From the IMG/VR virus record IMGVR_UViG_3300030106_007274, positions 1 through 37,221 of that record: DNA of 37,221 nucleotides, one strand, 5' to 3'. The first letter of the stretch is position 1; every line of letters begins with the position of its first letter. This document shows positions 1-37,221 of the stretch, piece by piece. Both the position numbers and the translations under genes were made by a program. The notes below the pieces were generated by a model, which worked only from the letters and a program-made list of their open reading frames with translations, made no database searches and was not told the origin of the DNA. Source of the stretch: a virus.

Positions 1-1118
1 ATTGGTTTTTCTACATAGCAACTCACACAACCATAAAAACGCTCCCCTGTCTTAGGTTCTGGTAATAATAATAAATGCTGAGTACGTTCATCGAATTTGA
101 AATACCTTTTAGTAGATAACATTTTCTCCCGGGTCTCAAGGAATTGTTTTAAGATGTACCAACTAATTAAATCAAAACCATAATTACCCATGGCATAACT
201 AAAATATGTTTGTTGTGCTAAAGTTTGCTCAATAGTAAATAGAGTGTTTAAGCTATTACTACTAGCTTCTTCATGACTATATACATCTATAACCTTTCGC
301 TTTTGTCTAGTCAAATCATCGAAGTTACCAATAATAGGTTTTTGGGTAGTAAGTTGTTGAGTTGTAGTTGAGTCCGTAGAGACGGCATTTCTATTAGCAT
401 TAACAGAACCTGCTTTAGTCATCTCACTACCTAATACAATACCAACTGAAACAGCATTAGTATAACTACCGGCAACTTGCTCGCTTGATAACCCGGGTAT
501 AGAACTAACTTCAAATATTTCAGTTGATGTTGTAAATACATCACCATATTGAGTTAAACTTACATCAGCAGATTCGTTACTGTCTGTATCTCCTGAAACT
601 GCAATCACTAAAGCTTTTGAAACTTGGGCGTTAGAATCTTCGAGAGTAACTGTAAATGTATATTCAGATGGATCAACTGTAGCATCTCCAACATTAAATT
701 CAAATAAAGAAATAAACGTACCTTCACTATCTGCGTCAAACGATTTTGCAGAGTTTGTGGCTACTTCTGTAGTTGTTTTAGTAGTTACTTCAATTGTAGA
801 TTCATATGTCGATGTTAGCTCCGGGGTTAACGTCAACAGTTCTGCAATATTTAGACCTTTACCGCGCGTATACTTATCACTATCAAAAACTAAATGCTCT
901 TCAGTATAACCAGCATACTTACTAAAGAATTCAACAGAATGAGCGATATTAGTATATATTTGATTACCGTGTAACTCTAAATTAACAATAGGCCAACCAA
1001 GAGCGTACGATATTCTATCCGCGAGTCGCTGGTAGGTAGTAACTTGGTTTGCGAGATATGTAGAATATACTAAACCACCAGCACTTAAATATGAATCTGA
1101 CCAGGTATCTGTTGCCAC
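1..1118 (-). CDS. Virion structural protein, possibly gp13-like neck protein (3' end cut off)
   Basis: An open frame of 372 codons runs off the left window edge, so the C-terminus is missing. It starts at a GTG eight bases after the portal stop codon; no in-frame ATG lies at this end. Residues about 36-70 contain LGWPIVNLEL followed by QIYTNIAHSVEFFSKY. This resembles the LG.PV..VEL...QI....AL..F..Y pattern I recall from the N-terminus of T4-like neck protein gp13. The middle is Thr/Ser-rich and probably beta-structured. The visible C-terminal part (YGFDLISWYILKQF, then FDERTQHLLLLPEP) also resembles phage neck or connector proteins. Its place directly after the portal gene supports a virion role. 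The gp13 assignment is an inference; structural protein is more secure. A CATAAATA late-like box lies five bases before the GTG. Confidence 0.55.
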   Translation of the reverse strand, partial: MATDTWSDSYLSAGGLVYSTYLANQVTTYQRLADRISYALGWPIVNLELHGNQIYTNIAHSVEFFSKYAGYTEEHLVFDSDKYTRGKGLNIAELLTLTPELTSTYESTIEVTTKTTTEVATNSAKSFDADSEGTFISLFEFNVGDATVDPSEYTFTVTLEDSNAQVSKALVIAVSGDTDSNESADVSLTQYGDVFTTSTEIFEVSSIPGLSSEQVAGSYTNAVSVGIVLGSEMTKAGSVNANRNAVSTDSTTTQQLTTQKPIIGNFDDLTRQKRKVIDVYSHEEASSNSLNTLFTIEQTLAQQTYFSYAMGNYGFDLISWYILKQFLETREKMLSTKRYFKFDERTQHLLLLPEPKTGERFYGCVSCYVEKP

Positions 1119-1123
1119 ATAAT

Positions 1124-1131
1124 TATTTATG
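1124..1131 (-). promoter_or_regulatory. Late-like promoter box CATAAATA
   Basis: CATAAATA on the minus strand fits the T4/cyanophage late consensus NATAAATA. It lies five bases before the GTG of the structural gene at 1118, so a start about six bases after the box would begin the mRNA at the GTG. It overlaps the portal stop codon. A short AT-rich motif can arise by chance; the late virion context is the support. Confidence 0.35.
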
Positions 1132-2911
1132 TCGGCAACGCTGAAGTTTCACCGCCAGGCGTAGGTACTGGTTCAGGAGCTGGAGCTTCCTCTCCACCTG
1201 CATCCGGGGCTGCATCAGGGCCCATATCGGGTGGCATCTCTTCGCCACCAGGCCCAACCGGTGCGCCACCAACTGCTGGTGCGGCTCCACCTCCTGCGGC
1301 CCAATCAGCTCCTCCACTGCGTATACCTTCTAATTCATGTTGTAATGCAGCGTCTTTACGTAACCATTCCCTATTAGCCTTAATCTGTTCATCAGTCCAA
1401 CCAAGATACTCTTTCTGACTATATCCTTTAGATATAGACTCATTAGACGTAAGAGTGTTAAAGTTGTTAACTTTAAGATCAAGTATCTGTTGCTTACGTA
1501 ATTCAAAATAGTTACGAGGTGGTGTGAATTGTAAGTCAAAAGAGTTCTCTTTCAATTCATACTGTTTCCATAAATTTTTAAGCTTTAGGTGAGTAACAAA
1601 AGAGTCTTTTAATCCCTTAGCAAATTGGTGTTGTAATCTAACAATAAAGTTAGCAAACTTTAATTCTTCTCTCAACACATTAGCGTCGGCGCTATATTGA
1701 GAATTTTCGACATCTACTCTATTGGTTGGTACTTTAAGAGCCTTATATAACTTCTTAACGAAGTATACTAGGTCTTGTAGCTCTCCTAAATTTTGGCCTC
1801 CAGGTAATGTATTAACTTCCGTACCAGTGCTACCTTCCCTCTTAGGGAACCAATATGCATCTAATATAGATTGAGGGTTAAAAGAATTTACTCTCTTATC
1901 ATCATCTAAACTAAATGCCTTTTTACTCCAATAGTTTTGCATTAATTTACGAATATAACTTTCTGCTTTTGGAGGGCTCATATTACCAACATCTACATTA
2001 AACACTAACCGCTCTGGTGCTCTGACTAATCTATATATGATAATAGAATCTTCAATTAATGATAACTGTCTATAAGCTCTACGGGCATTTTCAATAAACG
2101 GTATTCTGAAGGTTTTATTTTCATTCCATGTACCAGAATTAATATAAGTAATCTGATTTTTTTCCATTGGAATAAAGTCTTTATCTTGCATCCCAGTATA
2201 ACTATCTTGATGTTCGTCTGCTTCTTTATGATGTTTTGCTTTGCGAAGTAAAAATGCTTTGACATGCATATTTTGATAATTATCATATACAGGATCAATT
2301 GCTTGTACTGGTACATTTATAACACCTAATATACCTTCTTTAAGATGTTTTTCGTGTATGATATTTTCAAAATATAATTCACCATCTACTAACAGATTTC
2401 GAATAAACTCCCATGCATTTTCTTTTAGATCAAAAAGATTAATAAATTTATCAAATTCTGAATGTAACAGCTTACTTACTAACGGATCAAAGTCTCCGAC
2501 TACATTGCGCATAGCAAAGGTAATCATGTTACCATGCTCATCTTCATTTAAAAACTCATCACAAATTTCATCTAGCGCGTCAGCAACCTCAGCAAATTGA
2601 GACATGGTTCGATAATCCCTAATACGACGATACTTATCTACATCTAAAGTAGCGTACATGAGTTCATTGTACGCTTTATCTGCTAAAAATGAACCAACAG
2701 GGTGGGTACCTTCTGGTAGTTTTGGTGCAATTACAGAGTGTTGTGCTAGTAATTCTTTACGCACAGTACCAGCTTTGTAGAACTCTTTAAACTTAGGGTT
2801 CTCTGCCGCAACATCATCGATAATTGCTGCTGGTGATCTATACGGTAAGTTATTAGCTATAAACTTTTGTAAGCCTCTACCGAATGTTCCTTTTCTTCCG
2901 TCGTCTGCCAT
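1127..2911 (-). CDS. 20: Portal vertex protein (T4 gp20 family)
   Basis: This 594-residue protein is the dodecameric portal through which DNA enters and leaves the head, and on which capsid assembly starts. The call rests on blocks I recognise from T4-like gp20: RQLSLIEDSIIIYRLVRAPE at residues 281-300, then RLVFNVDVGN (301-310), WFPKREG (354-360) and NTLPGGQNLGEL (367-378). Length is close to the family norm. The last 50 residues or so are low-complexity, rich in Gly, Ala, Pro and Glu, and look disordered. The start ATG follows the TAA of the upstream gene by one base, so the two are probably co-transcribed. No Shine-Dalgarno sequence is visible. Identification is secure; function is by family. 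Confidence 0.97.
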   Translation of the reverse strand: MADDGRKGTFGRGLQKFIANNLPYRSPAAIIDDVAAENPKFKEFYKAGTVRKELLAQHSVIAPKLPEGTHPVGSFLADKAYNELMYATLDVDKYRRIRDYRTMSQFAEVADALDEICDEFLNEDEHGNMITFAMRNVVGDFDPLVSKLLHSEFDKFINLFDLKENAWEFIRNLLVDGELYFENIIHEKHLKEGILGVINVPVQAIDPVYDNYQNMHVKAFLLRKAKHHKEADEHQDSYTGMQDKDFIPMEKNQITYINSGTWNENKTFRIPFIENARRAYRQLSLIEDSIIIYRLVRAPERLVFNVDVGNMSPPKAESYIRKLMQNYWSKKAFSLDDDKRVNSFNPQSILDAYWFPKREGSTGTEVNTLPGGQNLGELQDLVYFVKKLYKALKVPTNRVDVENSQYSADANVLREELKFANFIVRLQHQFAKGLKDSFVTHLKLKNLWKQYELKENSFDLQFTPPRNYFELRKQQILDLKVNNFNTLTSNESISKGYSQKEYLGWTDEQIKANREWLRKDAALQHELEGIRSGGADWAAGGGAAPAVGGAPVGPGGEEMPPDMGPDAAPDAGGEEAPAPEPVPTPGGETSALPT

Positions 2912-2912
2912 A

Positions 2913-3377
2913 TTAATTAATTGTTATTGCGCTAGTTGATCCTACGTCAGTACTAAAAATACCATACCCTGCTTGATTTACAGCTATGATATCAACGACA
3001 CCTGTTGCAGTTACCGTAGGAAACGTAACTGTCATCGTGTTATAGTTATTTAATGTATATGTCGTAGTAGGATACCCACTTACTTCTGGATAAGCAGCAG
3101 ATAGTCCAGATATTGTATCAAAATTAAACGCACTCACACTTGTTAACCCAGATGCACTAGTGAATAGTGGGGTATTGTCAGTGCAGCTTAATAATACATC
3201 TGTTACAGAATCAAAATTATATCCTTCGAAAGTATGAATAGCAGAAAAACCTGAATTAAGAGTAGTATACTGATTACCAGTATACTCTGGTCTAGCGGAT
3301 AGTTCTCTTGTTTCAAAGTTCGCGCTAAATGACGTTACATCGGTTAATGTACTATTGTATTTTATAAATTTACTCAT
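2913..3377 (-). CDS. Small probable virion protein, Ig/IPT-like
   Basis: I do not recognise a family. The ATG at 3377 (protein begins MSKFIKYNST, 154 residues) is preferred over an in-frame GTG four codons earlier, because it overlaps the end of the gp15-like gene in an ATGAGTAA junction. The protein is rich in Thr, Ser, Asn and Tyr and poor in charged residues. A C-terminal stretch, NTMTVTFPTVTATGVVDIIAV followed by NQAGYG, looks like the beta-strands of an immunoglobulin-like or IPT/TIG fold, common in phage decoration and tail proteins. It sits between gp15-like and gp20, so a minor virion component is likely. Fold and role are inferences from composition and neighbours. Confidence 0.6.
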   Translation of the reverse strand: MSKFIKYNSTLTDVTSFSANFETRELSARPEYTGNQYTTLNSGFSAIHTFEGYNFDSVTDVLLSCTDNTPLFTSASGLTSVSAFNFDTISGLSAAYPEVSGYPTTTYTLNNYNTMTVTFPTVTATGVVDIIAVNQAGYGIFSTDVGSTSAITIN

Positions 3378-4053
3378 AATCAAACCCACTCACAGGGACA
3401 AATTTTTGATCTATTGTGAAAATGTTCTTAGTATCTTCAGCAGCAGGTCCTTTGAATAACCAGCCTTTAATTATAAAGCTCGTATTAGCAATAACTCTTG
3501 CAGGTTGAGTACTAGATACCTCAATGGGATAATCTAAACTTATATCCCCTGACCATAAAACCTCTGATCTAATTTCATAGTTACTAGCTAAATTTTGAGA
3601 TGTAGGTATAATCCAGCTCATTATAATATATGGATTATTATAAGGAGCAAAGTTACTAATAATTTGATCCATGTCTGTTTGAAACTTTGTCATAATAGAC
3701 ATGTTGATACCAACATTAACTGGTAATGGAGTTTTTAAATGATCAGAATTAAGAGCACCACCACTTACTGTTGGTGCTTTACTAAAATAAAAGCCGGGAA
3801 TCTTATTAAAAACTCTATCTGGATCTCTAGTAATAGAAGTATAGTGTACAGCAACAACTGGGAGCTTTAAAGAACCTGCTTTATTGACTACATCATGAAG
3901 AGCACGTTCTTTAGGTCCGTAATAAAAACCAACTTTGAGCTGATCTACAACAGTTTTGCTCTTATTATATCTGTTTATTACAATACTATTAAAGGCAGTA
4001 ATAAACTGCCTTATCATATCTTTCAGCTCAAAACCATAGTATTGATTTTTCAT
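3370..4053 (-). CDS. 15: Tail sheath stabiliser / tail completion protein (T4 gp15-like)
   Basis: A 227-residue protein that I align by eye with T4 gp15, which caps the tail tube and sheath and joins the tail to the head. Matching features are an N-terminal YYGFELKDMIRQFITAFNSI-type segment followed by a FYYGPKERALHDV strand-helix, a central LPVNVGINMSIMTKFQTDMD block (equivalent to T4's YELSIFTRYEDDM), then QIISNFAPYNNPYI and a C-terminal FIIKGWLFKG (T4 FEVNGWMYPP). It is slightly shorter than T4 gp15, with a reduced C-terminus. It is the first virion gene after the helicase, a sensible place for a late promoter, and an AATAAATA box lies six bases before its ATG. Confidence 0.8.
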   Translation of the reverse strand: MKNQYYGFELKDMIRQFITAFNSIVINRYNKSKTVVDQLKVGFYYGPKERALHDVVNKAGSLKLPVVAVHYTSITRDPDRVFNKIPGFYFSKAPTVSGGALNSDHLKTPLPVNVGINMSIMTKFQTDMDQIISNFAPYNNPYIIMSWIIPTSQNLASNYEIRSEVLWSGDISLDYPIEVSSTQPARVIANTSFIIKGWLFKGPAAEDTKNIFTIDQKFVPVSGFDYE

Positions 4054-4059
4054 TATAAA

Positions 4060-4067
4060 TATTTATT
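4060..4067 (-). promoter_or_regulatory. Late-like promoter box AATAAATA before gp15
   Basis: AATAAATA on the minus strand fits the NATAAATA late consensus and lies six bases upstream of the gp15-like ATG, overlapping the helicase stop codon. It marks the boundary between a DNA-metabolism gene and the virion genes. No convincing -35 box is present, as expected for a gp55-dependent late promoter. The local sequence is very AT-rich, so chance is possible. Confidence 0.4.
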
Positions 4068-5706
4068 AAACAAACCGGTCTATAAAATATTTTGGCAATA
4101 AATTAAGATAGTCTGGAACTAGTTTTCTAATACCTCCTGCATCTAATACATATGTTATACTAGCATCATTCTCGTTTCTCGTACACCGACCGCATTGCTG
4201 AATAAACGTAGTAAACATCTTATTAGAGTACCACCTATAGTTATTCTTTGACATTTCTTTGATACGAACGTCGCCAAGGTCGGGCCACGGACATTTAATA
4301 ATGATACAAAACCGAGCAGTGTCTCCTTTGAGATCAACACCAAAGCTCATGGACGGACTTGCTAAAACCGTAGGCGCATCTGTATTGAGATGTTCGTTGA
4401 GTATATCTATATTATCTTTATCTCCACGAATACGATATAAAATACGCTTTGATCTAATATTATCTTTAAGCATATTAGTAATCTTATTAGATTGAGTATG
4501 TATCAATCCTTTGTCGTTTTTATGCTCTTGTAATATTTCTTTAACACACCCGACAATTTTAGGAAAACTATTCTCTAAGTTCTTTTTTGATAAATGAAAG
4601 TTACCAAACAAGATAGGAGATTTTTTTGGATCAAATGTTGAGGGTAGATCTATATATTTGTACTCATGCTCGGGTACACCTAAACCTCTCATAAAGCTTT
4701 TGTAATCAACAAACGTAGCTGACATTAATAATACTTTATCTGCATACTGAAACAAATGCTGAGCGAGATTATCTATCTTTTTAGGAATTAGTTTAATATA
4801 TTTTTTATTACGTTCATATATAGAGTGAATAATATATTCAGATTGACTCCATGTATCAGCGATTAAACTTAAGTCACTTTTTAAGTCGGTAATAAATTTG
4901 AACTCTTTCTTTCGATCTTCACTAATAGTATCTTGATGCTTATCTAGCATGCGCAAAAGCTCTACATACCTTGATTCAAGGTTAGAGTACAATGTACATA
5001 GATTATCGTAAAACCGTTTTCGGTTTGTGCTGTAAGGTAAACTAAAACCGTACTTATTCAGCTTACCGCACTCAATGCTACAACTATACCGACTAACAAT
5101 AACGTTTTCCAACTCCGATGCTTCGTCACATACAATAAGTTGTCTATTTTTTAAATGATCTGGTTTGTGAAAAAAACTAGAATAGTTTTCAATACTAATC
5201 TTAGCAGCAATAGATTTGTTTCTAGACTCATAATAATCACACCGATTACAATCCCAACATTCCTTTTTTAGCTTAGAGCTAAAAGCACATGGAGCAGCAT
5301 CAGCAGTACTTCGATCATCTATATTACAAATATAGCTACCTTTACCTTTAAGAGGTTTAACATCATTAAAATCTCTTATGTACTGATCTTGCAAGGCTTT
5401 AGTTGTAGTAAGAATAGATGTACCGTATCTTTTACTACCATTAAAATCATCTGCGTACTCATACACTCTGCGATTATTTTCCCAGCTAGTTTCGAAAGCA
5501 GAATAATTATGAATTAGTTTGGTAAGACGGGTAGGTGGTTTATTAAGACTGTTAGCAATAGCTTTAGCGATAAAACTCTTTCCACAACCAGTCGGGCCTT
5601 GTATGACTACAAACTTATTGTCTTGGAATGCATTAACAATATTAGGAATAGCATACTGCTGAGTTGAGGAAGGCTTGAAGCCTTTAGGAAAATGTTTTAA
5701 TCCCAT
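4066..5706 (-). CDS. Superfamily 2 helicase, DinG/XPD-like, probable Fe-S cluster
   Basis: A 546-residue ATP-dependent DNA helicase. Motif I (Walker A) is GPTGCGKS at residues 37-44, motif II is DEAS at 194-197 (DEAH-like), motif III is SAT at 329-331, motif V is SMSFGVDL at 452-459 and motif VI is QQCGRCTR at 503-510. Between motifs I and II lie five cysteines (127, 140, 150, 153, 156), where XPD and DinG hold a 4Fe-4S cluster; four of the five could be ligands. It probably unwinds DNA during replication, repair or recombination. It has its own TTGCTT-N16-TATAAT promoter seven bases before the ATG and a likely late promoter after it, so it appears separate from the virion genes it precedes. 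UvsW and Dda are less likely because of the cysteine insertion. Confidence 0.88.
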   Translation of the reverse strand: MGLKHFPKGFKPSSTQQYAIPNIVNAFQDNKFVVIQGPTGCGKSFIAKAIANSLNKPPTRLTKLIHNYSAFETSWENNRRVYEYADDFNGSKRYGTSILTTTKALQDQYIRDFNDVKPLKGKGSYICNIDDRSTADAAPCAFSSKLKKECWDCNRCDYYESRNKSIAAKISIENYSSFFHKPDHLKNRQLIVCDEASELENVIVSRYSCSIECGKLNKYGFSLPYSTNRKRFYDNLCTLYSNLESRYVELLRMLDKHQDTISEDRKKEFKFITDLKSDLSLIADTWSQSEYIIHSIYERNKKYIKLIPKKIDNLAQHLFQYADKVLLMSATFVDYKSFMRGLGVPEHEYKYIDLPSTFDPKKSPILFGNFHLSKKNLENSFPKIVGCVKEILQEHKNDKGLIHTQSNKITNMLKDNIRSKRILYRIRGDKDNIDILNEHLNTDAPTVLASPSMSFGVDLKGDTARFCIIIKCPWPDLGDVRIKEMSKNNYRWYSNKMFTTFIQQCGRCTRNENDASITYVLDAGGIRKLVPDYLNLLPKYFIDRFV

Positions 5707-5713
5707 GATTAAT

Positions 5714-5741
5714 ATTATAGCTGTTCTATAGAGAGAAGCAA
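5714..5741 (-). promoter_or_regulatory. Sigma70-like promoter of the helicase, leaderless layout
   Basis: On the minus strand TTGCTT (5741-5736) is followed by 16 bases and a perfect TATAAT (5719-5714), then seven bases and the helicase ATG at 5706. A start seven bases after the -10 box would leave a leader of about one base. TTGCTT also resembles a T4 MotA box (TGCTT core), here about 14 bases from the -10 compared with 11-13 in T4, so a middle promoter is an alternative reading. Confidence 0.65.
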
Positions 5742-6041
5742 GTCATAATATTTGTTACGGGGGTTTTTAACCATGTTTTGAGTTCGTACTTTTTGTATAA
5801 TATCGTCTTGATGAATATGAGACAAGCTATAGTCAAAATATACAAACTTTTTCTTTTTTAATATATCAAACGGATATAAAATTTCTACCTTTTTGCCGTT
5901 ACTAAAATGCAGCTTAATGTTAAAGTCTTTTAGTTCATACAAAAGTATCGTACCAGTACCTATTACTCGCTTTCTTGAAACGATTTTTACTTCGCTTTGT
6001 AATAAGGATTTTAAAGTTTTTTCAACTAAGTCGTGGGTCAT
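5715..6041 (-). CDS. Conserved-looking small protein of unknown function
   Basis: A 108-residue protein beginning MTHDLVEKTL. I chose the ATG at 6041 because it forms a four-base ATGA overlap with the stop of the upstream gene; a longer frame with an earlier ATG exists but would overlap that gene by about 70 bases. The protein is basic, with alternating strand-like segments (VKIVSRKRVIGTGTILLYEL, then IKLHFSNGKKVEILYPFDIL) and a Lys-rich KKKKF. No catalytic motif or membrane segment is visible. It belongs to a run of overlapping genes (gp62, GroES-like, the next small protein) and is probably co-expressed with them. I do not recognise the family. Confidence 0.6.
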   Translation of the reverse strand: MTHDLVEKTLKSLLQSEVKIVSRKRVIGTGTILLYELKDFNIKLHFSNGKKVEILYPFDILKKKKFVYFDYSLSHIHQDDIIQKVRTQNMVKNPRNKYYDLLLSIEQL

Positions 6042-6415
6042 ACGTTCATGAAGTTCATTTTTTCTTCTGCAGACATTGGTGCAATATTTTGAGACAAGTA
6101 CGTCCAAAATGTCTCATCTGCGTCTAAAGTAGAAATAAGATCTACTGTATCGCAATTAATTGTACGAAAGCCTTGCATTAATATGTCCCATGTAATAATT
6201 AAGTTTTCTTGATTGGGGTTATATTTAGGAGCTTGACGTGGTGGTCTATAATTTAAAACAGTACGACCCTCTACAGAGTTGAGAAGTTGCACATTGTTAG
6301 TGCACAACATTCTTCTAGAAGAAGGTCGCCCGGGTTTTGGATTTCTTCGAGCAAACTTTACTTCGCATACTTTATCAAGTAGTATGCTTTTTAAGTTACT
6401 CAGTCCTACTATCAT
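6038..6415 (-). CDS. Small protein, possible Sm-like/SH3-barrel (WYL_2, DUF2693) fold
   Basis: 125 residues. The pattern VCEVKFARRN at 16-25, RRMLCT at 34-39, a Pro/Asn-rich loop RPPRQAPKYNPNQ, then ITWDILMQGFRTINCDTVDLI resembles small phage proteins of the DUF2693/WYL_2 group as I recall them (strand, basic loop, M-C-T strand, then a W-D/W-R strand pair). That family has no firm function; it is common in T4-like cyanophages. The gene overlaps the upstream GroES-like gene by 20 bases and the downstream gene by four, so it lies within a translationally coupled group. The family assignment is tentative. Confidence 0.6.
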   Translation of the reverse strand: MIVGLSNLKSILLDKVCEVKFARRNPKPGRPSSRRMLCTNNVQLLNSVEGRTVLNYRPPRQAPKYNPNQENLIITWDILMQGFRTINCDTVDLISTLDADETFWTYLSQNIAPMSAEEKMNFMNV

Positions 6416-6878
6416 CTTGATCTATTTGCTCACATACACCAAAAAATCTTTGTTCACTTAAGAATAAACAATTACGGAGAGGACTATCAAAACCAGCGAC
6501 AGTAATATTGTCCACCTTAACTCCCTTGTCGTCAGGAAAGCAAACAATATCTCCAACACCACTATACTTACATGCAGGCCCAGCAAGTATAACGCGCGCG
6601 ATCCTCCAGGTGCGCTGTACTTGGGATAACGGAATATATATACCATTACGCTCAATTGTCTGACCGTCGTCCGCTAAATCTGCATATTGCGCTAAGACAA
6701 TATCATCCATTACTTTGCTTAACTTATAGCCATGTAAACTAAACTGATCTGTATTTTGATAGGTGTCAAGATCAATTAAGCTTCGCTTCGCAGAATGGTC
6801 AAATGCATCTCTTTCACTATCGGAAAGATCCATTTTATCCAGCTGCGCGTCATATGCTTTTTGTTGCTTATTGTTCAT
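6396..6878 (-). CDS. GroES-like co-chaperonin (gp31-type)
   Basis: 160 residues. After a polar N-terminal 45-residue stretch comes a region that fits a GroES beta-barrel: VMDDIVLAQYADLADDGQTI (strand and start of a mobile-loop-like segment), ERNGIYIPLSQVQR, then RIARVILAGPACKYSGVGDI and VCFPDDKGVKV. In GroES the equivalents are the D.v.v......... G.ivip loop and the V...G......v.vGD.V.f block. T4 gp31 replaces host GroES so that GroEL can fold the major capsid protein, and a similar role is likely here. The N-terminal extension is longer than in GroES. It overlaps gp62 by 11 bases. The family call is by eye and moderately sure. Confidence 0.6.
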   Translation of the reverse strand: MNNKQQKAYDAQLDKMDLSDSERDAFDHSAKRSLIDLDTYQNTDQFSLHGYKLSKVMDDIVLAQYADLADDGQTIERNGIYIPLSQVQRTWRIARVILAGPACKYSGVGDIVCFPDDKGVKVDNITVAGFDSPLRNCLFLSEQRFFGVCEQIDQDDSRTE

Positions 6879-7251
6879 ACTTTTTTATATTTACATCAAA
6901 TGTTTCTGAATACAAATTTATTTCTCTTTTAGATAATTCATATCGTTTAGAAAGCAATTCACATTCTTTTTTATCTGCCTTTTTCTTTTTTATATAACGA
7001 ATAAACTTGCGTTTAGTTTTAGGTATTAAGTTAAACATAAACTTGTAATGATCTAAGGAACTAAACGCAATACCATATTTGTTGACGGTGTTGTTAACAA
7101 GAAGAGTAATTTGAGGATTAATATGAGTAAGATACCTGTTCGTAATATACGGAGAATAGAGTCCACTATCGGCAATATTAATATCAACAGGATTACTATC
7201 AAAAGCGATGTTATTAATGAGATCGAATACATTGTTAATTGGTTTTGGCAT
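6868..7251 (-). CDS. 62: Sliding-clamp loader small subunit (gp62)
   Basis: 127 residues. In T4, gp62 forms a complex with gp44 that loads the gp45 sliding clamp onto primed DNA. Matches to the family are YSPYITNRYLTHI near residue 33 (the S.f..N..ls.fp motif), the helix following it (NNTVNKYG), FMFNLIPKTKRKFIRYIKKK (like T4 NYLMAAVPRGKRYGKWAK) and a C-terminal ELLSKRYELSKREINLY helix. It is shorter than T4 gp62 (about 187 residues) but close in size to marine T4-like versions. It overlaps the pyrophosphatase gene by 17 bases and the GroES-like gene by 11. No gp44 or gp45 gene is in the window. Confidence 0.8.
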   Translation of the reverse strand: MPKPINNVFDLINNIAFDSNPVDINIADSGLYSPYITNRYLTHINPQITLLVNNTVNKYGIAFSSLDHYKFMFNLIPKTKRKFIRYIKKKKADKKECELLSKRYELSKREINLYSETFDVNIKKYEQ

Positions 7252-7756
7252 TATATCTTTCGTGGGCTTCAGTAATTATTTTCTTAGTACGAGATTTCGA
7301 CAACCAACCACCGATCTCTACGACCTTATCTTCTAAGTCTTTGTAATGAGAAAAGAAGTTAAGAGTCGTACTCACCCAATGTGGTTCAAGATCTTTTAAG
7401 GTACGATATTCTCTTATATGGCTACAAGGAACAGCCACAACTTTGTAGTCTTTATCACCGTTGTCAGTCATATCTATTGTTGCGATAGGAGTAACCTCAA
7501 TTAACGTCCCCGTTTGTATAGGTATATTATTATAAACTACAATATCTAACGGGTCATTATCAAGTGCATGTGTTTGAGGTATGAAGCCATACGATGCTGT
7601 ATATATCATCGAACTATACAAGCATCTCGCTAGCTGGAATATGTCTAGCTCTTCATTATACTCATACTTCGCACTCGTACCCTTCGGTATTTCTATAATA
7701 CAATTTATTGTATCGGGAAATTTATTCCCGATTGGTATTCTCTCTACTAAATTCAT
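7235..7756 (-). CDS. ppa: Soluble inorganic pyrophosphatase (family I)
   Basis: 173 residues, close to the usual length of bacterial PPases (about 175). It hydrolyses pyrophosphate to two phosphates using divalent metal. The signature DNDPLD is at residues 66-71 (family D.D.[PE].D). IEIPKG at 21-26, KYEY at 30-33, YGFIP at 56-60, MTDNGDKDYKVVAVP around 96-110 and FFSHYKDLE at 134-142 match E. coli Ppa and supply the metal and phosphate ligands. I see no missing catalytic residue. It is immediately upstream of gp62 with overlapping ends, suggesting it clears the pyrophosphate released by the replisome; nucleotide-sugar synthesis in the neighbouring cluster also makes pyrophosphate. No clear promoter stands in front of it. 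Confidence 0.95.
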   Translation of the reverse strand: MNLVERIPIGNKFPDTINCIIEIPKGTSAKYEYNEELDIFQLARCLYSSMIYTASYGFIPQTHALDNDPLDIVVYNNIPIQTGTLIEVTPIATIDMTDNGDKDYKVVAVPCSHIREYRTLKDLEPHWVSTTLNFFSHYKDLEDKVVEIGGWLSKSRTKKIITEAHERYNAKTN

Positions 7757-7825
7757 GACAGTCTAAAACCCTTATAGTAAATTCATCGAACTTTTGCGAA
7801 AAAAATTTGGACATAGAACTCGACC

Positions 7826-8413
7826 TCACAAGGTCAGTTTTGTAGTTGCGATAAACGCGTCATCCACCATGGAATAGTAGGTATCTACCACGATTTTCAT
7901 GAATTCTTCCACCTGATTATCAGTTAAATTCGTGGAAAATGCAAATGACGGTGCCTTTTGACCTGCTACAACGTTAATTGCCGTGTGACCTAGGGCAACA
8001 TTGTTCCTTGAGTAGGTAATACTTACACTGCACTTACCTTTTGGTTGAATGATGCCATGTTGCTCGAATTCTTTATGTACAATTAAGTCGTCCCCATCTA
8101 CTTCAATAGGTGCGTTGAGATATTTCGTTGATAACAGGTTTGCAATTTGTGTATTAAGTAATCGCTGAAAGAATACAGCACCAAGAGGGTCAAGATTAGG
8201 CAACTCCCAGCAAAAATTAACAGCGTCATCTGAATATATAAAATCATTATTAAGTAGGTCTTCATTATCAATCATTCCTTCTGTTTCGACTTTCATCGGC
8301 GCTCGAAATGCGACAATGTTACCAATTGGAAGAGTTTTTTTGCGAAAATATTTATATGCAAACCGTCCGTGAATAAGATTACCATCATAGATATCGATAT
8401 CTCTCAAAATCAT
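7826..8413 (-). CDS. DUF366 family protein
   Basis: 195 residues. The order of blocks matches DUF366 as I remember it from archaeal proteins: an N-terminal RDIDIYDGNLIHGRFAYKYF, IVAFRAPMKV, a conserved-looking MIDNEDLL, YSDDAVNFCWELPN, a QRLL helix, GDDLIVHKE and KCSVSITYS...GHTAINV. The family has no established biochemical role that I can state. It is monocistronic, divergent from the methyltransferase, with a TTGCTT-N16-TATAAT promoter whose -10 box ends seven bases before its ATG. Because the window also carries 7-deazaguanine genes 28 kb away, a role in base modification is conceivable but speculative. The family match is fairly secure, the role unknown. Confidence 0.8.
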   Translation of the reverse strand: MILRDIDIYDGNLIHGRFAYKYFRKKTLPIGNIVAFRAPMKVETEGMIDNEDLLNNDFIYSDDAVNFCWELPNLDPLGAVFFQRLLNTQIANLLSTKYLNAPIEVDGDDLIVHKEFEQHGIIQPKGKCSVSITYSRNNVALGHTAINVVAGQKAPSFAFSTNLTDNQVEEFMKIVVDTYYSMVDDAFIATTKLTL

Positions 8414-8420
8414 AGTAAGT

Positions 8421-8448
8421 ATTATAAAATAACCAGAGCAAAAAGCAA
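8421..8448 (-). promoter_or_regulatory. Sigma70-like promoter of the DUF366 gene, leaderless layout
   Basis: On the minus strand TTGCTT (8448-8443) is followed by 16 bases and TATAAT (8426-8421), then seven bases and the ATG at 8413. The -35 box is identical to that of the helicase promoter, as are both spacings. It ends directly at the start codon of the divergent methyltransferase gene, so the two promoters must overlap. TTTGCTTTT also resembles a MotA box. Confidence 0.65.
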
Positions 8449-9018
8449 ATGAATTATTGTGATGAGATAGATTTAAGTAACATTACCGCAGAGGAATGGA
8501 ATACCATCTACGAACACGGAGGGTTTAAAGGAGAGGGCTCCGGGCGCGGTAGTTTTGTTGAGAATAATAAAACTCTTATTGAATGGTTTGAGAAATTTAT
8601 AACTAAAAATTTTATAAGTAGTATCGTAGACATTGGTTGTGGAGATTTTCAATGGATGCCATTACTGCTACAAAAGTTTCCAAACGTAGATTATATTGGC
8701 CTCGATTGCGCTAATGCCTTAATTGAATCTCATGCGAAAAAATACCCCGACTACACTTTTGTATGTAAAGATATAACTGCGGAAGATTTTGAGCATATAG
8801 GGCAATATGATCTTGTGATGTGTAAAGATGTCCTACAGCATAATTTTGACAACCCACGACAAATAACAGATCCAATTAATGATATTAATTCAAGATATAA
8901 AATTGTTATTACCCCTGGAGATGTTGGAGGTCTATTAAGACACAAATTCGCTAACTACACATGGGTTACTGATTACCAAAGTGATGAAGAAAAAAGTATA
9001 TACCTTGCTCAGTCCTGA
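8449..9018 (+). CDS. Class I SAM-dependent methyltransferase
   Basis: 189 residues. Motif I, the SAM-binding glycine loop, is DIGCGDFQW at residues 61-69; the acidic ribose-binding residue is in YIGLDCA (Asp 86); motif IV is DLVMCKDVLQH at 121-131. The N-terminus contains a Gly-rich GFKGEGSGRGS that may bind substrate. The length fits a small single-domain methyltransferase of the glycan or small-molecule type. It opens the glycan cluster and its end overlaps the GH130-like gene by 35 bases, so O-methylation of a sugar is the likeliest role. The substrate is unknown. Its leader carries AT-rich TATTAT and TATAAA hexamers about 20 bases before the ATG. Confidence 0.85.
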   Translation: MNYCDEIDLSNITAEEWNTIYEHGGFKGEGSGRGSFVENNKTLIEWFEKFITKNFISSIVDIGCGDFQWMPLLLQKFPNVDYIGLDCANALIESHAKKYPDYTFVCKDITAEDFEHIGQYDLVMCKDVLQHNFDNPRQITDPINDINSRYKIVITPGDVGGLLRHKFANYTWVTDYQSDEEKSIYLAQS

Positions 9019-9853
9019 TCAGGATACAAACTCTTACAACTGGTCGTTTTGGGAGGATAGAGCTTTAGTTCGGGTTGAAAGTAAAAACTATAGGAGCAAA
9101 ATCGTACAATACAAATTTGACCACATAAATAAGACTCTCACTGATCCAGAAACAATATTAGAAGATCCTTATTTTAGTTTAGAAGACCCTAGATTAATAT
9201 CTAAAAATAGTTTTACATATGTAAAATATGATAGAGAAAATGTTGCGTGTTATTTAATGAAAGACGACAAACCTCTTACTAGCGGGCACGCTTGGGAAAA
9301 AAACTGGCAGTTTATAGATCAAGAAAAATATTTTTATAAAATTAAACCATTAGTAATTAAAGGACCAAACTATAAAGAGCGGTTTGAGTACAATATGGGT
9401 TGGGAGTATGGAGATGTTTTTCATTTAAGTAGTAATATGTTTGAAATTAATGACAGACAATTTATTATTTTTCATTCTTATAAAGGTCTCACAGTAAACG
9501 CAAGAAGATATTATCAAGGAGTAGTAGAGCTTGAAAACTTACGACCAAAATTTTATGTGCCAAAGCCTTTGTTTTATCCACCGACAAAAACAAACCCTTA
9601 TAAATTTAAAAAGAATAAAAATAAATGTGTGTTTGTTATGTGTGTACGAATTATAAATGAAGAGCTATATATTACAGCTGGTATTAATGATTGTGAATGC
9701 GCGCTAATTACAATCAATGCGCAAGATTTTATAAGGTGGGTTGATCAAAGAAAAGATTTTATCGAGGAGATATCAACTACAAGTCCAATAAATGGTTTAA
9801 GAGAGTATCAGAGTTTTTATCGTTTAGGTGACGAAAATAATCTCTTACTTTAG
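8984..9853 (+). CDS. Five-bladed-propeller glycan protein, GH130/GH43-like
   Basis: 289 residues. I start it at the ATG at 8984 (MKKKVYTLLS), inside the methyltransferase end; a GTG one codon earlier is in frame. FSLEDPRLIS near residue 65 matches the EDPR motif of GH130 glycoside phosphorylases and relatives, which have a five-bladed beta-propeller. Further strand blocks are NWQFID, KPLVIKG and FHLSSNMFEI. I cannot place a catalytic acid with confidence, so it may be a phosphorylase, a hydrolase or a non-catalytic glycan-binding propeller. Its 3' end overlaps the convergent glycosyltransferase gene by 77 bases. Confidence 0.6.
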   Translation: MKKKVYTLLSPDQDTNSYNWSFWEDRALVRVESKNYRSKIVQYKFDHINKTLTDPETILEDPYFSLEDPRLISKNSFTYVKYDRENVACYLMKDDKPLTSGHAWEKNWQFIDQEKYFYKIKPLVIKGPNYKERFEYNMGWEYGDVFHLSSNMFEINDRQFIIFHSYKGLTVNARRYYQGVVELENLRPKFYVPKPLFYPPTKTNPYKFKKNKNKCVFVMCVRIINEELYITAGINDCECALITINAQDFIRWVDQRKDFIEEISTTSPINGLREYQSFYRLGDENNLLL

Positions 9854-10736
9854 TTGGGTTGTGTTTTTCTAAATGTTTTTTGTAATTGTTAATATTGTCT
9901 TCTAAACACTCTTCGTCAACTAACCAACCAAACTGATGAAGAGTATTTTTTCTTTTGCGTAAAAATAAAACATCGTCATTCATACCACTATAAATACAAT
10001 CATTAAATACTACTAATTCAGGATCGAGCCATTCAAGGAACATAGGTAGTCTTGTTACGTAAACTAAAGCACCTACTGAGAGAGCTTCATATAAGTAATG
10101 ACCCCAACCTTCATATATACTAGGACACAAATGAATAGATGACGTGTTAAAAAGGTCGTTTAATACACTTACATCTAAAAAAGTGTTTATATATGTAATA
10201 TTTTTATCTTTGTCAGAGTTATCGTAGTTCTTATTACTCTGTATAAATGTTAATGGTAGTTTATTTTTATTAAAAATATTAAGAACAGCTTCTGTACCTT
10301 TTTGCCAACTCTTACCACCTAAATGCAAAAATGTATCCTTGCGTTGAATATTAGGATCAAATTTGTCTCTAGAAATAAAACCACTATTAACTACATTATT
10401 ATTGTACGGGGATAATAATTGCTGACTAAATGTAGATTTGCATATTACTTTATCAAACTCTCGAATGGCGTTGATTTTTGTCTCATTAAGCCATTCTTCG
10501 TTCGGGAGAAAAACATTATGCTTAGCTCGTTCAAAAAATGCAGGTTCTATTTCTTGTAGAAATATACCTAAGTCATATTTTGTACTTTCGCTTGTAGTAT
10601 ATACTTGTTCATTTTTCCAGTTAAAAAATAAAACATCTACATCATAATGCTCATGCAATAAGTCTTGAAGTAGATCTACATCTGCTACTAAGCCTACCCC
10701 AGTGTTAGAAGTATAGATACAAGCAGTTTTTTTCAC
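9777..10736 (-). CDS. GT4-type (GT-B) glycosyltransferase
   Basis: 319 residues, starting with GTG at 10736 (GTGAAAAAAACT, read MKKTACIYTS); an ATG four bases earlier is in another frame. The C-terminal Rossmann domain has HLGGKSWQKGTEAVL at 138-152 (sugar-nucleotide phosphate loop) and CPSIYEGWGHYLYEAL at 204-219. The latter is the EGWG....EAL signature of GT4 retaining enzymes, its second Glu contacting the donor ribose. It transfers a sugar from an NDP-sugar to an unknown acceptor. It follows the hypothetical gene at 10741-11142 by four bases, probably in one transcript, and converges on the propeller gene with a long 3' overlap. Confidence 0.9.
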   Translation of the reverse strand: MKKTACIYTSNTGVGLVADVDLLQDLLHEHYDVDVLFFNWKNEQVYTTSESTKYDLGIFLQEIEPAFFERAKHNVFLPNEEWLNETKINAIREFDKVICKSTFSQQLLSPYNNNVVNSGFISRDKFDPNIQRKDTFLHLGGKSWQKGTEAVLNIFNKNKLPLTFIQSNKNYDNSDKDKNITYINTFLDVSVLNDLFNTSSIHLCPSIYEGWGHYLYEALSVGALVYVTRLPMFLEWLDPELVVFNDCIYSGMNDDVLFLRKRKNTLHQFGWLVDEECLEDNINNYKKHLEKHNPTKVRDYFRHLNDKNSDTLLNHLLDL

Positions 10737-10740
10737 TCAT

Positions 10741-11142
10741 CTATCGAAGTAAGTTTTCTTTATAACCAAGCATCTGCCATTGCTCAGTATCCGCTTCCCA
10801 ATACACAACAATGCCAATTGGTAATTCAGCAGTATCGACAAACTCATCGTCAACAATACCCTTTTTCATTTTAGAAGTTTCAACAAGAAAGACCTTTTCC
10901 TTAAAGTACACAGGTCTAGTCTTCCTTTTGTATTTGGTTTCGTATGCGCTCTTGTCTGCTGCTTTAGTCCAGTCCCATGTGAGAGGGTTCCAGAATATAG
11001 TTAAGTTCTCTTTTACCTTTGCTTGGATTGTCTTAGTACCTAAGAAAGTAATCTCTTCAACATCCTTCTGATTAGGTTTATATTGTACACCATTAAAGAA
11101 GATCTCTTTGATCTCAGGTTTAGCTGCTTGTATACTTGGCAT
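10741..11142 (-). CDS. Hypothetical protein
   Basis: 133 residues beginning MPSIQAAKPE. I prefer the ATG at 11142; an earlier start would run into the divergent radical SAM gene at 11163. The protein is basic and charged, with strand-like segments (EITFLGTKTIQAKVK, NLTIFWNPLTWDW, RPVYFKEKVFLVETSK, IGIVVYWEAD). No cysteine pairs, signal peptide or membrane segment are visible. I do not recognise it. It is divergent from the radical SAM gene across 20 bases that hold a perfect 14-bp palindrome, and it is followed by a GT4 gene, so it may belong to the glycan cluster. Confidence 0.6.
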   Translation of the reverse strand: MPSIQAAKPEIKEIFFNGVQYKPNQKDVEEITFLGTKTIQAKVKENLTIFWNPLTWDWTKAADKSAYETKYKRKTRPVYFKEKVFLVETSKMKKGIVDDEFVDTAELPIGIVVYWEADTEQWQMLGYKENLLR

Positions 11143-11155
11143 AACTCTATAATTA
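11128..11155 (+). promoter_or_regulatory. Candidate promoter of the plus-strand glycan operon
   Basis: TTGTAT (11128-11133), 16 bases, TAATTA (11150-11155), seven bases, ATG at 11163. The spacings equal those of the stronger leaderless promoters here, but the -10 box is a poor match. A perfect TATAAT at 11148-11153 overlaps it and would place the start about three bases before the ATG, with no good -35 box. Confidence 0.35.
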
Positions 11156-11161
11156 ATTATA
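11148..11161. repeat. Perfect 14-bp palindrome between divergent genes
   Basis: TATAATTAATTATA reads the same on both strands and fills most of the 20 bases between the ATGs at 11142 (minus) and 11163 (plus). It offers a TATAAT -10 box in each direction, so it may be a bidirectional promoter core or an operator. AT-rich palindromes can be accidental; the position is the main argument. Confidence 0.5.
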
Positions 11162-11162
11162 C

Positions 11163-12221
11163 ATGGATAAAGAACTATCAACTAAGTTTTGTGAACATCC
11201 TTGGACATTTCTAGAAATTCAAGATAAGGGTCTGTATAATTGTTGTCCGCGATGGGTAAATCATAATCGTATAGGAGATTTGACTCCAGATTTAGATTTC
11301 TACGAGGAATGGAATAGTAAAAGAAGTAAAGCATTTCGACGCTCTATACTGGATGGTTCTTTTAGTATGTGTAACGCAGAAGAATGTCCTAAAATACAAA
11401 ACGGTACCCTACCTACTAGGCAAGAAGTACTAGATGGTAAGTACGGAGATCAAATGAAATTTATTTTAGAGTTTGAAATGGATGTCGCCCAGCCTCCTAA
11501 CACAATTAATCTATGCTACGATAAATCTTGCAACTTAAGATGTCCTAGTTGTCGGAAGAACTTAATACAGTACGGAGAAAAAAACGAACCAGACAAATAT
11601 AAACAAACCTTAATGATTAATAAACGGTTGCTGAGAATGATTCACAGTAAGCCTCATAAAGTACATCTTAATATTACAGGGTCAGGAGATCCATTCGGGT
11701 CGCCTTCGTTTTTTGAGTTCATGAAAAAAATAGATCTCAAAAAGAATCCTGAAATTAGTTTATGCCTACAAACTAATGGAGTTTTATTTGACGAGAAACG
11801 TTGGGATCGTTTAAAAAATCTACATAAGATAACAGAACATATTAGTACTATTATAAGTTTAGACGCTGGTATAAAAGATCACTATGATAAAGTAAGAGTA
11901 GGTGGTGATTGGAATAAATTAATGAACAATCTTCACTTTATTGGTCAGTTAGGACTAAAAGAAGTTAGATTAGACATGTGTGTACAAAAAAATAACTATA
12001 AAAGTATTCCCGAGTTCATACAAATAGCGCAAGCACACGATTTTAAATCATACACATCGAGAATTTACAACTGGGGCACGTTTGATGATAAGACTTATAA
12101 CTTTCACAACATTTTTGACTCTAAACACCCCGAGCATGTCGAATTTTTGAAGGTACTTAATATGGATTACCATTGGCACAAGCATGACTGGGGTAATTTA
12201 ACGGATTTTATAACTGATTAA
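11163..12221 (+). CDS. Radical SAM protein with N-terminal SPASM/twitch-like domain
   Basis: 352 residues. The radical SAM cluster motif CX3CX2C is C123-NLR-C127-PS-C130, preceded by another Cys at 118. LNITGSGDPFGSP near residue 165 is the glycine-rich strand that contacts SAM. Unusually, the auxiliary-cluster-like part comes first: FCEHPWTFLEI, GLYNCCPRWV, IGDL, EEWNSKRSKAFR and SMCNAEECP (Cys 10, 27, 28, 70, 75), an order I recall from twitch-domain radical SAM proteins in glycan clusters. It probably oxidises or otherwise modifies a sugar or peptide substrate. The next gene starts in its TAATG stop, so it heads the plus-strand operon to 15955. Confidence 0.85.
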   Translation: MDKELSTKFCEHPWTFLEIQDKGLYNCCPRWVNHNRIGDLTPDLDFYEEWNSKRSKAFRRSILDGSFSMCNAEECPKIQNGTLPTRQEVLDGKYGDQMKFILEFEMDVAQPPNTINLCYDKSCNLRCPSCRKNLIQYGEKNEPDKYKQTLMINKRLLRMIHSKPHKVHLNITGSGDPFGSPSFFEFMKKIDLKKNPEISLCLQTNGVLFDEKRWDRLKNLHKITEHISTIISLDAGIKDHYDKVRVGGDWNKLMNNLHFIGQLGLKEVRLDMCVQKNNYKSIPEFIQIAQAHDFKSYTSRIYNWGTFDDKTYNFHNIFDSKHPEHVEFLKVLNMDYHWHKHDWGNLTDFITD

Positions 12222-13321
12222 TGAAATTAGCAGTATTATTATACGGACAACCCAGATTCTGGGACTTAAGTTACGAAAGTATCCTACAAGAAACAACTTT
12301 TGAAGGATGTACTACGGATTATTACTTTCATTTTTGGGATAAAGTAGGATACGGCCATTCAGACCCGGAAAGGGCAGTAGCTGATCAAGACAAACAAAAA
12401 TTAATTGATATATATCAACCTAAAAAGTATGAATTTACTGATTATCAACCACTAACAGAAAAGTGTAATGAGTTATTTGAATTTGTTAATGGTATAAAAA
12501 GTGGTTTAAATTATTTTTATAAAGAAGACGGTAAAATGATACCTCTTAATCTCGGAAAGAGTATATTTGAAATATGCGAACCGCAACATTTAGAGTATTA
12601 TCTTGGTCAATTTACATCATTAGAAAGAGTAGCAAATTTAGTAGAAGAAGAATATGATTATATTTTTAGGGTTAGAACTGATCTAATGTTCGTTACACCT
12701 GATATGTACGAAGATGAAAGGTTTTATAGATCAGATAAAAGACTATTTTACCATCGTTTAGAAAAGCGAGAAAAAGGTATATTTTGTAAGTATGGTGACT
12801 TACAAATATGGGAAGGAGCGCAAGACAAATCAGGTAATCATACAGATCATCAACCTAAAAAAAGAACTACATACGAAGAACTGTCAGTATTAAATGAAAC
12901 AATGTATGCAAAAAAACGACACAAAGGTGATTGTGATATTTATAAGCCTAAAACTCAGTATTTGCATATGAAAGACTGGTATATACTAGGTAGTGGTACT
13001 GAAATGCTTCGTAGTATGAAAAGTTATTTTGATACAATTTATGATATGGTGGAAAAGTCGCGCTATTTGTTAAAAACTTACGGTATAGATATTAACTGGG
13101 CCGCTGGAGAAATTGTATGTGGGGAAGTATTAGGAAGAGAAGGTATAAATGCAGGAGAATTAGGGTATGAATATATAAACAAAATGGTCATACCTCCACG
13201 TATAATGAAAATTGCGAATAAAGATACAAAGCAATGTATTTTAGATAGGCCACACATTAGAGTGTTAGCGGATTCTGATTTATCTTTAAAAAATCAATAT
13301 AAAAAAATAATAGAAAAATGA
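12221..13321 (+). CDS. Paralogous glycosyltransferase-like protein, subfamily A (copy A1)
   Basis: 366 residues. One of six related proteins in this window. Family marks are an N-terminal strand ending in YGQPRF (8-13), FHFWDKVGY (36-44) and YDYIFRVRTD at 145-154, probably the nucleotide-sugar and metal site of a GT-A-like fold, since RTD resembles a degenerate DxD in context. The C-terminal half has a WYILGSG segment seen as a 'tRsga' block in other copies. It has inserts (KREKGIFCKYGDLQIWEG and a Lys-rich loop) absent from the other copies. I know no firm family name. A glycan transferase role is inferred from the motif and from the company of true glycosyltransferases. Confidence 0.75.
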   Translation: MKLAVLLYGQPRFWDLSYESILQETTFEGCTTDYYFHFWDKVGYGHSDPERAVADQDKQKLIDIYQPKKYEFTDYQPLTEKCNELFEFVNGIKSGLNYFYKEDGKMIPLNLGKSIFEICEPQHLEYYLGQFTSLERVANLVEEEYDYIFRVRTDLMFVTPDMYEDERFYRSDKRLFYHRLEKREKGIFCKYGDLQIWEGAQDKSGNHTDHQPKKRTTYEELSVLNETMYAKKRHKGDCDIYKPKTQYLHMKDWYILGSGTEMLRSMKSYFDTIYDMVEKSRYLLKTYGIDINWAAGEIVCGEVLGREGINAGELGYEYINKMVIPPRIMKIANKDTKQCILDRPHIRVLADSDLSLKNQYKKIIEK

Positions 13322-14115
13322 TTATATCTCTCACTACGATTCCTGAGCGAATACAACACATTAAACCGGTAATAGAATCTTTAATCTCTCAAACTCAACC
13401 CCCAGAAAAGATTTTATTATGGGTACCAAACGATGTAGAATACGAAATACCAACATTCTTAAACACAGATATAGTAGAAATAAAACGATGTAAAGACATT
13501 GGTCCTGCGACAAAATTTATTTACACAATAAATGAACTAAAACCAAACCAAGAATTTATTGTGGTAGATGACGACACAATATATAGTGAATTTTTAATTG
13601 AAAGTTTAGCTAAATTCCCGGAAATTGATGCCCCAAAGTGTGTAAAAGGTATACACTATCAAACAGGAAAGCCGGTAAGAAGAAGATTAATGACAGAAGT
13701 TGATGGTTCTCTAAAAACAAAATTTTTAGCGAATAAATTTTCTATAGGACTCACTGATATAATGCTAGGAGCTGACGGCTATATCTTAAAACCAAAATAC
13801 TTTGACAAGAATATTAATAATATACCTAAAGAGTTTAGAAGATATGACGATGTATGGCTAGGAGCATATTTCGATGCTTATAATATTAAGAAATATGTAG
13901 TGCCTTGTAGGTGTTTATCATATGCGCAAGAAAAAGCTAATATAGCTAATACTTTAAAAACTGAAAAAGTAGAGTGGGTTATAAGTTTATTAAACAAAAT
14001 AGCTAAACCCCACTTGCGATATATAGATGATATACACCCTATAGGTGGTGGTACTTCAATTGAGCACTCATATTACCTGAAAGTAAAAAAATATATTTTA
14101 GAGAGAATGAAATGA
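13318..14115 (+). CDS. GT-A glycosyltransferase with DDD motif
   Basis: 265 residues. The N-terminus MIISLTTIPERI, followed by IESLISQTQPPEKILLWVP, is typical of a group of GT-A enzymes ('SLTS.P.R...TI.SL..Q...P..I.LW'). The metal-binding DxD equivalent is VVDDDTIYS with Asp 84-86, and YDDVWLGAYF around 176-185 matches the acceptor-site D-D/E-D block of GT2-like enzymes. There is no membrane segment, so it acts in the cytoplasm. ATGA overlaps join it to both neighbours, placing it inside the plus-strand operon between two members of the six-copy family. Donor and acceptor are unknown. Confidence 0.85.
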   Translation: MIISLTTIPERIQHIKPVIESLISQTQPPEKILLWVPNDVEYEIPTFLNTDIVEIKRCKDIGPATKFIYTINELKPNQEFIVVDDDTIYSEFLIESLAKFPEIDAPKCVKGIHYQTGKPVRRRLMTEVDGSLKTKFLANKFSIGLTDIMLGADGYILKPKYFDKNINNIPKEFRRYDDVWLGAYFDAYNIKKYVVPCRCLSYAQEKANIANTLKTEKVEWVISLLNKIAKPHLRYIDDIHPIGGGTSIEHSYYLKVKKYILERMK

Positions 14116-14972
14116 ATATTGCAATTTGTATATGTGGTGAGCCTCGAATGAAAAAACATGGGGCTGAAAGTATAAAACAGTTTCGCAAAGACATAGAACA
14201 GTACGATGTGAAATTAGATGTGTTCTATCATATATGGGACCATGTTACCAAAAGACAGCGTAATCACAAATCCCAAGATCCGTATGTAGAATATGCAACA
14301 AAGAATGAACTAGAGGATATGTTCGAACCAACAGTAGGTTACATGGCGGATAAAAGTGAAATGGATAAAGAAATTGAATATATATGGGATCATGTTTGTA
14401 GTTTGAACGAACCAAATCCTAGATATGATACAATAGATATATTACGTAACCAAATTTATTATTCAAACACGCCCGGTTATTCTCAGCTTCATAGTCTGTG
14501 TAAAAATCAATTAATGAGAATAGATTATGAAAACAAAAATAACAAAAAATATGATTTAATTATAAAAACTAGGACTGATGTAGAGTTTAGATGTACTCCT
14601 GATTTTGAGCACATTAAAAAAATAGCAGAAAATCCTAATTTTCGCGAACAAATATTTTTACCCAAACTAGAAGTTTGGAGTGTAAAACATGAAACATTAA
14701 TAATACCAGAGTTTTCTTTATTTTACGGTAACTCAACTACTTTACACAAAAATATATGGGAAAATTACCCAGAAAAAATAACTCCTGATTTATATTATTA
14801 TCGTGGTGGTCCTCATTTGAGTGTAAGGAATGATCATACTCTGTTTATGAATCTTTTATTAAAGAACGCTAAAGTAAAAATACACGGAAATTTGCATAAT
14901 GCTCTACACTACAAGTTATATCAAATGCCAACATATTATAAAGAGGTAAAAAAGAAATATAGTCATTATTAA
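14112..14972 (+). CDS. Paralogous glycosyltransferase-like protein, subfamily B (copy B1)
   Basis: 286 residues. The N-terminus MNIAICICGEPRM corresponds to GQPRF of subfamily A; DVFYHIWDHVTKRQR at 36-50 is a B-specific extension of the HFWD block, and YDLIIKTRTD at 147-156 is the shared RTD motif. Its closest relative in the window is the minus-strand gene at 19391-20362, with which it shares TKRQR, a .PTVG. segment near 73-76 and a QL...CK helix. Subfamily B ends with a G(N/S)S.T..+ block and a His-rich ending. A transferase role is inferred. The ATG sits in the ATGA stop of the preceding gene and follows a GAGAG, one of the few Shine-Dalgarno-like sites here. Confidence 0.75.
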   Translation: MNIAICICGEPRMKKHGAESIKQFRKDIEQYDVKLDVFYHIWDHVTKRQRNHKSQDPYVEYATKNELEDMFEPTVGYMADKSEMDKEIEYIWDHVCSLNEPNPRYDTIDILRNQIYYSNTPGYSQLHSLCKNQLMRIDYENKNNKKYDLIIKTRTDVEFRCTPDFEHIKKIAENPNFREQIFLPKLEVWSVKHETLIIPEFSLFYGNSTTLHKNIWENYPEKITPDLYYYRGGPHLSVRNDHTLFMNLLLKNAKVKIHGNLHNALHYKLYQMPTYYKEVKKKYSHY

Positions 14973-14974
14973 AA

Positions 14975-15955
14975 ATGAATATTGCAGTACTTGTATACGC
15001 GCAACCTAGGTTTATAAACCTTAGTTATAAACGATTAAAAGAAGAGTATGATATACCCGGCGCGAATGTAGATTTTTTTATTCATTTCTGGGAGGATGTT
15101 GGTTTTTCTCCTGCGTGTGACAAAACAGCGAATTATATAACATATAATAATTTACAAGAATACATAGAATATATAAATCCTAAAAAATATAAAATTGAAG
15201 ACTATAAAGAATTAGATGAATTAGTGTTTTTGCTAAAAAACACAAAAAGCTATATTTTAAATGATAAAGTAAAATCAAAAAACGTTAGATTAAAAGATAG
15301 ATATGAATACGGTCAATGGTTCAGCCATAAAAAAGCCTACCTTTTAATGGAAGAATATGAAAAAGAAAATAACATGCAATATGATTTGGTTATAAAAACA
15401 AAAACTGACTACATCTATAAAAGAACCGATAAAGAAAAACAATATATAATACCAAAAAAATACTTAAAAGAAAAGGTCTCATTAGTATCAAACATACAAA
15501 CGAGGTATTTTTTTGCAGAACAAACCCACCACGACGAAACTATAAGTAAGCGACTACAAGAATTTATACCAAACAAAACAATAGAGACGAGACTTATAAA
15601 TTGTAACTTTTATAGATTAAAAGTCGACGATATAAATATGGTAGCTACGAGATCAGCTGCGTACAACCTATACAATAATTGGGTAGAGACCTACCTACAA
15701 TGTCTTACCTGGGAAAAAAATAATAAAATTAAAGAACACCAGCAGATATATTTTAGACAAGACATACTATTTGGGTATACAGCAATACTAAACAACATTA
15801 CTCTATTAAAAAAACCTAGGAACTACATAAGACTGTATACGAAAAACTCGTGTAAGAAATCCTGGGTTACAAATAGAGCAGATATCTCAATAGATGTCTC
15901 TGATTTTAAAGATTATAACGATCTCGACAAATCATTAACCGCTGTACTTGTATAA
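14975..15955 (+). CDS. Paralogous glycosyltransferase-like protein, subfamily A (copy A2)
   Basis: 326 residues. Motifs: YAQPRF at 8-13 (Gly of GQPRF replaced by Ala), IHFWEDVGF around 36-44, an amphipathic YGQWFSHKKAYLLMEEYEKE helix and YDLVIKTKTD at 136-145, where RTD has become KTD. The C-terminal half keeps an ATRSAAYNLYNNWVETYL block shared with copy A3 (ANRAGAEIMFENWFENYF). The Arg-to-Lys change at the putative active site is conservative. It is the last gene of the plus-strand operon and its 3' end overlaps the convergent radical SAM gene by 43 bases. Function is inferred as glycosyl transfer. Confidence 0.75.
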   Translation: MNIAVLVYAQPRFINLSYKRLKEEYDIPGANVDFFIHFWEDVGFSPACDKTANYITYNNLQEYIEYINPKKYKIEDYKELDELVFLLKNTKSYILNDKVKSKNVRLKDRYEYGQWFSHKKAYLLMEEYEKENNMQYDLVIKTKTDYIYKRTDKEKQYIIPKKYLKEKVSLVSNIQTRYFFAEQTHHDETISKRLQEFIPNKTIETRLINCNFYRLKVDDINMVATRSAAYNLYNNWVETYLQCLTWEKNNKIKEHQQIYFRQDILFGYTAILNNITLLKKPRNYIRLYTKNSCKKSWVTNRADISIDVSDFKDYNDLDKSLTAVLV

Positions 15956-16860
15956 TTAGCTCTTGAATCTTTGTCTATTCTATTATTAAAAATAACTATA
16001 TCGCTTTTATCTTTAAGTTGGTCGCAATTATTGCAAATAAAATTTGATTCCGGACATGTACCTTTCTCGTGATGGTCACGAAGCTGTTGAAATACATCTC
16101 CGTTAAAAATCTCTAATAAAGTTTGTTCTTTAAAGTTACCTAAAACTAATTCATTGTTAAAGTCGAAGCAACACATAATGATATCTCCGTTGATCTGAAT
16201 CTGTATAGGTCCGTTAAATGGACGACCACATGTTTTTAAGGTGTTAGGCTGGGTTTTATTTCTATATTTTTTACCGTAAACCCAGTTATGCGGGTACCAT
16301 ACTTCGAGAGTACATCTATTATCAAAGTCTGCAATCATTTTGTCTACATCATCTTTATTTTCTTCGACAATATCTGCAGTAATTATAAATTCAGTGTCTG
16401 TAGGTTTGTTGTCTATAGCGTAGTTTACATTATTAATTACTGAGTTATAATCAAATTTATTAGATTTGTAATTCATAACACGACCATAGCTATCAGGATT
16501 GGTGGTATGAAGACTAACCCTTATATCTTTAACTCCTATTTCGTATATTTTATCGATTCTATCAGGAGTTAACATAGAACCATTAGTAAGTAAATGAATA
16601 TCTATATTTTTTGTACTTGCATACTTTATTTTATCTACAATACCATTATCAATAAATATTTCTCCAAAACCAGAAAAGGTAGTTTCAGTAATTTGTTCGC
16701 CAATTTCATCTAGACATTTATCGAGATAAAATTTATATGTATCTAAAGACATAACTTCTCTTTTTCTAGTAAAATCAGAGGTCGGGTGCGGACAAAAAAC
16801 ACAACCAGCATTACAAGATGTAGATGTCTCAACGCGAACTTCTGATGTTTTAGGTATCAT
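15913..16860 (-). CDS. Radical SAM/SPASM protein
   Basis: 315 residues. The CX3CX2C motif is C16-NAG-C20-VF-C23 (then PHP), FSGFGEIF at 62-69 is the GGEP-like strand, and the SPASM domain contains C211-GRPFNGPIQI, INGDIIMCC (230, 231), VLGNFKEQTLLEIFNG, then C269, C276 and C279, which can bind auxiliary Fe-S clusters. SPASM enzymes mature peptides or oxidise alcohols and amino groups on sugars; with a sulfotransferase directly upstream a sugar or lipid-glycan substrate is likely. The gap to the sulfotransferase is five bases, so they probably share a transcript, though a weak promoter also lies before it. The domain order is the conventional one, unlike the radical SAM gene at 11163. Confidence 0.92.
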   Translation of the reverse strand: MIPKTSEVRVETSTSCNAGCVFCPHPTSDFTRKREVMSLDTYKFYLDKCLDEIGEQITETTFSGFGEIFIDNGIVDKIKYASTKNIDIHLLTNGSMLTPDRIDKIYEIGVKDIRVSLHTTNPDSYGRVMNYKSNKFDYNSVINNVNYAIDNKPTDTEFIITADIVEENKDDVDKMIADFDNRCTLEVWYPHNWVYGKKYRNKTQPNTLKTCGRPFNGPIQIQINGDIIMCCFDFNNELVLGNFKEQTLLEIFNGDVFQQLRDHHEKGTCPESNFICNNCDQLKDKSDIVIFNNRIDKDSRANYTSTAVNDLSRSL

Positions 16861-16865
16861 ATATA

Positions 16866-17543
16866 TTATTTACTATCATACTGTAAAACTTCAAAAAGAT
16901 CAGAGGGAAATAAACTGTTAAATTTTTTATAAAGTTCATCAGTAAAATATTCTTGATAAGTATCGGAGAAAAGGGGGTTAGTCTTGTTGAATTTTTTTCT
17001 CCCATGGATTTTAATACAATTAGATAATATGTTTTTATCTAATATCGGTACATGATCGGTAATTTTACTAACTATGTTAGTTCTACCTTCTTCTGTCATG
17101 AAATCTTCTAGTTTAATTATTAAAATATTTTTATTTATATCAACTGTTTTGTCGGCTTTAGAATAAACTTCATATTGTGTTTTATTTTTTATGAAATTAT
17201 ACATATTAGTAATAGTAAGACCGCCTATCTTTTTCATCTCAAATAATATTTTTTCTTCGACAGACTCAAAACTATTAATCTCGTCTTGATAGCTTATACC
17301 GTCATTATTTGGATTTATACACCATTTTTCTGTAGTAATCTGATGATATCTCATACCAGACATTATAATTTCATATGGATTTCTAATACACACAATAACT
17401 TTGGCATTTTCTATAATAGAGTTAGATAATACGTCTAACTTACCTTGAAATTCAAAATTTAAGCCAGTTTTTTCTTGGTATATTTTAAATAATTTTTTTA
17501 TTGCATTTGTACCGGTTTTATGCCAAGCGCCAATATAAATCAT
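16866..17543 (-). CDS. Sulfotransferase (PAPS-dependent)
   Basis: 225 residues. The 5'-phosphosulfate loop is GAWHKTGTNAIKKLF at residues 5-19, close to the KTGT/KSGT motif of the family, and the 3'-phosphate site is VCIRNPYEIIMSG at 51-63 with the expected Arg 54 and Ser 62. It is somewhat short for the family but both PAPS sites are intact. It should move sulfate from PAPS to a hydroxyl or amine, most simply on the glycan built by the neighbouring transferases. It overlaps the upstream gene by four bases and precedes the SPASM gene. The acceptor is unknown and PAPS must come from the host. Confidence 0.88.
   Translation of the reverse strand: MIYIGAWHKTGTNAIKKLFKIYQEKTGLNFEFQGKLDVLSNSIIENAKVIVCIRNPYEIIMSGMRYHQITTEKWCINPNNDGISYQDEINSFESVEEKILFEMKKIGGLTITNMYNFIKNKTQYEVYSKADKTVDINKNILIIKLEDFMTEEGRTNIVSKITDHVPILDKNILSNCIKIHGRKKFNKTNPLFSDTYQEYFTDELYKKFNSLFPSDLFEVLQYDSK
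16867..16894 (-). promoter_or_regulatory. Weak candidate promoter before the SPASM gene
   Basis: On the minus strand TTGAAG (16894-16889), 16 bases, TAAATA (16872-16867), six bases, ATG at 16860. The spacing equals that of the strong leaderless promoters, but the -10 match is poor and the site lies inside the sulfotransferase end. Confidence 0.25.
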
Positions 17544-18316
17544 AATAATATATAATAACTTTCAACAAAGTCTCTAATTAAAGGTATGTCTTTATTGTTA
17601 TTACCGAAAATTGAAACTTCTTTTATATAAGAATCAACATAATTTAAGAAACAATCTTTATTTGTATAATCTGTGTTTGAAAATTTAAGTTGATGTTTCC
17701 ATAGCGACATACTATGTAAATGATAAAATTGTATGGAGATAGGAAAATTAAATATTTTAGAAGATTTAACCTCCAATAGTTTATCATAATACGTATGGTC
17801 TGCGTTATACAAAGAATTAGTAATAATATCGACTTCATTTTGTTTATTAAAAATTAAACTATGATTACTTTGAGTTTTTTTTGTAGGTTTATCAGTACCA
17901 AATTCACGGTTTTTATATCCTTTTTTTCTACGACCACCAATAGGATCAATAAAACAATAGTTAAACATATTAATACCTGGTGTTAGTTCGTGAGTCTCAG
18001 GTAGCTTTAAAAATATATCATCGTCATCTTGTTGAAAAAATAAAATATTTTTACTATTATTCTCTAAAAAATAATCTTTACATTGTTGGTTACTTTCTAA
18101 TATAATATCAAAACAATTTGTTTGCTGTATGTGTTGTATGACTATATCTCGTATAATTTTACGGAATGACAGATAATCAATATTTAAATATTTGTTCCAT
18201 AAATCAATAATTTTAGTGTAATAAGAATATTGTTTTTTGTTTTTAACCCAATTATCATAAACATGTAACGTTTTCCAATAATCTTGGTTACAGCGTATGT
18301 GACATATCTTTTGCAT
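17540..18316 (-). CDS. Putative glycosyltransferase with a QQDDDDIF acidic motif
   Basis: 258 residues. FFQQDDDDIFLKLP near 93-106 looks like a DxD metal site in GT-A or rhamnosyltransferase-like proteins ('R.D.DD.l'). The rest is rich in Tyr, Asn and Lys, with YHLHSMSLWKHQ near the C-terminus, resembling a catalytic-site block of putative rhamnosyl transferases. I cannot name the family. It starts at the TAATG stop of the preceding paralogue gene and its own end overlaps the sulfotransferase ATG, so it is translated in the same operon. A transferase role is inferred. Confidence 0.65.
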   Translation of the reverse strand: MQKICHIRCNQDYWKTLHVYDNWVKNKKQYSYYTKIIDLWNKYLNIDYLSFRKIIRDIVIQHIQQTNCFDIILESNQQCKDYFLENNSKNILFFQQDDDDIFLKLPETHELTPGINMFNYCFIDPIGGRRKKGYKNREFGTDKPTKKTQSNHSLIFNKQNEVDIITNSLYNADHTYYDKLLEVKSSKIFNFPISIQFYHLHSMSLWKHQLKFSNTDYTNKDCFLNYVDSYIKEVSIFGNNNKDIPLIRDFVESYYILL

Positions 18317-19386
18317 TATCTAAATTTGTGATTTAGAATGTCTTTTCTAATTTGTTCTTCAGATTCAGCTTTAATTTTTCCACCAGTTTTGATGTCTCGT
18401 TTAACTATTTCAGGATGAATTAATCGAGCGTCCCGTCTAGGCGATATTCGCTGTAGCGCTAAATTGTAATTTAAAGCAAACTGGCCTTGTAAGCAGTGAT
18501 CAGACATACTTATAAACCAATTGTTTGTGTTGTTGTTTAAAATATCTTTAGAATGAGTAATAAAGTAATTTTCAAACCAATTTTCAAACATTATTTCGGC
18601 CCCCGCTCTATTAGCAATTAAAGTCCAATCGTTAAATGCGAGACGCTTATTATAATCTTCTGTATGAGGTATCCAACCAACCTCCCTATCTGGTTGAAAT
18701 CTGGTAGGCAGACCTCTATTCAATAAGAGTTTATTTTTATAAAAATAATTTATAGGTATATTAAAACCATCTTTAGCGGGTTCTGCTCTTCTTTCTATTA
18801 AATCTACATATCTTAAAGCTGTACCTTTAACTAACGGGATATCAAAACACATATTTGTATACATATCTAATTTGTGTTTATAATATTCATCTTCTGATTC
18901 ATACATCTCTTTAACCTGATAAACTATGTCAGTACGTACCTTTATAATAATATCGTATTTGAAATTATTTTCTTTTTCGTATGATACAATACGTTTAAAG
19001 CCTTGCTTCATACTTACGTGTTGTCCGAATTTGTATCTTAAATTTTCTATTTTACATACTTTCGAGATAGGTAAATTCCTCTGGTGAAGATTTATATATT
19101 TTAATATGTCATGACAATAACTATCTAATACCTCATAATCTTGTATTATAAGATTGCGGGCAGATGGCTTTTGCGGGAGAATACTACCAGGCAAACCTTT
19201 TAATAAATTATATATTTCATTTTTATCATATTCTATCTCTTGTCCGTTAGGGGTATATCCAATTTTATTCCAAAAGTGCGCGTAATAATGTACGTCGTGT
19301 CCCGGTAAATCGAACTCTTCTTTAATTAAGTTGACGGTATGTTTTAAAAACCGTGGCTGACCAAACATTAATATCGCAATTTTCAT
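18316..19386 (-). CDS. Paralogous glycosyltransferase-like protein, subfamily A (copy A3)
   Basis: 356 residues. Family motifs are FGQPRF at 8-13, YYAHFWNKIGYTP at 34-46, GQHVSMKQGFKRIVSYEKEN at 121-140 and YDIIIKVRTD at 144-153, with ANRAGAEIMFENWFENYF in the C-terminal half. It most resembles copy A2 on the plus strand (both have the EE.D.PG segment at 23-29). A GGGAG-type Shine-Dalgarno sequence (GGGAG, seven bases, ATG) is visible, unlike at most genes here. It follows copy B2 by four bases. Glycosyl transfer is inferred; no experimental relative is known to me. Confidence 0.75.
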   Translation of the reverse strand: MKIAILMFGQPRFLKHTVNLIKEEFDLPGHDVHYYAHFWNKIGYTPNGQEIEYDKNEIYNLLKGLPGSILPQKPSARNLIIQDYEVLDSYCHDILKYINLHQRNLPISKVCKIENLRYKFGQHVSMKQGFKRIVSYEKENNFKYDIIIKVRTDIVYQVKEMYESEDEYYKHKLDMYTNMCFDIPLVKGTALRYVDLIERRAEPAKDGFNIPINYFYKNKLLLNRGLPTRFQPDREVGWIPHTEDYNKRLAFNDWTLIANRAGAEIMFENWFENYFITHSKDILNNNTNNWFISMSDHCLQGQFALNYNLALQRISPRRDARLIHPEIVKRDIKTGGKIKAESEEQIRKDILNHKFR

Positions 19387-19390
19387 AAAT

Positions 19391-20362
19391 TTACTCCCAA
19401 AGTTTTTTAGAATTTAAATCATAGTCCATTTGTTGTAATTTATATCCGAACGGAGTACAAGGTGCACCTAGTATAACGTGACCTCCTTTAGTATCTAAAT
19501 CAGTTGTCTCATCCTTAAACAAGCGCGGCATACAATTATGAGAGCTGTTGTGAATAAAACAACTTGCTTTACCGTTAGGGTTATTTACTTGTATAAGTAA
19601 CTCAGCTAAACGTCTACTATAATTATTAAACATACTACGCTTTATAGTATGAGAAGAACCTACAAAAAAACTATAATCAACGTGTGGTGTATGTCTATCT
19701 GGATTGCAATGACGTGGGGTACGTGTACTTAAGGACGGGAACTTAATGTATCTCTTGTAATGTTCCTTTTTTAAAACTGAATTAATTCTTTTTATAGATA
19801 TTGGTTTAATAATAACATCAGATCTGCTTTTTATAATTATATCATATGTTACCTTTTTACTTTCTGCATAATCTAACATTATAAGAAGAGATTTACACAC
19901 AGTTACTAATTGAGAGAATGGTGGGCTGTTTGTTGTTTTTATTTTATGGTAAAACGCTTCTTTTAAACTGAAATTTGTTTTTGCTAACTCATCAGGAGTA
20001 CATCTAAGAAGAGATTTAATACACTGATTGGGAGTAAAATTATATTTTTTAATATGTTCTTGTATATGGTTCCACATATCGTCAATATGTGGGTCAAGGG
20101 TACTTTTAGGAGCACACACCCCAACAGTAGGTGTATAATTATCTAGTAGTATTTTGCTGTCTATTTTTTTATAAATCGGATCTTCGATTAAATGTCTCTG
20201 TCTTTTAGTAACGTCGTCCCAAAAATGATAAAATACATCTATATTGCAATAATTTTCAAGGTTTTGTTTAAAGATTTTTATAGAATCAGCTCCTAGTTCC
20301 CAGTTTCTAGGTTCACCACTTAAACAAATAGCTATATTAATTTTTTTATCTGAGTCGTTCAT
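19391..20362 (-). CDS. Paralogous glycosyltransferase-like protein, subfamily B (copy B2)
   Basis: 323 residues, with an eight-residue extension (MNDSDKKI) before the family start. Motifs: SGEPRNW at 15-21, DVFYHFWDDVTKRQR at 42-56, YTPTVGV at 76-82, FSQLVTVCKSLLIMLDYAE at 149-167 and YDIIIKSRSD at 173-182, in which the RTD threonine is Ser. It pairs with copy B1 on the plus strand. A 30-residue insert (115-145) with FTPNQCIKSLLRC separates it from B1. It overlaps copy A4 by 17 bases. Role inferred as for the other copies. Confidence 0.75.
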   Translation of the reverse strand: MNDSDKKINIAICLSGEPRNWELGADSIKIFKQNLENYCNIDVFYHFWDDVTKRQRHLIEDPIYKKIDSKILLDNYTPTVGVCAPKSTLDPHIDDMWNHIQEHIKKYNFTPNQCIKSLLRCTPDELAKTNFSLKEAFYHKIKTTNSPPFSQLVTVCKSLLIMLDYAESKKVTYDIIIKSRSDVIIKPISIKRINSVLKKEHYKRYIKFPSLSTRTPRHCNPDRHTPHVDYSFFVGSSHTIKRSMFNNYSRRLAELLIQVNNPNGKASCFIHNSSHNCMPRLFKDETTDLDTKGGHVILGAPCTPFGYKLQQMDYDLNSKKLWE

Positions 20363-21251
20363 TAAGTGTGGATAAGCATTTAGAGTTATCTTGATTAAAA
20401 AAACAATAATTGGACAATACTGGGGTAGAATACTTACTCATTACACCGGTAGTAAATTTGCTTTTAGTAGAATTATTTACTAATCTTATGAGATTATACG
20501 ACAGTAGTTCAATGTTTGAATTATTTTCAAAACCGTGAATTAAAATTGACATAGCGCATCCTCGATGCCATGAGTTAAACTGTAATGTTGTTTCGTCTCT
20601 ATCAAAACTAAAAACAGAGTCTTTAGTAAAGTTAACAAAATTAATATCTTTATTATTGCAATAAGCGTCGCGAAATTTTATGTAATAATTATATACATTA
20701 TTTGCGAAAACGTTTATTCCAGACCGGTTATAACTCCTTAAATGAGTTGGTATACATCCATGTTTACCTGTAAGTTTAGAACCCTTTTCAAAGTTAGGCA
20801 CTTTAACAGTAGGTATATTACTAGAGAAGGATAAAAGTTCGTCGAGATTTTGTTTATTAGGTAAATAGTCAGTCCTTACTCGTAATACAACATCATAAGT
20901 AATGTTGTTATGTTTTTCGTATGATGACATTAACTGTATAGCTTGTATAGTACTATAATGTTCGCCATGTCTATACCTATCCTTCAGTTTAAATTTACCA
21001 TCTATTTGTTGTATAAAAGAATCTAAATTATTATAATTAGTAATTGAAAAATCTTTAAAAGGACACGTAGAGATAATTTTTTCTAACTTATTAACATTAA
21101 GTTCTTCTTCAACTTGATGAGGACCGTAACTTACATAAGACCAGAAATGCCCAAAAAAGTCAACATTTCTACCATCTAGCCACTCGAGATAAAAAGAAGC
21201 AGTAATATCGAAAAACCTAGGCTGACCTACAAACAATACAGCGATTTTCAT
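20346..21251 (-). CDS. Paralogous glycosyltransferase-like protein, subfamily A (copy A4)
   Basis: 301 residues, the shortest subfamily A copy. Motifs: VGQPRFF at 8-14, DFFGHFWSYVSYGP at 31-44, RHGEHYSTIQAIQLMSSYEK at 94-113 and YDVVLRVRTD at 119-128. The C-terminal third (NSWHRGCAMSILIHGFE) corresponds loosely to the last helices of the other copies. It follows the GT-A gene at 21253 by one base and overlaps copy B2 by 17 bases, giving the transcription order A4, B2, A3. A transferase role is inferred from the shared RTD motif and the cluster. Confidence 0.75.
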   Translation of the reverse strand: MKIAVLFVGQPRFFDITASFYLEWLDGRNVDFFGHFWSYVSYGPHQVEEELNVNKLEKIISTCPFKDFSITNYNNLDSFIQQIDGKFKLKDRYRHGEHYSTIQAIQLMSSYEKHNNITYDVVLRVRTDYLPNKQNLDELLSFSSNIPTVKVPNFEKGSKLTGKHGCIPTHLRSYNRSGINVFANNVYNYYIKFRDAYCNNKDINFVNFTKDSVFSFDRDETTLQFNSWHRGCAMSILIHGFENNSNIELLSYNLIRLVNNSTKSKFTTGVMSKYSTPVLSNYCFFNQDNSKCLSTLNERLR

Positions 21252-21252
21252 A

Positions 21253-22035
21253 TTAAAAATTTTTATATACTAAATTATAATTAAAATTAAGGGGGTTATA
21301 TGGTTTGTATGTACCGTTTTTTAATTGTTTATATAATATATCATATAAAGGTTTATTACTATTTTTATCTCTGGTTAAATTTGGAGTTTCTCCTGCGGTT
21401 TGGTGTTTTCGTTTAATTAATCCATGTCGATTGTAAAATGGTTCCCTATTTAAATAAACCCGCGGCGGTATAACAATTGTTTTTGATATACTTTGTTCTT
21501 TTACGCCTCCGTGCTCCATACGATCTCTCATAAACACACCATGATATCCCCAATTACCTGAAAATCTTTCATCATGTAAATATTTTAATCTGTTTGTTTT
21601 TGTAGTCAAACCATGCCAACCACATAATTTATAATAAATTTTACCTAACTTGAAGTCGACTTTGTGTGCTCTTTCAGTATGTAATCTATAATGATAATTA
21701 TCGTTAGGTTTTATTGATAGTAATTCTTCTATAAGATCATTATATATTACCATATCCATATCTAAGCATGTAACTGAGTTTGTTTCAGCATTTATACATC
21801 CTAAATTTACTGCTCCTGCTATATTATATCCGTTAAAATTAGTTCTATATATTTTTAATTTTAAATTATTAAGTTCAGGCAAATATTCTGTTAGTGGAAA
21901 ATCACTATTATCATCTACTATAGTAAATGCGATGTTTTTTAAAAACTCTTTATCAATATAATTATCAATATACGAAAGCATTTCTTTAGTATATTCCTTT
22001 TGATTAAAATATGTATATATGATGTCGAGCTTCAT
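21253..22035 (-). CDS. GT-A glycosyltransferase (GT2/GT27-like)
   Basis: 260 residues. DDNS at 41-44 and CLDMDMVIYND at 90-100 are the two acidic sites of a GT-A fold: the first contacts the nucleotide, the second (DMD) is the metal-binding DxD. NGYNIAGAVNLGCINAETN at 69-87 matches the 'N.G.a.a.N.G...a.g' helix of GT2 enzymes. A C-terminal WGYHGVFMRDRM could correspond to the W-G acceptor block of galactosyltransferase-like (GT7/GT27) enzymes. Its ATG overlaps the stop of the cytidylyltransferase in an ATGA. Donor unknown; there is no membrane segment. Confidence 0.85.
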   Translation of the reverse strand: MKLDIIYTYFNQKEYTKEMLSYIDNYIDKEFLKNIAFTIVDDNSDFPLTEYLPELNNLKLKIYRTNFNGYNIAGAVNLGCINAETNSVTCLDMDMVIYNDLIEELLSIKPNDNYHYRLHTERAHKVDFKLGKIYYKLCGWHGLTTKTNRLKYLHDERFSGNWGYHGVFMRDRMEHGGVKEQSISKTIVIPPRVYLNREPFYNRHGLIKRKHQTAGETPNLTRDKNSNKPLYDILYKQLKNGTYKPYNPLNFNYNLVYKNF

Positions 22036-22676
22036 TTATATAACTCTGCGGTTTTAAAATCCTCGAGAGTATCTAAATCGATACACTCTTTTCTGTCCCT
22101 TATAATATAGAAGTATGGAGTAGCACCTACCCTACATCTATACCGTTCGTAGGCCCGTTTAGATATACCGTATAGCCCTGTTGTCTCTTTAATAACCGGT
22201 GTAGCATCTTGTGATCTAGGTAAGATATTCGGTTGATAATTTACCGGTTGATCTTTATGCCAAAACCACCCATATTCTTCCGTAGCTGTAAATATAGAAT
22301 CATGCTTTGAACTATGAGTTAACTTATCTACACAATCTCTAATAGTCTCAGGTTTCAAAAACGGTGCAGTTGCATATAATTGAAAGTAAAAATCGTAATG
22401 CCCTATAAAATCTATATCATGATGAAAGACATCATTACCATTCGCAGTATCTAATGTAAGTTCAGGTTTACGTTTAATGCATATAATCTGATTTTCAGTA
22501 CAATAACTATTAATCTCAGGACTATCAGTATCTACATATATATCATCAAAGCATTCTGCTTGAATGCAATGATCTATAATATATTGATATAGAGGCTTAT
22601 CTCCTAAAAGCCGAAAGTTTTTATTTTTAACTCTCGTTGAATTGCTCTTTATAGGTATTGTCGCGGCTACTTTCAT
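22032..22676 (-). CDS. CMP-sugar cytidylyltransferase (NeuA/KdsB-like)
   Basis: 214 residues starting at MKVAATIPIK (ATG at 22676); an upstream in-frame start would add 12 residues that overlap the zinc-ribbon gene further and look non-native. IPIKSNSTRVKNKNFR at 8-23 is the nucleotide-binding motif of acylneuraminate/KDO cytidylyltransferases (IPARg.S.rvp.KN), and YVDTDSPEI and FYFQLYATAPFL match the later conserved blocks (the Q.LxAT/PLR region). It activates a keto-acid or related sugar as CMP-sugar. No synthase for a nonulosonic acid or KDO is in the window, so the sugar acid may be host-made or encoded elsewhere. It is coupled to the GT-A gene by ATGA. Confidence 0.85.
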   Translation of the reverse strand: MKVAATIPIKSNSTRVKNKNFRLLGDKPLYQYIIDHCIQAECFDDIYVDTDSPEINSYCTENQIICIKRKPELTLDTANGNDVFHHDIDFIGHYDFYFQLYATAPFLKPETIRDCVDKLTHSSKHDSIFTATEEYGWFWHKDQPVNYQPNILPRSQDATPVIKETTGLYGISKRAYERYRCRVGATPYFYIIRDRKECIDLDTLEDFKTAELYK

Positions 22677-22800
22677 ATGTATCGTTATAACACTTAGGGC
22701 ATAACTGACCACATCCTTCTACATAATAATATCTCATATCAATATGAGTAAATTCATCATACTCAGTATCTTTATTACAAATGACACACTTATCTTTCAT
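22627..22800 (-). CDS. Small zinc-ribbon-like protein
   Basis: 57 residues starting MKDKCVICNK. The ATG at 22800 lies in the end of the preceding reductase gene (AATGAAAGATAA junction), the coupling seen across this operon. Four-cysteine sites are C-x2-C near the N-terminus (CVIC) and GCGQLCPKCYND, a treble-clef or zinc-ribbon pattern. Its 3' end overlaps the cytidylyltransferase start by 50 bases. Small zinc-ribbon proteins of this kind are common in phages without known function. It is real on the strength of the paired cysteines and both overlaps. Confidence 0.6.
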   Translation of the reverse strand: MKDKCVICNKDTEYDEFTHIDMRYYYVEGCGQLCPKCYNDTYESSRDNTYKEQFNES

Positions 22801-23698
22801 TACATAAACTATTATACACTGCGCGTATACCCTCTTCAAAAGACGTAAAATTAAAATCTGGAAAATGTTTTAACAATTTTTCATTACTTACGTCTTTCCT
22901 ATATTGACCATCTGGTTTCGAAATATCAAATTTTAACTCTAAATTTATATCTAGAGCTCTAAGGGTTGTTTCAGCTAATTCTTTAATTGATAAGCAATTG
23001 CTATCTGCAATATTAAAGTTTTCATATAGGTCTGCTTTAATACACCTATCAATAACTCTTGCTACATCTCTTGAATGTATAAATTGTCTCAATGGAGTAC
23101 CTGTACCAAATAGATTTAACTCCCTCGTACCTGTGTCGACTGCTGTTTTTATTTTTTGTAACAAAGCAGTAACAAAATGCGCTTTACCGTCGTTATGAAA
23201 GTTATCATACTCACTGTACAAATTACATGGAGTAATATAAGAATACTGCAAATTGTGCTTTTTTCTATATGTATCTATTTGAACCCCTAGTAGCCTCTTT
23301 GAATAACCATAGCCAAAGTTTGTTGGAGTAGGAGGTCCTAAATGAAGCATATCTTCTGTCATTGGATACTGCTCGTCAGATAGTTTGTCTGGGTAAATAC
23401 ACGTACTCAGAATACCTATAAATTTTTTAACACCTGTTTTTGCTGCTTCTCTAGTAACAAACGTATTCATAAGTACGTTATTTTCTAAATAACGATCTGG
23501 GTAATTAATATTATCTTGTATACCCCCTACTGTAGCAGCTAAATGAATAACAATATTAGGTTTAATATATTTAAACATTTTTTCTACATCAGTTTGTCGC
23601 GTTAAATCAAAGTCTGAAGAAGATATATACTTTGCCTCAGGAAAAAATTCCTTTAGATGTTTACCTATTGTACTTGTTCCACCTGTAACTAATATCAT
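22790..23698 (-). CDS. fcl: GDP-L-fucose synthase-like NAD(P)-dependent epimerase/reductase
   Basis: 302 residues from the ATG at 23698, which overlaps the GMD stop as ATGA; a TTG two codons upstream is in frame but less likely. The Rossmann motif is TGGTSTIG at 5-12. LSTCIYPD, the following PMTE, PTNFGYGYSKR (Tyr and Lys of YxxxK) and FIHSRDVAR match GDP-4-keto-6-deoxymannose epimerase-reductase (Fcl/WcaG). Together with GMD directly upstream this would make GDP-L-fucose, or a related 6-deoxyhexose, from GDP-mannose. I cannot see from sequence alone whether the product is fucose or a variant such as GDP-colitose. Confidence 0.9.
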   Translation of the reverse strand: MILVTGGTSTIGKHLKEFFPEAKYISSSDFDLTRQTDVEKMFKYIKPNIVIHLAATVGGIQDNINYPDRYLENNVLMNTFVTREAAKTGVKKFIGILSTCIYPDKLSDEQYPMTEDMLHLGPPTPTNFGYGYSKRLLGVQIDTYRKKHNLQYSYITPCNLYSEYDNFHNDGKAHFVTALLQKIKTAVDTGTRELNLFGTGTPLRQFIHSRDVARVIDRCIKADLYENFNIADSNCLSIKELAETTLRALDINLELKFDISKPDGQYRKDVSNEKLLKHFPDFNFTSFEEGIRAVYNSLCNER

Positions 23699-24651
23699 AA
23701 CCAATATTCTATCATTTCATCAAGCATAGTTTCAAATGTGTAATTAGACTTCCAATTCAACTCTCTTCGAGCCTTGCTTGAATCACCCTTTAAATCTGTT
23801 AATTCTTCTGGTCGTAAGAACTTTTCATCTTGAGTAATATATTCGGTCCAATCTACACCTATTTTACCAAAAACATACTTAATTAAATCTTCTACAGAGT
23901 GAGAAATACCTGTGGCGCACACATAATTATCTGGTTTGTCTTGTTGCAGCATTAACCACATAGCCTCGACATAATCTTTAGCGTGGCCCCAATCCCGAGT
24001 TGCGTTTAAATTACCCATAGGTAAACTATCAATTAAACCGTTTTTTATATCTACAGCAGATTTTACTACTTTATTAGTAACAAAGTTTATACCACGTCTT
24101 GGAGATTCATGATTAAACAAAATACCATTACTAATAAACATATTGTAACTATTCTTATAGTTGTTACATATATTATAAGAATAAACTTTAGCGCAACCGT
24201 AAGGAGAAACCGGGATCAGCGGTGTTGTTTCTCTTTGAAAACCGTCTTTATCGATACTATTACCAAACATCTCACTAGAGGATGCTTGGTAAATTTTAAT
24301 TTTGGGGTTTATAGCTCTTACTGCTTCTAATAAGTTTAATGTACCTAAACCAGTTACATTTCCAGTAAAAACTGGTTGGTCAAAACTAATACGTACATGA
24401 GATTGAGCTGCTAAATTATACACTTCATCAGGCTGACTTTTTTTTATAGCTTGAAGCAATGAAGAAAAATCAGTCAGATCAGCATACACTAAATTTAATT
24501 GATCAAATATATGATCAATTCTATAGGTTTGATTTTGCGGAGTAGAATGTCTTCGTAGAATACCCCACACAGTGTATCCTTTTCTTAATAGAAACTCTGC
24601 TAAATAAGAACCGTCTTGTCCAGTTATACCAGTAATTAAAGCAGTTTTCAT
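23695..24651 (-). CDS. gmd: GDP-mannose 4,6-dehydratase
   Basis: 318 residues. It converts GDP-D-mannose to GDP-4-keto-6-deoxy-D-mannose using bound NADP. The cofactor loop is GITGQDGSYLAE at 8-19. SSSEMFG at 124-130, Tyr 151 and Lys 155 (SPYGCAK) are the catalytic Ser/Thr-Tyr-Lys set, and NHESPRRG at 180-187 is the hallmark of GMD. TRDWGHAKDYVEAMWLMLQ near 214-232 is the usual C-terminal block. The length is slightly below the common 320-370. A TATTAT box lies seven bases before the ATG but has no -35 match, so I do not call a promoter there. It is coupled to the Fcl-like gene. Confidence 0.96.
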   Translation of the reverse strand: MKTALITGITGQDGSYLAEFLLRKGYTVWGILRRHSTPQNQTYRIDHIFDQLNLVYADLTDFSSLLQAIKKSQPDEVYNLAAQSHVRISFDQPVFTGNVTGLGTLNLLEAVRAINPKIKIYQASSSEMFGNSIDKDGFQRETTPLIPVSPYGCAKVYSYNICNNYKNSYNMFISNGILFNHESPRRGINFVTNKVVKSAVDIKNGLIDSLPMGNLNATRDWGHAKDYVEAMWLMLQQDKPDNYVCATGISHSVEDLIKYVFGKIGVDWTEYITQDEKFLRPEELTDLKGDSSKARRELNWKSNYTFETMLDEMIEYWL

Positions 24652-24671
24652 TTATTTTATAATAGTATATA

Positions 24672-25490
24672 TTAAGGATTAAAAAAATCTCCACAATTAC
24701 ATTGAGATGTAAAAAATTGTTTAGTCTGAGTATTAAACCATTCTAATTTCCATTTGTTTATTAATTCGTTAAATCCCTCATTACTTAAACCACCTAACCC
24801 GTCACAGTAGTGCCATACTTTAATATGTTTATTATCGTAAGATATTAATTTGTTATCAATTACCTTAAATTGGGTTGTATATTTTTTCCACGGTTTTGAT
24901 CCGCTTTCAGCAACAATATTACCTTTGGCGCGCGCGTTATAAATTACATTTGAACGGTCATACGGAGCATCTACAATTTTGCTTGTATACTTAGTAATAG
25001 GTCCATATTCCTGAATATAGATATTACTACTATACAATAATTGATTCAAAGCCCCCTGTTCGTGATAAACTGTAGGATAATTAATAGCTAGATTTATAAC
25101 ATCGTTTAAAGCGTTAATATTATTAAAACAAACAACATCTGCGTTTACATGACCGTCGCGAGGGGTTGTAACATATGGAGTTTTTAACCGATACGGATAA
25201 TCTAAAGTACATAAGATATCTTCTTTATTATTAAAAAACTCGTTTAAGTAGGAGCACGTTATAGTATCAGACCCTAAAATTATTACCTTATCATAATTAC
25301 CTTTTGTAACCGCGTTATAAGCATACTTAAATTTAGCTAAACCTAAAACAGGTTCATTTTTAATTTCAGTATAATGCTCCCATAAAGTATCTATGTGAGG
25401 ATGCCATTGTTTAAAACTACGACCAGCGCAATTCGCTAAAGATTTAAATCTATCTCCACAAGAAAATATATAACACAATACTTTACTCAT
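24672..25490 (-). CDS. Putative GT-A glycosyltransferase (GT8-like)
   Basis: 272 residues starting MSKVLCYIFS; this ATG overlaps the stop of the RmlB-like gene (ATGAGTAA), which a longer in-frame start would not do. YDKVIILGSDTITCSYLNEF around 66-85 parallels the D.viylDsDtiv...L.el strand of GT8 enzymes, with GSDT in place of DSD. NADVVCFNN near 116-124 and HEQGALNQLLY at 143-153 match the 'N.Gv...n' and 'DQ..LN' blocks. It should transfer a sugar from an NDP-donor. The first Asp of DxD is replaced by Gly, so the metal site may differ from GT8. It ends with paired Cys (SQCNCGDFF). Confidence 0.65.
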   Translation of the reverse strand: MSKVLCYIFSCGDRFKSLANCAGRSFKQWHPHIDTLWEHYTEIKNEPVLGLAKFKYAYNAVTKGNYDKVIILGSDTITCSYLNEFFNNKEDILCTLDYPYRLKTPYVTTPRDGHVNADVVCFNNINALNDVINLAINYPTVYHEQGALNQLLYSSNIYIQEYGPITKYTSKIVDAPYDRSNVIYNARAKGNIVAESGSKPWKKYTTQFKVIDNKLISYDNKHIKVWHYCDGLGGLSNEGFNELINKWKLEWFNTQTKQFFTSQCNCGDFFNP

Positions 25491-26433
25491 AGAAAAAAGA
25501 AGTCTCGGTTGTAGATGATACAATCTTTTCTAGCTCAGTATCAAAGTCTGCTGCTGGAACCCACCCTAAAGACATAAGCTTAGAACTATTAATCGCATAC
25601 CTAACATCTTGACCTGATCTTGAATAATTAAAGTCTACAAAACCCTCTACAGTTACATTTTTCATATAAGAACAAATTTTTTGTATAACTTCAATATTTT
25701 TACACTCATAATTACCCGAAATATTGTATATCTCATTTTTACGTCCAATAGTAATAGCGGTAAATACAGCGTTTGCGGTATCTTTTACATGTAACCATGT
25801 ACGCACTGGCGTACCATTATTGTGAAGTTTTATTTTTTTATTTCTATATATATTTTTTATTGAAAGTGGTATTAGTTTTTCAGGATATTGACCTATCCCA
25901 TAATTATTAGTTGGTCTAAGTATAATATAATTTAAATCATATGTACGAGACCATGCTACAACAAGCATATCTGCCGCAGCTTTTGCAGCAGAATACGGGT
26001 TACTAGGTTTTAAAATATCTGTTTCTGTATGAAAACCGCTATCTATATCACCATATACCTCGTCTGTACTAATTTGTACAAATGTTGGCCGATCAACACA
26101 ATTAATATGCTTATTTCTTACTAAATCTAATAAATTTTTAACACCTAAAATATTAGATTTCATAAATTCTTCAGAATTATTAATGCTATTATCTACATGA
26201 GATTCAGCAGCAAAATTTACTACAAAATCACAATCATTAAGATAATCAATTTCGTTTATATCTTTATTGTAAAATACAAAATTATCGTATTTTGAAAATT
26301 CAGAAAGATATTCCTTATTACTTGAATAGGTACACTTATCTACACCATATACATACCAACCTTCTTCTAATACCTTTCTCGTAAAATAAGAACCAATGAA
26401 TCCAAGACAACCCGTTACATATACAATTTTCAT
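25483..26433 (-). CDS. rmlB: dTDP/CDP-glucose 4,6-dehydratase-like (RmlB family)
   Basis: 316 residues. Rossmann loop GCLGFIGSY at 8-16 (usually GxxGFIG), VVNFAAESHVDNSI at 71-84, STDEVYGD at 122-129 with catalytic Thr/Asp/Glu, Tyr 147 and Lys 151 (PYSAAKAAAD), RPTNNYG at 173-179 and GQYPEKLIPL at 181-190 are the standard RmlB blocks. It turns an NDP-glucose into the 4-keto-6-deoxy sugar, the substrate for the RfbH-type enzyme encoded just upstream (ATGA-type overlap). No RmlA or RfbF nucleotidyltransferase is in the window, so NDP-glucose must come from the host or from elsewhere in the genome. TDP specificity is typical for this set of motifs; CDP is possible. Confidence 0.93.
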   Translation of the reverse strand: MKIVYVTGCLGFIGSYFTRKVLEEGWYVYGVDKCTYSSNKEYLSEFSKYDNFVFYNKDINEIDYLNDCDFVVNFAAESHVDNSINNSEEFMKSNILGVKNLLDLVRNKHINCVDRPTFVQISTDEVYGDIDSGFHTETDILKPSNPYSAAKAAADMLVVAWSRTYDLNYIILRPTNNYGIGQYPEKLIPLSIKNIYRNKKIKLHNNGTPVRTWLHVKDTANAVFTAITIGRKNEIYNISGNYECKNIEVIQKICSYMKNVTVEGFVDFNYSRSGQDVRYAINSSKLMSLGWVPAADFDTELEKIVSSTTETSFFYE

Positions 26434-27776
26434 TTTAGAATATTATTAAAAAAGTTATCTACTACTGTTTTAATATAATTACACTTTTCTTCTGTAATAC
26501 CAATATACGTTCCTAAGAAAATAGAATTACGAGTCGCAATATTCGCAACAGGAAAATTATTATAATCAAATTTATCTCGCAAAGACTTATATGCTGGGTG
26601 ATACAAGGCATTACCTGTAAAATAAGACCTTGTTTGTATTTTACTCTGTTCGAACATGTTTGTTAGGTCGTTTTTAGTAAAGAAGTCATTATCCTTAACT
26701 GTTATTAGGTAACCAAACCAACACGGGTCAGAATTAGGGGTAGGTACAGGTAAATGCAAATACTTTTCATATGGTTTAAATATATTAGTTAATCTATTAT
26801 AGTTATCCCTACGAGCCTGGTCCATAACAGGTAATTTTTTAACTTGCTCCAAGCCAATAGCAGCTTGTAAATCTAATGGTTTTAAATTATAACCTATTTC
26901 ATTAAAAATATATCTATGATCATATATAGAATCAGAACATGGTTTAAACCACTGTTTAAATCTATTGCCACACGCAGTCCCGGATGTAACATCTCCTGGT
27001 TTTTTGTCATTACAATAGCATGCCCTACCCCAATCTCTCATACTTGCTAAAGCTCTACGTACAATTGGCTCGTTGGTTGCGACAAAACCACCTTCCCCCG
27101 TAGTCATATGATGAGCAGGAAAAAACGAGCACGTAGAAATGTCTCCAAACGAGCCTAGTTTTTTTCCATTGTAAGTGGAACCTAATGCGTCACAAGAGTC
27201 CTCCAGAAATACTAAATTATATTGTTCAATAATTTTCATTAACCGATCCATATCAGGTGGATTACCTAATACGTGAGCGAAAACAATTCCTTTAATTTCT
27301 TTGTTAATATCTTTTTCTAAAATTTGCTCAACATGATCTAAATTTAAGTTTAAACTAGGGAGCTCTACATCTACAAACACTGGTTCATACCCGTTTTGTA
27401 TCATAGGGTTAATTGTAGTTGGAAAACATACAATAGGTGTTATAAACTTAGAGCCAACAGGAAGGGTATATTTTGCAGGTAGGGTATTTGTACATTTTAA
27501 TACTGAGTACATTAGTAGGTTCGCCGAACTTCCGGAATTAACCATTACCCCATGGGTTTTACCTAAATGTTCAGGAAAGACATCCTCGAATAACCTACCA
27601 GTCTTTCCCATAATAAACCACTTAGATAACAAGCTCTCTACAGCTGCTACATATTCTTTTTCATCGTAATGTGGTCCAGAGTATTGAATCCAGTCTTCCC
27701 CTGGAGTCCAACTTTGATTACCATCGCTGTTAATAAAATCTCTTACGCTATGTAAGACGCTGTTTACATCTGCCAT
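26430..27776 (-). CDS. rfbH: CDP-4-keto-6-deoxyglucose 3-dehydratase-like (RfbH/DdhC/E1)
   Basis: 448 residues, DegT/DnrJ/EryC1/StrS fold. The usual PLP-binding lysine is replaced by His: the motif is SFFPAHHMTTGEGG (217-230) with His 222 where the lysine would be, as in E1/DdhC and ColD, which remove the C3 hydroxyl instead of transaminating. Cysteines 195, 253, 255 and 269 give CX57CX1CX13C, close to the 2Fe-2S motif of E1 (CX57CX1CX7C). DWGR.CYC and the C.GNRF block also match E1. This favours the Fe-S-dependent CDP-sugar enzyme over ColD. It makes the 3,6-dideoxy-4-keto sugar. The partner reductase (E3/DdhD) is not visible. It has its own strong promoter. Confidence 0.93.
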   Translation of the reverse strand: MADVNSVLHSVRDFINSDGNQSWTPGEDWIQYSGPHYDEKEYVAAVESLLSKWFIMGKTGRLFEDVFPEHLGKTHGVMVNSGSSANLLMYSVLKCTNTLPAKYTLPVGSKFITPIVCFPTTINPMIQNGYEPVFVDVELPSLNLNLDHVEQILEKDINKEIKGIVFAHVLGNPPDMDRLMKIIEQYNLVFLEDSCDALGSTYNGKKLGSFGDISTCSFFPAHHMTTGEGGFVATNEPIVRRALASMRDWGRACYCNDKKPGDVTSGTACGNRFKQWFKPCSDSIYDHRYIFNEIGYNLKPLDLQAAIGLEQVKKLPVMDQARRDNYNRLTNIFKPYEKYLHLPVPTPNSDPCWFGYLITVKDNDFFTKNDLTNMFEQSKIQTRSYFTGNALYHPAYKSLRDKFDYNNFPVANIATRNSIFLGTYIGITEEKCNYIKTVVDNFFNNILK

Positions 27777-27783
27777 TTTAAAT

Positions 27784-27811
27784 ATTATATAGTAGGAATA
27801 TTAAAGTGCAA
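27784..27811 (-). promoter_or_regulatory. Sigma70-like promoter of the RfbH-type gene, leaderless layout
   Basis: On the minus strand TTGCAC (27811-27806), 16 bases, TATAAT (27789-27784), seven bases, ATG at 27776. The -35 box lies in the last codons of the epimerase gene. The spacings match those of the helicase and DUF366 promoters. It would give the sugar-nucleotide block 21253-27776 its own expression within the long minus-strand operon. Confidence 0.6.
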
Positions 27812-28574
27812 CAATTTTGTTGTAGGTTTTAATTATACCTTCTTTCAATCCTATGTAGTTAATTTTTTCTAAAAACGGGTTATACTTACCACAATACTCA
27901 TCTAAACCTGGTTTAGATATAGTAATGTCTACTTTATTATCTAAGTTGTTAATAAACTTTGCTATTTCAGTTAGTTTATATGTTTTTTTATACGTACAGT
28001 CGATACTTTTAGGCATATCGTCGTTGGTTATATAATATTTTATAAGGTTTAACAAGTCCTCCATATAAATAAAATCCATAAGTTTATCTTTAGTGATTGT
28101 AATATTGCGTTTAGTTTTGTTGTTAACAATACACGTTTTAATAAAGCGTCTATCGAGCTCATCTTCGTTAAATACCCCGTAAATTCGGATATTATAAAAA
28201 TTATCTTTTTCTAAAATAGAATTAAATATCACTTGTTTACTCAAACCATACATTGTTGGTGGTTTAAAGAATTCCGCCCCAGACCCGAAGTGTATAAATT
28301 TATTAAAGTGCTGACTGTTGTTAAGCAAATTGTAATACATTAATAAATTACTATCTAATGTATTTCCGTCTTCTTTTGCTAGCCTGTTACCACCAGACAC
28401 TGCAGTGTGTATAACAACATCAAATGATTTATCAATAAAAAAATTATTAGTCGCAACAGAATCCTGTAAATCTAACACTGCCCGGTTTATATATGTAATA
28501 TTATAGGTAGGGTTAAAAAACTTCTTAATACTTGAACCAATATATCCATTACTGCCTGTAACTAAAATATTCAT
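27801..28574 (-). CDS. Short NAD-dependent epimerase/dehydratase
   Basis: 257 residues, short for an extended SDR. TGSNGYIGSS at 6-15 is the cofactor loop, FGSGAEFF at 96-103 holds the catalytic Ser equivalent, and Tyr 109 with Lys 113 (MYGLSKQ) is the YxxxK pair. FIYMEDLLNLIKYYI near 167-181 is the usual helix. The substrate-binding C-terminal half is reduced. The reaction is probably a 4-keto reduction or epimerisation of the sugar made by the neighbouring dehydratases; which one cannot be said. It overlaps the transketolase half by four bases, and the RfbH promoter lies after it. Confidence 0.85.
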   Translation of the reverse strand: MNILVTGSNGYIGSSIKKFFNPTYNITYINRAVLDLQDSVATNNFFIDKSFDVVIHTAVSGGNRLAKEDGNTLDSNLLMYYNLLNNSQHFNKFIHFGSGAEFFKPPTMYGLSKQVIFNSILEKDNFYNIRIYGVFNEDELDRRFIKTCIVNNKTKRNITITKDKLMDFIYMEDLLNLIKYYITNDDMPKSIDCTYKKTYKLTEIAKFINNLDNKVDITISKPGLDEYCGKYNPFLEKINYIGLKEGIIKTYNKIVAL

Positions 28575-29047
28575 TTACTCAAGTTAATGTAGCAGGGGGA
28601 TTTTTTTTCTAAAATTGTATTAACATCTTGATACATCGCCTGTTCGTCTACAGGTTTATATAAATTAATATTACGAAGATTAGTGAGCACTTCAATATCT
28701 TCTTCCGCCCAATGAGAATAACCTAAATAACCATAATCTTTATCGCGACCTCCTCCTGCTAAAACTACAGGCCATTTTTCATGATGAATATAGTTTCTAA
28801 TAAATTCAAAACCTCTATATAATAAAAAAGAAGTAATAGAATATGCGATAGGTATTTTACCTTCCATAGATAACCCGACTGCGGCTCCTATTAGCAATTG
28901 TTCAGAAGCTCCTACATCAATAAATCTATCTGGGTAGTCAATTTTAATTCTATCCCACAAGCCATATCCTAAATCTGCAGTTAGAACAACAATGTTACTC
29001 TGGGTCGCCATTTTGCTGTGAATTAAATTAGCGAATTGCTTCCTCAT
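28571..29047 (-). CDS. Transketolase, pyrimidine-binding half (C-terminal domain absent)
   Basis: 158 residues. The segment FIDVGASEQLLIGAAVGLS at 42-60 is the PYR-domain core with Glu 49, the residue that activates the thiamine diphosphate ring (GIAEQ in other enzymes). LTADLG at 22-27 and the AEEDIEVL segment also fit. Usual split transketolases have a second subunit near 300 residues with PYR and C-terminal domains; here only the PYR domain is present and the last third is missing. It overlaps the N-terminal half gene by 20 bases. The two halves must act together, because the cofactor sits between them. Confidence 0.85.
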   Translation of the reverse strand: MRKQFANLIHSKMATQSNIVVLTADLGYGLWDRIKIDYPDRFIDVGASEQLLIGAAVGLSMEGKIPIAYSITSFLLYRGFEFIRNYIHHEKWPVVLAGGGRDKDYGYLGYSHWAEEDIEVLTNLRNINLYKPVDEQAMYQDVNTILEKKSPCYINLSK

Positions 29048-29648
29048 AATCCTCCTCTTTCATAATATGATAGTGACCATTAATACCTTTCAAAAACGAT
29101 ATATCGGTAGAAGTGTAATGTATATGTATATCTGGTAAAAACATTTTCAAACGATCAACTAAGTACTTAACATCAACTTTATTGTACGCGCAATAACCAT
29201 TTACGTTAACATGTACTTCAATATTTTTAATATTGTTCTCGTATATAAATTTTAAACTTTCCCATATAGATCCTTCTGCACACTCACCGTCACTTATAAG
29301 AACATATACTTTACTACTCTTATTACCAATAGCTCTTCCTACACCCACTGGTAAGCCTTGACCCAAACTTCCAGTTGAACAATGTATGTCATTTGATATA
29401 TCATAATGAGGGTGGCCACCGTGTTTTAAAAATAGCTCTTCTGCGTTCTTATTTAAATATTTTTCTAAAACTACATAATAAGCTAATGCACAATGCCCGC
29501 TAGATAGTATAAATATGTCGTTATCTTTTTTTAGGTTATAGATATAATCTATAATACCTACACTAGTTATATAACTAGTGATGTGAGATATTTTATGTTT
29601 ATAACATATATCAATTATACGTTTTTTTAAGTCCAGCACTTTTTCCAT
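29028..29648 (-). CDS. Transketolase, diphosphate-binding (N-terminal) half
   Basis: 206 residues. STGSLGQGLPVGVGRA at 91-106 and SDGECAEGS at 119-127, with an Asn at 150 (VNVN), form the thiamine-diphosphate/Mg2+ site; the usual GDG begins here with Ser (SDG). SSGH at 49-52 and KHGGHPHY at 75-82 match transketolase substrate-phosphate loops. With the adjacent PYR gene it forms a two-gene transketolase of about 364 residues against more than 600 for the whole enzyme. A two-carbon transfer to a keto-sugar is a plausible role, given the RfbH-type and epimerase genes downstream in the operon. It overlaps the GT2 gene by 22 bases. Confidence 0.88.
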   Translation of the reverse strand: MEKVLDLKKRIIDICYKHKISHITSYITSVGIIDYIYNLKKDNDIFILSSGHCALAYYVVLEKYLNKNAEELFLKHGGHPHYDISNDIHCSTGSLGQGLPVGVGRAIGNKSSKVYVLISDGECAEGSIWESLKFIYENNIKNIEVHVNVNGYCAYNKVDVKYLVDRLKMFLPDIHIHYTSTDISFLKGINGHYHIMKEEDYEEAIR

Positions 29649-30355
29649 TTATTTTGTATTAATACATCATAGTTTATATTATCATTTCTCATTTGCCACG
29701 TAGCTTGATCAGGATGCCAACGATAAAAGTAACCTAACCATTCAGGAGCTCTTTCAATAAAAATATTATTATTTACAATATTACAATACAGATCATAATC
29801 CGCTGCCCCACTATATAAATCAGGGTTTGTTTTTAGTAAGTTTAATTCTTGTAATTTTTTACTATAAAAGACACTCGGTGTATTAACACAACATTGAAAT
29901 AATAAATTGTATTTTAGTTCCTCAATAGTATTATAATTATATTGAGCTATATTGGTAATAATATTTTTGTTATTTTTGGTTTGAAATCCTTTTATAGGGC
30001 TGTTAAAAACTAAAGGGTCATTAACGGTAATATATTCAACACACTTTTTAATATAATTGTTTTGAATTAAATCATCAGATGCGAGTAAAGTAAAATATTC
30101 CCCAGTGTACATGGTTAAAGCTTTATTTCTAACTTCATCCCAACACCTAGGGTAAATATTTTTAGCCGTATCTATTATAAATTCATTTTTATACTCTTTA
30201 ATAATATTAAGAGTATTATCTTTACTTTCGTTATCAATAATAATAACTTCTATATTTGTATATGTTTGATTTTTTATACTTTCTAAACACGGAACAATAT
30301 ATTTTTCACTATTATAACATGGAACAATAATAGAAATTTTAGGGTTCGGTATCAT
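29627..30355 (-). CDS. GT2 family glycosyltransferase
   Basis: 242 residues. The N-terminus ISIIVPCYNSEKYIVPCLES is the textbook GT2 start. DNES at 41-44 binds the nucleotide and LLASDDLI at 90-97 contains the SDD form of the DxD metal site. DLYSGAADYDLYCNI and the following W..YFYRWH block match the E/D-D-x-D and acceptor region. It is one complete GT-A domain without membrane segments, so it acts in the cytoplasm. It overlaps a GT gene at the four-base level upstream and the transketolase downstream. Donor and acceptor unknown. Confidence 0.93.
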   Translation of the reverse strand: MIPNPKISIIVPCYNSEKYIVPCLESIKNQTYTNIEVIIIDNESKDNTLNIIKEYKNEFIIDTAKNIYPRCWDEVRNKALTMYTGEYFTLLASDDLIQNNYIKKCVEYITVNDPLVFNSPIKGFQTKNNKNIITNIAQYNYNTIEELKYNLLFQCCVNTPSVFYSKKLQELNLLKTNPDLYSGAADYDLYCNIVNNNIFIERAPEWLGYFYRWHPDQATWQMRNDNINYDVLIQNKWKKCWT

Positions 30356-31227
30356 AATTGAAGTAATTCGTTAACTCTATGAGTATATGTATGATTGTTT
30401 AATACATAATTTACATTAAAGTCTTTATGTTGTTCTAAATTAGGGTCATTTATATGATCGCGAATAAAAGAAACTAACGTATTGCGGTCGTTTGACATTT
30501 TAACAAAAGAAAACATATTTTTTATTTGCGCTATTTCATCACTAACTAACATACCATTAACTCCTAAGCTTTTAAATGTCCGTTCGTTTGTGTCTAGTCC
30601 TAATTTTCTTTGATATGCATCATGTATATTAATAGCAATTTTAGAAGCATTTAATACATAATTCTCTTGCTTATGAGTTAAATTTTTATTAATAAAAAAA
30701 CCACAGTTAAATTGTTTAGAAATATATCCTAAAGTATCATTCATGATATGAATTTTTTCATTAAAGCCATTGTTCGCAACCCCTCCAATAAAACAAATAT
30801 CAAACTTATATTTTGTTTTAATTCTACTATATCCAATATTATCAAATGCTAGTGGTATTGTTTTTACATTTTTCCATTTATTAAAAAAATCTGTTACTTG
30901 ACTAAATGTCCATTTTTTAATATTAGACATATTATTCAATGTTGTTATTAACTCCTCAGAGCAAAGACATTGAAAATTAGGATGAGTTCCCCACGGCTCA
31001 GGAAAGTAATTAGGTTGAGTGTATAGAAAGCACTTCTTACTATTACTAATTAATTCCAAATATTGTTCCGCGCTACTATCCGTAACCATTACATAATACT
31101 CTTCTGTAGGCCGTATCGGTTTGTTGAAAAACACTACATTATAGCCGATACTTTCCCACGCGTTTTTATAACCAGTGTAAATCCACTTCCCTGCACCGAA
31201 TGTATGTTCTTGTATGTATACAGTCAT
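30352..31227 (-). CDS. CgeB-like GT-B glycosyltransferase (copy 2 of a tandem pair)
   Basis: 291 residues. The C-terminal half has FDICFIGGVANNGFNEK near 150, ASKIAINIHDAYQRK and a NERTFKSLGVNGMLVSD block, matching the YDI.FIGG, K.ALNI and R.FE..a.G.ll.td pattern of CgeB/Glyco_trans_1_2 enzymes. The FKSLGVNGMLVSD segment corresponds to the donor-binding EAL region of GT-B folds. It overlaps the preceding, related gene by four bases, suggesting a tandem duplication followed by strong divergence. A transferase role is likely; the sugar is unknown. Confidence 0.8.
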   Translation of the reverse strand: MTVYIQEHTFGAGKWIYTGYKNAWESIGYNVVFFNKPIRPTEEYYVMVTDSSAEQYLELISNSKKCFLYTQPNYFPEPWGTHPNFQCLCSEELITTLNNMSNIKKWTFSQVTDFFNKWKNVKTIPLAFDNIGYSRIKTKYKFDICFIGGVANNGFNEKIHIMNDTLGYISKQFNCGFFINKNLTHKQENYVLNASKIAINIHDAYQRKLGLDTNERTFKSLGVNGMLVSDEIAQIKNMFSFVKMSNDRNTLVSFIRDHINDPNLEQHKDFNVNYVLNNHTYTHRVNELLQL

Positions 31228-32147
31228 AATGCAGTTATATTAGATATAAGATTACGTAGTCTATTTTTAGAAGTATGTTCTTTAATATAACGTAAATAAC
31301 CAGCACGAGCTATTTTAGATCGAGCAATATCGTTACGTAAATAAAAATTAATTTTGTCTTTTGCTTCCTCAACTGTTTTAAAAGTAATAATCTCTTTTTC
31401 TAATTCAAAAAATTGTTCTAAATCAGGAATGTATTGAGTTAATAAAAAACCATTAGTAGATACAACTTCAAAAACTCGTAATTTCATTTGAGGTTGCTTG
31501 TTAGGATCATTATCATTAATTGATAAATTTAAATTAATTTTACTCGTTGCAAATAAATTAAACATATCTTCATATGCTAGACCAGTTTTGTATGTTATTG
31601 GTACATTAAGATTGTTAAGAAGATCAGCACGACATTTTGTCATACCTCCTATAAAACTAATATCATAACTATAACCAGTATGGTTACTGTATAAATTATT
31701 ACTTACATGCCAGGCTCCTAATAAAATATTATTGTAATTTATATCTTTATACTTTTTAATACAAGACGGCTCAGGAGTAGAACAAGCATAAAAATAATTG
31801 CAAATTTGTTTCGAAAAATTATCAAAACGCCATTTGTCATCACAAAACCAATTAAAAGTCATACAATTGCCAGAATTGGTTATTTTTTTAATTTTTTCTA
31901 AAGGCTCGTACGGAGTAACAGTATTATTACCTGTAACACAACAAAAAACTAAATCTGGTTTAAACTTGCTATATACTTCATCAAAATCCTTTACAACTGG
32001 ATTTATTGTATCATAAAAGTAAACAGTGTGCCCTAACTCTAGTAGCGGTACATACACATTATAAAAAGCAGAATCTAATAATCCCTTTATTTTTCCATTA
32101 TTAGTAGCTCGTGGTAAAGTCTTATTTAAAACTAATAATATTTTCAC
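31224..32147 (-). CDS. CgeB-like GT-B glycosyltransferase (copy 1)
   Basis: 307 residues. A GT-B N-terminal domain begins MKILLVLNKTLPRATNNGK and includes FNWFCDDKWRFD, a feature of CgeB-like and DUF3880 proteins (the D..D...W segment). The C-terminal part has YDISFIGGMTKCRADLLNNL, SKINLNLSIND and QMKLRVFEVVSTNGFLLTQY, the last equivalent to the R.FE...cG.lll motif. The following DLEQFF and FKTVEEAKDKINFYL match the 'D....F....ei..y.d.eel...i..yl' pattern. It overlaps its neighbours by four bases on each side. Confidence 0.85.
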   Translation of the reverse strand: MKILLVLNKTLPRATNNGKIKGLLDSAFYNVYVPLLELGHTVYFYDTINPVVKDFDEVYSKFKPDLVFCCVTGNNTVTPYEPLEKIKKITNSGNCMTFNWFCDDKWRFDNFSKQICNYFYACSTPEPSCIKKYKDINYNNILLGAWHVSNNLYSNHTGYSYDISFIGGMTKCRADLLNNLNVPITYKTGLAYEDMFNLFATSKINLNLSINDNDPNKQPQMKLRVFEVVSTNGFLLTQYIPDLEQFFELEKEIITFKTVEEAKDKINFYLRNDIARSKIARAGYLRYIKEHTSKNRLRNLISNITAL

Positions 32148-32974
32148 GATAAAAACTCTTTAACAACATTGGCTTTGTCAAATTTATTTAAATCTTCTTC
32201 TGTATGCCAGTATACTCTTTTTATATTACCGGCTTTATCTACATCAAATTGTAGAACCTTTTTACCAGCAAGTAAACCTTCAATTGAAGTCCTGCCTAGG
32301 AAAATACCTGAAACAATATCACATTCTTTATATAAGGTTTCTACATCCCAGCGAGGTTCTTGAGTAGCAAAATTAGGATGTACTGTACTATAGTCATTTC
32401 TTCCAACATGTAAAACTTTAAAATTTTGTTTAGTAGATAAATCTAACAAATATTTTAAAGGCTTATAGCGCAAATAATCTAAACTACCAGGAAATAATAC
32501 GACTTTATCTTTATTTTTCTTTCTCTTTTTACAGTTCTCGGGGTTAAATCTATTTAAATCGAATGGGTTGTAAATTAATTTTACATGTTTGTTGGTATTA
32601 AAAGAATTTATATAGTCAATTATCGTAGGTCTTATACCTACATACTGATTAATTTTATTATCAATAATCGGTTGCTCTAAATCTAAAACTTCAGAATGTA
32701 TTACATTAATAATCTTTTTTGCGTTAACATTTTTTAAATGATCCCATATTATTCTACCATGAGAAAATATAAGTATATCATACTTTTCTTTAGTAATCGT
32801 ATCTTTTGTTGGAAAAGAAATATCTGTAGTTTTATTTACTAATGGACCATTGGTAAATTGAGAATATATAGATACATCATGACCAGCATCCCTTAAGGCA
32901 GAGCTTAATTCATAAAAATATATTTCTGAACCAGTAAATTCTCTAAAAGAGAGACATGCTAGCAATATTTTCAT
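32144..32974 (-). CDS. GT4-like (GT-B) glycosyltransferase
   Basis: 276 residues from the ATG at 32974 (MKILLACLSF). Another ATG one codon upstream is possible, but 32974 gives the canonical start of the fold and the same seven-base distance from the -10 box as other genes here. FTGSEIYFYELSSAL matches the Gly-rich GGae.....La..L helix of GT4 enzymes; VLFPGSLDYLRYKPLKYLL is the phosphate-binding strand-loop-helix, and GRTSIEGLLAGK is the E-containing donor motif. It is shorter than typical GT4 enzymes. It is first in the long minus-strand glycan operon and divergent from PhoH. Confidence 0.85.
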   Translation of the reverse strand: MKILLACLSFREFTGSEIYFYELSSALRDAGHDVSIYSQFTNGPLVNKTTDISFPTKDTITKEKYDILIFSHGRIIWDHLKNVNAKKIINVIHSEVLDLEQPIIDNKINQYVGIRPTIIDYINSFNTNKHVKLIYNPFDLNRFNPENCKKRKKNKDKVVLFPGSLDYLRYKPLKYLLDLSTKQNFKVLHVGRNDYSTVHPNFATQEPRWDVETLYKECDIVSGIFLGRTSIEGLLAGKKVLQFDVDKAGNIKRVYWHTEEDLNKFDKANVVKEFLS

Positions 32975-32981
32975 CATATAT

Positions 32982-33009
32982 ATTTTAGTAGTATAATACG
33001 AGAAATCAA
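32982..33009 (-). promoter_or_regulatory. Sigma70-like promoter of the minus-strand glycan operon
   Basis: On the minus strand TTGATT (33009-33004), 16 bases, TAAAAT (32987-32982), seven bases, ATG at 32974. The -35 box is identical to that of the QueD promoter. It heads the gene series that runs down to 15913. The single T-to-A change in the -10 box makes it somewhat weaker than the others. Confidence 0.55.
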
Positions 33010-33016
33010 ATAAATA
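33009..33016 (+). promoter_or_regulatory. Late-like promoter box AATAAATA before PhoH
   Basis: AATAAATA on the plus strand fits NATAAATA and is seven bases before the PhoH ATG. It touches the -35 box of the divergent glycan promoter. A TATAAT at 32992-32997 is an alternative -10 box, giving a leader of about 20 bases without a Shine-Dalgarno sequence; its -35 region is weak. Confidence 0.35.
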
Positions 33017-33023
33017 GTATTAT

Positions 33024-33815
33024 ATGGCAAGAAAAGGAAAGGTTACGCCTATGTCTAAAACACAGCAGGTTGGTGCTAGAAAAATTTCTAAAAAAACAAA
33101 AATAAACGATACTGAAATTGCGGAGAGTATTGAAAAAAATACATTTTTAAGTTTTAATATTACTCAAAAATATAATTTAACCCAAGCCCATGATGAGTTT
33201 TTAGAAATATGCTTTAAAGAGGCATGTAAAATGTGTATGATTGACGGACCAGCTGGTTCGGCGAAAACCTATCTAGCAGTTTTTGTAGCTTTACAATTAT
33301 TACGTACTCAAAAAATAGAAGAAATTGTATATATACGTAGTGTTGTAGAATCAGCTTCTAAGAGTATGGGTTCTCTTCCTGGAGAGGTAGAGGAGAAGTT
33401 TCTTCCGTGGAGTCTACCTCTTTTAGAAAAGCTTAATGAACTATTAGACAAACCAACTATAAACAATTTAATGACTGAAGGGTATGTAAAGTGTGTTCCA
33501 GTTAATTATACAAGAGGTTTAACGTTTAAAAACGCATGCGTTGTTATAGATGAATCTCAAAATCTTACTAGAGAGGAATTAACTACAATTTTAACTAGAT
33601 TTGGTGAAAATTCTAAGTATATTGTAGTTGGAGATACTCAACAAAGCGATATTGGTAATAAGTCAGGATTCAAGGCCATATTCAATGCATTTAATACCGC
33701 TGAATCTAAAGAGTTTGGATTATTTGGATTTAAATTTACTGAACTAGAAATAGTTCGCTCAGAAATATTAAAGTATATTGTAAAAGTCTTAGAGAAATTA
33801 AAGATGAAACGTTAA
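33024..33815 (+). CDS. phoH: PhoH-like ATPase
   Basis: 263 residues. Walker A is GPAGSAKT at 75-82, Walker B VVIDES at 173-178 followed by Gln-Asn, and GDTQQSDI at 203-210 is the sensor motif typical of PhoH. GSLPGEVEEKF at 116-126 and RGLTF at 164-168 are also PhoH marks. The lysine-rich first 35 residues precede the domain and are probably flexible. PhoH is common in marine phages and often listed as a phosphate-stress gene, but its biochemical role remains unclear; the conserved domain is an RNA- or DNA-acting helicase-like ATPase. It is the only gene on its strand here; its 3' end overlaps a small minus-strand gene by 18 bases. Confidence 0.95.
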   Translation: MARKGKVTPMSKTQQVGARKISKKTKINDTEIAESIEKNTFLSFNITQKYNLTQAHDEFLEICFKEACKMCMIDGPAGSAKTYLAVFVALQLLRTQKIEEIVYIRSVVESASKSMGSLPGEVEEKFLPWSLPLLEKLNELLDKPTINNLMTEGYVKCVPVNYTRGLTFKNACVVIDESQNLTREELTTILTRFGENSKYIVVGDTQQSDIGNKSGFKAIFNAFNTAESKEFGLFGFKFTELEIVRSEILKYIVKVLEKLKMKR

Positions 33816-33989
33816 CGCTTTACGCATTCTTTCTAAAAGAGTACGCTTGTTTTGTCCTGTTTCTACTAAACGAGTATACTCTAATTTAAAGGCTTCTAAA
33901 AATTCAGGAGATAACTCTAACTTACGAGGATAAAAAGAACGTACCTTTTTAATCATGTATTTCTCGCAAATCTTATCATACTCTTTCAT
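33798..33989 (-). CDS. Small hypothetical protein
   Basis: 63 residues, beginning MKEYDKICEK. It is basic and predicted helical (PEFLEAFKLEYTRLVETGQN, then KRTLLERMRKAL). The ATG follows the kinase stop directly (TAAATG), and its 3' end overlaps PhoH on the other strand by 18 bases. Similar short helical, positively charged proteins are frequent at the ends of phage operons. I recognise no family. The coupling to the kinase is the evidence that it is real. Confidence 0.5.
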   Translation of the reverse strand: MKEYDKICEKYMIKKVRSFYPRKLELSPEFLEAFKLEYTRLVETGQNKRTLLERMRKALTFHL

Positions 33990-34742
33990 TTAAGTATTTA
34001 ATCGATTATTAAGTTTTTTGTGCTTTTCAATTTCTTTTTTAAGAACAGATCCCTCTTCTGGATCAACATCAGACCATGACTCTTCAAGTTTCTTTATACT
34101 CTCGAGGGTCTTTTCATCTATTAAATTACCTGGAGACATTGCATCTCCTTCTGCGTCAATGTATAATTTTAATATCTCTATTCGTTCTCTCCTATTACCG
34201 AACACTTCAATAATAGGAGGCTTATCATCAACTATAAATATATTAGTTTTCGGATTTTCTTCATGATCGCGATGTACAGCTTTAAAAATGTTATCTATTT
34301 CTTCTATAATTTGTTGAGATGTATCTCTAATACCATCTTCAACTATACCTATAGGAGCTACTTTAGTAATTGGTACAAAGAAAATAATATCTAAGTCTCT
34401 AAAACTCTCTCTCACAAGAGGTATACAGCTACTAATAAACTCTTCGTCAATATCGTTATCCTTTTGCTCGCACGCCCACATACTATAAACTAAATTATCT
34501 AAAGGGCACCGATCGAAAATTACGTTATCACCTCTTCGGTATTTTTGTTGCTCTTCTATCTGAAAATCTAAAATCTTACGCTGGGTTTCTTTATTTGTTT
34601 TAGAGGAGTGTTCTAAATTATTTTCAGCAATAATATCTCTATAGGTCTTTTTAGGGGTTGTATAGCTCGACCATTGATCTAAAAAATCTTTAACTAAAGT
34701 CGACTTACCTTGGCAAGCTGTACCACTGATTGCAATCCTCAT
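33990..34742 (-). CDS. P-loop nucleoside/nucleotide-kinase-like protein (AAA_28/NadR-like)
   Basis: 250 residues. The P-loop is GTACQGKST at 7-15, unusual in carrying Cys-Gln. The DRxPLD motif at 77-82 followed by VYSMW resembles the DR..ldslaY block of deoxynucleoside kinases, thymidylate kinase and NadR/AAA_28 proteins. It probably phosphorylates a nucleoside, nucleotide or NMN-like compound. The last 60 residues are charged and helical (Lys/Glu-rich) and may be a tail outside the kinase fold. It follows the HldE-type gene by four bases in the QueD-QueE operon. An AATAAATA box lies five bases before its ATG. The substrate is unknown. Confidence 0.75.
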   Translation of the reverse strand: MRIAISGTACQGKSTLVKDFLDQWSSYTTPKKTYRDIIAENNLEHSSKTNKETQRKILDFQIEEQQKYRRGDNVIFDRCPLDNLVYSMWACEQKDNDIDEEFISSCIPLVRESFRDLDIIFFVPITKVAPIGIVEDGIRDTSQQIIEEIDNIFKAVHRDHEENPKTNIFIVDDKPPIIEVFGNRRERIEILKLYIDAEGDAMSPGNLIDEKTLESIKKLEESWSDVDPEEGSVLKKEIEKHKKLNNRLNT

Positions 34743-34746
34743 ACTT

Positions 34747-35166
34747 CTATTTATTTGTTAATTGTAATTTTTCAATAATTTGAGATGTAGAAAGACTATC
34801 GTATTTTTTGAGGATTTTTACTTCCTTACAACAGCTAAGAATAGTCTCTCTCTCACACTCAGGTAGAGTATCTATAGTATAATCTCCGCCTTTGACATAT
34901 ATATCTGGACGTACATTTTTTAAAAAACCACGACAATCAATACTGTCAAATATAATAACTTGATCAACACTCTCTAAGGCCATAAGAACCTCAGCGCGAT
35001 TTTGTTGGGTATTGTATGGTCTATTATTTCCTTTGAGTTGTCTAACACTCTTATCAGAATTTAAACCAACAATAAGCTTATCTCCTAATGACCTAGCTTC
35101 ATTTAAATATTGAACATGACCAGCATGTATAATATCAAAACAACCGTTGGTAGCAACTATTCTCAT
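34747..35166 (-). CDS. hldE: HldE/RfaE2-type nucleotidyltransferase
   Basis: 139 residues from the ATG at 35166, which lies in the ATGA stop of queE. It corresponds to the C-terminal adenylyltransferase domain of HldE, which makes ADP-heptose from heptose 1-phosphate. NGCFDIIHAGH at 7-17 carries the HxGH catalytic motif, GDKLIVGLNSDKSVRQLKG at 28-46 is the family block and VKGGDY binds the product. The LSTSQIIEKL ending matches RfaE2. No kinase domain and no heptose-7-phosphate isomerase or GmhB is in the window. A glycerol- or other alditol-phosphate nucleotidyltransferase with the same fold is an alternative. Its place between QueE and a kinase is odd for a heptose gene. Confidence 0.9.
   Translation of the reverse strand: MRIVATNGCFDIIHAGHVQYLNEARSLGDKLIVGLNSDKSVRQLKGNNRPYNTQQNRAEVLMALESVDQVIIFDSIDCRGFLKNVRPDIYVKGGDYTIDTLPECERETILSCCKEVKILKKYDSLSTSQIIEKLQLTNK
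34748..34755 (-). promoter_or_regulatory. Late-like promoter box AATAAATA before the kinase gene
   Basis: AATAAATA on the minus strand overlaps the HldE-type stop codon and is five bases before the kinase ATG at 34742. It fits NATAAATA but sits inside an operon that is not obviously late, so it may be accidental. Confidence 0.25.
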
Positions 35167-35924
35167 ACCTTCAACGCCATGTCCCATACAAGTAAATGTA
35201 ACCTAGGACTAAAATTAAAGCGATGCTTTTTGGCTAACTCTGCGACCATCGGAGCTTTCTCAATATGCTCAGCTCGACTACCTGCGCATGGCATTAACCA
35301 AACCCTACCACTAGGTATATCAAACTTATCTACATACCTTTCTAATACTTCATCTAAATCTGACTCTTTATCTATAACAAACTTAAAGCCAGATCCTTGA
35401 TTAGCATGCCATTCTAATACCTCGGGTTTGTATCTCCTATTTTCAGGATCTCCATTATTACTAAGCTTAGGAGAAGTAGTGAATGTTGCACCTACTCTAA
35501 CCCATTCTTTATCGGGCATAATTGTAGCGTTAGTTTCAAAATCAATTCTAGGAATCCAGCCCCACTCTACTTCCATATGAGCTAAAAATCTAAGAAGCGC
35601 GGGTTGTTGTACTAATGGTTCACCACCAGTAATCTTCCAAATAGCACCATTATATAAATGATCTTGAAAACCTTCTTGCTCAAAGTGCTGTAATAAATCC
35701 GCATTAGTAATTTTATTCCTAACACTCCAAGAAATAAAGCTATCACAACCATGAGGAGAATCAGCTGACGCAAAACCTTTGCATGTAAGATTACACATTG
35801 ATAATCTCATAAATACTGACGGATATCCTACGTATTCTCCTTCACCTTCTACTGTATAGAATACTTTATCGTCAGATAAAAGTAACGTTTTTGCGCTTAA
35901 GTCCTCTTTATAAAGTTCTGTCAT
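35163..35924 (-). CDS. queE: 7-carboxy-7-deazaguanine synthase (QueE)
   Basis: 253 residues, radical SAM. It turns 6-carboxytetrahydropterin into 7-carboxy-7-deazaguanine. YTVEGEGEYVGYPSVFMRL at 23-41 is the QueE start (EGEG). The cluster cysteines are at 44, 48 and 60, that is CX3CX11C, an expanded form of the usual CX3CX2C; expanded loops are known in some QueE proteins. ITGGEP at 98-103 binds SAM. The C-terminus (WLMPCAGSRAEHIEKAP...RLHLLVWDMAL) matches the family. The ATG overlaps the end of the small gene upstream by 17 bases, and the stop overlaps HldE by four. Confidence 0.93.
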   Translation of the reverse strand: MTELYKEDLSAKTLLLSDDKVFYTVEGEGEYVGYPSVFMRLSMCNLTCKGFASADSPHGCDSFISWSVRNKITNADLLQHFEQEGFQDHLYNGAIWKITGGEPLVQQPALLRFLAHMEVEWGWIPRIDFETNATIMPDKEWVRVGATFTTSPKLSNNGDPENRRYKPEVLEWHANQGSGFKFVIDKESDLDEVLERYVDKFDIPSGRVWLMPCAGSRAEHIEKAPMVAELAKKHRFNFSPRLHLLVWDMALKV

Positions 35925-36057
35925 TTAAATATATGTCCTTAATGTCTCTAGTCTCTGGTTTAACCTCTTTTTTCTTAGGCTTACCCCAATCGATATTATC
36001 CCAGTTGTCAGCTATTTTACCAGTATCCTCTTTCCGGCGCTTACTACCTTTACTCAT
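35908..36057 (-). CDS. Small phage protein between QueD and QueE
   Basis: 49 residues beginning MSKGSKRRKE. The ATG at 36057 overlaps the QueD stop (ATGAGTAA) and has a GGAGAG Shine-Dalgarno-like site just before it. It is highly charged and contains DNWDNIDWGKPKKKE. The pattern MSKGS.....d..k..dN.d.i.WGk resembles very short proteins I recall from T4-like marine phages. No function can be proposed. It is too small and polar to be more than a binding or regulatory peptide. Its end overlaps the queE start by 17 bases, so its translation is coupled with both enzymes. Confidence 0.65.
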   Translation of the reverse strand: MSKGSKRRKEDTGKIADNWDNIDWGKPKKKEVKPETRDIKDIYLNDRTL

Positions 36058-36517
36058 GTGCTCTCCATTCAGTTGTTGTGATAGGTTGTTCGTAAATAGC
36101 AGAATTTTTCTCATGCTCAAATACTTCTACTTTAGAGCAAAAGCATCTTTTATTAGTAAGATCTTTAACGTATTCATCTGCTAATTTAAAACAATGTTCT
36201 GCAAATTTCTCAATACCAACACCTCCATGCATAACACGCAAATCTACAATACCTTCCTCATGTAGTTTTCGAAATGACTCTAGTGCAGGGTCATTATCAG
36301 CAATAACAGTTGTATGATCAAAATGCTCTTCTAATTTCTTCTTTAGATCTTTTAGACCACCGAAATCTACAACCCAGTTATTCTCATCTAATTCATTAGC
36401 ACCAAACCAAAACTTACCGATTAAACGATATCCGTGCACGAACCGACAATGTGATGTTGCTTGAGGTTGCCGAAATGCACAACTCCCAAGTTCAATTATC
36501 TTAGTACTACTAAACAT
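36050..36517 (-). CDS. queD: 6-carboxytetrahydropterin synthase-like (QueD family)
   Basis: 155 residues, T-fold. It makes 6-carboxytetrahydropterin from dihydroneopterin triphosphate. SHCRFVHGYRL at 22-32 corresponds to the C...HGH block: Cys 24 is the catalytic Cys equivalent and His 28 a zinc ligand, but the second His of HGH is Tyr 30 here. WVVDFGGLK at 48-56, HFDHT at 65-69 and EVFEHEKNSAIY near the end match the family. The usual N-terminal AAH zinc ligand is replaced by a shorter QPQATSH. This variant form seems familiar from other phage and bacterial homologues, so it is probably active with altered zinc ligation. It starts an operon with a TTGATT-N16-TATAAT promoter. Confidence 0.88.
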   Translation of the reverse strand: MFSSTKIIELGSCAFRQPQATSHCRFVHGYRLIGKFWFGANELDENNWVVDFGGLKDLKKKLEEHFDHTTVIADNDPALESFRKLHEEGIVDLRVMHGGVGIEKFAEHCFKLADEYVKDLTNKRCFCSKVEVFEHEKNSAIYEQPITTTEWRAHE

Positions 36518-36523
36518 ACGACT

Positions 36524-36551
36524 ATTATAACGATTTCTAGACCGAAATCAA
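36524..36551 (-). promoter_or_regulatory. Sigma70-like promoter of the queD operon, leaderless layout
   Basis: On the minus strand TTGATT (36551-36546), 16 bases, TATAAT (36529-36524), six bases, ATG at 36517. A start seven bases after the -10 box falls exactly on the A of the ATG. Its -35 box is three bases from that of the divergent folE2 promoter, together forming the inverted repeat TCAA-GTG-TTGA. Confidence 0.7.
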
Positions 36552-36554
36552 GTG

Positions 36555-36582
36555 TTGAACTTAAGAAAATATTTCATATAAT
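36555..36582 (+). promoter_or_regulatory. Sigma70-like promoter of folE2, leaderless layout
   Basis: TTGAAC (36555-36560), 16 bases, TATAAT (36577-36582), six bases, ATG at 36589. The predicted transcription start is the A of the ATG. It is the mirror image of the queD promoter: same spacer, same distance to the start codon. Confidence 0.7.
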
Positions 36583-36588
36583 AGACGC

Positions 36589-37221
36589 ATGGATAACAAG
36601 TATGAATGGTTAGGTGAGGATGATGAACTGACCGGAGAAAAGGATGAGATCGCGAAAGATATTATGGGTGAGGAATATAGTAAAGGTTATTTTCCTCCAA
36701 TCAGAGTATACGATAATAAAGTAAAGGCTGATAAGAAGTATATTTCTTCTTTACCTGATCTTCAGAATGGTCCTTCTAGCTTGATTCAAGGAGCAGCAGT
36801 TCCTATTCAGCAAGTCGGAATACATAACTTCAAATTACCTCTTAATTATAAAAAGAGAAATGGAGATACTATCGAGCTAGAAACTAGCGTTACTGGTAGT
36901 GTCAGCTTAGAGGCGCATAAAAAGGGTATTAATATGTCTCGTATTATGAGAAGTTTTTACGATCACAAAGACGAGGTTTTTAGTATCAGTAAAATAAAAG
37001 ACGTTTTAGAGACATATAGAAATAACCTTAAGTCTTTTGACTCCCGAATCATGTTAAAGATATCTTATCCTATTAAGCAAAAAAGTTTACGTAGCGGTCT
37101 AGAAGGTTATCAATATTATGATGTAGTATTCGAAGGTGATCTAACTAAAGACGGAGAATTTAAGAAATATATTCATTTTGACTTTGTTTATTCTTCTGCG
37201 TGTCCTTGTAGTTTTGAGTTA
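36589..37221 (+). CDS. folE2: GTP cyclohydrolase IB (FolE2), 3' end cut off
   Basis: The first 211 codons run off the right edge. FolE2 (MptA-like, T-fold) opens the ring of GTP to dihydroneopterin triphosphate, the substrate of QueD. VGIHNFKLPL around residue 77, SLEAHKKGINMSRIMRSF (the KG.HMSR motif of FolE2) and SSACPCSFEL at the end of the window (the CPCS motif, whose Cys binds the metal) identify it. It is divergent from queD across 71 bases with mirrored promoters, so the two steps are likely co-regulated. FolE2 is used in place of FolE where zinc is scarce. QueC and any transglycosylase would have to lie beyond the window. Confidence 0.93.
   Translation, partial: MDNKYEWLGEDDELTGEKDEIAKDIMGEEYSKGYFPPIRVYDNKVKADKKYISSLPDLQNGPSSLIQGAAVPIQQVGIHNFKLPLNYKKRNGDTIELETSVTGSVSLEAHKKGINMSRIMRSFYDHKDEVFSISKIKDVLETYRNNLKSFDSRIMLKISYPIKQKSLRSGLEGYQYYDVVFEGDLTKDGEFKKYIHFDFVYSSACPCSFEL

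Follow-up and report, generated by a model that had tools for sequence, protein, structure and literature searches.

Gene content of the locus

The window analysed here is a complete IMG/VR virus record of 37,221 bases, a 37-kb genome fragment. It encodes a T4-type gp20 portal, gp15, a helicase and phoH. The portal is only ~31% identical to cyanophage portals, and the phage was therefore assigned to a separate T4-like lineage. All six genes under study lie within one region rich in sugar genes:

8449..32977, unstranded: glycan island between pyrophosphatase/DUF366 and phoH, holding all six copies
12221..13321, plus strand: A1, PHROG 13607, subfamily A; 26 related loci with 48-93% identity
14112..14972, plus strand: B1, PHROG 13607, subfamily B; orthologues 73-78% identical; AF2 model with predicted GT-A fold
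14975..15955, plus strand: A2, PHROG 13607, subfamily A (AQPR, HFWE); orthologues 42-51% identical
18316..19386, minus strand: A3, PHROG 13607, subfamily A; orthologues 62-70% identical; AF2 model with predicted GT-A fold
19391..20362, minus strand: B2, PHROG 13607, subfamily B; best relatives ~40% identical
20346..21251, minus strand: A4, PHROG 13607, most divergent A copy

The ORFs are all intact and start with ATG. Pairwise identity among the six copies was computed by all-against-all BLASTP and multiple alignment and amounts to 18-35%. BLASTP E-values range from 3e-11 to 5e-27 within subfamily A (strongest pair A2-A3), reach 3e-38 for B1 against B2, and lie between ~4e-3 (weakest) and 2e-9 for A-B pairs. 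Since all six also match PHROG 13607, their mutual resemblance is far above chance. A seventh copy was not found in the window by iterated HMM search. The first-pass annotation, made from the sequence alone, had described six homologous genes in two subfamilies, A with four and B with two members. BLASTP and the PHROG 13607 matches agree on the homology, and in a tree of 105 members the subfamilies form separate clades (A, 41 rows; B, 20 rows; SH-aLRT 98 each).

The same annotation had listed three strict motifs. Their presence in all copies was borne out but their strictness was not, and they are better written as [GA][QE]PR, H[FI]Wx and, at residues ~105-185, YDxxx[KR]x[KR][TS]D. Literal HFWD occurs only in A1 (12221) and B2 (19391), the other four copies reading HIWD, HFWE, HFWN or HFWS, and A2 (14975) has AQPR in place of G[QE]PR. 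A TKRQR extension, proposed as a mark of subfamily B, is present in both B1 and B2 but does not characterise the B clade as a whole.

The family sits among glycan-biosynthesis genes. The island contains a GDP-mannose dehydratase, epimerases, a DegT aminotransferase, a cytidylyltransferase and GT1-, GT2- and GT4-type genes. It also encodes a sulfotransferase-like protein, two radical SAM proteins and the halves of a transketolase. Among the genes of the window, none was recognised as a lipid-carrier glycosyltransferase, flippase, polymerase or ligase. The radical SAM proteins are encoded at 11163-12221 and 15913-16860; the first of these genes overlaps A1 by one base and adjoins A1 in most relatives. 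Between A1 and B1, positions 13318-14115 encode a 265-aa protein (start MIISLTTIPERIQ) with no Pfam match, which had 41-44% identical counterparts only in G009 and G003 among the relatives checked and is possibly another unnamed transferase. The sulfotransferase-like gene and the adjacent hypothetical gene (16866-18316) have a G+C content of 24-26%, lowest or near-lowest of those measured, most others having ~30-38%. Transketolase is present as two ORFs inside the island (28571-29648; pyrimidine-binding and N-terminal halves) and may help to make an unusual or branched sugar. Adjoining the island, inorganic pyrophosphatase and DUF366 are encoded at 7235-8413; DUF366 is 92-100% identical in relatives, a conservation exceeding that of the portal.

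Sequence profiles and predicted fold

In profile searches, all six copies matched PHROG 13607 with E-values of 3e-10 to 2e-14, mostly over their N-terminal 130-230 residues. The profile has 239 positions and the window copies are longer (286-366 aa). The first-pass annotation had offered no established name for the family; a catalogue name thus exists, although the entry carries no functional label. None of the six proteins (0/6) scored above a Pfam cut-off. For DUF7796 (PF25072) the best of them reached 22.8 bits against a cut-off of 27 bits, and B2 has a weak match below it. Two phage relatives (L039 and L049) passed the cut-off with 34.7 and 27.3 bits, and 50 of 99 aligned members matched weakly (E <= 0.05). 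The shared part comprises the N-terminal and YD..RxD motif regions, and these profile matches indicate that the PHROG 13607 family is distantly related to DUF7796. Nothing on DUF7796 was found in the literature.

No member exceeded the cut-off of any named glycosyltransferase family. A PDB sequence search with the family profile gave chance matches only, with no solved glycosyltransferase showing sequence similarity, and hhalign comparisons with the GT2-type neighbours 29627 and 21253 and with the 13318 protein gave no match. No cellular homologue was confirmed in genome-contig scans, for which the patterns were narrow, so that absence is not implied.

Structure prediction, which had been proposed as a check on the transferase-like nature of the family, yielded a GT-A fold for both proteins modelled with AF2, A3 (pLDDT 92.3, pTM 0.92) and B1 (pLDDT 91.3, pTM 0.91). 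Nearly all top PDB matches of the two models are GT-A glycosyltransferases. The best structural match of A3 is COLGALT1/GLT25D1 of GT25 (Z 12.3, 222 residues, rmsd 3.9), followed by BoGT6a (Z 11.4, 192 residues, rmsd 3.7) and Mnn9 (Z 11.0); Foldseek returned LARGE1 and BoGT6a with E ~2e-5. The B1 model matched hyaluronan synthases, WrtF and C2GnT-L at Z ~11-12. Foldseek TM-scores are modest (0.3-0.5), and therefore the fold class is clear but the specific glycosyltransferase family is not. Structural Z values tie across families including GT6, GT25 and GT14; given these ties and only 8% identity between COLGALT1 and A3, no membership in GT25 follows. Among viral predicted structures, the best matches were uncharacterised proteins of giant viruses and cyanophages, together with a DUF7796 protein and one protein labelled as a glycosyltransferase. 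The six-gene family is thus predicted to adopt a GT-A fold, by the models for A3 and B1 and by homology for the other four.

GT-A enzymes usually carry a metal-binding DxD motif, which is common but not universal. Here the canonical DxD is absent, and 98-99 of 99 members have [RK]xD at the expected place:

18928..18936, minus strand: R151-T152-D153 codons of A3, expected GT-A DxD position
14571..14579, plus strand: R154-T155-D156 codons of B1, same [RK]xD motif

In the alignment of 99 members, position 151 is R (90%) or K (10%) and position 153 is D (99%); residue positions A4, G9, R12, Y144 and D145 are 94-98% conserved. The predicted order of elements is beta1-alpha-beta2-...-long helix-beta4, with [RK]-x-D directly after beta4. 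The DxD register was placed by this secondary-structure order, without superposition, because hhalign to the GT2-type neighbours gave nothing.

Replacement of the first Asp of DxD by a basic residue throughout the family might mean that some copies have no catalytic activity and serve other glycosyltransferases as partners or scaffolds, as COSMC does for T-synthase (PMC7185993). We consider this rather unlikely: [RK]xD is near-invariant among the 99 members, which fits an active site and not decay, and metal-independent GT-A families that have lost DxD exist in GT14 (PMC7185993) and bacterial GT6 (PMC3961637). BoGT6a (bacterial GT6) and C2GnT-L (GT14) resemble the present family in combining a GT-A fold with loss of the canonical DxD. 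BoGT6a differs in carrying NxN against [RK]xD here, with no detectable sequence similarity. We hypothesize that the [RK]xD family may be metal-independent.

Origin of the copies and cassette exchange

Several copies adjoin and identity between copies is low, as would be expected from recent tandem duplication in this phage followed by fast diversification; rapid diversification was the view taken in the first-pass annotation. Such an origin is very improbable. A1, B1, A2 and A3 each group with orthologues of other phages, to which they are 42-93% identical, against 18-35% within the genome; for these four of the six copies tandem duplication is thereby rejected. AU tests reject an in-genome clade both for the four A copies (p ~1e-55) and for the two B copies (p ~1e-62). 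Orthologue dN/dS (NG86) was computed as ~0.08-0.33 for A1, B1, A2 and A3 and as 0.4-0.5 for B2, ratios which are rough as dS is high in many pairs; with dN well below dS, the orthologues are under purifying selection. The same gene sets also recur: most relatives carry several family copies (~3-9 matches per related record, a single match in one record), and several share a set of A3 and a B-type neighbour with A1 nearby. No close relative of A4 was found among viral contigs, and its placement in the tree is unsure owing to a long branch. Taken together, the comparisons indicate that the paralogous lineages behind the six copies are old and did not multiply recently in this phage.

Two related proteins are longer and of fusion type. 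A B-type protein of 475 aa (L029 3741-5168) has a clear C-terminal methyltransferase domain, and the C-terminal region of a 577-aa family member (L056 374-2107) weakly matches HAD phosphatases.

Gene-by-gene comparison identified G009 and G010 as the closest relatives of this phage, with a core 98-100% identical. The following segments were distinguished:

10741..13321, unstranded: left flank of the swap with hyp146, radical SAM and A1; 100/99/93% identical to G009
14112..19386, unstranded: exchanged cassette with B1, A2, radical SAM, sulfotransferase-like, hypothetical and A3; closest to G001/G002
22032..24651, minus strand: right side of the swap with cytidylyltransferase, NAD-dependent epimerase (possibly GDP-fucose-synthase type) and GDP-mannose dehydratase

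Identities to G009/G010 are 100% for hyp146, 99% for radical SAM, 93/85% for A1, 92-93% for the CMP-sugar gene (cytidylyltransferase), 90% for GDP-mannose dehydratase and 98% for PhoH. In the block from ~13.3 to 21.2 kb, distant versions stand instead in these closest relatives: B1, A2 and A3 are only 26-46% identical to the G009/G010 versions, and the second radical SAM gene and the sulfotransferase-like gene are without counterpart there. The cassette genes are 50-78% identical in G001/G002, the core of which is only ~67-80% identical (PhoH 68%, portal 79-82%). B2 and A4 (19391-21251) resemble none of G001, G002, G009 and G010. The cassette is nearest to G001/G002 and the core to G009/G010; the island is therefore a mosaic. 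As judged from these identities, one swap junction lies just after A1 (~13.3 kb) and others at ~19.4-21.2 kb, and the diversity stems from block-wise replacement of old lineages, i.e. cassette exchange. Phages with near-identical cores can thus hold entirely different sets of predicted GT-A enzymes.

Proposed function and known systems

Our preferred reading, to which we assign a probability of about 0.8, is that the six genes encode GT-A glycosyltransferases of one uncharacterised family, old lineages of which are swapped as cassettes, and that they build a phage-specified glycan. Each predicted enzyme, if catalytic, would probably form one linkage and add one sugar. Activated sugars may be supplied in part by the island neighbours (GDP-mannose dehydratase, epimerases, DegT aminotransferase and cytidylyltransferase), and the [RK]xD site, where the fourth core strand ends, would bind the nucleotide-sugar. 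Related T4-like phages hold different sets and trade multi-gene cassettes between conserved flanks, by which a swap could change the glycan in one step. Its destination may be the host surface or the virion, both being possible.

Alternatively, the enzymes might attach sugars to modified bases in the DNA of the phage, like the T4 glucosyltransferases. T4 itself glucosylates its DNA, and virus-encoded glycosyltransferases that hypermodify DNA were reported by Pyle et al. 2024, as cited in PMC12619734. No thymidylate-synthase/hydroxymethylase-type gene (PF00303) was found in the window, which is a fragment, or in five related records, the search control being positive in 9 genomes; moreover, the neighbours are glycan-building, sulfotransferase-like and radical SAM genes. 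DNA glycosylation is accordingly judged improbable.

More tentatively than the glycosyltransferase reading itself, the family may be a GT-A family of its own, with DxD replaced by [RK]xD throughout to give a charge-compensated (metal-independent or single-Asp) nucleotide-sugar site, its members being exchanged as glycan 'serotype' cassettes like bacterial O-antigen clusters.

A functional hypothesis, that of a GT-A glycosyltransferase, is hereby provided for a phage family catalogued without function that cyanophages and, on structural evidence, giant viruses share. That phages with near-identical cores differ in their enzyme sets offers a testable link from cassette type to host or virion glycan and further to superinfection exclusion or receptor use. 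Synechococcus phage Bellamy has two family matches. One of them, gp208 (L110 12001-12753), matches the family profile, is annotated hypothetical and lies next to epimerase, nucleotidyltransferase and glycosyltransferase genes. At ~250 aa it is shorter than the window copies; being from a cultured phage, it is a practical experimental handle. Homologues in S-SKS1, S-PRM1 and S-SM2 were found by tblastn and are mostly annotated hypothetical. For the giant-virus proteins, the likeness to the family is by structure.

Among the closest known systems is the pelagimyophage host-recognition cluster, likewise a hypervariable, glycosyltransferase-rich region of marine T4-like phages (PMC7029224); literature searches on exchange of glycosyltransferase cassettes in marine phages led mainly to this study. 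That cluster adjoins tail-fibre genes in the interval from VrlC to gp14, and GT8 is its most frequent glycosyltransferase (PMC7029224); the island described here differs in position, extending from pyrophosphatase/DUF366 to phoH. The general phenomenon of a glycosyltransferase-rich hypervariable region is thus known already, at another genomic position (PMC7029224); the present analysis adds the assignment of an unnamed family to GT-A, the [RK]xD signature of that family and a mosaic resolved gene by gene.
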